From contig OX638135.1 of NCBI GenBank assembly GCA_951804985.1, positions 41,974,471-42,038,470 on the forward strand: 64,000 nt of DNA, read 5' to 3'. The notes under the pieces were generated by a model. That model was given only the letters and a program-made list of their open reading frames with translations, was not told where the DNA came from and made no database searches. The translations under genes were made by a program, and so were the position numbers. Positions 1 to 64,000 of this stretch are shown here, one piece after another. The stretch comes from Dryomyza anilis. Lineage: Eukaryota > Arthropoda > Insecta > Diptera > Dryomyzidae. Position 1 is the stretch's first letter. Every line of letters starts with the position of its first letter.

Positions 1-138
1 TTATGTCACATTGTCAGACCAAAAAAATATTTTACAGAAAAATAAAACAGTATTGCCATAATTACGTTCTTCATATATATTTTGGTTTAGTATACTAAAT
101 TAAACAATTGTTTTAAAAAGTAATTAAAATAAAAAACC

Positions 139-721
139 ATTTGGGAAGGTTAGATCACATGGGAAATTTTATAGTAGGTGTTATTATGATAGTTAGGATT
201 CTTTCAATCACTGAAGAATTTCCATTCATTTGATACCCATATTTACAAATGGGTAGGTGTACCGAATTTCGATTTTTTTTTTTGGGAACCACAAGTCGTT
301 TCGTGGGAAAACATTATTTTCATGTATTTGTCATTAAGTCAATATATATTTGACCAAAAAAGTTTACCTAAGCACGTAAACAGTAAAATTGAGCTGTAGA
401 TGTAAATTTTATATGAGGTATTTTAATATAAATGGTCAGATCACAGGTCACAATGAACCGATCTAGCCAATTTCGCACATACAGCGTAGGTATATAAGTA
501 ATCTAAGTTATCAGTTTCATTCATCTAGCTCTCCAATTTTTTAAGTAGTAGGGATTTCAACAGACAGACAGACAGACGGACGGACATCGCTAAATCGACT
601 CAGGAGATCATGCTGATCAAGAATATATATACTTTTCCATACCGGAGATGCTTCCTTCTGGGTGTTACAAACGGCGTACCAAACTGAATATACCCTTTCA
701 CTCTTAGTGTAGGGTATAAAA
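139..721 (+). repeat. Dispersed ~0.7-kb repeat (R700), copy A
   Basis: First of six copies of a repeat that starts near TTGGGAAGGTTAGATCACAT and ends near CTCTTAGTGTAGGGTATAAA. This copy lacks part of the 5' half that is present at 61,160-61,877. It contains a short CAGA/CGGA run at 561-583. No coding potential is convincing. The 3' part (GATCAAGAATATATATAC, then GAAGGAAGC...) resembles from memory a common fly repeat, but I cannot search that. The family is non-autonomous and of unknown class. Confidence 0.85.
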
Positions 722-949
722 ATATATAACATAATGTCCACATCGTCGATGAGGCATCTTTCTGATCCTTGTTGTTAATTTTTTTTCAAGAATTTCCTGT
801 TGTGTCGCCGGAGATAAGCACCAGGAAGTCGAGTGTGCGACCTTTGCAGCTCATCTTCGGGGCATTGTACGAAACGTGTATGAGCTCAGTGCTATCATCA
901 TCACGTACACACGTGAAACTGCGTCCCAGCTTGATAATTGAATTCCTTC
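722..949. other. Unassigned sequence, no gene seen
   Basis: A short stretch of balanced composition with no match elsewhere in the window that I can see. A 77-codon open frame crosses it but has no recognisable domain and continues into the duplicated block, so I do not call it a gene. Confidence 0.4.
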
Positions 950-2084
950 GTGAAGCACTTAATTATTTTGTTGCCCAGATCGTAATTAGTTGCCATTCCT
1001 GAATTTTCAAAGTGTTCTATGACAGAAGTTTATGATCAATGAAATAGTAATATTGTTGCAGACCACATTCCTGGCCAATATGTTGTCCTGTATCCAACGC
1101 CTCAGTCGTGCTTATCTCAAGTGAATAAATTTGCATTCAGACAGATATGCTAGCGAATGGCGACTCCGCATCTGCATAACAACTCCAGCGGCGCGGCGTG
1201 CATTTTTTGCCCTACAATGCCTTGGAAGACTACAATAATGTGCGCTCGATGTGTGTCTCGAATTTAAATTTGACTATTTTTTTTTTTCATTTAACAAATC
1301 ACTTCCATTCTTTTCCGTATATTTTTCTTTGGCTTTTAAAAACAACCTACTATTCAACAAGAAATTTGGTTTTAATGGAAAACATAACAACAATCAAACC
1401 TATAGATACACCTTTCTTACCTATGACGTTGGAAGAAAGTCAGCTTTAGATGTGTTTGTGAACATGCAAATTTTTTTGAGAGTGTGCGAACCGGTTGGAA
1501 ATATCGATGACTACCGGTTAGCGATTTTTTGCTGGGATAGTTCGGCCGTGCTGTTGGCATGCGCCGAAAACTTTCTGGAAACGCAATTATCAAAGTGTTG
1601 CGAACTATGTTGGAAAAACGTATGTTTTTACTCTTCGCCTTTATGAATAAGAAAAGTATTATTTTTAAAATACATATTAGCTGCGTTTTTTTCATAGTTA
1701 AACCAAGCGAGTGAACTTAAATGTGAAAAAAACGCATATACTGAACCTAATTTTTTCGACAAAGTATAAACGTGGTAATGGTTACCATTTTTTTCCATAT
1801 GAATATTTTCAGACCGCATTTATTTTTTATGATTTTATGTCAAGCCGTGGCAAGCCGTGGTTTCAGCAGAATTTGAAAAGCTGTCAAAAAATATATATAG
1901 GCGACATCTATGAAACGTAGCGAACACTAGAAAACTTATTAGCTAATTTCACAACCACAAAATTTTTAGTTCAAATGAATTGAACCAGCTGCCATGTTGG
2001 TTCAATTGTTGTTTTTGCTTTACGTATAAAATTAGAACTGAAGTTCAATTTGAATCAGTTCAAGTATGAAAAAAACGCAGCTAT

Positions 2085-2592
2085 TGTTACGAAAAGATGT
2101 AATTTGCCCCATGGTGCAAGCAATCAACAATAATAAATGAGACGCAAGACAATTCAGCGCACTAAGCAATGTGTTAGAAAGAGACGGAAGATCATTCAGC
2201 GCACTGAGGCAGTGTGCGAGAAAGAGATGGAAAATGAGAGGCCAATAGCATGCGTCATTCACAAAACAAGTAAAAGGTTCTCGAAACATGTCGAAACGTG
2301 TCGAACTGATGCATGCAGTATATAAGGGCGCCGCATCTGAGGCACATCACTTTAGTTGTGATTTGATAGTGAAGTAGTGCATCTCGTGAGCGAACATTGT
2401 AAGGATAAATTGTAGTAATACAGCAGTGGTTATAAGTGATTGTTAATAAGTTGTTATTTAAATATATTAAGTTAATTAATACTAGTTGAACTAATACTAA
2501 TTAAAACCAAATATTAGTTTGTTTTTATTTTGTACACAATCCAGCGATACGAACTTGTAGATCAGTTTTCCGTAGACGGAATTTTCGTAACA
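2085..2592 (+). mobile_element. G1 LTR, copy 1
   Basis: The sequence begins TGTTACGAAAA and ends TTTTCGTAACA, giving inverted terminal nucleotides typical of an LTR. The same LTR occurs at 26,639-27,174, 30,395-30,881, 34,948 onward, 45,849-47,345 (inverted) and 52,913-53,406 (inverted). A TATATAAG box and downstream AATAAAG-like signals fit a U3-R-U5 organisation. No primer binding site follows: the next bases are ATATTTTTTT. Confidence 0.85.
2319..2326 (+). promoter_or_regulatory. TATA box in G1 LTR
   Basis: TATATAAG followed by GGCGCCGCATCTGAGG is kept in most G1 LTR copies (also at 30,658-30,665, and in the inverted LTRs). It lies about midway in the LTR, where a retrotransposon promoter is expected. 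Promoter activity is inferred. Confidence 0.6.
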
Positions 2593-3135
2593 ATATTTTT
2601 TTATTTGATTTATTATGAGATTTTTTATTGATTAATAATATTTTATATTTACAACCAGTAAAAATACTAAGTAAATAATAGTTTTTTACTATTAAAAATA
2701 GTCAATAGGGTAAATTATTATTTTAATCTGAAAATACCATGACATTGTCATTAAGTTTATATCCGAACACTACCGGTCATACGAGCAGTAATATTACTAG
2801 TAGCAAAACTGAAAGTTTCAGTAAAAGTTTCGATAACGTTTTTAAGAGCGTCAGATATAAATGACCGAAACTTTTGTGTGCGTCTAATTTTTCATCTCTT
2901 TCTCACTCACATACAATGAGATACAATTGAATATATGTTTGTCACTGTTCTTTTGGTAATAAGTGACGATAAACTTACTGGTAAATTTACGAAATATTTT
3001 ACGTAACATACACAGAAAAAAGTATCGTTCGTCATATTGACAAACGACGTACATCAAACTGTTTTCGTAATATTGACGAACAAGCTAATCAATATATCGT
3101 ACACGCATACATGTTTTGATGTAGTCGTTTATTAA
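2593..3135 (+). repeat. A+T-rich leader segment shared by chimeric G1 copies
   Basis: This non-coding segment directly follows the LTR in four G1 copies (here; 27,175-27,690; 45,848 leftward; 52,912 leftward). It holds self-complementary stretches such as AGTAATATTACT, and repeated CGTAATATTGACGAA-like motifs. It stands where the primer site, gag and protease should be. It carries no primer site. Confidence 0.7.
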
Positions 3136-3141
3136 TAGCTG

Positions 3142-3420
3142 CGTTCCCGTGGTTTTTGATCCTGATCCGTAGATCATTTTCATATACAAAAGCAAAACAA
3201 ACAATTAGAACCAGGTTTGTTTTAGGATCAATTACTGATCAAAAGTATCAAAAGTAAATTTGTTTGTGGTGATGTTATGCTATTGTGAATAGCACTTAAA
3301 AAGAAGACGAATTCGCGTTCAAAAAAAAAAGGGCAAAAGAAAACAGTGCTGCCAAATTTATTAAAATAGAACCGATGGCGTTCCCGTGAAACAGATCTGG
3401 TTCAAGTACCACGGGAACGG
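3142..3420. mobile_element. MITE-like insertion with ~25-bp imperfect TIRs
   Basis: The ends read GCGTTCCCGTGGTTTTTGAT and, on the other strand, CCGTTCCCGTGGTACTTGAA, giving an imperfect inverted repeat of about 25 bp. An extra internal TIR-like motif (GGCGTTCCCGTGAAACAGATC) lies near 3,378. It interrupts G1 copy 1 exactly where the copies at 27,700-27,890 and 52,080-52,200 have continuous sequence, although some G1 sequence is also missing. There is no coding capacity. Confidence 0.65.
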
Positions 3421-3838
3421 GAAATTGTACATAAAGAAGAGTTCTCAAGTTGGAAAACTCGTAAAAATTAATCAAAAAGGGAGCAGTAATAGGCATGTGT
3501 CAAGAGGCATCAGCGATCAAAGGACTATGTCACACCGCAAATAAACAAACAATGTACTCACAAGTTTATAAATGATTGGACAAAGGATTTGGCTACTAAA
3601 GAAAAGAGTCAAGTGCAAAATTGATAAATATCGGTATATATTTGCTAAAAAGGGCCAAAAATATGGCAGAACTGCCATTGTAAAACATCGAATAGACACT
3701 GGTGTTTCTAACCCAATTCGTCAAGCACCAAGAAGGGTACCATTTGCGAAAAGAGACGAAGTATCATATTTGGTTAAAGAAATTCACACAAATGGCGTGG
3801 TGCAACCATCTGAGAGTCCATGGAGTTCCAAGCAGTTA
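3421..3838 (+). pseudogene. G1 copy 1: protease-RT linker and RT N-terminus, truncated
   Basis: Broken frames match the protease-RT spacer and the start of the reverse transcriptase of the other G1 copies: a YRYIFAKKGQK segment, then HRIDTGVSNPIRQAPRRVPF, then SPWSS. This is the N-terminal part of a Ty3/gypsy RT, upstream of the catalytic palm. The homology stops at about 3,838 and changes into unrelated repetitive CACCAACC sequence. The spacer is frameshifted relative to the RT. Confidence 0.75.
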
Positions 3839-3951
3839 ATGGTGGATTTAATTAAACCACTGCGTCACCAACCACGTCACCAAACACTTCACCAACCATA
3901 TTTCAACCTCGCTCCTGTTTACAATGAATTCGCTTCTAAATATATGAAAAA

Positions 3952-4080
3952 ATAAAAGAGATAAAGTTTTTTTTCAAAACTTAATAATTAGCTTTTTAAA
4001 TGCTATATTAAAAGAGATAACAGTTTTTTTCAGAACTTTACAAAATAAGCTTTTTTTTAAAGCTATATTTTAAAAGAGAT
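3952..4080. repeat. Two degenerate ~64-bp tandem units
   Basis: The pattern AAAGAGATAA..GTTTTTTTC..AACTT...AGCTTTTT..GCTATATT occurs twice in tandem, ending in a third AAAGAGAT. It is non-coding and A+T-rich. Confidence 0.6.
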
Positions 4081-4789
4081 CGCGTATTTGGGTTTTCATC
4101 TTCATATATTATTCATATTTTGATTGTAAAATGTATTTATTTTTTCTTGCTGTAAATAATTTTTTTAAATAATTTAACAAATTTTTATTAATTTTTAACT
4201 TATTTTAATCAATTTCAATTTAACGTAATTTTAATAAATTTACATTAAGCTATTATAATTATCACAATTTTTTAATTTCATTTGTTTATCAAATTTCTTT
4301 GAATTTGTTTTGCTTTCATTTAATGTTTAAATAATTTAGTGATAAATTCAATCATTTTTTTTATAACGTAATCAATGCTACCAAAGAAGTGTGCACAGTT
4401 CTTCGCCGCGAAATGGGTGAGTCTGTTATTATGATTATTATTTTGTTTGGAATCTAATATCCATTTTTAAATCAGATAATGATATTAGTGGGTTTGTTTT
4501 TTTTCTTAATCGATTGGATTAAAATTTAAACAAAGATTTTGATTGAATTTTATTTTTTTCTGCTTTGTTGGGTAGGGTTTTGAATCGGCCATGTCAGAAA
4601 GACGCTTCATGCTGGCAATCTTCTTTTCTTTCTTACAATTTCCTTTCTAGTTTTTTTATTTTCATATTAAAATTCTGTTTTCTTTAATTTGTTTTGTTTT
4701 TTTTGTTGTTATATCAATCGGTGTTATACATATTTGTGACGTAGCAACATAGACGTAGGGGACAAGATCCCACCCCACCCCATGTAGGA
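4081..4789. other. A+T-rich sequence, no gene seen
   Basis: Mostly low-complexity T/A. Two short less biased stretches (around 4,380-4,425 and 4,575-4,620) have no recognisable domain. A GGGTGAGT at 4,415 could mimic a 5' splice site but no supported exon flanks it. Confidence 0.4.
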
Positions 4790-5550
4790 AAAAACGATGG
4801 GCCCCAGGTTCGTCCAGTCTAGCGCTAAGAATACATTGCTCTGGGCCAGGTCTGGTACCCAGAACTGGCTGAATACTGGTTAAGCCTTGGAATGATAAGA
4901 AGGGCGCAAGACTGGCTCTAAGTATTCGGCCAAGACTGACAAAAAATACTTGGCCAATATAATATAAGAATTATGGGCCAAGGCTGGACCATTTCAAATA
5001 CCCAGAAGTGGTCGAATACTGGCTGAACCTTGGAGTGATGATAAGGGTCGAGACTTGGTACATAATTTTAGACCAATACTAGTACAAAAACCGCATACAA
5101 ACCAGACACAAACACAGTAATTATAAATGTACAATTAATAAATTTAATTAAACATAATGCTATAGATTACATGAATACAATGTAAAAATAATAATTAACA
5201 TATAAATAAGATATAATATGACCAACTCGTTCGCGATCTGTGGCTCAGATAAATATTAATGGCCTTAAATAAATTTCCTGACTGTATGTGGTTTTACTGC
5301 ATCTGTAACAAAAAAAAACATTTTTGAAAACATATATTAATTCATTGAGTAAATCTAACCGATGTTTTTGGTTTTAAATTGCAACAAAGATAACAAGTGT
5401 TACATCTGAACAAAAAAATATTTAACAGTGAAATCGGTGAAGTAACAATGTTTTTTAAAACAATAAATAATACTGGATGATTGTATACGCTGAAAAATAA
5501 CATAATTGAAGGTCATCATTCTATGATTGGGATCATGATTGTGTGATCAG
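4790..5550 (+). mobile_element. Foldback-type DNA element, left half (copy i)
   Basis: The left end is an array of degenerate motifs of the type CCAAGACTGG/CAGAACTGGCTGAATACTGG (4,800-5,080), followed by A+T-rich DNA. The same order occurs at 32,240-32,900. The other half of this copy lies at 24,345-24,960, beyond the G2 insertion. It is non-autonomous, with no ORF. Confidence 0.65.
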
Positions 5551-5706
5551 CTTAGCGCTTTGCCAACGTGAAGCGTTGGGACAATGCTATGAACATGTTG
5601 CTGTACAACATGATATAAAAACATAATGCGCTCAACATATGTACAGCAACATCCAAAACTGAATGAACCATAAAGAAAAGAAAAATGTATGCACTAATTC
5701 ACAACA
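5551..5706 (-). mobile_element. G2 3' LTR, truncated
   Basis: These 156 bp match the end of the 5' LTR (24,165-24,344), including CGTGAAGCGTTGGGACAATG and the terminal AATTCACAACA. The remaining ~500 bp of LTR are missing, and the join runs directly into the foldback element at TGTGATCA. A ~20-bp stretch near the truncation is also missing relative to the 5' LTR. Confidence 0.8.
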
Positions 5707-5725
5707 TTCCTCCCCCCTTATGGAA
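5707..5725 (-). promoter_or_regulatory. G2 polypurine tract
   Basis: On the minus strand this reads as AAGGGGGGAGGAA immediately before the LTR start TGTTGTG. Its position and purine content are those of a plus-strand priming site. Confidence 0.8.
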
Positions 5726-6143
<418 letters not shown>

Positions 6144-6620
6144 ACCCTACACTAAGAGTGAAAGGGTATATTCAGTTTGGTACGCCGTTTGTAACACCCA
6201 GAAGGAAGCATCTCCGGTACCTCATATAAAATGTACAATAAAGATCAATTTTTATGTATACGTGCTTCGGTAAACTTTTTTGGTCAAATATATATTGATA
6301 TCATGCTCAAATACATGATAATAAAGCTTTCCGGTGAAAAGACTTGTGGTTCACAAAAAAAAAAATCGAAATTCGGTACACCTACCCATTTGTAAATATG
6401 GGTATCAAATGAATGGAAATTCTTCAGCGATTGAATGTTTGTAGTTATTTTCAGGATTCGTATACCCTGGTGACCTATATATCACTTTGAATGGTAACCA
6501 CACATATATGTAGGGTATTTATAGTCGGCTTAGACCGACTATAATTTTGATAATCCTAACTATCATAATTACACCTACTTTAAAATTTCCCATGTGATCT
6601 AACCTTCCCAACTGTTTTTT
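6144..6620 (-). repeat. R700 repeat, copy B (inverted, internally deleted)
   Basis: Begins TACCCTACACTAAGAGTGAA and ends at AACCTTCCCAACTG on the plus strand. The middle around the CAGA microsatellite is missing compared with 37,297-38,012: CTCCGGTA is joined straight to CCTCATATAAAATG. Confidence 0.85.
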
Positions 6621-6680
6621 TTTATTTTTGTGTTTTGTATATAAATATATATATATTTTTTAATATCTTTCGTTTTATAC

Positions 6681-7467
6681 TGTAACGGTCCGGTTTCCGG
6701 GTTCAGATCTGAGAAGTCCGTGCATTACAACTTTATATTTGCAGCACCAAATAAATACGCCGTGCGCAATTTATCTTTATTAAATTCATTCTAATATATT
6801 ATGATGCAGTGTCCTGCCTGATGCACTCGACGCTCCCCGCTGGTTCTCGCTGAAATATGTGTTTGCAACCAGACTTACTCGATGCGATGTGTTTTCAGGA
6901 ACTGTTTGATATGTCCTGGGTCCATAACCAGGACGGAAACTCTAGTCAGTTATGTCACGTTTGGTCCACGTGTCCCCCGATACGGTTTAATTAAAAACAC
7001 ACCCATGGCAACACGCTTGGCAGAGTCCCCCGATACGGTTTAATTAAAAACACACCCAAGGTAACGATGCAGCTATTCAGTCACGAAGTCAGGAACAGAG
7101 AGAGAGATTTTTCCTCGTGCAATGCCTTTTATAGGCCATTAGTTGGTGAAGCGTTGGTGGGTTGTTGCCCACGATTCTGTAGCATTTCTACGTCTGTGTA
7201 TCGGTGATGCGCTCACCAGTGAGTGTGTATTCGTAACACTTTGCCGCTTCGCTCACTGGTGCGCCTGTGTTGGTGACACAATTGTATGTTCTGGCCGTTG
7301 GTGTCTGCTAATTCTCTCACCAGTGAGAGTATATGAGTGACACTCGTTGGTGTTAATTCGATGCTCTGCGTCGTGTTTGGTTCGACGGCGTTGACGTCGT
7401 AGCCGGTTGCTTGGATCCGCCGTGAATGTGCGGTCGCCATTTGACGCCTCAAAATGGTACCGTCACA
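6681..7467 (-). mobile_element. G3 3' LTR
   Basis: 787 bp; in element orientation it runs TGTGACGGTACC...CCGTTACA. It is about 98 bp shorter than the 5' LTR, mostly through three or four discrete indels (for example the GGGATAGCTTAGCGGGCTCC segment of the 5' LTR near 14,390 is absent here). Confidence 0.93.
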
Positions 7468-7485
7468 CCCTCCCTTTACTTCGGT
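7468..7485 (-). promoter_or_regulatory. G3 polypurine tract
   Basis: The minus strand reads AAAGGGAGGG directly before the LTR start TGTGACGG. This is the expected site for plus-strand DNA priming. Confidence 0.8.
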
Positions 7486-7632
7486 TGAGAAAGAAGGCAG
7501 CCTACCTCAGTTCAATGACGGTCGCCTCTCCCGAGCCATTGATCGTGATGCGGTATCGACGTCCTTTTATCCGACGGATGGTGGACATTGGCATGTGGTC
7601 TCGCCGGTTTTGGCTCACGGGCCTAACCACTG

Positions 7633-9505
7633 CTAATACTTCTGGTGGTAACTCGTCACCTGCCGCTCGATCAGTCGTACCATCGGATGGGTCCTCGCTC
7701 GCATCCGGCTGTGAAATGTTGGGTCTGGTATTACTGCTTCTTGCCTCGTCACGGTCAGTGCTGCTACTGCTACCGCTGCTACTACTGCTGCTGCTACCGC
7801 TGCTACTACTGCTGCTGCTACGGCTGCTACTACTGTGGTTGGTAGGCCCATATGCCTTTCGCGCAGCCGCTGTACACCACGGTTTGGTCGTCGTCTTCGG
7901 TGGGATGTAACCGTCGGTGATGACCGTCGTGGTGTGGTTATAGCCACCTGTAGTGCCCCTGGTACCTCTTCCTCGTATGGCGTGGTCGCTACTGCAGTCC
8001 GCTGTGAGACGCTCTGCTGGTCTCTCGTTCGTTGTGGGGCGCTGATTGTCGCGCCAGCCACCTCCTGTTGTGTCGTCGTCGTGAATGCGTCGCTGCGACG
8101 CTTCGTCGGCACAGCCGTCCGCTGTGAGACGCTCTGCTGCTCCTCCGCTCGTTGTGGGGCGCTGCTCGTCGCGCTGGCCACCTCTTGTTGTGTATTTGCA
8201 AACACCTCTGCGTCGCGTTGCTGTTGCGCTGGTTCAGCAACCTCTGGTGCGGCGTCCAAAACCTCCTCTATCTGGGTGCCTACAGCCGTCCACTGTGCAC
8301 TCCTCCAGACATCCTCCCACTTTTGAGCGCCGGTTACCGCATCTGCGGCCCTTGGTTGGGTCTTTTCTCCCACGGCTATCAGCCGTGCAACGCTCTGTTG
8401 CGTCACCTGGAACATGGTGATGGGCACAGCTATCTGCCGCGCTGCTGTAGCCTGCGTATTCGTCGTTCTGGCCACCTGATTGGTAGCGGGTCGCTGGAAA
8501 GCCCGCTGCGCTGGTCGCTTCGCCAGATCAGGCCATACTGGGACCGCTGTCACCCCTTCGTTTGCCAGAAGACGGATCTGCCGGGCAATGATCCCTCGTT
8601 TCGCATCGCCTTCTCTGCTACTGAACCTCCTGCTTGTGTCAAACGGCGGGTACAGATGGTGTTGCGGGTCTCGTCGCAGACACTCAACGTTCTGTAGCAA
8701 GTAGACGCCGTAATCATAAAGATTCGGCTGCTGCGGGACGCTGACCTCGTAGTAAGGCGTGTTGATTTCTGTAAACTCATGGCCTACGTCGCCATCTTTA
8801 CGTGAAACTGCCGTCAAAAATTCACGCAACCTCACAGACACATGGCGACGGGTCCGGGTTGCCAGTGAATCCATAATCAGGATGCACGGGCCTTGTGCTG
8901 CTCACCACTCCTGATTCTTTGGTGCCGCGCCATTCAGGCACACCACTGCTAGGTACCAATGATTGGTTTCGTTCACAGGCACCACCAAAATGTCGTGCGA
9001 GAATGGGTCCACTCGTCTCGCCCACGTCTGCACACATCTCTCTACGCCTCGGGATAGGCTGGCGTAGAAGAACGTGTCGTAAACATGCATCCGTCCACCT
9101 GAAACCGCGTCCTCTGTATTCTGCTGCGACCACTGAAACCAGAAATTGAGGATCGTGTCGTTTAGGAAACGCCCGACTGCCAGACAGCGATAGTCTCCTA
9201 CGGTGACGGACACGCCTTATTTTCATAGCGGGTATCTGCTTAGGTGATGCGTAACACCTTTGTCGACGGGTCTCGTCACGATCCGGTTCTTCTGGTAGGG
9301 TGCTCGACTTTACCATACATCGCTGCAGTGCCGCTGTCGTTGGGCGCAATATTGCGCGCAGTTCATGGCGACTGCTTTCGTTCAAGCCACCTGCGTCTTC
9401 AGGACTCAATGGTGGTGCGTCATCAGCATGACGAAGTGTCGCCAACAGTTGAAGGCAGTAGTCACCTGTGTCCTGCTCCATTGAAGTAATCCTGCGATGA
9501 CTCAT
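7633..9505 (-). pseudogene. G3 extra ORF: Ulp1/SENP-like (C48) cysteine protease, inactivated
   Basis: A third reading frame lies after the integrase, where an env would be in errantivirus-like elements. The likely start is the Met at 9,505 (MSHRRITSMEQ). An N-terminal ~95-residue part is followed by a frameshift near 9,215 and then the protease core: FLNDTILNFWF, YDTFFYASLSRGV, a VPVNETNHWYLAVV segment with the catalytic His (codon 8,959-8,961), ILIMDSL with the catalytic Asp (8,869-8,871), and VPQQPNLYDYGVYLL. In C48 proteases the last motif reads DCG; here the Cys codon is TAC (8,710-8,712), one base from TGC. A TGA at 8,902-8,904 breaks the frame. The C-terminal part has two ~30-residue repeats (QQSVSQRTAV) and an Ala/Val-rich run from a triplet array. 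C48 enzymes cleave SUMO-like tags; a role here is inferred only. Confidence 0.85.
7755..7845. repeat. Triplet-rich array coding the Ala/Val run
   Basis: Alternating CTGCTAC/CGCTGCTACTA units repeat at about 18-21 bp and encode VAAVAAAVVAAV on the minus strand, near the C terminus of the Ulp1-like ORF. It probably arose by slippage. Confidence 0.75.
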
Positions 9506-9934
9506 TCTCAGATTTTTTTTTATTTTTTGATAAAACTTAACAGCTCGAAAAATCTTTTTGTGCTTCACGAATTGCTGCGCCAAATTCCGCGAATTGTAAA
9601 TTTGAATTTTTAACGACACTGTCGACTACGCACGAACCTCACACACACCAATGTTTTCGTGTTTGTGTATGCGCATTGTGTTTCGCTCTCTGAGAGCGCT
9701 TGTGCGTCGCCGTGGACCGCTTTCGTTATTCAAGCTCTCCGTGCGAGGCTCTCTTTCTGTTTGCACATACCGGGGGTGGGTTTTTGTATTCGTACCGCGA
9801 GTGTTGATTCTCTCTTGCAATGATTTTTGTTGTTTCGCCGCATGCGTAGTGGTTTTGTTGTTGCCATTTTCGGTGCCCGTGGCATTCCACGTATTTCCTG
9901 TCTCCTGTGCCCCTTGACGTATAAATTTCAAGCG

Positions 9935-10265
9935 ATTATGCTCCATCGAGCGTTGATTTAATCCGCGACACGAATTTAATTTCACGCGATCATGTGATTT
10001 ATGCTGCATTGAGCGTTGATTTTGTGCGCGACACGAATTTAATTTCACGCGATCATGTGATTTATGCTGCATCGAGCGTTGATTTTGATCGTGACTTGCA
10101 TGTAAATGTTTGCGATCAAGCTCCATCGATCGTTGGTTTTGTGCGCGACCCGCATGTAATTTCACGCGATCATGTTCCCTCGATCGTTGGTTTTGTGCGC
10201 GACCCGCATGTAATTTCACGCGATCATGCTCCATCGAGCGTTTATTTTGCGCGCGACCCGAATGC
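9935..10265 (-). repeat. Coding minisatellite between integrase and the Ulp1-like ORF
   Basis: About six units of 54-66 bp share GCGCGACCCGCATGTAATTT and CGATCATG motifs. On the minus strand they encode repeats of the type GRAQNQRSMEHDRVKLHA, in an open frame running 10,285 to 9,626. That frame follows the integrase stop (10,282-10,284) in another phase, so it could be an expanded integrase tail after a frameshift, or a spacer. The peptide is basic and Gln/Arg-rich. I recognise no domain. Confidence 0.75.
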
Positions 10266-10281
10266 GATTGCCGCTGATTTG

Positions 10282-10795
10282 TCACGCTCGTTTCCGAATA
10301 TTTCCCCCGCGGGGTTGTTTTCCTGGATAATAACGTACAGGAATTGTTACTCCTGGTGGCGTCGGGACTCGAAACGCGTTAGAAATTTTTAAATCTTTAT
10401 CGCTGTCGTTCGTCTCGTAGCTCCGTTGCTCCGTTGCCCGTTCATTCGGCGTCTGCACCTCAGCGCCTATCGTGACCTCGTTATAAAGTGCCTTCGGGAG
10501 TCGTGGCTCCCGTCCTTGAGTCAAATATGCCGGACTGTAGCCTGTAGTCTCCGACACACTTGTATTAATTGCCAACGCAATTTCTGGCAACTGCTCGTCC
10601 CATCGGTTCTGTCGGTGTTCTGCCAACTGCGCTATGATTGTCTTCAGAGTCCTGTTCGCCCTGTCCGTAGGGTTTTCCTGGGGTGTGTACGGATCTGTGA
10701 ACTGTTGACTCACGCCCATATTTTGAAGAAATCGCCTGAACGCCTTGCTGGTGAATTGTGCTCCATTGTCAGTAATGAGCACGTGGTGTAAGGAC
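10282..10795 (-). pseudogene. G3 integrase, core C-terminal part
   Basis: The frame holds LITDNGAQFTS (second catalytic Asp) and TPQENPTDRANRTLK (catalytic Glu), followed by the usual helix (WDEQLPEIALAINTSVSETTGYSPAYL). The zinc-binding N-terminus and the strand with the first catalytic Asp are missing. At about 10,796 the sequence jumps from the region just after RNase H (AVAWKL) straight to ESLHHVLITDNG, a loss of well over 100 residues with a stop at the join. The product cannot integrate DNA. Confidence 0.85.
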
Positions 10796-11956
10796 TCATA
10801 GCTTCCAAGCTACTGCCTCGCTGTCGTCTGAGTGTTGCGGTAGATGCCTATATAGACTACCATCTTCAATGGCATAGTCGGGGAACTTTTCTGGTTGTTC
10901 TCGTATCTCGATTATTCGTCTGTCCGTCCATGGACAACGATCTTCAGCTGATGCCTCCTCTCTGGTCTTCATCAGCGTTTCCATTGGTTGCCTAGACAAT
11001 GCGTCAGCCACGACATCCAGCTTCCCTTTGCGGTACTGGATGTCGAATGTGTGCTGCTGTAGCTCCAGTGCCCAGCGCGCGATCCGCCCAGAAAGGCTCT
11101 CAATGGAGTTCAGCCATTTCAGGGACAAATGGTCGGTGATGACCAGGAACCGATATCCTTCCAGGTAAGGCCGCATTTTTCTAATTCCCCATACGATGGC
11201 TAGGCACTCCTTCTACGTTGGCGAGTAATTTTCTTCTGCCTTGTTTAACCTGCGGCTTGCGTATGCAATGACACGCTCCAGGCCATCAATGTCTTGCGTC
11301 AGCACTGTTCCTAATCCATAGTTGCTGGCGTCCGTCTGCAGCGTGAACTTTTTAGTAAAGTCTGGGCAACCCAGCACTGGTGCCTCATTTAGCATAACCT
11401 TTAACTGATCAAACGCCAACTGCTGTTCATCTGACCAACTGAAATGCTTCCCCTTTTTCAGCAGTCCTATCACTCGGTCTAGTGCGCGCTGAAATGTCGC
11501 CGGGGCCGAATGTAGCCCAAACGGCATCACCCGCCATTGGTACAGCCCTCGGCCAGGCACTGTAAATGCGGTGAGCTTCTTTTTGTCCTCGTCCATAGGG
11601 ATCTGCCAATACCCATTCTTTAAATCCAAACTGCTAATGAATTTAGCATTCTTCAATCGATCCAATATGTGGTGAATGCGTGGTAATGGATAGGCGTCCT
11701 GCACTGAATGCGAGTTCAGCTGCCGGTAGTCGATGCATAGCCGCCACTGTCCCGTCTCCTTCTTGACCAAGACAATAGGCGCACTGTGGGGGCTCCCTGA
11801 CGGCTCTATGCACCCCTTCGCGATGAGCGCGTCGACTTCCTCGTTGATAATCGCCTGCATCGCTGGATTCTTCGGAAAATAGCGCTGCTTTAGGGGGCGA
11901 TCATCCTTCATTATTATCTTGTGAGTGGTGAGGTCAGTTGTCCCCCCATTACTCAC
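10796..11956 (-). pseudogene. G3 reverse transcriptase-RNase H lacking the YxDD box
   Basis: The RT starts near 11,956 and shows the usual gypsy blocks: KGCIEPSGSPHSAPIVLVKK, CIDYRQLNSHSVQDAYPLPR, SLDLKNGYWQIP, MPFGLHSAPATFQ. After ALDRVIG it jumps at ~11,464 to LLKKGKHFSW, a thumb/connection sequence, so the strand with YxDD and ~100 neighbouring residues are gone without a frame change. RNase H follows (TDASNYGLG, YSPT) and is cut by a TAG at 11,213-11,215 where a Glu codon is expected. It then continues as MRPYLEGYRFLVITDH...DALSRQP. It is inactive as a polymerase. Confidence 0.9.
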
Positions 11957-11991
11957 AAACTTCCCAAGTTACTCCTTTAGAAATTGATCAA

Positions 11992-12537
11992 TTATTTCTT
12001 GTTCGCTGCGAGAGTCCGGTCGCACCACTGTGCACACCGGCTGCCGTTCTGGTTGCTGCCCCACTTCTCCCAAGGTGACACTCTGTCCACCGCAACTCCT
12101 GCCCGCTGTAAAAAATCCATCCCGATGATGATGTGGTCGACCACTGTGGGTAGCACCAGCAGTGTCAAAGGGCACTCCCTGTCCCCGAGTCTGCCGATCA
12201 CTAGTATCTGCTCCTTAACGTGCCTAGTTGCACCATCCGCCATGCTCACCCTGACATCCGTGCTTCTGCAATTAAATGGTGTACGAATCATCTGTGTGCA
12301 GACTTCGCTCACAAAACTCCGTGTTACGCCTGTGTCGACCGTTGCGACCGCCAACTCGTTGTCAATGGCAATTGTTACCACAATACGAGTCGCCTCCTTT
12401 TTCAGAGCTACTGCTGGATACGGGGAGCTGTGTTCGGGGCAGCCATCCCTCGCTACTGGCGGTTCCCCCGGTAGTTTCCCGAACGTCGTTGACAACATTC
12501 GACAGTGCGAACGCTCCTGCGTCCGCACTCCCAACAA
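11992..12537 (-). CDS. G3 retropepsin-like aspartic protease
   Basis: An open frame of 181 residues with the active-site motif ATVDTGVTRSFVS at about residues 65-77 and the later hydrophobic-Gly motif HIIIGMDFLQRAG. This is a single-domain retroviral-type protease that would cut the Gag-Pol polyprotein. It overlaps the gag frame by about 85 bp in another phase, consistent with translation by frameshifting, and is separated from the RT by a short spacer around 11,960-11,990. The real N-terminus is probably within a Gag-Pol fusion rather than at the first Met. Confidence 0.75.
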   Translation of the reverse strand: MLGVRTQERSHCRMLSTTFGKLPGEPPVARDGCPEHSSPYPAVALKKEATRIVVTIAIDNELAVATVDTGVTRSFVSEVCTQMIRTPFNCRSTDVRVSMADGATRHVKEQILVIGRLGDRECPLTLLVLPTVVDHIIIGMDFLQRAGVAVDRVSPWEKWGSNQNGSRCAQWCDRTLAANKK

Positions 12538-13724
12538 AATACAATCGCGTCATTACGGCAGTCCGCCTGCAGGTGTCCGTCGTGTCCGCAACGCCTGCAT
12601 GCGGTCCTTGGGTTAATGTCCACCCTGGTGACATCATCCAATCGTCGATTTTGTACCTCTCGTGGCCGTGCTGCGTGATGTGGCTGCGCGTGCCCCATCC
12701 TTTGAATAACGTCGTATTCGTCCGCCAGGTCTACTAGCTCTTCCATCGTGGAGAAGTCGCGACGCCGAATATATAGCTGATATTCTTGGCGGCAATTTCT
12801 AAAAACTCGATCCAGCTCTGTCTGCTCGTCGTAGTGCGCATGCCTCATCATGTCCTTCATTCCGATGACATAATCTCTGAACGTCTCCCGCGGCCGTTGT
12901 GTCCGTTTGTGGATGTCGTCATCGAGATCCTCAAAAAATCGTGGCGGCAGGAAAAACCGTAGAAACCCTCTCTTAAATTCACTCCAAGTAGTAGTTGTTT
13001 CTGTACCACGTCAATGCTCTCCCCTGCAAGAGATCCGCCAATCCGCGTGGAACCCAATCGCGGTCCACTCCATAGGTCTGCGTCAGCTCCTCTATGCGCT
13101 CGATGAACACCAGCGGGTCGCTGCTGCCATTAAACTTCACTGGCCATTTTCTCATCCGCTCCATTGCAATATCTTATCTTACTGCCTCTCCTTATCTTAC
13201 GCTGCTCCTTGATGGTGGACTGGTGCCGCCAACTGTTGCGCCCTTTGCGCCTGTTGCTGCTCCTGTTGTATCAGCTGCTGCGCCACCTGCGCCTGCTGTG
13301 CCTGTTGTTGTGCCTGTTGCTGTTCCTGTTGTTTTAGCTGCTGTGCCATTTGTGTGATTTGTGTAATTTGCGACTGTTGCGCTAATTGTGCCTGTGCCAC
13401 TGTCTGTGTTGTAAACTTTGGTGGCTGTGTCTCAGCCATCGAAAATGTGTAGGGTGACGAAGTTCCTACCGACATTAACGGCTTGGTAATGAATGTGAGC
13501 AGTGTGCATGTCTGCTCACTAGTGGTAAAAATAATTTTTGACTCACCCGGAAGTAGCGTTCCTTCGGTCGTACTGAGTCCAGCGGGTGGTAGAGTTAGCA
13601 ACTCCTGGAAACTGCTGGCTCCTGCCATCGGTAACGGTGAGACGCTCTTGCTGTGCCTGAGCTCCAACTTCTCCAGCCGCTCCACCTCTTCGCTGCTTTG
13701 TTTGCCTTCATTTATAAAGGCCAC
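12453..13724 (-). pseudogene. G3 gag (Gln-rich segment, capsid-like domain, zinc knuckle)
   Basis: The N-terminal frame (13,724-13,197) ends in a Gln/Ala-rich, low-complexity stretch. A stop and short gap follow. Then a capsid-like segment (PVKFNGSSDPLVFIERIEEL, then LLQGRALTWYRNNY) of the retrotransposon-gag type appears, broken by one or two frameshifts near 12,975-13,060. The C-terminal frame (12,860-12,453) continues FRDYVIGMKDMMRHAHYDEQ and carries a CCHC knuckle CRRCGHDGHLQADC and a second, degenerate Cys cluster (CWECGRRSVRTVECC). It would form the particle and bind RNA. At least two breaks make it a pseudogene. Confidence 0.8.
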
Positions 13725-14339
13725 GAAATTTTTGCGACAGTGCCGGTGCCATTAAAGCCGAATTCTGCGGCGTAAGTTGTAAGGTCCTCCTTCCGGAGAC
13801 CGTACACCCATGTCACCTTGACCATGGTGGTTTATATTTGTAATTATTTTTTTTTCACTGCGCGTTGCTTTTTAAAGGTTATGTCACTCTTGTATTGTTC
13901 ACTTTGTTTTTTTTTCAATTTAAACTGCGGTTTTCAATTTTTTCAGGGGATTATTTACTTTATTATTTTTCACTTTTCTCAGGGGATTTCTTTGTTCAAT
14001 TTTTTTCTTTTCACTTATCTTGGGGCTTGTTTTCTTTTCACTTTCTCAGGGGGTTTCTTTGTTCATTTTCACAGTTCTATTTGGCGCACTGTTTCTTTTT
14101 TTTTTCAATAGTTTATTTTTCCATCAAGCGTGGAATGTTCGTTGTTTTACCTGTTTAGGCGATCGTTGGTTTTATTTGTTTATGCGTCGTTCGTTGCTTT
14201 ACTTGTTTATGTGGTGACCGTTGCTTTTTTCATTTATGCTGCGTTCGTTTGCTTTACTTATTTTATGCTGCCAACGTTGTTCTGCTTACTGTTGTGTCCA
14301 TCGATGCGGCGTTTATTTGGCGTGCATTTATTTGATTTT
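13725..14339 (-). other. G3 5' leader
   Basis: The region between primer site and gag is T-rich on the plus strand, with repeated TTTTCAGGGG(A/G)TTT motifs around 13,940-14,060. The short ORFs seen there are composition artefacts. No feature beyond the leader role is supported. Confidence 0.6.
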
Positions 14340-14360
14340 TGCGTTGCACTGGGGGTCCCA
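14340..14360 (-). promoter_or_regulatory. G3 primer binding site (putative)
   Basis: Directly inside the 5' LTR the minus strand reads TGGGACCCCCAGTGCAACGC. The TGG start matches the CCA end of a tRNA. I could not assign the tRNA with confidence. Confidence 0.65.
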
Positions 14361-15245
14361 TGTAACGGTCCGGTCTCCGGGTTCAGAGCTGGGATAGCTT
14401 AGCGGGCTCCAGAAGTCCGTGCATTACAGAAATTTATATATACAGGGAAAACCCTCAGCACCAAATAAATACGCCGTACGCAATGTGGTTATCATTATTC
14501 AATTTATCTTTATTAAATTCATTCTAATATATTATGAGGCAGCGTCCTGCCTGATGCACTCGACGCTCCTTGCTGGTTCTCGCTGAAATATGTGTTTGCA
14601 ACCAGACTTACTCGATGCGATGTGTTTTCAGGAACTGTTTGATATGTCCTGGGTCCATAACCAGGGCGGAAACTCTAGTCAGTTATGTCACGTTTGGTCC
14701 ACGTGCCCCCCGATACGGTTTAATTAAAAACACACCCAGGGCAACACGCTTGGCGAAGTCCCCCGATACGGTTTACTTAAAAACACACCCAGGGTAACGA
14801 TGCAGCTATTCAGTCACGAAGTCAGGGACAGAGAGAGATTTTCCCTCGTGCAATGCCTTTTATAGTCCATTGGTTTGTGAAGCGTTGGTTCGTTGTTGTC
14901 CAACCGTTGGTGGATTGTTGCCCACGATTCTGTAGCTTTGCTACGTCTGTGTATCGGTGATGCGCTCACCAGTGTATTCGTAACACATTGCCGCTTCGCT
15001 CACTGGTGCGCCTGTGTTGGTGACACAATTGTATGTTCTGGCCGTTGGTGTCTGCTAATTCTCTCACCAGTGAGAGTATATGAGTGACACTTTGTAGCCA
15101 AGCTCACTGGTGAGCTTGAGCTCGTTGGTGTTAATTCGATGCTCTGCGCCGTGTTTGGTTCGACGGCGTTGACGTCGAAGCCGGTTACTTGGATCTGCCG
15201 TGAATGTGCGGTCGCCATTTGACGCCTCAAAATGGTACCGTCACA
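14361..15245 (-). mobile_element. G3 5' LTR
   Basis: 885 bp, with the same ends as the 3' LTR (TGTAACGGTCC...CCGTCACA on the plus strand). The right end is followed by ATAC, the target duplication. It contains direct repeats of the CCCGATACGGTTTAATTAAAAACACACCC type (two units, ~14,710-14,790). Confidence 0.93.
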
Positions 15246-15317
15246 ATACTTGTGTAATATTTATTCATACTTATAATGATAATCTAACCGATTTAATACT
15301 TGTAATTGGATGATAAT

Positions 15318-15383
<66 letters not shown>

Positions 15384-17640
15384 GTATATAGATAAACTTG
15401 TTCAAATTATTTTACATATAAGTGTTTTGATTGTGTATTGAGTGTGTGTGTGTTTGTTGGTATTTTAAAATGAATATATTGATTTTATATTTGGGTTAGA
15501 GAGGTGTAAATAATTACATGAGTGACTTTTGTGTGCCCGACTGTTGGACCAGATTTCTCCTCTTGCTCTTCTGTGTGTTGGGTCGGATTTGCCTTGTTCA
15601 TCTTCAATGTTTCGTTGTATGTAGTGTGTTGGATCTGTTGGGCTTCGATGGTTCTTGTGGAATTTGCAAATGGAGTTATCTCCAGTAGACGTCGTCATGT
15701 TGATACGCTGGACTCTTAGTCGGTCAAGATAGTTTTGGTCCCGTTGACTTGGTTGACGATTCGTTCGAGATGAGTGTTCTTTTCTGCGATCTTGTCCAAC
15801 ATTTTGAAAACATCTTGGTGCTCATGTCACTTTATGTAGCCTATAGATTTCTGAATTGTTGATATCAGAAAACCGCTGGGCATCTGCTTCACTACTTTTT
15901 TGTGGAACATCTTGGTGCTCATGTCGTTTTATTTAGAATATTATAGATTTCTGAATTGTTGATATCAGAAAATCGTTACTGCATCGCTTCTTCTCTATGT
16001 GCGATGGAAGACATAATAATTTGACTTTTTATATACATTTTCAAGATCAATGTTGTATATTGTTTTCTGCATCTTGTTTCTGGCAGTTGTAGTTTTATGA
16101 TTAAAATTCAATCACTGCAATCTACTTGTGCTTGGTATAACAACAAGTTTGCTCCTAGTGCATCCTTCTACGTCTTCAAATATGCTGCCACTCTGCTTCA
16201 TTTCTTCGTTTTTTTTTCTTTATTTGAATCTGCTGGACCTCTGCTTCACTTCTTCTTCTTGTTGATAACACCCAGAGCTCCTTCCACATGTCCCCATTAA
16301 AGTCCCAAGACCCCAACGATTATCTATGCGTCTTCTGAGTATCCAGCGCTGTCACTCTAAATAACAATTCTTGTGCACTCGGATATTTTAAATTTACATT
16401 AATATTTTACAAACAAGTAATTTAATATTGTTTTTAAACTCTTTCAAATGTTATAATTAATTATTTCATATAATTTTTTTTTATTTCATATACATTTTTT
16501 TGTTTTTATATAAATATATATGTATATAGAATATATTGTACATTAAATATATTGTATATACATATATTTATTATTTTAAATCTTCTCAAAAATTGTTGAA
16601 TTAATTATATATGTATATATATATTATTTTAAATCTGATTAAATTTAGTTTTTTTAAAATTTATTTAATTTTGAATACAAATTTGTATATCTCTTTTTTA
16701 AAAATAAAATGTTAGATAAAAATTAAAATAATATTTTTTTTTTGTTTTTTTAATTTTACTTCCCCTTTTTTTTTATATATATATATATTTTTTTATCTCT
16801 TTTTTTTATTCTTTAAAATTTTAATTGTTAATATTATTATTTTTTTTTTGTCTTCTTTTTTTTCTTCTCTTTTTTTTCTTTTTAATAAAAATTTGTATCC
16901 CTCTTTTTTTTTCATGTTTATTTTTTTTTTTTTTCATATTTCTTATATCTCTTCTTATTATATTTTTCTTTAAAATTTAAAAATTCGTTTTAAAAAAAAA
17001 ATAATATTTAATACCTATATATTTTCTCCATTTTATTTATTTTACTAATATGTTTCCTCTTTTTTTTCGATTCAATTATTAATTTTTTTTTTTTAATTTT
17101 AACTGCACTAAATATTTATATATTTCTCTTTTTTTTAATTTTAATACTAACTGATATTTTTCATCTTCTTCTTTAAGAAATTTAATTTATTATAAGTAAG
17201 TTATATGTCAGCTATTAACGCTTGCTTAGTGTATGATATGCATACGTTCGTACAAACTGCATATGTGCTTTGCATGAAACACTTGGGGGAATGACCCTTT
17301 TCATGGTTTGATAGCTTGCGCTATTAATATAGGTCAGTAATGCAATTGTTGGTTTTGCATTATCTGTATTTAATTTGACAATTTTATGACTAACATTGAT
17401 TTAACTTTAAATTAATGCAATTTGTTGCATGTGCTTAATTTATTTCCATTCTCTTTAAAATTATAAGTTATTTTCCTAAAATAGTTATATATATATATAT
17501 ATTTTTTATATTTTTTATTATTAAATTATTGTTTTTAATATGTCCTATGTTTTTTTATTTTTTTATTATTATATTTTTTCTTTTGTTTGTTACTTACTGT
17601 TTTCCTAAACTATTGATATTTATTTCTTCCTCCAAATGAC
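15246..17640 (-). other. G2 3' region, A+T-rich, no env found
   Basis: G2 resumes after the G3 insertion. There is an (AT)n run at 15,318-15,377, a pair of ~75-bp direct repeats (around 15,810-15,880 and 15,905-15,975, sharing ACATCTTGGTGCTCATGTC and TTCTGAATTGTTGATATCAG), and long T-rich low complexity (16,400-17,200). An open frame of 77 codons at 15,465-15,698 (minus) has no recognisable domain. Elements of the 17.6/297 group often carry env here; I cannot see one. Confidence 0.6.
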
Positions 17641-17649
17641 GAGTTATTT

Positions 17650-18560
17650 AATGTTTTATGGCCCACTTCCCTCTACGACCACGTAGGGTCCCTTCCAAAT
17701 TGGAGAGAGCTTATTCTTCCTAGTTTGGTTTTTCATTAAAACCATGTCGTGTGGTTTGAATTGTATAGGGTTGAGGTTCTTGTCGTATTGTTTTATCGAC
17801 ACCTCCTAGGCCCTACATTGATTTTGCCTGACGATCTCGTGTGATCGCTGTATTTGGTACTTTAATAGCTTATTGTAGTCTTCTGCGTTATATAAAGGTT
17901 AACATTTACGCTTTAAATTCGTAGGCATGTCGAAGTCAAACCCGTACACCGTACGGAATGGTGTTTCACCCGTCGACGTACGGACCATGTTATTATGAAT
18001 ATGCATTGCAGAGTTTAACCATTGGTCTCAGTTTGACCCATCCTCTTTAGCAAAACTAAGTAAATATTCAGCTAGTGGACGATGATTTCGTTCCAATGAC
18101 CCATTAGCCTGTGGATGGTAGGGTGTTATATGTAATTTTTTAATTCCTAACAATTTACATGTATCCGAAAATAGTTTGGAAACTAAGTTCGATCCATTGT
18201 CTGTTACCAATACTTTGGGTATATTGTGGCGTGTAACTATTTCGTTGAAGAATGCTTTTGCTACGGTGTTGGCTTCCGCATCGGGTATAGCCACACAGCA
18301 CATAAATTTTGAAAAATCGTCCTGAAAAGTTAAGATGTATTTATTCCCTGAAATGGTTTCAGGCAGAATACCCACCATGTCCATGTACACTTTGTCAAAG
18401 GGTCTGACTGGCGTATCAGTTAGAACCATTGGCATCTTCGTTAGCCTTGAACTCTTGTTTACCTGGCATTTTGAACAATTTTTCACATAATCCTTTATTT
18501 GTTTCTGCATACCCTTTCATCGGTACTGTTGCCGAATTCTTAAAAATGTTTTTACGCCAC
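17650..18560 (-). pseudogene. G2 integrase
   Basis: The main frame (18,510-18,028) has the end of the zinc-binding domain (CSKCQ), then the catalytic core with the first Asp in KVYMDMVGILP, the second in VTDNGSN, and the Glu in QANGSLERNH. All three acidic residues are present. To the left the frame continues through MHIHNNMVRTSTGETPFRTV and YDKNLNPIQF...NKLSPIWKGPYVVVEG, typical of the C-terminal domain of 17.6/297-like integrases. It is interrupted by about four stop codons, so the protein is not made whole. Confidence 0.88.
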
Positions 18561-18599
18561 CTTGGTTACCACCTAACGGTGAATCGTGAAATTCCTTAA

Positions 18600-19417
18600 T
18601 TACCGTTTGAGACGGAAACGCGCAAGACGTGATGTCTGATCTTTTAAGTTTGTTATACCCTTTAGGGGCTGATAAATTTTAAATGATCTTTTCAAAAGAT
18701 ATGCCCTAAAATTTTTTGTTGCCCATACAATTGCCAAAAATTCTTTCTCTATAGTAGAGTAACGTGTTTCCGCATCGTTGAGAGACCTACTGGCAAACGC
18801 GATCGGACGGTCGCTTCCAACTTCACCTTGCGAAAGCCTGAAGGTAACCACTGGCTAAATCTAGTATTGAAAAATACCGACTATGTTCTAACTGGTCTAA
18901 AATCTCATCTATTCGTGGTATTTCACCTGTTTGATAGTGACGTCATTTAATTTTCGGAAATCTATAACCAGTCTCCATTTCTTATTGCCATCTTTATCGC
19001 CCTTTTTAGGTACCAATAATAATGGGGAATTCCAAGGCGACATGCTTGGTGAAATAATTCCATCGTCTAACATCTTTGATACTTGTCTATTAATCTCATT
19101 TCTATGCATATGAGGAAGTTTATACTGTTTCTGATTTATTGGTGGCTGATTCCATTGTGTGGGTATTTCATGTTTTAATATCGGAGTGAATGTAATTCAT
19201 CCCCTTCCAAATGAAAAACGTCATGATATAACAAGCAAATATTTTGCAAAGATGCAACTTCTTCTTTATTTAATGATTCATCGATCTTTATATTTCCTAA
19301 TAATCTATCAATTCTATTTTTTATATTAACCGAGTTTATTGTAGAACTCGTCTTTGTTGCTTCTTTATATTTGTTAAAATTGGAAAATTGTGGCTTGAAA
19401 TTGCTATCAATGGTCAC
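18600..19417 (-). pseudogene. G2 RT-RNase H with the RT palm deleted
   Basis: The frames show the RT N-terminal part (EINRQVSKMLDDGIISPSMS, NSPLLLVPKK, WRLVIDFRKLNDVT), a frameshift near 18,930, then IPRIDEILDQLEHSRYFSI and DLASGY. At ~18,850 the sequence jumps to RNase H (LSQGEVGSDRPIAFASRSLN, EKEFLAIVWATKNFR). About 150-200 residues including the YxDD strand are missing. Upstream (19,417-19,175) is the protease-RT linker. It cannot act as a polymerase. Confidence 0.87.
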
Positions 19418-19713
19418 CTCCTAATCGGAGGCATTAAAATTGATGCATATACTCTATTTCTTCTAACGTTTCTTAAATCCTCTCCCAAATATACTCCTGG
19501 CTGAATTTCCTGTTTGTGCAACAAAACTATAGGAATTCTTGTTCTTAACGGCAGTGATACAACCATGGCTGTTCTGGGCTGTACCCTGATTTGTTGATTA
19601 AAATTAATATTATCTATGTCTTGTAATGATTTTAATGGAAATTTAACAAGATGATTTTTGTCTTCATCAAAAAATGTAATTTTTTTATTTAACGCATTTA
19701 TTATAGATCTGTT

Positions 19714-20079
19714 TCAGAGATTGTCACGCCCGACTGCTGGTACCCCTTGTTTAAGTGACACAATGTGTAGCGTTAAACTCAGGTTTACTATGTTTGTGTG
19801 CTGAATCTCAGTGGAGCCTAAGGTTCTAACGCATCCACCAAAAGCACCACTCAGATCCCTCTGAATATTTTTATTAAAATTCGCCATCCTATTTTCTTTA
19901 ATCAGGCTGGCCTCAGCTCCAGAATCCACTAATAAAGTAAGTTTTCCATTTTTTGCTGCCTCGCAAGGTACTTCAATGAACACATCACTCGTATCGGATA
20001 TTTTGAAACACTCTCCATGCCGGTTAAATATTTTACGATGCATGCCTAATTGTGAAGCTAATTTCATTCTCCTCGACAT
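19714..20079 (-). pseudogene. G2 aspartic protease region
   Basis: The frame has the active-site motif TLLVDSGAEASLIKE about halfway and then a Gly-rich flap-like segment. A DSGA in place of DTGA is common in this group. The continuation of the domain, with the second conserved Gly region, lies in another phase to the left, so the domain is frameshifted near 19,714. Confidence 0.75.
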
Positions 20080-20513
20080 AAAATTACTCTTAAAATTATT
20101 GAAGACAATTTAATTTTACAGATCGTGAATTTATTATACATTTCTGAAGATAAAACGCACATAGTGCTAATAATAAAAAGAAATATTGAAATTACTTCAT
20201 TGCAAATTATACTCGATCCTGTGCGGAATGTATCCACAGTATCCACAGTGCCAGACGTTTGATCTACAATTCCCAAATTTTCAGGGCAGTTAATTACAAC
20301 TTTCTTTTTATTTGATTTACTTTTGATTTTATTATTCTTGATTTTAATATTTTTAACTTCCGATTCAATTGGTTCTACTTTCTTTACTTTATTTGCCTTC
20401 TTTATAATTTGTTTATTTTTAATTTCCATAATTCCTATATTCTGTTCATTATTCGCGTCAAGCTGTGTATTATTATTATTATTATGTTTTTGTTGGAAGA
20501 TTTTTATCTTCAT
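20064..20513 (-). pseudogene. G2 Lys/Asn-rich gag-pol linker
   Basis: An A-rich frame coding a Lys/Asn/Ile-rich peptide joins the gag C-terminus to the protease. The last third has a hydrophobic run (ISIFLFIISTMCVLSS) but lies in A+T-rich sequence and is not a convincing membrane segment. I recognise no family. Confidence 0.45.
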
Positions 20514-20719
20514 TAATATGTATTTTTACTTTTTGTTCTTCATTTTCTGCGTTAATAATATTCGCTGTTTTATTTTGTTGTAGTGTCCTCTTTGAAACTT
20601 CTACAACTACTGGCCTTACTACACTATTTGCTAAGGGTCCCCAGTTTAGTGGCCTTGACTGGGCCCCTGGTAGTTTCCCTGTGGACTGCTATTATTGTTC
20701 CATGCATCATATTTTCGTT

Positions 20720-22286
20720 TGGCATAAAAATTCATAATAACATGTCCGTCCTTTCTGCACCAAGTGCAATATTTAGCAGGCCTGTTTGCAAAATTCTCAT
20801 TACCATTATTTCCTTGAAAAACTTGTGTATCGCGTTTAACACGACAATCCCATCGACATGTCCCCCTCTATGGCACCAATCGCATCTCAATCCTGGAGCA
20901 CCCCCGCCTTGGTTCTGGATACCACCTTGACCATTTACCTGAGGTACGGGTGGTTGACTTCCTTGGGGAGTAGTATGTCCTTTAAAAACATTCCGACCCG
21001 AACGATCTGCACACTGTTCATGTCCATAAGTACGACAGTCACTGCAATACGGAGTGTTTCTCCGTGTATGACATTCATCCCTCAGATGTCCCTTCTTCTT
21101 GCAAAAAGATCATGTAGGTGTAGGCTGCTTCATACCTACATTTTGTGTTTTCTCTTCCGTCTCCTTTTTTTCATTGCCTGATGCATTACGATTATTCGGC
21201 ATGAAGGCCGATGAGGGCTCATTGAAATGGACTCCAAACTTGTCAATGCCCGTTAACTCTGCTGACTCCCTTTGTATCGTCGCATGGTCCAATACTTCTT
21301 CCACCAATTTCTCCAGTGTTGTTTGCTTACTGCTCAACATGAGCATTCGCAAAGTGTAATCCCGAAGTCCTAACTTAAATGAGCTTTTAACTAAATTATT
21401 CAATTCATTAATGAACACGTCGTCTTTCGTATCATTATATTTACATTTAGTCGTGCTTAATGCTGCCGACTGCAGGTTAACCAAACGCCTCGAGAAAGAT
21501 CTACTTTCCCCCGAATACTAAGATGCCTTTCTAATGTCATATTGAATGGCATCTATTGACCTACATTCCAAGTACGTATTCCTTAACAGATTGTATAAAT
21601 CATCTATTGTGTCAAACTCCTTTGAACTTACTAAGTCAAAAGCATCTCCCTGTAAACGAACTCCAACGCCTTTAATAAACTCCATCATTTGTTCAGGCTT
21701 CAGTTCTGCCCTCACCACTTCACATCCTTCAATAAAACGGTGAAGATCCGTCCTCAGCGATGATGAGTCCCATGTTGCCCTGTGTTATGATGTCCTCACT
21801 CTATATATTATACTTGTAGTATAAGGATGTTTCGTGCGCTGTCTTAACCTCCTCGTTCAAATATCTAATACGCGCGTTCAACTCCTGTATTTTGTTGTTC
21901 GCTTTCTCCAACGTCGCGTACTCCTCCCTTGCCTGGCGTCTGACAGAATTATTTATTGATTCCTCAGAAATATTCTTTTCTTTCAATAAATTTCTTAATT
22001 TTATGTTTTCCTCTTCTATTTTACAAGTTTCTTCTAACTCTGCTGTACGTTTTAAACAATAATCGTTTAAACGTTTTCTCAACACGTCTAATTCACAATT
22101 GTCTGCTAAAACAGATTTAATTTTTAAATTCTGGAAATTTAGTAAATCTTCTACTATATTATCTGCCTCCTCTAATTTAGATAAATGCAGAATTCTAGAT
22201 ATATTATCTTTTAATAATGCTGTACTATCTTTATTTAGTATTGTTGGTACAAATTGCGACCATAATTTTTCAACAAATCTGTCCAA
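20720..22286 (-). pseudogene. G2 gag
   Basis: The frame 22,286-21,801 codes an N-terminal coiled-coil-like region (many Leu/Glu/Lys heptads, residues ~80-150). Frame 21,718-21,518 (EFIKGVGVRLQGDAFDLVSS) and frame 21,484-21,110 (FINELNNLVKSSFKLGLRDY) form the capsid-like part known from 17.6/tom-like gags. At 21,110-21,112 a TGA replaces what should be the first Cys of a zinc knuckle, since SFCKKKGHLRDEC follows directly. Further Cys/His clusters (YCSDCRTYGHEQC, CDWCHRGGHVDG) follow in the same phase to ~20,850. At least three breaks. Confidence 0.8.
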
Positions 22287-22369
22287 TTCGCTAGATTGCT
22301 TTTGAATATACGCATTTAATTCATTAGCATCTGCTATTAAACATTTTCAATCAATTTAAAACGTTATCT

Positions 22370-23639
22370 TTATCTTTCAATTAAATAAAATAAATTTCAT
22401 TTAATTGTAATTGAAAATTTCAATGAAACAAAAATGTTACCCAAACAACAACGAAATCAATTTTGGTATGGAAGTATAACTATAAACTATATTTATTTTG
22501 TTTCAAATTTATATTGAAGTATATTTTTTTTAATCTGTTGGAAAAATAAAAATAATTTTATTTTACCAAATAAAAAGAAAATAAAAAAAATTATGTGTAT
22601 ATTCGGTTACTCAAGATTGTAAAAAAAAAAAATTAACATACAATGATTTTTTAATATAAATTTTTTGTTATTTTTAAAATCATAACAGCAATCAGTGCTG
22701 TGTGCACACGCTTTAAAATTTAATCAAAACATTGAGTTTTTATTTGTTATACACTGAAGGGTCCGTAGTTTGGAATCTCAGTGTTATTTCGATTTATTTA
22801 TTTGGGAATGTTAATTTTTCCTTTTTAAATTAAAAGAAAGTTTTTAAAATCTTTATTTTTTACTTGTTATACACTGGTGGGTCCGTAGTTCGGAATCTCA
22901 GTGCTATTTTATTTATTTAGTGTTCATTGAATGTTAATTGATTCTATTTTGTTAATATTCATTTAAATTTGGCCCCCTCTGAAACAGCTGTACGATCTGC
23001 CACTCAATGCATTTTGCCCATTTTGCCAGTGCAGCCTACGTATTTGATTCAGTGGAAACTCTGCAGCCTATACGTAGCAAATTGCTGCACGCAACAACAA
23101 CTTTGGCAAAATCTTGAGTTGATGCAGTTTTACATTTTTGCTTTTGGTTCTTTCTTCAATGCACATAATTCTTATTGTGTTTATTGGAGAAGGAAAACTT
23201 AGGCGACTTGAAATGTAGAATCTGCAGAGAAAGATCGCTGATGAAGGGGCTTGGCTGCCTCTGAAACAGCTGTACGATCTGCCACTCAATGCATTTTGCC
23301 AATTGTTTGTTGTTTTATTTGTTGGTACAAAACACCCAATTTGTACCGACTGGACCTTGAGCACGTTAAGACAATATCTTAAAATAATCAAAAGAGGTCG
23401 TAAAACAAAAACAATTAATAAATTTATATTTAACTATATTCTCTTGTAAACTAGTCCCTCTTCTTTTTTTTAAACTTCTAAAACACTACTCATAAAAAAA
23501 ATGAAAACTATCTTATTCTATTTTAATATCTTAAAAAAAAAAAAAAATTTCAAACACTTACCATTTTATTGTGTATCGTGCAATAAAATCGTCCTTCCTT
23601 CTTTCCTTCTTCCTGCTCTCGTTCCCTGAGAGGTTGCTA
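22370..23639 (-). other. G2 5' leader with internal direct repeats
   Basis: About 1.3 kb of non-coding sequence between primer site and gag. It contains a 43-bp exact direct repeat (22,976-23,018 and 23,258-23,300, core CTGTACGATCTGCCACTCAA) and a ~65-bp imperfect repeat (22,735-22,800 and 22,852-22,915, sharing GGGTCCGTAGTTYGGAATCT). Long leaders are usual in this group; the repeats are notable. Confidence 0.7.
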
Positions 23640-23661
23640 CCGACGTACCGGCTGCGCCAAA
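23640..23661 (-). promoter_or_regulatory. G2 primer binding site (tRNA-Ser type)
   Basis: On the minus strand TTTGGCGCAGCCGGTACGTC directly follows the LTR. TGGCGCAG(T/C)CGGTA is the primer site known for 17.6/297-like elements and matches a serine tRNA end. This supports the family assignment. Confidence 0.85.
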
Positions 23662-24344
23662 TGTTGTAAAGTTAGAGTTGTTTAGTTAGAGTTGATTTAT
23701 TTTACATTTATTTATTTTAAAATTTAATTAATCAAAAGACACTTTTTTATTTTTAGAGTTAAAAAGACACTTTTATTAATTTTAGAGTTGAAAGGACACT
23801 TTTACTATTTTAGTACCTCCACTTGAGGTTGGTTAAACTACAATCTTTTAAATTGCAACGAAAGGTATTAACAATACCTGCGTTGCAAGCGTTTTCTTAA
23901 ATTCTATTCTCACTTTGTTCTAGTGAGTTTTTACTTTCACTCAATTTTGGTGTACTTGACTTTTGAAGAAAGTCCGACTTGCAGTTTTTGGCTGACACCA
24001 ATTGCGAAATATCAGAATTGTTGGCAATCGATGCTTTGCTTATTTTAACATAGACCCAAAATTATGCAATGGAAGTAAAGCTTTAGCACTTTGCCGAATT
24101 ATCGCAATCTTTTGTTAACTGTGGAAGCTAACTTGAAAGAGGTGTGTTCTACGCAAAGCTTAGCGCTTTGCCAAATTATTAACATTGTTGCCAACGTGAA
24201 GCGTTGGGACAATGCTATGAACATGTTGCTGTACAACATGATATAAAAACATGATGCGCTCAACATATGTACAGCAACATCCAAAACTTAATGAATAGCG
24301 AAGAACCATAAAGAAAAGAAAAATGTATGCGCTAATTCACAACA
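23662..24344 (-). mobile_element. G2 5' LTR
   Basis: 683 bp with ends TGTTGTAAAG...AATTCACAACA on the plus strand. It contains three AAGRACACTTTT units (23,735-23,810). The last ~180 bp match the truncated 3' LTR at 5,551-5,706. Confidence 0.88.
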
Positions 24345-24960
24345 TTATATTTGTACTGAAATGGCAGCGTACAGTTTAGTTCGGAGTCCGAAGGGCGTGG
24401 TAAAACCTTTTTTTATAGGCGGTGCTTTATTTTCGGTGGTTTACCATTGTCTGCAGAAAGAGAGGTAGCTCGATAAAGAAAAGTGTGTCTACTAAATGAT
24501 GTTGAGAGCGTGGTGAGTCGAACCTGCGATATCTTGAAACAGCATCTCGGACCGTAATCACGCAATGTATTAAAACATAAATAAACTCACCTTTGGTTAA
24601 ATTTGTTGCCGACAATTATATATGCGTCGTCTGCGTTGAACAGAAAGAAAAACATCTTGCAGGCTCTATAAAGAAAGCGTATCAATGGATATTTAGTATT
24701 TATTTACACGTGACTTACCTTTATTACGCTGATAACTATATGCAGAATCAGCAAATATCTTTTCAAGTTTTCAAATTTAATTAAGAGACTTAAAATCCCA
24801 ATATTGGCTAAGACTTGGGCAAACAACGGTCAAACAAGTCTAGGCAGATCAATGTTGGGCCTGTCGTGGGCGAGATATAATTAACCAGTTCTTTTTGCGG
24901 CAGTTCTGGCAAGCATTGGTCTGTCAGTTCTGGTTGAGTCTTGCGCAAGTAATACTCAGC
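24345..24960 (+). mobile_element. Foldback-type DNA element, right half (copy i)
   Basis: Collinear with 33,215-33,960. It has the CGTACAGTTTA segment, a tRNA T-arm-like stretch in antisense (GTGAGTCGAACCTGC at 24,511), a GATTACGGTCC segment and then the right terminal array of degenerate CAGTTCTGG(C/T)...AGACTTGGG motifs (24,800-24,950). Together with 4,790-5,550 it flanks G2. No ORF is supported. Confidence 0.65.
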
Positions 24961-25502
24961 CATTAAGGTCTAGTGTGTTTTTCAAATCAGTTTCAAATAT
25001 AAAATAAGTGCTATTTTTAGCGCTTACTCTGAATTTGAAAATGATTTGATAATAACGTTACCGAAAAGGGTAATAAAAATTAGGAGCAATGATTGCAATA
25101 GAAACCCTGACAAAAAATATAATATAACAACGCCCGTCCAAATCTAAAAGCTTACCGAAATCTATTAGTGTTTGGACTTCTGTGAATATTTAAAACAATA
25201 TACCGACCGCCCCCGCAAACCTTGAATAGGCTCCAGAATTATATTCGAGAGCTTGTAACATACAAGCTTTAAAAAAACACGTCTACCACATTTTGGATGC
25301 TGGCATCGATTTTCTGAAGTTGTCTTGACGCTCGGGCTTGAATTCTTCGATATTGGTTGGATGAAATATAACGGGATAATTTATTGAAAAATGCCCTTTT
25401 TGTTGTCATATATGAGGATCACCTTTTTTGTACTTATTTTGCAGGATAAAGCAATATTTAAAAGAAAAAAACTAAATGTAGGTTAATTTGGATTTTTTCC
25501 TT
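24961..25502. other. A+T-rich sequence, no gene seen
   Basis: No match elsewhere in the window that I can see, and no ORF of note. Confidence 0.4.
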
Positions 25503-25531
25503 CTTGAAGCACTTAATTATTTTGTTGCACA

Positions 25532-25725
25532 GATCGTAATTAGTTGCCATTCCTGAATTTTCAAAGTGTCCTATGACAGAAGTTTATGATCAATGAAATA
25601 GTAATATTCCCGGCCAATATGTTGTCCTGATCGTAATTAGTTGCCATTCCTGAATTTTCAAAGTGTCCTATGACAGAAGTTTATGATCAATGAAATAGTA
25701 ACATTCCAGGCCAATATGTTGTCCT
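25532..25725 (+). repeat. 97-bp tandem duplication
   Basis: The unit starting GATCGTAATTAGTTGCCATT occurs twice in tandem, offset by 97 bp, whereas copy 1 of the block (980-1,092) has it once. The differences between units are few (CCCGGCC versus CCAGGCC). Confidence 0.85.
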
Positions 25726-26638
25726 GTATCCAACGCCTCAGTCGTGCTTATCTCAAGTGAATAAATTTGCATCCAGACAGATATGCTATCGAATGGCGAC
25801 TCCGCATCTGCATAACACCTCCAGCGGCGCGGCGTGCATTTTTTGCCCTACAATGCCTTGGAAGACTGCAATAATGTGCGCTCGATGTGTGTCTCGAATT
25901 TAAATTTGACTATTTTTTTTTCATTTAACAAATTACTTCCATTCTTTTCCGTATATTTTTCTTTGGCTTTTAAAACAACCTACTACTCAACAAGAAATTT
26001 GGTTTTAATGGAAAACATAACAACAATCAAACCTACAGATACCCCTTTCTTACCTATGACGTTGAAAGAAAACTTTCTGGAAACGCAATGATCAAAGTGT
26101 TGCGAACTATGTTGGAAAAACCTATGTTTTTACTCTTCGCCTTTATGAATAAGAAAAGTATTATTTTTAAAATACATAAATGTGAAAAAACGCTTATACT
26201 GAACCTAATTGTTTCACTATTTCAAAACAAATGGCGCCACTATGTTTCTGAACAACAAACGTTTTATACGCAACCAGGGATCGCACAATACAAATATAAA
26301 TCAAAAAAAAACGAAAAAGTATAAACGTGGTAATGGTTACCATTTTTTCCATATGAATATTTTCAGACCGCATTTATTTTTTATGATTTTATGTCAAACC
26401 GTGGCAAGCCGTGGTTTCAGCAGAATTTGAAAAACTGTCAGAAAATATATTGAGGCGACGTCTATGAAACGTAGCGAACACAGAAAACTTATAAGCTAAT
26501 TTCACAACTACAAAATTTTTAGTTCAAATGAATTGAACCAGCTGCCATGTTGGTTCAATTGCTGTTTTTTCTTTACGTATAAAATTAGAACTGAAGTTCA
26601 ATTTGAATCAGTTCAAGTATGAAAAAAACGCAGCTATT

Positions 26639-27174
26639 GTTACGAAAATTGCCCCATGGTGCAAGCAATCAACAATAATAAATGAGACGCAAGACAATTC
26701 AGCGCACTAAGCAATGTGTTAGAAAGAGACGGAAGATCATTCAGCGTACTGAGGCAGTGTGCGAGAAAGAGATGGAAAATCATCGCATAAAAACACATAG
26801 TGCGAATGGGATGCCAATAGCATGCGTCATTCACGAAACAAGAAGAAGGTTCTCGAAACATGTCGAAGCTTGTCGAAACGTGTCGAACTGATGCATGCAG
26901 TATATAAGGGCGCCGCATCTGAGGCACAGTACTTTAGTTGTGATTTGATATTGAAGTAGTGAATCTCGTGAGCGAACATTGTAAGGATAAATTGTAGTAA
27001 TACAGCAGTGGTTATAAGTTATTGTTAATAAGTTGTGATTCAAATAAATAAAGTTAATTAATACTAGTTGAAATAATACTAATTAAAACCAAATATTAGT
27101 ATGTTTTTATTTTGTACACAATCCAGCGATACGAACTTGTAGAACAGTTTTCCGTAGACTGAATTTTCGTAACA
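26639..27174 (+). mobile_element. G1 LTR, copy 2
   Basis: Same ends as copy 1 (TGTTACGAAAA...TTTTCGTAACA), 536 bp, with the TATATAAG box near 26,900. Followed by the A+T-rich leader (27,175-27,690) rather than a primer site. Confidence 0.88.
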
Positions 27175-27759
27175 ATATTTTTTTATTTGATTTATTATGA
27201 GATTTTTTACGGATTAATAATATTTTAAACTTACACCCAGAAAAAAATACTATGTAAATAATAGTTTTTTACTATTAAAAATAGTCAATAGGATAAATTA
27301 TTATTTTAAACTGAAAATACCATGACATTCTCATTAAGTTTATATCCGAACACTACCGGTCATATGAGCAGTAATATTACTAGTAGCAAAACTGAAAGTT
27401 TCAGTAAAAGTTTCGATAACGTTTTTAAGAGCGTCAGATATAAATGACCGAAACTTTTGTGTGCGTCTAATTTTTCATCTCTTTCTCACTCACATACAAT
27501 GAGATACAATTGAATATATGTTTGTCACTGTTCTTTTGGTAATAAGTGACGATAAACTTACTGGTAAATTTACGAAATATATTACGTAACATACACAGAA
27601 AAAAGTATCGTTCGTCATATTGACAAACGACGTACATCAAACTGTTTTCGTAATATTGACGAACAAGCTATCAATATATCGTACACGCAAACATGTTGAA
27701 AAATAAATACAAAGTAATATAAAAGTAATACAAATGCGTTGTTTGGAAAATAGTGTATA

Positions 27760-29427
27760 GTGCGAAAAGTGGATTGGTCGAAATTAAATGCAGATTGTGG
27801 GATAAGCAAGTTGTGGGTTATTGAAGCAAAAGAAGAACATTATACAAGTAATATGGTTGTAGGAAGAACACTTTTTGAGGCGGCAAAAGAGAAAATTGTA
27901 CATAAAGAAGAGTTCTCAAATTGGAAAACTCATCAAAATTAATCAAAAAGGAAGCAGCAATAAGCCAGTGTCAAGAGGCATCTGCCATTATAAATTGCGA
28001 GTCAAATCCATCAAAGGACTATGTCACACCGCAAATAAACAAACAATCTACTCACAAGTTTATAAATGATTGGACATAGGATTTGGCTACTAAAGAAAAG
28101 AGTCATGTGCAAAAGCTAATTGATAAATATCGGTATATATTTGCTAAAAATGGCCAAAACGATGACAGAACTGCCATTGTAAAAATTGAATAGACACAGA
28201 CACTGGTGTTTTCAACCCAATTCGTCAAACACCAAGAAGGGTACCACTTGCGAAAAGAGACGAAGTATCATATTTGGTTGAAAAATGCAAAAGCGTGGTG
28301 GAAAAACCTGAGAGTCCATGGAGTTCCAAGCAGTATTGGTGCGTTGACTACCGAAAACTTAATGATGTCACCAAGAAAGAAAGTTATCCACTACCCAGAA
28401 TCGATGACACCTTGGATACACTATATAATGCTAAGTGGTTTTCAACATTGGACTTGCAAAGCGGTTACTGGCAAGTAGAAATCGATTAGAAAGATAGGGG
28501 GAAGACCGCATTCACTACTGGCGATGGACTACGTAATGCCCCAGCCACATTCGAACGGTTAATGGAGCACTTATTAAGAGGTCTACACTGGAAAACTTGT
28601 CTGGTATACCTTGACGACATCATTGTCATGGGCAAGGACTTTGACGAACTTATTCCTTCGATTGAAAAGTGCGAGTCTACAACTTAGTCCAAAGAAATGC
28701 TCACTTTTCAAGAAAGAAGTCAAGTATCAGAGTCATCGAGTTATCACAGAAGGAGTACACACCGATGATGATAAAAAAGATGCAGTAAAGCATTGGCCCA
28801 GACCGCAAGTCTGTGATAAATGTCCAAGAAAAAGTTATCGCATACTACAGAAAAACCTTGTCCAAGCCCGAGCGAAATTACTGTGTCACCAGAAGGGAGC
28901 TTCTTGCTGTAATCGAAAGTGTGGAAAATTTCCACAAATATCTGTACGGAAAACAGTTTCACTTAAGAACCGATCACGCCGTACTGAGATGGTTACTTCA
29001 GTTTAAAGACCCAGAAGGCCAAATGGCGCGTTGAATAGAGCGATTACAAAGCTACGATTTCACCATCGAACATCGTAAAGGAGGTCATCATGGAAATGCA
29101 GATGCTCTGTTACGACGAAACATAATTGACATTCGTTTGCTGAATGTTTCACGCGATGAAAATTGGACTCTGAAGTAAATTAAAATTGATCAAAAGAGTG
29201 ATTCCGATCTCACAAAAATCATGATTTTCAAAGAACGGCAAAGAAATCTATCATGGCAAGATATATCTGCCGACAACCCAAAAATTAAGTCTTACTGGGT
29301 GCAGTGGCAGAGATAAAGCTACAAGATGGTTGCCTATATCGTGTATGGGAAAGTGAAGATGGCACCTCTGCTCGAAGTTTGATTGTTGTTCCCAAGTCAA
29401 AAATAAAGTAGATATTAGTGGAATACC
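27760..29427 (+). pseudogene. G1 copy 2: pol from protease-RT linker to RNase H, degenerate
   Basis: After the leader the sequence enters pol in the protease-RT linker (NMVVGRTLFEAAKEK). The RT shows [35 protein letters not shown], and the catalytic CLVYLDDIIVMGK near 28,596-28,634. Two deletions are shared with the copy at 49,352-52,200: TGDGL joins NAPATFE (the MPFGL block is lost), and WPRPQ joins directly to the RNase H block (GQEKVIAYY in another frame). Many frameshifts. RNase H (YLYGKQFHLRTDHAVLRWLL) and the start of the integrase region follow. It breaks off at ~29,427. Confidence 0.85.
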
Positions 29428-29454
29428 GTTAATATCTACTAAATCTACGCTGAA

Positions 29455-29564
29455 TGATCTTTAGCCTCTTTCTAACACATTACTTAGTGCGCTGAATTGT
29501 CTTGCGTCTCATGTATTGTTGTTGATTGCTTGCACTGTGCAGCAAATTGCCTCTTTTCGTAACA
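29455..29564 (-). mobile_element. G1 LTR fragment, inverted
   Basis: Inverted start of a G1 LTR ending at CGTAACA (29,564), followed by the pyrimidine-rich complement of the polypurine tract (CTGCTCTCCACTT). It forms the left arm of a palindrome with 30,285-30,480. Confidence 0.8.
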
Positions 29565-30326
29565 CTGCTCTCCACTTAAATCTGTTCGTCCCTAACATCT
29601 TCTCTCTCTCTATACGGCGCCAACCTTTCTAAATGCACTACTTTCATTTTTCGTCTATCTCCTGCAGTATTCTGAATCCGATACTCGACATCGTTAATTC
29701 TTTTAATTATCTTGTATGATGTGTTTGTAGCTTAGGGGATAAGCCTTTCTTCCTTTGTGGATTATAGGGAAAAACAAGTTCTTCTTCCGTACATCACTCT
29801 GAATTTGTGCGCAAATCGTATCCGGCCTTCATCTTATCACTCGCAAATTGTGTTCGCTGCCTTGATGCACTTCGTTCATTTCTTCACTTTTTCTGGAAAC
29901 ATAATTGTGTACAGGAATTACAGCTTAAGGATTCGCACCAAACTTTAAATCCGCAGGTAATCTTAAGTCTCTTGCAAAAACAATTTTTGTAGGCGAAGCA
30001 ACTGTGGTGTCATGAACCGCCGTTCGATAAGCCATGAAAAGCAGTGGTATGGTATCCCAATCTTTTTGATTTTTTTCAACCACTTTTGTGAGATACTCTT
30101 ACAAAGTCCGATTGAATCTCTCCACCATGCAATTAGATTGCAGGTGCAATGGCGTTGTTCGTGTTATGTATATATCGTCGTGTTCGTGTATATTGAGGAC
30201 TTTGCATACTTTCTTAAATACTGCAGACATAAAATTTCTTCCTTGCTCTGAATGCAATTCCAACGGTACTCCAAAACTGAGTTTCAGAATACTGCAGGCG
30301 TTAGACGAACAATGAAAGTAGTGCAT
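29565..30326 (-). pseudogene. G1 integrase C-terminal region, inverted fragment
   Basis: On the minus strand this is the integrase second half: GVPLELHSEQGRNFMSAVFK (second catalytic Asp position reads Glu here) and NCMVERFNRTL with the catalytic Glu. The C-terminal tail and the element's 3' end follow at about 29,565-29,790. Several stops. Orientation is opposite to the copies on both sides. Confidence 0.75.
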
Positions 30327-30394
30327 TTAGAAAGGTTGACACCGTATAGAGAGCGAGAGGATGTTAGGGACGAACAGATTTAAGTGGAGGGCAG
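30285..30394 (+). mobile_element. G1 internal 3' end with polypurine tract, forward
   Basis: AATACTGCAGGCGTTAGACG through AAGTGGAGGGCAG, directly before LTR start TGTTACG. It means an upstream G1 element ended in the LTR that now also serves as the 5' LTR of the next copy. Confidence 0.8.
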
Positions 30395-30881
30395 TGTTAC
30401 GAAAGAGGTAATTTGCTGCACTGTGCAAGCAATCAACAATAATACATGAGACGCAGGACAATTCAGCGCACTAAGCAATGTGTTAGAAAGAGGCCAAAGA
30501 TCATTCAGCGCATTATGTAATGTGCGAGAAAGATATCAGTACATTGAAACACATGAGTGCGAATGAGATGCCAATAGCACGCGTCATTCACAAAATGAGT
30601 AGAAGGTTATCGAAACATGTGGAAGCTTATCGAAACGTGTCGAACTGATGCATGCGGTATATAAGGGAGCCGCATCTGAGACACAGACTTCAGTTGTGAT
30701 TTAATAGTGAACTAGTGCGTCTCGTGAGTGAACTGTGTAAAGTTAAATTGTAGAAATTCAGCAGTTGATATAAGTGATTATTCTTTATCTTGTTATTTAA
30801 TTCAATAAAGTATTAACTAGTTAAAATAATACTAGCTAAAACCAAATATGTTTTTATTTTGTAGACTGAATTTTCGTAACA
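30395..30881 (+). mobile_element. G1 5' LTR
   Basis: 487 bp, TGTTACGAAAG...TTTTCGTAACA, with TATATAAG at 30,658-30,665 and AATAAAG near 30,803. Confidence 0.9.
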
Positions 30882-30882
30882 T

Positions 30883-30901
30883 TGGTTTCAGAAGTGGGAT
30901 T
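30883..30901 (+). promoter_or_regulatory. G1 primer binding site (tRNA-Leu type)
   Basis: TGGTTTCAGAAGTGGGATT directly after the LTR. From memory insect leucine tRNAs end so that the complement is TGGTGTCAGAAGTGGGATT, so this matches at 18 of 19 positions. Checking against a fly tRNA set would settle it. Confidence 0.75.
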
Positions 30902-30911
30902 GTGATACAAA

Positions 30912-31360
30912 ATGGTTAAACTTGCACAACTTAAAGTCGACCAGCTAAAGAAGAAGCTGGCGAGTCGTGATCTTCCAACTGCTGGTACGAAAGTAGAGCT
31001 TCAGAAGCGTCTAAAGAGGAATTGAATGCCCAAGGCATTGATCTTGCAGAGCATGAGTTTGAAGCTGCAGTACCACCGCTTCAAGTACAACAACTTCAAG
31101 AAAATTGCAACGAAATGGTACTGAAACTTATTGAAAATTACAACAAAATTGAACAGAAACTTCAAAAGAATTCGATACAGCCACTAGAAAGTTCTAATCA
31201 ACTGCAAACTGAAATTCTACAACAACAATTTCAACATTTCAACATTTTCAAAGTGCAATTTGAGACCACGGCTGTAAATAATCGATGGAACAGTGAAGAC
31301 AGCGTAGCAGCGCTTATTGTGGCACATAAAGGAGTGACAGCCGAAGTATATGGCACGTGA
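30912..31360 (+). pseudogene. G1 gag with N-terminal SAP-like domain
   Basis: The start ATG at 30,912 opens LAQLKVDQLKKKLASRDLPT then AGTKVELQKRLK, which fits the SAP pattern (two helices with L-x-V-x-x-L-K, then a LPxxGxKxxLxxRL turn and helix). SAP domains bind DNA, often A+T-rich, and can tether proteins to chromatin. A one-base shift near 31,012 moves the frame. The continuation (31,022-31,360) is a Gln/Glu-rich coil and the beginning of a capsid-like segment (NRWNSEDSVAALIVAHKGVT). The rest of the capsid and any zinc knuckle are missing. Confidence 0.75.
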
Positions 31361-31540
31361 TTGCCGTAAAAAACGCAAGCGCGTGTTAAATCAATCCACA
31401 GAGGAACCCAGATATGATCAACGACAGGATCATTTTGAAAATAACAATAATTTTAAACAATCTTTAAACTAAAACGAGTCAGTTATGCGGGGAACGATCT
31501 GACTCCCCTAACCGATTGCCCCAAAATCTCCATTTCACAA

Positions 31541-31903
31541 ATGGCTCGAAAGTCAATTAACTTAACTGTCGAAGGATTCATTGATTGTATAGATTATATC
31601 GTAACATTGGACACGGGAGCTTCACACTCAATAATAAGAAATAACCTTGTCAGAAATAACCTTATAGGAATAAGATTGAAAACAGCTACAGGAAAGATTA
31701 CCAAGGAAATCACGATTGGTACTACGACATTTAAGCATGATTTTATAGTGGCGGAAATAGTAGACGAAAAATTACTTGGCATGGACTTCATGAAAAGGAA
31801 CGGTTTCAAACTAGACTTAACAAGAAAAATTTTGAGTTATGCCAACACAGAGATTCAACTAAACATTGATTGTGACCAGAGCTCGAAAATTAAACTAAAA
31901 TAG
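31541..31903 (+). pseudogene. G1 retropepsin-like protease
   Basis: A 120-codon open frame with YIVTLDTGASHSIIRN (active site DTGA) and, ~75 residues later, EKLLGMDFMKRNGFKLD, the second hydrophobic-Gly motif. It is a nearly complete single-domain aspartic protease. A tandem NLVRNNLIG duplication follows the active site. The frame ends where R700 copy C begins. Confidence 0.8.
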
Positions 31904-31906
31904 AAC

Positions 31907-32215
31907 CAGTCGGGAAGGTTAGATCACATGGGAAATTTTAAAGTTGGTTTTATTATGATAGTTAGGATTATCAAAATTATAGTCAGTCTAAGCCGACTAT
32001 ACATACCCTACACATATGTATGGTTACCATTCAAAGTGGTATATAGGTCACCAGGGAATACGAATCCTGAAAATAACTACAAACTATCAATCGCTGAAGA
32101 ATTACCATTCATTTTATACCCATATTTACAAATGGGTAGGTGTACCGAATTTCGATTTTTTTTTGGGAACCACAAGTCGTTTCGCTGGAAAACATTATCT
32201 TCATGTATTGAAGAA
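31907..32215 (+). repeat. R700 repeat, copy C (3' truncated)
   Basis: Begins CAGTCGGGAAGGTTAGATCA and runs to about CATTATCTTCATGTATTGA, where a short GAAATGCACACAAATGG sequence is duplicated before the foldback element. Only the first ~310 bp of the repeat are present. Confidence 0.85.
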
Positions 32216-32239
32216 ATGCACACAAATGGTTGAAGAAAT

Positions 32240-34000
32240 GCACACAAATTGCGCCAAGAATACATTGCTCTGGGTCAGATCTGGTACCTAGAACTGGCTG
32301 AATACCTGTTAAGCCTTGGAATGATAAAAAGGGCGCCAAGAGTGGCTCGGAGTATTCGGCCAAGACTGGCGAAAAATGCTTGGCCAATATCGTACAACAA
32401 TAATGGGCCAAGGCTGGACCATTTCAAATACCCAGAAGTGGTCGAATGCTGGCTGAACCTTGTACAAAATCCGCGTACAAACCCATACACAACCAAACAC
32501 AGTAATTATAATTGTACAATCAATAAATTTAATTAAACATTAAAATAATGTTATAGATACAATGCAAAAATAATAATAAGCTTTTAAATAACAGGTAATA
32601 TAATTTAAATTGATATAATTTAACATGAATATTTTTCCGGATGGCATGAATATGGCGGATGGTGGTTTTATTTCATCTGTAACAAAAAAAAAGACTTTGT
32701 TGAAAATGTATATTAATTTATTCAGTTGGATTTATTTGTTGGATTTAAATTGCAACAAACTTAACAAATGTTACATCTGAACAAAAAAAAAACCTTAGCA
32801 GTGAAATCGATATAGTAACAATGTTTAAATATGTTCGTTTAATTTTAGAAATCAAACGCTTAATACAATAAGCAATCCTGGATGGTGGTATACTCTGAAA
32901 AATAACATAGTTAAAATGCATCATACTAAGATTGGGTGATCATAGTATGGTACTGAGTATACAACAATACTCTCAACCCGCCGTTCGGAATCGGCTATTA
33001 ACTGTAGGTCCCACCAATATAACACGCACAGCTCAAATGGTCAGAAAGTTCGGGCTTTAGCGCCAAACTAAAGTATTATTATTATTACATTCATTGTGTC
33101 CTAAGGAGCATTAAAGTAAACCATATGGTTACAATTAAAATTACATCAGTTTGCATTTTCTGAAGAACCTAGACAGAGTGCTCCCACACTTTTTGAGCTG
33201 TCTGTGTGTTATTTGTACTTAAATGGTGGACGTACAGTTTAATGCGGGCTATGAACGGCAGAGAGAGAGGTGGCACTATAAAGAAAAAAATGATTAAATG
33301 ATTTTGCAGTCGTGGTGACTAGACAACGCTACAATCAAATTGATTACTAATTGCTTAAATTACCGGTTAACAAAAAACGCATGTTTGCCGTAATCACCAA
33401 ACGTTTTAAAACATAATAAAAAAAACTCTCCTTTGGTTATTTTCGACAACGATATGTGCGTTATCTGCGATGAACACCATCTTGCAGACTCTAAAAAAAA
33501 GTGCATCAATGGAAAATTTCATAATTATTCAACGTTACTTACCTGTATTACGCTGATGCTATAATAGCATCAATTTTCCTGAAATTTATCCACAAATATC
33601 ATCACATATATAACAAAATATTTCTGATATTTCTATTTATTTTTTTTTTTTTATGTTTTGTATGAGTTTAGAGTTGGCTGGTCCTTAGGAGAATAACACT
33701 GAACCCAGCCTTGGTTGTCCAAGCTTGGCCCAGTCATGGGCGAAGACTTATACACCGAGACTTAAAAACCCAATATTGGCTATGTATTAGGCAAACAACG
33801 GTCTACCAAGTCTTGACAGGTCAAGGTTGGCCCAGTCGTGGGCGAGATCTTATTAACCAGTCCTTTGTGTGGCAGTTCTGGCTGAGACTTGGGAGATAAC
33901 TACTTTGCCAGGTCTTCATTTGTCTGTTCTAGCTGAGGCTTGGGCGAGAACTTCCTTACCAGGCCTTGGTCTCCCAGTTCTGGCAGAGTCATGGGCAAGG
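32240..34000 (+). mobile_element. Foldback-type DNA element, copy ii
   Basis: The left array (32,255-32,470) and right array (33,670-34,000) consist of degenerate motifs such as TTGGCC(A/C)AGTC and CAGTTCTGGC, in inverted relation. The centre is also partly palindromic: GTAGGTCCCACCAATATAAC (33,004) and an antisense relative (33,215-33,250) flank a centre near 33,130. No transposase is seen. The right end merges with G1 RT at GTCATGGGC, a motif present in both. Confidence 0.65.
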
Positions 34001-34930
34001 ACTTTGACGAGCATCATAGAGGAATTATTCCTTCGATTAGAAAATGCGGGTCTACAACTTAGCCCAAAGAAATGCTCACTTGTCAAGAAAGAAGTCAAGT
34101 ATCTGGGTCATCAAAATACCACGGAAGGAGTGCATACCGATGAAGATAAAATAGTTGCAGTAAAAGAGTGACTCAGACCGCAAAATCTACATAACCTACA
34201 AAGTTTCTTGGGACTCTGTACATACTACAGGCGATTTGTTCCAGGTTTTGCCTATGTTGCTAGCAGTCTGCACGAGTTGACGAGAAAGAACCGCGCATTT
34301 CAATGAGCGATGATCAAGAAAGGGAAAAGGAAATTTAAAAGATCTTCTGTGCTCTGCACCAATTCTTGCATACCCAATTCCAGGTGAGAAATTTTCGGAT
34401 GGATACGGAATAGCCGGAGTTCTCTCTCAAGTGATCAATGGCCAAGAAAAAGTGATCGCATATTACAGTAAAATATTGTCCAAGCCCGAGCAAAATTACT
34501 GTGTCACCAGGAGGGAGCTTCTTGCTGTAATCGAAAGAGTAAAAAATGTCCACAAATATCTGTACGGACAACAGTTTCGATTGAGAACCGATCTCGCCGC
34601 ACTGAGATGGTTACTTCAGTTCAACGACCCAGAAGGCCAAGTAGCGCTTTGGATAGAACGATTACAGAGCTACGATTTCACCATCGAACAAATTCAGAGG
34701 GATTAACGGAAGGAGAACTAGTTTTTCTTTATAACCCAAAGGGAGAAAGGTTTACCCCCTAAGCTACTAACACACTGGGGAGGACCTTACAAGATAATTA
34801 AAAGAATTAACGATGTCGAGTATCGGAATTAGAATACTGCAGGCGTTAGACGAAAAATGAAATTAGTGCATTTATAAAGGTTGGCGCCGTATAGAGAGAT
34901 AGAGGATTAACATCTGTTAGGGACGAACAG
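34001..34930 (+). pseudogene. G1 RT end, RNase H and integrase tail
   Basis: Starts inside the RT just after the YLDD strand (MGKDFDEH), continues LSPKKCSLVKKEVKYLGH, then the thumb (FLGLCTYYRRFVPGFAYVAS). Unlike the copies at 28.8 and 51.0 kb, this one keeps the thumb/connection segment. RNase H follows (YYSKILSKPEQNYCVTRREL, LRTDLAALRWLL; the Asp-His pair of TDH is TDL here). At ~34,690 it jumps from YDFTIE to the integrase tail (frameshifted LTEGELVFLYN), so the integrase core is absent. Confidence 0.83.
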
Positions 34931-34947
34931 ATTTAAGTAGAGGGCAG

Positions 34948-35370
34948 TGTTACGAAAAGAGATAATTTGCTGCACTACAATCAACAATAATACATGAGAC
35001 GCAAGATAATTCAGCGCACTAAGCAATGTGTTAGAAAGAGACCAAAGTCTTTCAGCGCTCTATGTAATATGCGAGTAAGAGATCAGCACATTGAAACACA
35101 TGAGTGCGAATGAGATGACAATAGCATGCGTCATTCACGAAACGAGTAGAAGGTTCTCGAAACATGTCAAAGCTTGTCGAAACGTGTCGAACTGATGCAT
35201 GCGGTATATAAAGGCGCCGCATCTGAGACACAGACTTCAGTTGTGATTTAATAGTGAACTAGTGCGTCTCGTGAGTGAATATTGTAAGGTTAAATTGTAG
35301 AAATTCAGCAGTTGATATAAGTGATTATTCTTTAACTTGTGATTTAATTCAATAAAGTTAATTAATACTA
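34948..35370 (+). mobile_element. G1 3' LTR, 3' end lost
   Basis: Starts TGTTACGAAAAGAGATAATT after the polypurine tract GTAGAGGGCAG and follows the 5' LTR until about AATAAAGTTAATTAATACTA. The terminal ~75 bp, including CGTAACA, are missing. Confidence 0.85.
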
Positions 35371-35712
35371 ATTAATACAATTAATTTAAATTCTCTAAGT
35401 TCTCTTCAAAACATTTTAATATTAGTTCGCAATGTTTTTGCTGTCAAAATTTCGAAAAAATGTTTTAAACTTTGTCTTACTGAAAATTTACGGAATATTT
35501 TTTAAAATTTGTTTATTAAATATTTGATTAAAATGGAGGGAAAATAACGCAGAGATATACAATTTAATACTAATAAAATATAGTGATGCTAGGTGCATCT
35601 GATGTCCGCATTTTGGGGAAACATGACGGGAAAAATTGCACTGCGTAATCTCCTAGTTTATATTTGAGTCGGCAGGCTTTAATGGGTTAAAAAAAAATAT
35701 GTTATACACATC
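35371..35712. other. A+T-rich sequence, no gene seen
   Basis: Unassigned DNA between the truncated LTR and the start of the inverted-repeat arm. Confidence 0.4.
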
Positions 35713-37296
35713 CGTCGTCAACGAATGCTTCTGACCGACTGAACTGAAATTTTTGAAAATTTACATGAAAAAATTATAAAAATGCGACACCCAACAGCTA
35801 CTCATTATTATATTTAAATTTATAATATTGTTTGGACGCGGCTGTTGTGGAAATATATCATATAACACAATACTTTCACTACAATTACAATAAACATTGC
35901 TTAAATTACGTTTACAACTTTACTCAAGAAAATGTATCCCAAATTGAGCATAACTTAGCATAATTTGCAAAACATTTGTATTTCAAAAGATATAGAAATT
36001 GCGATCATTTTAACATTTTGCAAACGATAAAAATTTCACTTTTTGATAGCAAACATCAGCACTCTAAAAATCTTTCAAAAATAGTTTTTTTCACTCGTTC
36101 TCGAAATGTAGGTATTTATTTGATTAACCATGGATGATAAAATTGATGCTTTATTAAAAAGCACTTGTTTTTATGTTCAAAATTTGCAACATGTCCAAAA
36201 ACTGTACATCTACATATGTCCCAGGTTCCCTTACCTTTTTCACTCTATGAAAATATTCTTCTGGCTTGGCTACATTTTCCACTGATAAAAGGGTTTTCAT
36301 ATTAATCGCAAGATTTTATCAACACACTTGCTTTGAAAAATATCTGAAATATGCAAAGTAACCTATTTTTTTTATAGTGAACATCCAAAAAATCCACAGG
36401 TATGTATAAAAATATATATTTGTTTTGTTTCATATAAAGTTCTTTATTGCAGTAACATATTTTGGATGTTTTTTCAAGTTAATGTTTATTCTCGGAATCT
36501 GCCCAGTGTTAGCGTAGTATTAATGTGTATTGTGGTAAACATATTATGTTCAGATGTAAACATATTATATGTTTACACATGGCACATTTCCAAATATATA
36601 TTATATTCCCCAAACATATACGTCGCACAGTGTTCCCAAAGGATCTTACATTCGGTGAAATTCAGTATTGTCGGAACCACTCAACCGATTTTATAAATTT
36701 AAAAAATGTTGCACAGAGTAAACTTGAGAAAACTTAAGTTTTAAAATTGGACAAATATCGGTAAAGTTGAGATTTTTTTCATGAATTTTATTTTTAAAAT
36801 TGTAAAAAATCCAAAAATTAACAGATTTTCAAAATTCTTTTGTTTATGAAAAGTTTACATTGAGATCTAAAGAAAATGTGCTTACATGAGATAATATATT
36901 TATTAGTTTTAAAGATATAGAAGGGAACATGTTTTTTTTTTTGTTTTTGAAGACTTTACTTTACATATTTATGCATAGATTTTACATTTTATCATGAAAT
37001 ATTTGTATGGAATTTTTTTAAAGAATTAAGACATAAATCATAAACTGAAAACCCTTTTTAAATATCTCAAGTGGTTTAGTAAATATATAATTGTAAAAAC
37101 GATTTTTTTTTATTTTCCATTTTTTTTTGGAAAATTGGACTTTTACCCAAATCTCCGTAAGTTCTTCTTTTCTTCAGTAACATGTACTTTTGTTATATTT
37201 TTTCGATAGATAACATTACTGGGAATCTTTTAAATGATATAACTTATCTAAAATATTTTTAAACAATCTGGCAGCGCTGGTCAAAGTTCTAGTTTT
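35713..37296. other. A+T-rich arm segment without genes
   Basis: Long A/T runs and no ORF above 76 codons. The two small overlapping frames around 36,466-36,737 recur in the right arm only because the DNA is duplicated. I see no coding signal. Confidence 0.5.
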
Positions 37297-38012
37297 TATA
37301 CGCTACACTAAGAGTGAAAGGGTATATTCAGTTTGGAACGCCGTTTGTAGCACCCAAAAGGAAGCATCTCCGGTATGGAAAAGTATGTATATTCTTGATC
37401 TGTCTGTCTGTCTGTCTGTCTATCTGTTTGTCCGTCTATCTGTCCGTCTGTCTGTCTGTCTGTCTGTCGAAATCCCTACTACTTAAAAAATTGAAGAGTT
37501 AGATGAATGAAACTGATAACTTAGATTACATATATACCTACGCTCTATGTGCGAAAAAGCTAGAGTGGCTAGATCGGTTCATTGTGACCTGTGATCTGAC
37601 CATTTATATTCAAATACCTCATATAAAATTTACATCTACAGCTCAATTTTACTGTTTACGTGCTTAGGTAAACTTTTTTGGTCAAATATATATTGACTTC
37701 ATGCACAAATATATGAAGATAATGTTTTCCCGCGAAACGACTTGTGGTTCCCAAAAAAAATCGAAATTCGGTACACCTACCCATTTATAAATATGGGTAT
37801 AAAATGAATGGTAATTCTTCACCGATTGAAAGTTTGTAGTTATTTTCAGGATTCGTATTCCCTGGTGACCTATATACCTTTTTGAATGGTAACCACACAT
37901 ATGTGTAGGGTATGTATAGTTGGCTTAGACCGACTATAATTTTGATAATCCTAACTATCAAAATAAAACCAACTTTAAAATTTCCCATGTGATCTAACCT
38001 TCCCAACTGGTT
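37297..38012 (-). repeat. R700 repeat, copy D
   Basis: Near full-length copy in minus orientation, from CGCTACACTAAGAGTGAAAG to AACCTTCCCAACTGG, with an expanded GTCT/CTGT microsatellite at 37,400-37,469. Partner of copy F in the inverted repeat. Confidence 0.9.
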
Positions 38013-38044
38013 AAAATTTAATTTTGACTTTGACCCCCTGTAGA

Positions 38045-38385
38045 AAAGAAAGAAAGAAGAACTTGTTTTTCTCTATAACCCACAAAGGAAGAAAGGCTTA
38101 TCCCCTAAGCTAGAAACACATCATACAAGATAATTAAAAGAATTAACGATGTAGAGTATCGGATTCAGAATACTGCAGGCGTTAGACGAAAAATTAAAGT
38201 AGTGCATTTAGAAAGGTTGGCGCCGTATAGAGAGAGAGAGGATGTTAGGGACGAACAGATTTAAGTAGAGGGCAGTGTTACGAAAAGAGGTAATTTGCTG
38301 CACTGTGCAAGCAATCAACAATAATACATGGGACGTAAGACAATTCAGCGAACTACGCAATGTGTTAAAAAGAGTCCAAAGATCA
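38045..38385 (+). mobile_element. G1 3' end and LTR start, fragment
   Basis: Integrase tail (GAACTTGTTTTTCTCTATAA, frameshifted), 3' non-coding end, polypurine tract GTAGAGGGCAG and 110 bp of LTR (from 38,276). It is present in both arms (60,785-61,125 inverted), so it predates the arm duplication. Confidence 0.85.
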
Positions 38386-38880
38386 GGATAAAAAAAGGAT
38401 ATAAAAAGTTTTGGATTAAATTATAAACAGATGATAAAAAATGCAATAAAGTATATTGAAAAATATTTCTTATTTATCTATTTATATTATTGATGTCATC
38501 AAAGTGGAAAGGTCCTCTGCATGAAACAAATGCAAACAAGGCAAACAAATGGTGTTTTGAAAGAAAATCTGTAATGCAAATATTACAGTCAACGTAAGAA
38601 AAATAAAAACTATGGAATTTTTTTTTTTTTGTGTTATTTGGTATAATTTAGTTTAGTTTATTAGTTATTTAACCGTCACCTCAAAGTTATAACAGTTTAC
38701 ACAGAACCAAATAGTGACGTAAATACACACACATAAACTGATTTGTTGCGGCAACCAACTAAATTGCCCTACCGAATTATTCGGATGTGGAAACAACTGA
38801 TCAGTGATCATGAGGTTGTGCCAAAGAGGATTTTTCAATTAATCAAATGTCAACCGATGATCGCATTCGTCAATATTACT
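38386..38880. other. A+T-rich arm segment, no gene seen
   Basis: Matches 60,198-60,780 in reverse. In the right arm an (AT)n run has expanded at 60,260-60,330, close to the point corresponding to 38,835. Confidence 0.5.
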
Positions 38881-38898
38881 TACTTACTTAAATGGCCC

Positions 38899-41339
38899 TT
38901 ACAACCGTGGGTCGGTTTTAGCCGCTGATATGAAGCCGCGCCAGTCGGGTCTGCTTTGTGCGCACTGACGCCAGTTAGAAATACCAAGCGTTGCCAGGTT
39001 GACCTCAACTTGGTCTTTCAAACGCAGATTTGGACGCCCTCTTCTATGCTGTCCACCTTCGAGTTTCGATTCAAGCACCTTCTTGGCTGGAGTGTTTTCA
39101 TCCATTCGTTCGACATGACCTAGCCAGCGAAGCCGCTGGATCTTGATGCGCTTGACTATATCAATGTAGTCGAATAACTCATACAACTAGTGGTTCACAC
39201 TGATTCGATACTCGCTAGCAAAGCAGATAGGGCCAAAGATTTTACGGGGAATCTTTCTCTCGAACGTTCCCAGTACTCTCTCATCGGTGGAGGCCAGCGT
39301 CCATGTTTCTGCACCATAAAGTAGGACGGGCATGATGAGTGACTTGTAGAGCGTTATTTTTGTACGGCGACAGAGAGCTCTGCATCTCAATTGCATACTG
39401 AGCCCAAAGTAGCACCTGTTGGCAAGAGTTATTCTCCGTTTGATCTCCAGGCTGACGTCGTTGTTGCTGTTTACGCTGGAGCCCAGATAGACGAAGTCCT
39501 GTTGACGATGGGCTTCAGTCTTTCACATAATACGCTCGATAGAACCTTGTATGCGATATTGAGTGGGCTGATCCCACGGTAGTTGGCGCTGATAGTGGGA
39601 TCCCCTTTCTTAATGATTGGGCAGAGTACACTGAGGTTCCAGCAACTTGGCATGCTTTCATCCGACCATATTCGGCTTACGAGCTCGTGCATGCTCTCTA
39701 TTAGCTCTTCGCCTCTGGTCTTAAACAATTCAGCAGGCAGGCCATCAGCACCTGCGGCTTTGTTGTTTTATAGCCGAGCAATGGCTGTTCTGACGTCGTC
39801 ATGGTCGGGTGGCGGAATCTCAACGTCGTCATCAAGTACTGGGGTTGCCAGGTTTACTTCTCTATCGGTGGAGTTGCGGTCATCATCACCGGACAGCAGT
39901 TTAGAGAAGTGATCCTTCCATATCTCCAGTGTGCTCTGGATATCTGTCACTAGATTCTCATTCTCATCTTTACAAGAAGAGGCTCCGGATTTTGAACCTC
40001 CGGCTAGGCGTCTTATTTTCTCGAAGAATTTTCGAGCCTCATTTCTGTCCCCATGCACCTCAATCTCCTCACACTCACGTCTTTCTGCCTACGCCTGAAA
40101 AGACGTCTCTCTTCCCTCATCTTATCGTTGTATCGCTCCTTCGCAGCTCGCGTAGCTACTGACTGCGGGGTGGATTTGTACGCAGCTTTCTCTGCAGTGG
40201 CCGCGCGACACTCTTGGTCATACCAGTGATTCCTCAGGGGGCGTTGGTATCTAAGCACCTCTTCGGCAGCCGTACGCATAGAGCAGGAGATATGGTTCCA
40301 CTGCGCGCTTATATCATCGAGAGGAGGAGTGCTTTGTCTAAGCAGGAGTGAGAGTCGAGTGGAAACGGCTTGCGTTGTCTGTTGTGATTGCAGCTTTCCG
40401 ACGTCTAGCTTTCTCTGCGTTTGGTTCCGTACGTTCTTCGCAGCGCTTAAGCGTGAGCGGACCTTGGCTGCTACAAGGTTATGATCCGAGTCCATATTGG
40501 CATCTCGGATAGTGCGTACGTCCATCACGCTCGAAGCGTGCCTTCCGTCAATCACAACGTGATCAATTTGGTTTCGAGTTTTTTGATCGGGTGACAACCA
40601 TGTGGCCTTGTGGATATCGAAATGTTCGAATCTAGTGCTACTAACTACCATGTTTCGTGCTGCGGCGAAGTCGATTAGCCTCGTTCCGTTATCGGAATTG
40701 TTAACATGTAGGCTAAATTTTCCGATTGTGGGACAATATATGGCTTCGCTGTCCACCTTGGCGTAAAAATCGCCTAGCACGATTTTGATAAGGTGGCGGT
40801 GACAGCGCTCGTACGCGTTGTCTAGGCACTCGTAGAAGCACTCTTTTGTCTCGTCATCTTTTCGTTCGTCGGAGCTTGTGCACAAATTAGGCTGATGTGG
40901 ATATATTTAGCCTTGATGCCAGCCTTTCGTCCACGGGCGTGAACCTAGAGACAAGGTGGCGGAGTGTCTTCCTGACCACAAATCCACATCCAAATTCGTG
41001 TCTCTCCGCATGGTAGTTGCAGTAGATATCACAGCACGATTGTTTCGAGCAGGCCTGCCCCGTTCTTCGCATTTCCTGGATTGCGGTGATGTCAGCCTTA
41101 TATTTTTCGAGGACATCTGCCAGCTGGATAGAGGCACCTTTCCTATAAAGGGTTCGGACATTCCAGGTGCATATCCGTAAATCATGGTCCTTAAAACGTT
41201 TGCGTGGGTCGTCATCATTGTAATCGGTTGTTATCCGAGGCTTCTTTGTTGTTTTCATTGGGCGCATAAGTTTTTTTCCGTGGTGGGACCCAAACCCAAT
41301 GTACGAACCCTCACTCTGAGGGAGATGCTCGCCACTCAC
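38899..41339 (-). pseudogene. RTE-like endonuclease/reverse transcriptase, RT core deleted
   Basis: The N-terminal endonuclease domain reads from 41,339: DLRICTWNVRTLYRKG and DITAIQEMRRTGQ, then (frameshift at ~40,887) IKIVLGDFYAKVDSEAIY, LSPDQKTRNQIDHVVI and ANMDSDHNLVAAKV with the DH active-site pair. The RT begins with ADGLPAELFKT-like and WNLSVLCPIIKKGDPTISAN segments. At ~39,498 KPIVNR is joined to DFVYLGSS, removing about 200 residues including the YADD box. The C-terminal domain follows (VLLYGAETWTLASTDERVLG, KIQRLRWLGHVERM). Several stops. Confidence 0.85.
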
Positions 41340-41836
41340 TTTAGCCGACTTCTACACCGGGTGGTGTAGAGCGCCGTTTCCAGGGAATTCCACGAGGAGG
41401 ACTTCCACCGAAGTGGAGGTGTCACCATTTGACAATCTGCCAGTTCTGGTAACCAGTGAGTTGACTTGAGACGATGTTGAAGCACTCAGACACGTTGCCT
41501 TGTGATAATCGCCCCCACAGGCCCCAATCGTCAATATTACGTATTGCCTTAATCAATCGAGTTTTACTAACACATTGACAGATTGTACGGTGTAATAACG
41601 TACAATAATAATAGTTTGGCACTACAGTCCTATAAGAACTTAGCCGAGCTCTCTCACCATTTTGAGCTGTGCGTATTATATTTGTACTCAAAGTGGTGGG
41701 ACCTACAGTTTATTGCCGAATCCGAACGTCGGGTGAGAGCTTTTCATAGGTAATGTTTTTACTCTCTTAGGTTTGCGATTTATTGCCGAGAGGTAGCGCG
41801 GTATAGAAAAATGTTTCTATGAAAAGATGTTGTTAG

Positions 41837-41907
41837 GCCCAGTCCAGGCTTGAATCGGGTACCTTTCGGCTCACAGTCCAACGCATTGACCACTGAGCTA
41901 CCGCGGC
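41837..41907 (-). other. tRNA-like head of RTE-like element, left copy
   Basis: On the minus strand GCCGCGGTAGCTCAGTGGTC supplies an A-box and CCGATTCAAGCCTGG a B-box. The acceptor ends do not pair and the anticodon arm is poor, so this is tRNA-derived and not a working tRNA. It may be an internal polymerase III promoter or a SINE-like module. Confidence 0.65.
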
Positions 41908-42203
41908 TACGTTAATATTACGAATGCGTTTATCAACCTTTTTAATCAATTGATGCACAACGTACGTAATATTGACAATGTTTTTAATCAAAAAGTAATT
42001 AATGAAACACATTCAACCAAATTTATAGTCAAATTAATCTCATTACATTGAATGCAATTTGACAACGTATTTGGGAATTACATTTTTTGTTCACTTGTTG
42101 TTTTTTATTTAAATATAATAAAATAATAATTCCATTTAATTCAACATATTTAAATTTAAATTACAATAGGTAAATTTAGTATATTTATCGAACTTTACAA
42201 TTT
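41908..42203. other. A+T-rich spacer, no gene seen
   Basis: Unassigned DNA between the RTE head and the leader of G1 copy 3. Contains CGTAATATTGACA-like motifs also found in the G1 leader. Confidence 0.4.
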
Positions 42204-42346
42204 TTTGCAAACAACGCATTTTTATTACTTTTTTATTTCTTTGTATTTCTTTTTCACTTCACTAAATTATTGGCGTCATCACGGCTTGTTTGTTTTCCGC
42301 CATTACACAATGCTCATATGTGTTAATGTATAACCTGTGTATACAT
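42204..42346 (-). repeat. G1 leader segment, copy 3, distal part
   Basis: Matches 52,205-52,351 (GTTTGTTTTCCGCCATTACA and CTCATATGTGTTA). The leader is cut at GTATACAT by the jockey-like element and resumes at 45,431. Confidence 0.8.
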
Positions 42347-45290
42347 TTTTTTTTTACAAATTAACAAACGCTCAGTGGATGCCCCCTATACAGCCAATGC
42401 GCAGTGTTGATCGTAAGAAGGGATGACAGGTTAAAGGGAGGGGGAAAAAAAGGAGTAGTGTCGGTGAATGTTTGTTTTGAACTTGCCAATATCGAAAATG
42501 TCGGGAAAAACGGACGCAGGGAGATTGTTCCACAAACGTATCGTGCGACTGAAGAACGAATTCTCTCGGTAATGCGTGGTTCTTTTGAGAGCCGAGTGAA
42601 CTACGAAGGGATGGGCTTGGTTTGATGCCCGAGTAGAACGAGAAAATACACGACCTAGTGGAATCAGTTCATGTATTTCCCTCGAACACTTACCGTTGTA
42701 ATATCTATAAAACAGGCTTACACACCCAACGGTCCTTCGGTGCTCAACAGAGCCAATAGACATATTTAATAGAAATATTTTCATCCCACATCTTTTCATA
42801 GGAACTCCAAGGAGGATTTTTAGTCCCCTGCCCAAATGTGCGATTGAATTCCATTTTAGGCCGTATATAGGTATATATGCGTAGGTCAGCAGGAGTTTTA
42901 CACCGTTTTAAAAAACCGACGCACTTGGCCGCTTCTTTCGACACATTAAATATTCCAACGGAGATCATATTGAATTGATATTCGCAATATCCACAGCACC
43001 CATATTGAGGGGATGGAGGGGCGAATCCATTCTTTTGTGAGATAACAGACAACTTTGGGTTTTGCTTGCATTAAAATCTACTCTGTTTGCAACACCGCAC
43101 TCGGAGATTGATTTAAGGTCATTATTGAGTGTGTCATTCATAGTGCGTCTTTTACACTCAATCTCCAAAGAGTTTGAACGCTTGTTGAACGAGTATGAAT
43201 TACTGTCATCTGCTAAGGAGTGAATTAGGTTCTGAGTCAATGACAGAAGATCATTGATAAACACCAGAAATAGGGACGGAGATAGGACGGAACCCTGCGG
43301 AACTCCAGAATTGATGGAATGTTGTTCTTAAAAACACCATCCATCGCAACTCGTATTGAACGACCCTGGAGAAAACTCGATATCCATCGAGTAAAAGATT
43401 TCCCGACACCAAATGCAATTAGTTTTGAAACGAGGGCCTTATGCCACACTCGATCAAAAGCCTTGGAAATATCGAGAGCAACAGCCTTACTCTCCTCGAA
43501 AAGGTGAACACAATTATTCCACTTTTCGGAGAGGACCGCCATCAAGTCACCTGTGGATCTGGTCCTACGGAAACCATATTGTCGGTCACTGAGCAATTCG
43601 TTGTGCTCAAGATAGTTCAAAAGGTGGAAGTTAATTACGCTCTCCATTACCTTGGAGAGTGCAGAGAGTATTGCAATGGGTCGGTAATTGGCAGGGTTTT
43701 CCAACAAGATGGAAAACACCTGTCGTGTAGGAGATGTTGAGAAGGTTACGCAACGGACAAGCCAGCGTTGACGCGTACTTCTTCAACACATGGGCAGATA
43801 TGCCATCTGGCCCAGAGACTTTGTTAATGTTGAGGTTTGCTAAAACCTTTTTAACTGCCCGAGTTCGAAAATGAATATCCGGCATTGCAGAAGAAACAAA
43901 ATCGACGACGGGCAGTGGTTGATTACTATCTGGGAGCGTGGAATTATTTGCAAATAATTCTGCCAAGAGATTGGCTTTATCAACCGGGTCAGTGAAGGTC
44001 TGGCCATTCATAATAAGAGTTGGAGTAGACGATGTCGTCTGATTCTTCACACTTTTAACGAATGACTACCTTTGTGGTAGTAAAAATTCGCGAGAGATCA
44101 CGGCATTATGGCGATTCCTAGCCTGTATGCGAAGTCTTTCTGTGTCGGCATTCTTGTTGGAACGCCAATTCTGAAAGGCTTCCTCTTTCGACCTGACTGC
44201 AATCCTGCAAGTCTCATTAAACCAAGAGTGGTCCTTGAGGTTAATGCTTATCTTTTTAGAAGGTATGAAGTACCGCATACCTAATAAAATAATATTTTGT
44301 ACCATTAAAGCCGCAGCATTTATGTCTCTATCAGCGAAACACAATTTCCAATTAAAGTTGCGAAATCATTTAACGCAATCCAATTGCTTTTTCGTAAAGC
44401 CATTCAGTCCTCTTCGGGGCTTTAATCGTATAGGCGCGTAAACTAGAATACGAAAATTCAGCGGAAACAGTACAGTGGTCAGAGTTACCAAGAGGTGCAA
44501 GGACTTTTACATCATATTTTTCATGATGTGATGTCAGAAAAAGGTCTAAGACTTTTTGGCTCTGCCCACCGTCGCGTGGGAGGTACGTCGGTTCCTTTAC
44601 CAATTGAGTGAGTTGATTGCACTCTGCAAACAGCTCAACATAACAACCCTCCTGTGTTGATAGACCCGAGTGGCTCAACCAAGTGGCGTTGTGCACGTTA
44701 AAATCGCCGGCAACAACAATTTCACTGCCTGAGAACTGCTCCAATATTTTTGAGATCGAATCAGATAAGGCATGCAACTTATTACAGGTAGATACCCTAT
44801 TTAAATTCGGGCTACTATAAATAAAGCACAAGTGCATGATATGTGTAAAAATTTTAAATTTAACCCAAATAGTGTTAAATTCACTATCTGACACAATATG
44901 TTGTTGCTGCAACTGGTAAACAACGTCACTGCGAATATATAAGGCGAGACCCCTATGGGCAGAAAACAATGGCAGTAGGTGATAACCAGGTATGTGAAAA
45001 TCCAGTGGATCTGCACCCTCAATAACCTGGGTCTCACCTAGTGCCATTATTTGTGGCCTATTGACGGACACATACGCATATACAGAAAAGAAATTCGTCC
45101 TCATCCCACGAATGTTGCAAAAATCTATGCCAAAGTTTTGCGACATTTTTTCTACTGGGCGAGTTCAAAACAAACAAGCATACTAACAGCGGGCGGCAGT
45201 GGATACGAACAGCGAGAGCGTAAGCTAAACATTGATTTTTATTTCTATTGTTTTTATTGCATGTTTTATTAAATTCTAATTATTTATTTT
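42347..45290 (-). mobile_element. Jockey/CR1-like non-LTR element, left copy (degenerate)
   Basis: Poly-T at 42,346-42,355 is the complement of the 3' poly-A tail. Coding region 45,146 to 42,431. It is closely related to the element at 56,882-60,118. The exact 5' end is uncertain: 45,291-45,430 matches neither the right copy nor the G1 leader. Confidence 0.85.
42431..45146 (-). pseudogene. Jockey/CR1-like ORF, multiply frameshifted
   Basis: The endonuclease half (45,146-44,370) is open: FGIDFCNIRGMRTNFFSVYA, EIVVAGDFNVHNATWLSHSG, LGNSDHCTVSAEF. The RT half is split over at least six frames: GPDGISAHVL, NYRPIAILSALSKVMESVIN, LDISKAFDRVWHKAL. The catalytic box is damaged (SLADDSNSYSF where the right copy has FADDSNICHSYSF). 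The C-terminal end (NLPASVFPDIFDIGKFKTNI) is kept here but altered in the right copy. Not functional. Confidence 0.88.
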
Positions 45291-45430
45291 AGACGCTGGA
45301 CGACACTTAGATAACAACTTTGCACGACATGACAGAGACCAAAACAGACTCGACTGACAAAAATATACGAATTTTAATAAGAGGACGACGCGACAAGTCC
45401 GTCCCCCATCAATGCGCGGATGCTACTGAA

Positions 45431-45848
45431 CGAACGATACTTTTTTCTGTGTATGTTACGTTAAATATTTCGTAAATTTACCAGTAAGTTTATAGTCACT
45501 TATTACCAAAAGAACAGTGACAAACATATATTCAATTGTATCTCATTGTAGGTGATTGAGAAAGAGAAAAAAAAAATAGACGCACACAAAAGTTTCGGTC
45601 ATTTATATCTGACGCTTTTAAAAGCGTTATCGAAACTTTTACTGAAACTTTCAGTTTTTCTACTAGTAATATTACTGCTCATATGACCGGTAGTGTTCGG
45701 ATATAAACTTAATGACAATGTCATGGTATTTACCATGACTATTTTTAATAGTAAAAAACTATAATTTACATAGTATTTTTTTCTGGGTGTAAATTTAAAG
45801 TATTATTAATCCATAAAAAATCTCATAATAAATCAAATAAAAAAATAT
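45431..45848 (-). repeat. G1 leader segment, copy 3, proximal part
   Basis: Inverted match to 52,490-52,912 and to 2,593-3,040, between the jockey-like insertion and the G1 LTR. Same landmarks (CCGGTAGTGTTCGGATATAA, AAAGTTTCGGTCATTTATAT). Confidence 0.85.
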
Positions 45849-47345
45849 TGTTACGAAAATTCAGTCTAGGAAAAGCTATTCTACAAGTTCGTATCGCTGG
45901 ATTGTGTACAAAATAAAAACACACTAATATTTGGTTTTAACTAATATTATTTCATCTAGTATTAATTACCTTTATTTACTTAAATAACAACTTTAATAAC
46001 AGCTTTTGGCGAAGCGAACGCTTTGGCGAAGCGAACGCAATTTGGCGAATGTACTAATTTTTATGGTTTTAAAAGTAAGCAACACTTTCAATATTGACAT
46101 ATCAAATGACGGATTTCCGTGTTGCAAAAAATTGTATCATGTTGCGTGCTTTTAGTACTGCCTTTTTTTTTAGAACAGATACTCTTTTATCTTAATATCT
46201 ATTTTCTTTTATTAAAAACCATTTAATATTATTTATGGTTTAAAAAACGTTAACTCGATTCAGAACAATAATACTTTTTTCGGTTTTTTGTTATTTTTTG
46301 TCTATAAAAGATCAAAAATTATCCAAATAAACTTCGGAACAATTCAAGTTAGTTAAAATTTACAGTTAAATATGTTTTTAAATGTTAATATTGAAATTAT
46401 TTTTACATACAAATCAATACTTTTTATTAAAAAAGTAGTTTTTTTATTTGGAGCAATACTTCTTTTATTTTAATTTAAAGAAACCCTAGAGTTTCAAAAC
46501 AGCTGCTGTGAATTGTCATGTTTAGAAAAATAATAAAAATGTTTCAAAAAAACGATGGGCCCAACGCAATCAAAGAAGAGCGCGTTAAACAAAAGCCAAT
46601 ACGGTGTGCAGAAAGCTGAAGCGACGACGAGGAGTAAGACTAAAATAAGTGACAGTGATGGTGGTCTGTCCTCCGAAACATTCATCTGTGGCACAAATAA
46701 CTTCGCGCGATGAACCAAGCTGCATCTTCAGCAGCAGTCGGAGCAGTTCCATACATTTCTTTTATTAGTGTTAAGTTTAAAATAAAAATAAAAAGTGTGA
46801 ACAAAATTGTTTTTTTTTTACGTTTATTAGTTAGGTCAGAAAAAACTCGAAATTAAAAGCCTAATAAAAATCAGAAAAAGCCTAATAAACAAAAAATAAT
46901 GAAAAATCAAAAGAAATACTGAAAAACAATAGATAAAGATACGTTCGCCGATTCGTCACATGAACTGTGGATTCGCTTGATTTTTACACTTGAAGCGAAT
47001 GAATCGGTTGAGTGTTGCACGTTTTTTTACGTTCGTTTAACTTTTCCCGTTTTTTGGCGAATGAAGTCTGGCGAATGTAAGCTGTGATCGCTTTTTAACG
47101 TTCGCTTAGCCAAAACCATTCGCTTCGCTAATCATAATAGGGCCCTTAATAACAATCACTTATAACCACTGCTGTATTACTACAATTTATCCTTAAAATG
47201 TTCGCTCACGAGATGCACTAGTCCACTATCAAATCACAACTAAAGTGCTGTGTCTCAGATGTGGCGCCCTTATATACTGCATGCACCACATAGCTTAGTG
47301 CGCTGATTGCTTGCACTATGGGTCAAATAAAATCTTTTTGTAACA
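45849..47345 (-). mobile_element. G1 LTR, copy 3, interrupted
   Basis: Inverted LTR from TGTTACGAAAATTCAGTC to a degenerate TTGTAACA end (47,345). A 1,144-bp insertion (46,002-47,145) lies inside. A further ~130 bp around CTGCATGCA/CCACATAG (47,280) are missing compared with 52,913-53,406. Followed by ~30 bp of internal 3' sequence with the polypurine-tract complement. Confidence 0.85.
46002..47145. mobile_element. 1,144-bp insertion with 9-bp target duplication
   Basis: The LTR sequence TTAATAACA is duplicated on both sides (45,993-46,001 and 47,146-47,154); uninterrupted G1 LTRs have it once. The left end contains tandem TTTGGCGAAGCGAACG units; the right end holds inverted relatives (CGTTCGCTTAGCCAAAACC). 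So it has terminal-inverted-repeat-like ends, asymmetric by ~30 bp. A 74-codon frame (46,494-46,718, minus) has a hydrophobic run but no recognised domain. A 9-bp duplication suits Mutator-like elements (8-bp types remain possible). Confidence 0.75.
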
Positions 47346-47375
47346 TTGCTCTCCACCTAAACCGGTACGTCCCGT

Positions 47376-47929
47376 TGCACAGTGATTCGTCTAGAGTATA
47401 CTAGGTGGACAAAAATGATTGTTTCATTTCCATGAAATATGAATTACATTTAATTACCTAGTAATATTCCAAAAGCCACGAAAATACAATTTTTATGTGT
47501 ATAACATTCGCCTGGTTGGAAAAAAACGTTCGACAACATAGCTATTGAAATCCAAAAAATTAAAAATGTTTTTAATTTTTGAAAATAACTCTAGGATTAA
47601 CGAATTATTTAAATATTTGGAATATTTCAATTAAACTATCCAATGATGAATCAAAGACTAGAGGGTAAGTATTTTAAAACTGAATATTCCAACTTTTTTA
47701 GAAATAATATTCACTACTTAAAAGAAAAACCTTTAAATATGAATAAATTTAATTTTTAAAATTTTTTCATCTTATTTTGATGGAGTACAACATATTATAC
47801 CCAGGAGTATCCAGGCTTTTTTTATATATGTGGCAGATACATATGTTCTCTGTATTAAACAACAAAAACCATTAAGACAATGGAGTCCAAGTATTATTTT
47901 TTTTTATATTTTTTAGAGAGTGTTTTTAT
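47376..47929. other. A+T-rich sequence, no gene seen
   Basis: Unassigned DNA between G1 copy 3 and R700 copy E. Confidence 0.4.
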
Positions 47930-48588
47930 ACTCTACACTAAAAGTGAAAGGGTATATTCAGTTTGGTACGCCGTTTGTAACACCCAGAAGGAAGCATCTC
48001 CGGTATGGAAAAGTGTATATATTCTTGATCAGCATGACCTCCTATGTCGATTTAGCGAATTAGCGATGTCCGTCTGTCTGTCTGTTGAAATCAATACTAC
48101 TTAAACAATTGAAGAGTTAGATAAATGAAACTCATAATTTAGATTACTTATATATCTACGCTGTATGTGCGGAAAAATCGGTCCATTGTGACCTGTGATC
48201 TGCCCATTTATATTCAAGTACCTCATATTAAATTTACATCTACAGATTAATTTTACTGTATACGTGCTTAGATAAACATTTTCGGTCAAATATATATTGA
48301 AGTCAGATACGACTTGTGGTTCCCAAGAAAAATATATAAATTCTGTACACCTACCCATTTGTAAATATGGGTATCAAATGAATGGAAATTCTTCAGCGAT
48401 TGAAATTTTGTAATTTTTTTCAGGATTCGTATACCCTGGTGAGCAATATACCACTTTGAATGTTAACCACACATATGTGTAGAGTATTTATAGTCGGCTT
48501 AGACCGACTATATTTTTGATAATTCTAACTATCATAGTAACACCAAATTTAAAATTTCCCATGTAATCTAACCTTCCCAACTGGTTTC
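47930..48588 (-). repeat. R700 repeat, copy E
   Basis: Inverted copy from TACTCTACACTAAAAGTGAA to AACCTTCCCAACTGG. More diverged than D and F. A stretch near 48,305 is deleted. Confidence 0.88.
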
Positions 48589-49351
48589 AATTTTAAAACT
48601 GGACATCTTCAATGAATGGCTAAAATATCCCAAGGAAAAAAATATAAAATCTGTTTTAATATGTAAAAATCAAAAATGAACGTAGAAAATATTACAGAAA
48701 AATTATATACATCAAATAAAATTAAAATTCTCAAAAATTTTATGAAAAATGAACAGCATTTTTAAAGGGGAACGTTTTAGAAATCATAAGGGCAAATGGC
48801 TAAATAGCGATGAAGTAAATTAATTGTAACACAATTTCTCCCGCAACCATATATTTAAAATATTATAGAGGCTTTTAAAAGTTGATAGGTCCTTAAAAAA
48901 TATCTGCAATTCTTCATTCAAAGTCTTATAAAAATGCATATCGTATGTTCATTTACAATAACTGCTGAAGTAAATTTACAGTTATCAGAACAAATAGATG
49001 CAGCAAAATCGATTTGAGTTATTTGAAAAAACACAAATAAAATAAATGATAAAAATCTAATTAGTCCGGAAATACATGAGAATTTTGTCAGATAAAGCTT
49101 TGGCGTATTATGTCGACGCAAGATAAATGCAGATACATATAAGCAGACCAGAAAATGGTCTATAAAAGGAGTACATGCCGTATTCCCGTCATATTACTCA
49201 GTTAGAAATTTTAAAAATTATAATTTATTTTTTACAACATAAAAATGACCAAATGTAATTTATAACTCAATTATAATGTTAATCTCATCCAATACAACAT
49301 ATAAAAACAAAAAAATAATTTTGTACAGCTAGTATGTACTAGACGAACCAC
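48589..49351. other. A+T-rich sequence, no gene seen
   Basis: No ORF with a recognisable domain and no match in the window that I can see. Confidence 0.4.
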
Positions 49352-50700
49352 TGTGGGATGTTAATCCTCTCTCTCTCTGAATGGCGCCAACCTTTCTAAA
49401 TGTACGACTTTCATTTTTCGTCTAACGCCTGTAGTATCTTGAATACGATACACTATGTTAATTAATCCTTTTCATTATATTTCCCAGTGTGTTTGTAGCT
49501 TAGGGGAAAAGCCTTTCTTTTGTTGTGGGTTATAGAGCAAAACTAGTTCTCCTTCCGTAAATCCCTCTGAATTTGTGCGCAAATCGTATCCGGCCTTCAT
49601 TTTATCACTCGCAAATTGTGTACGCTGCCTTACAAACTGATGCACTTCGTTCAATTCTTCACTTTTTCTGGAAACATAATCGTGTACCGAAATTACAGCT
49701 GAAGGACTCGCACCAAACTTTAAATCTGCAGGTAATCTTAACTCAGTTCCAAAAAGAATTTTAGATGGTGAAGCTGCTGTGATATCATGAATCGCCGTTC
49801 GATAAGCCATGATACATGTGTGTATCCCAATCTTTTTGATTTTTATCAACCATTTTTCTGAGATACCCTTCCAAATTACGATTGAATCTTTCCACCATAC
49901 CATCAGATTGCGTGTGCAAAGGAGTTGTTCGTGTGTTGTGTATGTTGAGGATTTTGCATACTTCCTTAAATACTGCAGACTCAAAATTTCTTCCTTGATC
50001 TGAATGCAATTCCAACGGTACTTCAAAACGGCTAACCCAGTTGCATCCGCAACTGTAGTGGCTTCTTGATTCGGCATGGGATACACTTCTGGCCACTTGC
50101 TGAAATAGTCAATGACGACAAGCACATACTAATTACCCGCATCACTGATTGGAAACGGCCCGGCTCCAATGGTGCTCCCACGTTTTACTGATGCATCCTG
50201 CCACGACTTCTGACTGTTGGTCCTTTTGCTGGTACACATTGCGGACAACTGCGAATCCAATCGACGCCTGACTCTTGGAATGCAACTCAATAAAAACGTT
50301 TCTTTACTTTTATACCGTTTTATTCATGCCCAAATGACCTCCAGTAGATCCACCATGGTATTCCGCTAATATTTCATTTATTTTTGACTTGGGAACAATA
50401 ATCAAACATCGATCGGAGGTGCTATCTTCACTTTCCCATACACGATGTAAGCAACCATCTTGCAGTTTTAAGATCTGCCACTTTGCCCAGTACGCTTTAG
50501 TTATTGGACTGTCGGCTGCTATATCTTCCCATCATGGTTTTCTCTGCTGTTCCTTGAATATCATGATTTTTGTGAGATCGGGATCACTCTTTTCATCAAT
50601 TTGAATTTGTTCCAGATTCCATTTTTATCGGGTAAAACATTCAGTAGACGAATGTCAATTATGTTTTCTTTTCTTTCTGCTTTTAAACAATGTCTGCATT
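49352..50700 (-). pseudogene. G1 copy 4: integrase, best preserved in the window
   Basis: On the minus strand, zinc-binding domain (YHGGSTGGHLG... then CPQCVPAKG), core with first Asp in MLVVIDYFSKWPEVYPMPNQ, second in ELHSDQGRNFESAVFKEVCK, and Glu in QSDGMVERFNRNLEGYL, then AYRTAIHDITAASPSKILFG and the C-terminal DLRTNSEGFTEGELVLLYNP. All catalytic residues are present, but the core is split by frameshifts near 50,040 and 49,790 and there are stops in the N-terminal domain. The 3' non-coding end follows to ~49,352; the expected 3' LTR is missing. Confidence 0.85.
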
Positions 50701-52200
50701 TAAGTCTACACGTTCGTCGTGACAGAGCATCTGTATTTCCATGATGACCTCCTTAACGATGTTCGATGGTGAAATCGTAGCTCTGTAATCTCTCTATCCA
50801 AAGCGCTATTTGGCCTTCTGGGTCTTTAAACTGAAGTAACTATCTCAGTGCGGCGTGATCGGTTCTCAAGTGAAACTGTTGTTCGTACAGATATTTGTGG
50901 AAATTTTTCACACTTTCGATTACAGCAAGAAGCTCGCTCCAGGTGACACAGTAATTTCGCTCGGGCTTGGACAAGGTTTTTCTGTAGTATGCGATAACTT
51001 TTTCTTGGACATTTATCACAGACTTGCGGTCTGGGCCAATGCTTTACTGCAACTTTTTTATCATCATCGGTGTGTACTCCTTCTGTGATAACTCGATGAC
51101 TCAGATACTTGACTTCTTTCTTGAAAAGAGAGCATTTCTTTGGGCTAACTTGTAGACTCGCACTTTTCAATCGAAGGAATACTTCCTCTAAATTTTTATG
51201 AAGTTCGTCAAAGTCCTTGCCCATGACAATGATGTCGTCAAGGTATACCAGACAAGTTTTCCAGTGTAGACCTCTCAATAAGTGCTCCATTAACCGTTCG
51301 AATGTGGCTGGGGCATTACGTAGTCCATCGCCAGTAGTGAATGCGGTCTTCCCTCTATCTTTCTAATCGATTTCTACTTGCCAGTAACCGCTTTGCAAGT
51401 CCAACGTTCAAACCACTTAGCATTAGATAGTGTATCCAAGGTGTCATCGATTCTAGGCAGCGGATAACTATCTTTCTTGGTGACATCATTAAGCTTTCGG
51501 TAATCAACGCAGAACCGATTACTGCCGTCCTTGTTTTTTTTGACCAATACTACTGGTGAACTCTATGGACACTCAGATGGTTCCACCACGCCATTGCTGT
51601 GCATTTGTTCAACTAAATGTTATACTTCGTCTCTTTTCACAAGTGGTACTCTTGGTGTTTGACGAATTGGATTAGAATCGCCAGTGTCTATGGTGTTTGG
51701 CGAATTGGATTAGAATCGCCTGTGTCTATGGTGTTTGACGAATTGGATTAGAATCGCCAGTGTCTATTCGATGTTTTACAATGGCTGTTGTGCCATCCTT
51801 TTGGCTCTTTTCAGCAAATATATACCGATATTTATCAATTAGCAATTGTACTTTACTCTTTTCTTTAGTAGCCAAATCTTTTGTCCAATCATTTATAAAC
51901 TTGTGAGTATATTGTTTTTTTATTTGAGGTGTGACATAGTCCTTTGATGGATTTGACTCGCAATTTATAATCGCTGATGCCTCTTGATACTGGCCAAACA
52001 TTGCTCCCTTTTTGATTAATTTTGACGAGTTTTCCAACTTGAGAACTCTTCTTTAGGTAGAATTTTCTCTTTTGCCGCCTCAACAAGTGTTCTTCCTACA
52101 ACCATATTACTTGTATAATATTCTTCTTTTGCTTCAATAACCCACAACTTGCTTATCCCACAATCTCTATTTAATATCGCCCAATACACTTTGCGCACTA
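50701..52200 (-). pseudogene. G1 copy 4: protease-RT linker, RT and RNase H
   Basis: From 52,200: linker (NMVVGRTLVEAAKEK, then ENSSKLIKKGAMFGQYQEAS), RT start ([17 protein letters not shown]), YLDD strand (CLVYLDDIIVMGKDFDELHK, 51,250-51,225), KKCSLFKKEVKYLSHR. The MPFGL block and the thumb/RNase H start are missing, at the same joins as in copy 2 (TGDGL/NAPATFE and WPRPQ/CDKCPRKSY). A 54-bp segment (GTCTATGGTGTTTGACGAAT) is tandemly repeated three times at 51,650-51,770. Not functional. Confidence 0.85.
51645..51770. repeat. Short tandem triplication in G1 copy 4
   Basis: Three units of ~54 bp each containing GTGTTTGRCGAATTGGATTAGAATCGCC. Other G1 copies have the unit once. Confidence 0.85.
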
Positions 52201-52204
52201 TACA

Positions 52205-52912
52205 CTATTTTGCAAACAATGCATTTTTATTACTTTTTTATTGCTTTGTATTTGTTTTTCACTTCACTAAATTATTGGCGTCACCACGGTTTGTTTGTTT
52301 TCCGCCATTACACAATGCTCATATGTGTTAGTGTATAACCTGTGTATACATGAGAGCATGAGATAGCAGATCGCGATACGTAATATTGATAAACGACTAC
52401 ATCAAAACATGTATGCGTGTACGATATATTGTTTAGTTTGTTCGTCAATATTACGAAAAAAATTTGATGTACTTCGTTTGTCAATATGACGAACGATACT
52501 TTTTTCTGTGTATGTTACGTAAAATATTTCGTAAATTTACCAGTAAGTTTATCGTCACTTATTACCAAAGGAACAGTGACAAACACATATTCAATTGTAT
52601 CTCATTGTAGGTGAGTGAGAAAGAGATAAAAAATTAGACGCACACAAAAGTTTCGGTCATTTATATCTGACGCTCTGAAACTTTCAGTTTTGCTACTAGT
52701 AATATTACTGCTCATTTGACCGGTAGTGTTCGGATATAAACTTAATGACAATGTCATGATATTTTCCATGACATTGTCATTGAAAATACCATGACTATTT
52801 TTAATAGTAAAAAACTATTATTTACATAGTATTTTTCTGGGTGTAAATTTCAAATATTATTAATCCATAAAAAATCTCATAATAAATAGAATAAAAAAAT
52901 ATTGTTACGAAA
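52205..52912 (-). repeat. G1 leader segment, copy 4 (longest)
   Basis: Uninterrupted version of the leader between LTR and pol. Includes the segment lost in copy 3 (52,352-52,489) and a duplicated CATGACATTGTCAT motif near 52,745-52,790. Confidence 0.8.
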
Positions 52913-53406
52913 ATTCAGTCTACGAAAAGCTATTCTACAAGTTCGTATCGCTGGATTGTGTACAAAATAAAAACACACTAATATTTGGTTTTAACAAGTA
53001 TTATTTCAACTAGTATTAATTAACTTTATTTACTTAAATAACAACTTAATAACAATCATTTATAACCACTGCTGTATTACTAAAATTTATCCGTACAATG
53101 TTCGCTCACGAGATGTACTAGTCCACTATCAAATCAAAACTACAGTGCTGTGCCTCAGATGCGGCGCCCTTATATACTGCATGCATCAGTTCGACACGTT
53201 TTGACATGTTTCGAGAATCTTCTCGTTTCGTGAATGACGCATGCTATTTGCATCTTATCTCCATCTCTTTCTCGCACACTGCCTCAGTGCGCTGAATGGT
53301 CTTCCGTTTCTTTCTAACACATTGCTTAATGCGCTGAATTGTCTTGCGTCTCATTTATTATTGTTGATTGCTTGCACTATGGGGCATTTTATATCTTTTC
53401 GTAACA
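52913..53406 (-). mobile_element. G1 LTR, copy 4
   Basis: 494 bp, inverted, with complete ends TGTTACGAAAATTCAG and TTTTCGTAACA. TATA box complement at ~53,171. Confidence 0.9.
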
Positions 53407-53566
53407 CTGCTCTCCACCTAAATCTGTTCGTCCCGAACAGATGTTAATCCTCTCTTTCTCTGAATGGCGCCAACCTTTCTAAATGTACGACTTTCATTTT
53501 TCGTCTAAAGCCTGTAGTATTTTGAATCCGATACACTATGTCATTAATCCTTTTAATTACAATGTT
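53407..53566 (-). mobile_element. G1 internal 3' end next to LTR copy 4
   Basis: Polypurine-tract complement (CTGCTCTCCACC) and the 3' end of the internal region. In element direction the order is therefore 3' end, LTR, leader, pol: the LTR lies between two partial elements. Confidence 0.8.
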
Positions 53567-53898
53567 CTACAAATTGAGGGTCGTTGTCCTATTCTGGAAT
53601 AAAAATTATCATTTCTGGTTGATTTCGGTTTCCTGATTCTTGCTGCGTACTCAGAATTTTCACTGTACGTCGAGATCAAAGTTAAAAAAAAGGCCGGTTT
53701 TGGTACTTTATAACGAAAGTTATAGCATGATTTCGACATGTTGCAGACGCAAACTTTATCAGAAAATAAAATAAAAACCTGCTCTACCGATAATTGGTAA
53801 AAAATCTGTGTCCAGATATCAGTTTTTGCAAAAAATCAAAAAGAAATTTATGTTACCAAGAAGTGTGTCGGGAAAGAAATTTATCACAATATTTTTTT
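53567..53898. other. A+T-rich sequence, no gene seen
   Basis: Unassigned DNA between the G1 3' end and the foldback MITE. Confidence 0.4.
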
Positions 53899-54408
53899 AT
53901 TTTATTTTGATATTGCACACTTGCAGAAAAGTTTTCAGAGCCCAACGTATTTTAACGTAATTTAAGTATGCAATTTGAAAGACTAATTGGTTCTTAACAT
54001 TTTTTAAACTGACTTATTTTTTGCCCGTCGAACTTTATATAAAGGACAACATTATTTCAGAAAATATAAATTTTTTTTAAAGGAATTGTAATAAAACCGT
54101 TATATATACCCTTATAATGTATATATTTCTAAACAATTTTTATATATTTTGAAGTATATAAAATATATATTCGGTAAAAGCTTTATGATTATAGCTTTAA
54201 CATAGCGTTAATTATGTTCAATTAAATTTAATGTTAATTTTGCTTAATTTCCCATACAAAATACAACATTATCTACACCAGAATCAAGTTTAGTATTTTG
54301 TATGGGAAATTAAGCAAAACTAACATTGAATTTGATTGAACATATCTAACACTATATTACGTTGGGCTTTGAAAACTTTTCTGCAGGTGTGGAAAATCAA
54401 AATAAAAT
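53899..54408. mobile_element. 510-bp foldback MITE with ~50-bp TIRs
   Basis: The left end (53,899-53,948; ATTTTATTTTGATATTGCAC, TTGCAGAAAAGTTTTCAGAG) is the inverse of the right end (54,359-54,408) with about four mismatches. A second inverted pair (54,219-54,267 and 54,293-54,341; core TTAATTTCCCATACAAAATAC) sits off-centre. No ORF. No target duplication is obvious. Confidence 0.85.
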
Positions 54409-54557
54409 TTAAAAATACGAAATTTTGATGAAACATGATGGTGATTAATATGTCATATTGCACACATATGTAAAGTAAATATATAAGTGTTTGGTATCAT
54501 TGAAAAGAAGCAAGGAATCTATGTGGTGAATATAATATAGTTTATGAACATTTTGTA

Positions 54558-54629
54558 GCCGCTGTAGCTCAGTGGTTAGTGCGATGGACTCCGAGCCGAA
54601 AGGTCCCCGGTTCAAGCCTGGACTGGGGC
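54558..54629 (+). other. tRNA-like head of RTE-like element, right copy
   Basis: GCCGCTGTAGCTCAGTGGTT (A-box) and CCCCGGTTCAAGCCTGG (B-box). The acceptor ends do not pair, so it is tRNA-derived and not a tRNA gene. Confidence 0.65.
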
Positions 54630-55125
54630 TAACAACATCTTTTCATAGAAACATTTTTCTATACCGCGCTTCCTCTCGGCAGTAAATGACAAACCTAAGA
54701 GAGTAAAAACATTACCTAAGAAAAGCTCTCACCCGACGTTCGGATTCGGCAATAAACTGTAGGTCCCACCACTTTGAGTACAAATATAATACGCACAGCA
54801 CAAAATGGTGAGAGAGCTCGACTAAGTTCTTATAGGACTGTAGTGCCAAACTATTATTATTGTACGTTATTACACTGTACAATCTGTCAATGTGTTAGTA
54901 AAACTCGATTTATTAAGGCAATACGTAATATTGACGATTGGGGCCTGTGGGGGCGATTATCACAAGGCAACGTGTCTGAGTGCTTCAACATCGTCTCAAG
55001 TCAACTCACTGGTTATCAGAACTTGCAAATTGTCAAATGGTGACACCTCCACTTCGGTGGAAGTCCTCCTCGTGGAATTCCCTGGAAACGGCGCTCTACA
55101 CCACCTGGTGTAAAAGTCGGCTAAA

Positions 55126-56881
55126 GTGAGTGGCGAGCATCTCCCTCAGAGTGAGGGTTCGTGCATTGGGTTTGGGTCCCACCACGGAAAAAAACTTATG
55201 CGCCCAATGAAAACAAAAAATAAGCCTAGGATAACAACCGATTACAACGATGACGACCCACGCAAACGTTTTAAGGACCATGATTTACTGATATGCACCT
55301 GGAATGTCCGGACCATTTATAGGGAAGGTGCCTCTATCCAGCTGGCAGATGTCCTCGAAAAATATAAGGCTGACATCACCGCTATCCAGGAAATGCGATG
55401 AACGGGACAGGCCTGCTCGAAACAAGCGTGCTGAGATATCTACTGCAACTGCCATGCGGAGAGACACGAATTTGGATGTGGATTTGTGGTCAGGAAGAGA
55501 CTCCGCCACCTTGTCTCTAGGTTCACGCCCGTGGACGAAAGGCTGGCATCAAGGCTAAATATTTCCACATCAGCCTAATTTGTGCACAAGCTCCGACGAA
55601 CGAAAAGATGACGAGACAAAAGAGTGCTTCTACGAGTGCCTAGACAACGCGTACGAGCGCTGTCACCGCCACCTTATCAAAATCGTGCTAGGCGATTTTT
55701 ACGCCAAGGTGGACAGCGAAGCCATATATTGTCCCACAGTCGGAAAATTTAGCCTACATGCCAACAATTCCGATAACGGAACGAGGCTAATCGACTTCGC
55801 CGCAGCACGAAACATGGTAGTTAGTAGCACTAAATTCGAACATTTCGATATCCACAAGGCCACATAGTTGTCGCCCGATCAAAAAATTCGAAACCAAATT
55901 GATCACGTTGTGATTGACGGAAGGCACGCTTCGAGCGTGATGGACGTACGGACTATCCGAGATGCCAATATGGACTCGGATCATAACCTTGTAGCAGCCA
56001 AGGTCCGCTCACGCTTAAGCGCTGCGAAGAACGTACGGAACCAAACGCAGAGAAAGCTAGACGTCGGAAAGCTGCAATCACAACAGACAACGCAAGCCGT
56101 TTCCACTCGACTCTCACACCTGCTTAGACAAAGCACTCCTCCTCTCGATGATATAAGCGCGCAGTGGAACCATATCTCCTGCTCTATGCGTACGGCTGCT
56201 GAAGAGGTGCTTAGATACCAACGCCCCCTGAGGAATCACTGGTATGACCAAGAGTGTCGCGCGGCCACTGCAGAGAAAAACGCTGCGTACAAATCCACCC
56301 TGCAGTCAGTAGCTACGCGAGCTGCGAAGGAGCGATACAACGATAAGATGAGGGAAGAGAGACGTCTTTTCAGGCGTAAAAAAAGCGAGGCAGAAAGACG
56401 TGAGTGTGAGTAGATTGAGGTGCATGGGGACAGAAATGAGGCTCGAAAATTCTTTGAGAAAATAAGACGCCTAGCCGGAGGTTCAAAATCCGGAGCCTCT
56501 TCTTGTAAAGATGAGATTGGGAATCTAGTGACAGATATCCAGAGCACACTGGAGATATGGGGGGATCACTTCTCTAAACTGCTGACCGGTGATGATGACC
56601 GCAACTCCACCGATAGAGAAGTAAACCCGGCAACCCCAGTACTTGATGACGACGTTGAGATTCCGCCACCCGACCATGACGACGTCAGAACAGCCATTGC
56701 TCGGCTAAAAAACAACAAAGCCGCAGGTGCTGATGGCCTGCCTGCTGAATTGTTTAAGACCGGAGGCGAAGAGCTAATAGAGAGCATCCACGAGCTCGTA
56801 AGCAGAATATGGTCGGATGAAAGCAAGCCAAGTTACTGGAACCTCAGTGTACTCTGCCCAATCATTAAGAAAGGGGATCCC
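55126..56881 (+). pseudogene. RTE-like endonuclease and RT N-terminus
   Basis: Endonuclease frames: LLICTWNVRTIYREGA, KIVLGDFYAKVDSEAIYCPT, NQIDHVVIDGRHASSVMD, DANMDSDHNLVAAKVRSRLS. A TGA near 55,399 and a frameshift near 55,560 break the first part. A TAG at 55,865-55,867 stands for the Trp codon present in the left copy, and another TAG ends frame 55,868-56,413. The RT start (NNKAAGADGLPAELFKTGGE, WNLSVLCPIIKKGDP) is open to 56,881. The RT catalytic core is absent. Confidence 0.85.
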
Positions 56882-59800
56882 TTTCGCTCGCTGCATTTTT
56901 TTTATTTGCAATTGCCAACGCAAGGGGCTCTTCTATGCCCTCTGCCGCAATTGTATTTTGTTTTTCGTTATTCTTCCCTTCCCCATCCTACTCCCTGCTA
57001 CGTGCGTGCACGGTTGATGCTGCACTGAGTGCGTAAGCTACGCTGTGGTTAAGGCATAACACTCGCCACTGCTTTGCTTGCGCTCTCATTTGTTTGTGTC
57101 AACTGCTGCACGTTTGTGGTATGTTTGATTGTTTTGAACTTGCCCAGTAGGAAAATGCCGCAAAAATTCCGCATAGATTTTTGCAACATTCGTGGGCTGA
57201 GGGCGAACTTTTTCTCGGTATATGCGTATGTGTCCATCCATAGGCCACAAATAATGGCACTAGGTGAGACCCAGGTGGATGAGGGTGCAGATCCACTGGA
57301 TTTTCATATACCTGGTTATCACCTATTGCCATTATTCTCTGCCCATAGGGGTCTTGCTCTTTTTATCCGAAGTGACGTTGCGTATCAACTGCAGCAACAA
57401 CATAGTGTGTCGGATAGCGAATTTAATACTATTTGGGTTAATTTCAAAATCCAAACACACATCATGCACTTGTGCTTTCTTTATAGGAGTTCGAATTTAG
57501 ATAGGGTTTCCACCTGTAATAAGCTGGATGCCTTATCGATCTCAAATATATTGGAGCAATTTCCAGGCAGTGAAATTGTTGTTGCGGGCGATTTTAATGT
57601 GCACAACGCCACTTGGTTGAGCCACTCGGGTCTTCCAACACAGGAGGGTTGTTATGTTGAGCTGTTTGCAGAGTGCAATCAACTCACTCAATTGGTGAAG
57701 GAACCGACGTACCTTCCACGCGTCGGTGGGCAAAGCCCAAAAGTCCTAGACCTTTTTCTGACTTCACATCATGAAAAATATGATGTAAAAGTCCTTGCAC
57801 CTCTTGGAAACTCCGACCACTGTACTGTTTCCGCTGAATTTTCGTATTCTAGTTTACGCGCCTCTTCGATTAAAGCCCCGAAGAGGACTGTATGGCTTTA
57901 CGAAAAAGCAAATTGGGTTGCGTTAAATGATTTTTTTCGTAACTTTAATTGGAAATTGTGTTTCGCTGACAGAGACATAAATGCCGCGGCTACAATGGTA
58001 CAAAATATTATTTTATTAGGTATGCGGTCCTTCATACCTTCTAAAAAAATTAGCATTAAACCCAAGGACCACTCATGGTTTAATGAGACTTGCAGGATTG
58101 CAGTCATGTCGAAAGAGGAAGCCTTTCAAAATTGGCGTTCTAACAAGAATGCTGACACAGAAAGACTTCGCATACAGGCTAGGAATCGCTGTAATGCCGT
58201 GATCTCGCGCGAAAAGTTTCTTCACGAACAAAACGCGCGCAAAAGGGTCCTACTCTACCATAGAGGTAGTAAAAATTTCTGGTCATTCGTTAAAAGAGTG
58301 AAGAATCAGACGACATCGTCTACTCCAACTCTTATTATGAATGGCCAGACCTTCACTGACCCGGTTGATAAAGCTAATCTCTTGGCAGAATTATTTGCAA
58401 ATAATTCAACGTTCCCGGATAGTAATCAACCACTGCCCGTCGTCGATTTTGTTTCTTCTGCAATGCCGGAAATTCATTTTCGAACTCGGGCAGTTAAAAA
58501 GGTTTTAGCAAACCTCAACATTAACAAAGCCTCTGGGCCAGATGGCATATCTGCCCATGTGTTGAAGAAGTGCGCGTCAACGCTGGCTTGTCCGTTGCGT
58601 AACCTTTTCAACATCTCCTACACGACAGGAGTTTTTCCATCTTGTTGGAAGGTTGCCAATGTTCAGCCAGTACCGAAAAAGGGCGAGGCTACGAACCCCG
58701 CCAATTACCGACCCATTGCAATATGCTCAGCACTCTCCAAAGTAATGGAGAGCGTAATTAACTTCCACCTTGTGAACTATCTTGAGCACAACGAATTGCT
58801 CAGTGACCGCCAATATGGTTTCCGTAGGGCCAGATCCACAGGGGACTTGATGGCGGTCCTCTCCGAAAAGTGGAATAAATGTATTCACCTTTTCGGGGAG
58901 AGTAAGGCTGTTGCTCTCGATATTTCCAAGGCTTTTGATCGAGTGTGGCATAAAGCCCTCGTTTCAAAACTAATTGCATTTGGTGTCGGTGAATCTTTTA
59001 CTCGATGGATATCGAGTTTTCTTCAGGGTCGTTCTATACGAGTTGCGATGGATGGTGTTTTTTCAGAACAACATTCCATCAATTCTGGAGTTCCGCAGGG
59101 TTCCGGGTTATCCCCGTCCCTATTTCTGGTATTTATCAATGACCTTCTGTCATTGACCCAGAACCCAATTCATTCCTTTGCAGATGACAGTAACATTTGT
59201 CATTCATACTCGTTCAACAAGCGCCCAAACTCTTTGGAGATTGAGAGAAAAAGACGCACTATGAATGACACGCTCAATAATGACCTTAAATCAATCTCCG
59301 AGTGGGGTATTGCAAACAGAGTAGATTTTAATGCAAGCAAGACCCAATGTTGTCTGTTATCTCACAAAAGAATGGATTCACTCCTCCCTCCCCTCAATAT
59401 GGGTGCTGTGGATATTGCACAGTCAGCTGCTCTTGACGTTCTGGGCATATCAATTCAATGTGATCTACGTTGGAATGATCACATATTTAATGTGTCGAAA
59501 GAAGCTGCCAAGTGCCTCGGTTTTTTAAAACGGTGTAAAACATACTTCACTCCTGCTGACCTGCGTACTGTCTACACCACCTATATTCGGCCTAAAATGG
59601 AATTCAATTCGCACATTTGGGCAGGAGCTTCAAAATCCTCCTTGGAGTTCCTGGACCGAATTCAACAACGTGCGATATATTTGATAGGGGATGAAAATAT
59701 CTCATCGTCTATTGGTTCTCTTGAGCACCGAAGGACCGTTGGGTGTGTAAGCCTGTTTTATAGGTATTACAACGGTAAGTGTTCGAGTGAAATACATGGC

Positions 59801-60118
59801 CTGATTCCACCAGGTCGTGTGTTTTCTCGTTCTACTCGGGCATCAAATCAAGCCCATCCCTTCGTAGTCCACTCGACTCTCAACAGAACCACGCATTATA
59901 GAGATAATTCGTTCTTCAGTCGCACGACACGTTTGTGGAACAATCTCCCTGCGTCCGTTTTTCCCGACAAAGTTCAAAACAAACATTCACCGACACTACT
60001 CCATCTTTCCCCCCTCCATTTAACCTATCATCCCTTCTTACGATCAACACTGTGCATTGCATGAATAGGGGGCATCCCCTGAGCGTTGGTTAATTTGTAA
60101 AAAAAAAAAAAAAAAAAA
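56882..60118 (+). mobile_element. Jockey/CR1-like non-LTR element, right copy, nearly intact
   Basis: 3,237 bp: ~270-bp 5' region, one long ORF, short 3' UTR and a 20-bp poly-A tail (60,099-60,118). No ORF1 is visible. It interrupts the RTE-like copy, and no target duplication is found. Instead 642 bp of RTE sequence (left-copy positions 38,955-39,596) are missing at the site. Confidence 0.9.
57155..60064 (+). CDS. Endonuclease-reverse transcriptase of jockey/CR1-like element
   Basis: Open frame of 969 codons from MPQKFRIDFCNIRG, chosen because the left copy starts at the equivalent Met; the frame also extends 27 codons upstream. Residues 1-~230 form an APE-type endonuclease: the Asn of FCNIRG, Glu in GETQ (~37), GDFNVHN (~145) and NSDHC (~219). 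The RT follows: GPDGIS (~461), NYRPIAICSALSKVMES, ALDISKAFDRVWH (~593), GVPQGSGLSP (~645) and the catalytic FADD (~675). The C-terminal domain has YTTYIRPKMEFNSHIWAG and LWNNLPASVFPD. A 14-bp deletion at ~59,968, relative to the left copy, shifts the frame, so the last ~30 residues are non-native. It nicks target DNA and copies its RNA at the nick. Largely intact and possibly active or recently so. Confidence 0.92.
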   Translation: MPQKFRIDFCNIRGLRANFFSVYAYVSIHRPQIMALGETQVDEGADPLDFHIPGYHLLPLFSAHRGLALFIRSDVAYQLQQQHSVSDSEFNTIWVNFKIQTHIMHLCFLYRSSNLDRVSTCNKLDALSISNILEQFPGSEIVVAGDFNVHNATWLSHSGLPTQEGCYVELFAECNQLTQLVKEPTYLPRVGGQSPKVLDLFLTSHHEKYDVKVLAPLGNSDHCTVSAEFSYSSLRASSIKAPKRTVWLYEKANWVALNDFFRNFNWKLCFADRDINAAATMVQNIILLGMRSFIPSKKISIKPKDHSWFNETCRIAVMSKEEAFQNWRSNKNADTERLRIQARNRCNAVISREKFLHEQNARKRVLLYHRGSKNFWSFVKRVKNQTTSSTPTLIMNGQTFTDPVDKANLLAELFANNSTFPDSNQPLPVVDFVSSAMPEIHFRTRAVKKVLANLNINKASGPDGISAHVLKKCASTLACPLRNLFNISYTTGVFPSCWKVANVQPVPKKGEATNPANYRPIAICSALSKVMESVINFHLVNYLEHNELLSDRQYGFRRARSTGDLMAVLSEKWNKCIHLFGESKAVALDISKAFDRVWHKALVSKLIAFGVGESFTRWISSFLQGRSIRVAMDGVFSEQHSINSGVPQGSGLSPSLFLVFINDLLSLTQNPIHSFADDSNICHSYSFNKRPNSLEIERKRRTMNDTLNNDLKSISEWGIANRVDFNASKTQCCLLSHKRMDSLLPPLNMGAVDIAQSAALDVLGISIQCDLRWNDHIFNVSKEAAKCLGFLKRCKTYFTPADLRTVYTTYIRPKMEFNSHIWAGASKSSLEFLDRIQQRAIYLIGDENISSSIGSLEHRRTVGCVSLFYRYYNGKCSSEIHGLIPPGRVFSRSTRASNQAHPFVVHSTLNRTTHYRDNSFFSRTTRLWNNLPASVFPDKVQNKHSPTLLHLSPLHLTYHPFLRSTLCIA

Positions 60119-60259
60119 GCAGACCCGACTGGCGCGACTTCATATCAGCGGCTAAAACCAATTTACGGTTGTAAGGGCCATTTAAGTAAGTAAGTAATAT
60201 TGACGAATGCGATCATCGGTTGACATTTGATTAATTGAAAAATCCTCTTTGGCATCTAT

Positions 60260-60330
<71 letters not shown>
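60260..60330. repeat. (AT)n microsatellite
   Basis: Uninterrupted TA dinucleotides, present only in the right arm. Confidence 0.95.
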
Positions 60331-60332
<2 letters not shown>

Positions 60333-60784
60333 AACTCATGATTTGGAGGTTACCACAACCTCATGTTCACTGATCAGTTGTTTCCACATCCGAATAATTC
60401 GGTAGGGCAATTTAGTTGGTTGCCGCAACAAATCAGTTTATGTGTGTGTATTTACGTCACTATTTGGTTCTGTGTAAACTGTTATAACTTTGAGGTGACG
60501 GTTAAATAACTAATAAACTAAACTAAATTATACCAAATAACACAAAAAAAAAAAATTCCATAGTTTTTATTTTTCTTACGTTGACTGTAATATTTGCATT
60601 ACAGATTTTCTTTCAAAACACCATTTGTTTGCCTTGTTTGCATTTGTTTCATGCAGAGGACCTTTCCACTTTGATGACATCAATAATATAAATAGATAAA
60701 TAAGAAATATTTTTCAATATACTTTATTGCATTTTTTATCATCTGTTTATAATTTAATCCAAAACTTTTTATATCCTTTTTTTA

Positions 60785-61130
60785 TCCTGATCTTTGGACT
60801 CTTTTTAACACATTGCGTAGTTCGCTGAATTGTCTTACGTCCCATGTATTATTGTTGATTGCTTGCACAGTGCAGCAAATTACCTCTTTTCGTAACACTG
60901 CCCTCTACTTAAATCTGTTCGTCCCTAACATCCTCTCTCTCTCTATACGGCGCCAACCTTTCTAAATGCACTACTTTAATTTTTCGTCTAACGCCTGCAG
61001 TATTCTGAATCCGATACTCTACATCGTTAATTCTTTTAATTATCTTGTATGATGTGTTTGTAGCTTAGGGGATAAGCCTTTCTTCCTTTGTGGGTTATAG
61101 AGAAAAACAAGTTCTTCTTTCTTTCTTTTC
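60785..61130 (-). mobile_element. G1 LTR start and 3' end, right-arm copy
   Basis: Inverted partner of 38,045-38,385. LTR boundary CGTAACA at 60,896, then the complement of the polypurine tract (CTGCCCTCTACTT). Confidence 0.85.
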
Positions 61131-61159
61131 TACAGGGGGTCAAAGTCAAAATTAAATTT

Positions 61160-61877
61160 TAACCAGTTGGGAAGGTTAGATCACATGGGAAATTTTAAAG
61201 TTGGTTTTATTTTGATAGTTAGGATTATCAAAATTATAGTCGGTCTAAGCCAACTATACATACCCTACACATATGTGTGGTTACCATTCAAAAAGGTATA
61301 TAGGTCACCAGGGAATATGAATCCTGAAAATAACTACAAACTTTCAATCGGTGAAGAATTACCATTCATTTAATACCCATATTTATAAATGGGTAGGTGT
61401 ACCGAATTTCGATTTTTTTTGGGAACCACAAGTCGTTTCGCGGGAAAACATTATCTTCATATATTTGTGCATGAAGTCAATATATATTTGACCAAAAAAG
61501 TTTACCTAAGCACGTAAACAGTAAAATTGAGCTGTAGATGTAAATTTTATATGAGGTATTTGAATATAAATGGTCAGATCACAGGTCACAATGAACCGAT
61601 CTAGCCACTCTAGCTTTTTCGCACATAGAGCGTAGGTATATATGTAATCTAAGTTATCAGTTTCATTCATCTAACTCTTCAATTTTTTAAGTAGTAGGGA
61701 TTTCGACAGACAGACAGACAGACAGACGGACAGATAGACGGACAAACAGATAGACAGACAGACAGACAGATCAAGAATATACATACTTTTCCATACCGGA
61801 GATGCTTCCTTTTGGGTGCTACAAACGGCGTTCCAAACTGAATATACCCTTTCACTCTTAGTGTAGCGTATAAAAAC
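61160..61877 (+). repeat. R700 repeat, copy F (full length)
   Basis: Complete copy, from AACCAGTTGGGAAGGTTAGA to CTTAGTGTAGCGTATAAAAAC, including the CAGA/CGGA microsatellite at 61,705-61,770. Partner of copy D. Confidence 0.9.
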
Positions 61878-62986
61878 TAGAACTTTGACCAGCGCTGCCA
61901 GATTGTTTAAAAATATTTTAGATAAGTTATATCATTTAAAAGATTCCCAGTAATGTTATCTATCGAAAAAAATATAACAAAAGTACATGTTACTGAAGAA
62001 AAGAAGAACTTACGGAGATTTGCGTAAAAGTCCAATTTTCCAAAAAAAAATGGAAAATAAAAAAAAATCGTTTTTACAATTATATATTTACTAAACCACT
62101 TGAGATATTTAAAAAGGGTTTTCAGTTTATGATTTATGTCTTAATTCTTTAAAAAAATTCCATACAAATATTTCATGATAAAATGTAAAATCTATGCATA
62201 AATATGTAAAGTAAAGTCTTCAAAAACAAAAAAAAAAACATGTTCCCTTCTATATCTTTAAAACTAATAAATATATTATCTCATGTAAGCACATTTTCTT
62301 TAGATCTCAATGTAAACTTTTCATAAACAAAAGAATTTTGAAAATCTGTTAATTTTTGGATTTTTTACAATTTTAAAAATAAAATTCATGAAAAAAATCT
62401 CAACTTTACCGATATTTGTCCAATTTTAAAACTTAAGTTTTCTCAAGATTACTCTGTGCAACATTTTTTAAATTTATAAAATCGGTTGAGTGGTTCCGAC
62501 AATACTGAATTTCACCGAATGTAAGATCCTTTGGGAACACTGTGCGACGTATATGTTTGGGGAATATAATATATATTTGGAAATGTGCCATGTGTAAACA
62601 TATAATATGTTTACATCTGAACATAATATGTTTACCACAATACACATTAATACTACGCTAACACTGGGCAGACTCCGAGAATAAACATTAACTTGAAAAA
62701 ACATCCAAAATATGTTACTGCAATAAAGAACTTTATATGAAACAAAACAAATATATATTTTTATACATACCTGTGGATTTTTTGGATGTTCACTATAAAA
62801 AAAATAGGTTACTTTGCATATTTCAGATATTTTTCAAAGCAGGTGTGTTGATAAAATCTTGCGATTAATATGAAAACCCTTTTATCAGTGGAAAATGTAG
62901 CCAAGCCAGAAGAACATTTTCACAGAGTGAAAAAGGTAAGGGAACCTGGGACATGGGTAATGTAGATGTTTTTGGACATGTTGCAA

Positions 62987-63984
62987 ATTTTGAACATAAA
63001 AACAAGTGCTTTTTAATAAAGCATCAATTTTATCATCCATGGTTAATCAAATAAATACCTACATTTCGAGAACGAATGAAAAAAACTATTTTTGAAAGAT
63101 TTTTAGAGTGCTGATGTTTGCTATCAAAAAGTGAAATTTTTATCGTTTGCAAAAGGTTAAAATGATCGCAATTTCTATATCTTTTGAAATACAAATGTTT
63201 TGCAAATTATGCTAAGTTATGCTCAATTTGGGATACATTTTCTTGAGTAAAGTTGTAAACGTAATTTAAGCAATGTTTATTGTAATTTTAGTGAAAGTAT
63301 TGTGTTATATGAAATATTTAATCGGTTTAGCTATTAATTTAAATAAAATATTCAATATATATTTCCACAACAGCCGCGTCCAAACAATATTATAAATTTA
63401 AATTTAATAATGAGTAGCTGCAGGGTGTCGCATTTTTATTATTTTTTCATGTAAATTTTCAAAAATTTCAGTTCAGTCGGTCAGAATTTTGAACATAAAA
63501 ACAAGTGCTTTTTAATAAAGCATAAATTTTATCATCCATGGTTAATCAAATAAATACCTACATTTCGAGAACGAATGAAAAAAACTATTTTTGAAAGATT
63601 TTTAGAGTGCTGATGTTTGCTATCAAAAAGTGAAATTTTTATCGTTTGCAAAAGGTTAAAATGATCGCAATTTCTATATCTTTTGAAATACAAATGTTTT
63701 GCAAATTATGCTAAGTTATGCTCAATTTGGGATACATTTTCTTGAGTAAAGTTGTAAACGTAATTTAAGCAATGTTTATTGTAATTTTAGTGAAAGTATT
63801 GTGTTATATGAAATATTTAATCGGTTTAGCTATTAATTTAAATAAAATATTCAATATATATTTCCACAACAGCCGCGTCCAAACAATATTATAAATTTAA
63901 ATTTAATAATGAGTAGCTGTAGGGTGTCGCATTTTTATTATTTTTTCATGTAAATTTTCAAAAATTTCAGTTCAGTCGGTCAGA
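62987..63984 (+). repeat. 499-bp tandem duplication in right arm
   Basis: The unit from TTTTGAACATAAAAACAAGT to GTTCAGTCGGTCAGA occurs twice at an offset of 499 bp, with only a few differences (for example CATCAATT/CATAAATT and CTGCAGGG/CTGTAGGG). The left arm has it once (35,725-36,190, inverted). Confidence 0.92.
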
Positions 63985-64000
63985 AGCATTCGTTGACGAC

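What the first reader, a model, noticed from the sequence alone, without database searches (positions are those of the whole stretch)
7633..9505. A Ty3/gypsy retrotransposon with its own Ulp1/SENP-like (C48) protease ORF
Between integrase and the 3' LTR, where env-like genes normally sit, G3 encodes a domain that matches Ulp1/SENP at every landmark: FLNDTI, FFYASL, NHW, MDSL, QQPN-x-YD-x-G. Ulp1-like domains are known from some DNA transposons (for example certain plant MULEs). I do not recall one as a defined third ORF of a fly gypsy element. SUMO is an important cofactor of silencing in flies, so a mobile deSUMOylase could counter host silencing; that last step is speculation.
Basis: partly seen in the sequence, partly recalled or inferred. 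Interest (0 to 1): 0.88.

Follow-up and report, generated by a model that had tools for sequence, protein, structure and literature searches.

The report
Retrotransposon carrying its own SUMO protease
This stretch holds a decayed copy of a Ty3/gypsy jumping gene, probably in a fly, whose many relatives in the same genome carry a third gene for a predicted SUMO-removing protease that likely helps them escape the host's silencing.

Summary
The finding holds and is larger than one copy. The window copy (6681-15245, minus strand) is a Ty3/gypsy element (two LTRs, 4-bp target duplication, gag-PR-RT-RH-IN) followed by an ORF3 (7502-9505) with a Peptidase_C48 domain (E=1.4e-20, X at its one in-frame stop). 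This copy is dead: frames broken, pol partly deleted, primer site mostly gone, catalytic Cys replaced by Tyr.

Elsewhere in the genome the domain is a standing part of the element. Integrases at least 84% identical have C48 downstream on the same strand in 39 of 41 cases; none of 150 integrase hits has it upstream or on the other strand. Six families, down to 39% identity, carry it. In 34 other copies read, His and Cys are kept in 34, Asp in 33; dN/dS is 0.09 between the two closest families. Six copies with all three genes open have identical LTRs.

The domain is of the SENP6/7-Ulp2 class, from one origin. Some families later lost it and still amplified, so it is accessory. Its likely role, inferred only, is to strip SUMO from host silencing factors.

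Eight paper searches showed no LTR element with such an ORF; Ulp1 domains are known in nematode non-LTR retrotransposons and in DNA transposons.

The parts
14361..15245 (-). 5' LTR (TGTGACGGT...ACCGTTACA), 885 bp
   Evidence: direct repeats D3/D5/D6/D9/D10, blastn, ends read; 34 differences in 778 aligned sites to the 3' LTR
6681..7467 (-). 3' LTR, 787 bp, preceded by a purine-rich tract (AAAGGGAGGG)
15246..15249 (-). target site duplication GTAT, 5' side
   Evidence: 4-bp duplications also in 5 of 5 young copies whose two ends could both be read
6677..6680 (-). target site duplication GTAT, 3' side
12456..13010 (-). gag piece: Retrotrans_gag E=2.1e-6, CCHC knuckle weak (E=0.07)
   Evidence: Pfam
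11995..12549 (-). aspartic protease piece of pol
   Evidence: Pfam gag-asp_proteas E=3.1e-8
11216..11968 (-). reverse transcriptase with start of RNase H; lacks about 273 nt that intact copies have
   Evidence: Pfam RVT_1 E=3.2e-24; comparison with L010
10799..11212 (-). RNase H, second part
   Evidence: Pfam RT_RNaseH E=3.1e-17
10285..10809 (-). integrase, second half only (rve core from TDNGAQF on)
   Evidence: Pfam rve E=2.5e-7, just under its cut-off; about 417 and 321 nt missing against L010
9936..10264 (-). 54/63-bp tandem repeats in the C-terminal tail of pol
7502..9505 (-). ORF3-homologous region, broken: two frame changes and one TGA
   Evidence: frames, intact ORF3 proteins of relatives
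9214..9505 (-). ORF3 N-terminal part (MSHRRIT...YRLQLL-like start in relatives)
   Evidence: tblastn 'up' piece to relatives, 76-81% over 72-73 aa in family A
8659..9171 (-). Peptidase_C48 domain, SENP6/7-Ulp2 class; catalytic Cys replaced by Tyr in this copy
   Evidence: Pfam, solved SENP7 best match, tree, residue tally
8902..8904 (-). in-frame TGA inside the C48 domain
   Evidence: sequence
7502..8600 (-). ORF3 tail: Thr/Gln/Ala-rich repeats, Ser run, then a conserved C-terminal end (IKGRRYRI-INGSG-ATVIELR)

Best explanation
It is a lineage of Ty3/gypsy retrotransposons whose third ORF encodes a Ulp2/SENP6-7-type protease domain, which would likely strip SUMO from host chromatin proteins that silence the element. 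Shown by sequence: position and order (LTR, gag, pol, ORF3, LTR), class of the domain, conservation of the catalytic residues across six families, purifying selection, a single origin, recent insertion of copies with all three ORFs open, and later loss of the ORF in some families. Inferred: the element captured a host SENP6/7-like coding sequence once; ORF3 is made as a separate soluble protein; it is catalytically active on SUMO; by lowering SUMO or SUMO chains on silencing factors such as the Su(var)2-10/SetDB1 machinery it eases transcription of the element. Loss of the ORF in some families fits a trans-acting accessory factor that other copies supply.
For: C48 in own genome: 129 matches of 150 scored, 150 with the N-terminal half as query, 165 merged loci, host genes included. 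Order integrase then C48 in 71 of 150 integrase hits, reverse order or other strand 0 of 150. In 34 other element copies read: His 34, Cys 34, oxyanion Gln motif PQQPN 34, Asp 33. C48 dN/dS 0.09 between families A and B; pN well under pS in all 15 family pairs. Six copies with all three ORFs open have 100% identical LTRs over 868-898 b. The element domains are one clade (97/94) within the SENP6/7-Ulp2 group, apart from host Ulp1 (96/98). No membrane segment in 17 of 17 ORF3s scanned. Literature: reduced SUMOylation through Ulp1 mislocalisation activates Ty1 in yeast (PMC8585004, passages); SUMO ligase Su(var)2-10 and SUMO-binding Mi-2/MEP-1 act in piRNA-guided silencing (PMC7272611, passages); SUMO knock-down derepresses R1/R2 in fly ovary (PMC7676866, passages).
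Against: No activity, expression or substrate is shown. Eight of nine 1298-aa pol frames of family D1 have no C48 within 4 kb, so the element can multiply without it in cis. The long loops that SENP7 carries are missing, so chain preference cannot be carried over. SUMO silencing of R1/R2 was found independent of piRNA and without loss of H3K9me3, so the path is not settled. The domain changes about eight times faster than RT at amino-acid sites (dN 0.11 against 0.013), compatible with relaxed constraint as well as with a host-facing role.
Confidence: 0.45

Rival explanations
1. The protease acts on the element's own proteins: it would keep integrase or Gag free of SUMO chains and so protect the pre-integration complex from SUMO-targeted ubiquitin ligases, or process a polyprotein.
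For: Ulp2/SENP6-7 enzymes counter SUMO chains and limit SUMO-targeted ubiquitin ligases (PMC6965010, abstract); Helitron-borne deubiquitinases are proposed to protect proteins needed for transposition (PMC9741609, passages); nematode NeSL and Utopia non-LTR elements have a Ulp1-like domain fused to their RT protein (PMC4640811, passages).
Against: Pol has its own aspartic protease, so processing needs no second one; families without C48 still multiply, although supply in trans would explain that.
Confidence: 0.3
2. ORF3 acts through its C48 fold or its long tail without catalysis, for example as a SUMO-binding scaffold.
For: The tail and its conserved C-terminal end persist in families A, B and E, and a similar end remains in two C48-less relatives.
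Against: His and Cys are kept in 34 of 34 and Asp in 33 of 34 other copies across families only 39-45% identical.
Confidence: 0.12
3. A passive passenger: a host gene piece caught in the element without function.
For: Some families lost the ORF and still multiplied; the window copy is broken.
Against: Six families, silent sites saturated between most of them, catalytic residues kept, dN/dS 0.09, ORF3 of 858-932 aa open in copies with identical LTRs.
Confidence: 0.06
4. An envelope-like protein in the usual ORF3 place.
For: Position between integrase and 3' LTR.
Against: No hydrophobic segment: highest 19-residue Kyte-Doolittle mean 0.73-1.29 in 17 ORF3s; the only Pfam domain at E 0.1 in 4 of 4 ORF3s scanned is C48.
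Confidence: 0.02

Closest known systems
NeSL and Utopia-1_TSP non-LTR retrotransposons of nematodes (PMC4640811, passages)
   Same: Retrotransposons with a Ulp1-like cysteine protease domain
   Different: Non-LTR elements; domain is N-terminal in the RT protein, not a separate ORF between integrase and LTR; class within the C48 family not compared here
Ginger1 DNA transposons with C-terminal Ulp1 domain (PMC2836005, passages)
   Same: Gypsy-type integrase followed by a Ulp1 domain
   Different: Cut-and-paste DNA transposon with inverted ends and no RT; domain fused to the transposase
Mutator-like elements with ULP domains (cited in PMC2836005, passages)
   Same: Mobile element with a C48 domain
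   Different: DNA transposons
Bdelloid rotifer LTR elements with GDSL or DEDDy ORF3 (PMC5408684, passages)
   Same: LTR retrotransposons with an enzymatic, non-envelope ORF3 after pol
   Different: Different enzymes
Orchid Ty3/gypsy elements with an AlkB m6A demethylase ORF (PMC9289625, abstract and passages)
   Same: Ty3/gypsy lineage that took up a host regulatory enzyme, proposed to face host surveillance
   Different: RNA demethylase, plants
SENP6/SENP7/Ulp2 (host velo-like gene at G000:C5:83352193-83353484)
   Same: Closest class by tree and by solved structures
   Different: Host gene with at least two exons and long loops; element domain is compact and intronless

Membership tests
Ty3/gypsy LTR retrotransposon | pol order PR-RT-RH-IN | tested here: met
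   Pfam on L010 and L029 pol, and the window pieces
Ty3/gypsy LTR retrotransposon | LTR pair TG...CA and short target duplication | tested here: met
   window and 5 of 5 young copies with both ends readable have 4-bp duplications
Ty3/gypsy LTR retrotransposon | tRNA primer site after the 5' LTR | tested here: met
   TGGCGCCCGAGCAGGGA in the five copies whose LTR end was read; mostly gone in the window copy. That it fits tRNA-Lys is recalled, not tested
Peptidase C48 (Ulp/SENP) | Pfam PF02902 over its cut-off | tested here: met
   window 74.5 bits with X at the stop; four intact ORF3s 59.5-79.4 bits
Peptidase C48 (Ulp/SENP) | catalytic His-Asp-Cys with Gln | tested here: met
   met by the lineage: 33 of 34 other copies have all. 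Not met by the window copy, whose Cys is Tyr
SENP6/7-Ulp2 class | groups with SENP6/7-Ulp2 and apart from Ulp1/SENP1-2 | tested here: met
   tree support 96/98; best solved match SENP7, 3.6e-30 against 2.4e-16 for the next
SENP6/7-Ulp2 class | cleavage of SUMO chains | not testable with these tools
   needs enzyme assay
SENP6/7-Ulp2 class | long inserted loops in the catalytic domain | tested here: not met
   about 21 residues where SENP7 has about 63 between the two halves, and no 16-residue insert
Errantivirus-like env ORF3 | membrane segment | tested here: not met
   17 of 17 ORF3s without one
Ginger1 DNA transposon | no RT, terminal inverted repeats | tested here: not met
   RT, RNase H and LTRs present
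Retrotransposon anti-silencing factor | raises element expression by acting on host silencing | not tested
   no expression or functional data

The most novel reading that the evidence does not exclude
A lineage of insect LTR retrotransposons took up a host SENP6/7 gene and uses the enzyme as a diffusible anti-silencing weapon: it erases the SUMO marks through which the host's small-RNA and heterochromatin machinery shuts transposons down, works in trans for sister copies, and therefore let ORF3-less derivatives arise and spread as free riders.
Probability: 0.33. Interest if true: 0.92.

Novelty: new variant of a known kind. Interest (0 to 1): 0.77.

Why it matters
SUMO is central to transposon silencing in flies, but a transposon that brings its own SUMO protease between integrase and LTR was not found in print here. 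Many copies are young with open reading frames, so the idea that retrotransposons attack the SUMO step of silencing becomes testable with one purified domain and one cell line. Families that carry and families that lost the ORF give a natural comparison.

Tried and rejected
Protein database searches gave little: the tail piece found nothing, the C48 region only three fish SENP6/7-like proteins, the ORF3 alignment one Aspergillus and one fish C48 protein (7995 candidates scored, capped). The search needs shared five-letter words, so this does not show that other flies lack the element. All three searches are used.

Envelope reading: rejected. Ginger1-type DNA transposon: rejected. One-copy host fragment: rejected.

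Gain or loss in sister families: the integrase tree has an unresolved backbone (2 of 7 inner branches starred), so whether L049 and L051, which lack C48, never had it or lost it is open. Direction in family D1 is clearer: L032 matches L026 on both sides of a gap of about 1.6 kb, with six shared letters at the join and a remnant of the ORF3 end.

Host origin: forcing the element clade to pair with the host velo-like gene is not rejected (p-AU 0.361) but not shown either; the tool warned of long branches.

Splice signals for ORF3: one acceptor-like stretch in L026, none by the same kind of pattern in L020 or L029; left open. L026's LTRs were not found in the stretch fetched. L048 was fetched and not analysed. 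Structure prediction was not used, because its stated rule does not list loci taken by place from the genome.

Species: not identified. DUF753, which I recall as a fly family, gives 42 matches.

Full report
What is in the window. On the minus strand, 6681-15245, lies an LTR element: 5' LTR 14361-15245 and 3' LTR 6681-7467, ending TGTGACGGT...ACCGTTACA, flanked by the duplication GTAT. [quoted passage not shown] The LTRs differ at 34 of 778 aligned sites (K2P 0.045). Pol has lost three stretches and the primer site is mostly gone, so the copy is dead.

The third ORF. The region 7502-9505 is homologous to an ORF of 858-932 aa in other family-A copies that hold it whole. Its C48 domain (8659-9171) is beyond doubt: 5e-11 and 5.8e-5 for the two pieces, 1.4e-20 with X at the stop. 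In this copy the ORF is broken by frame changes and a TGA, and the catalytic Cys is Tyr.

The same thing across the genome. The window lies in a 656.6-Mb assembly. A C48 family search gives 129 matches among 150 scored of 166 candidates; a search with the N-terminal half of the window's domain gives 150 of 150 scored, 181 candidates. Merged, these are 165 loci, including host genes. Of the first 20 family hits, all fetched, one (L009) is a host Ulp1-like gene and 19 have integrase similarity upstream of C48 on the same strand. Of 150 integrase hits (150 scored of 5388 candidates), C48 follows within 4 kb in 39 of 41 at 84% identity or more, 22 of 31 at 77-83%, 7 of 34 at 71-76% and 3 of 44 at 65-70%; upstream or opposite-strand C48: 0 of 150.

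Families and activity. By C48 identity to the window I separate six groups: A (92-94%), B (76-77%), E (62%), C (56-58%), D1 and D2 (43-49%). Eight of the 12 family-A copies fetched have gag, pol and ORF3 all open, as do L029 (E) and L026 (D1). In six of these ten the whole or nearly whole LTR pair was compared: identical over 868-898 b (L010, L016, L018, L020, L024, L029); L026's LTRs were not found in what was fetched, and for L013, L015 and L019 only 33-71 b could be compared, identical. Five of five with both ends readable have 4-bp duplications. So elements with ORF3 have moved recently.

Selection. In 34 other element copies, His 34, Cys 34, PQQPN 34, Asp 33. C48 between A and B: pS 0.600, pN 0.105, dN/dS 0.09; for the other 14 family pairs silent sites are saturated or nearly so, and pN stays below pS. 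RT-RNase H between A and B: dN 0.013, dS 0.72, so ORF3 is constrained but changes about eight times faster at amino-acid sites. Within-family comparisons have too few differences to judge and some ratios exceed 1.

Class and origin. The best solved match of an intact domain is SENP7 at 3.6e-30, then Ulp2 at 2.4e-16. In a tree with the host Ulp1-like and velo-like genes, fish SENP6/7-like proteins and an Aspergillus Ulp2-like protein, the 13 element domains are one clade (97/94) inside the SENP6/7-Ulp2 group (96/98); their place within that group is unresolved. This argues for one capture before the families split. Gene names of the host copies are my reading of these matches.

Loss. L032 is a D1 element without C48: it matches L026 at 94% up to just before the ORF3 start and at 89% from near the ORF3 end on, with six shared letters at the join. 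Eight of nine 1298-aa D1 pol frames have no C48 within 4 kb; of the eight only this one was read. L050 is a D2-like element that keeps both ends of ORF3 without C48. L049 and L051, sister families at 69-70% integrase identity, have no C48 or long third ORF.

What ORF3 is not. None of 17 ORF3s has a membrane segment, so it is not an envelope protein by that test. Four of four scanned have no Pfam domain other than C48.

A conserved spacer. Between pol stop and ORF3 start, families A and B share 119 of 161 aligned letters and A and E 55 of 68, above all 500 shuffles; A-C and E-C do not exceed them. With silent sites saturated between A and E, this suggests a signal for ORF3 expression. I could not show splicing.

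Mechanism. Best reading: a SUMO isopeptidase of Ulp2 type, acting on host silencing factors. Precedents: mislocalised Ulp1 raises Ty1 RNA and transposition, which the authors ascribe to lowered SUMOylation of unknown factors (PMC8585004, passages); Su(var)2-10, a SUMO ligase, and the SUMO-binding MEP-1/Mi-2 unit serve piRNA-guided silencing (PMC7272611, passages); loss of SUMO derepresses R1/R2, there independently of piRNA and with H3K9me3 kept (PMC7676866, passages); SENP6/7 and Ulp2 counter SUMO chains (PMC6965010, abstract). All steps from activity onward are inferred. The main rival is action on the element's own integrase or Gag.

Known relatives. Ulp1-like domains are reported in nematode non-LTR elements (PMC4640811, passages), Ginger1 and Mutator-like DNA transposons (PMC2836005, passages). 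LTR elements with other captured enzymes are known in rotifers (PMC5408684, passages) and orchids (PMC9289625, abstract and passages). Insect MDG1-group LTR elements carry another accessory gene, sORF2, for cell-to-cell transfer (PMC11952523, passages). No paper with a C48 ORF in an LTR element appeared; this open-licence library lacks most subscription journals, and Repbase was not available. Hence new variant of a known kind.

Noticed in passing
G000 contig C7 (23.2 Mb): 47 of 165 C48 loci lie on this contig, which is 3.5% of the assembly: a strong heap-up, perhaps a small heterochromatic or sex chromosome.
   Followed up: no
L032, L050: C48-less derivatives of families D1 and D2 that keep pol and ends of ORF3; the D1 form with open 1298-aa pol outnumbers the C48 form 8 to 1 among frames of that length.
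   Followed up: partly
L020:3717-3941, L028:3654-3855, L029:5926-6220: Non-coding spacer between pol and ORF3 conserved across families A, B and E, candidate signal for ORF3 expression.
   Followed up: partly
L030 (G000:C5:83351500-83354200): Host SENP6/7 (velo)-like gene with C48 split over at least two exons, a possible donor class of the element's domain.
   Followed up: partly
L031, L047, L048: Other C48-like sequences in the genome outside the element clade or not placed; L047's match has an equal-scoring twin on C1, and L048's has two equal-scoring twins on C7, so they may be further mobile C48 carriers.
   Followed up: no
window 101-6651: Inverted arms 203-330/6308-6435 (93%), 640-734/6125-6219 (94%) and 101-200/6552-6651 (82%) just beside the element: perhaps a long-inverted-repeat DNA transposon.
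   Followed up: no
window 57053-60064 and 40013-45164: An open frame of 1003 aa and broken relatives on the other strand that read like a non-LTR retrotransposon with endonuclease and RT (my reading, not searched).
   Followed up: no
window 17914-19142, 28259-31852, 34314-34706, 49475-51718: Further gypsy-like RT, RNase H or integrase stretches, unlike the present element: the window is a nest of retroelements.
   Followed up: no
window 62986-63985: Two tandem copies of a 499-bp unit, 99% matching.
   Followed up: no
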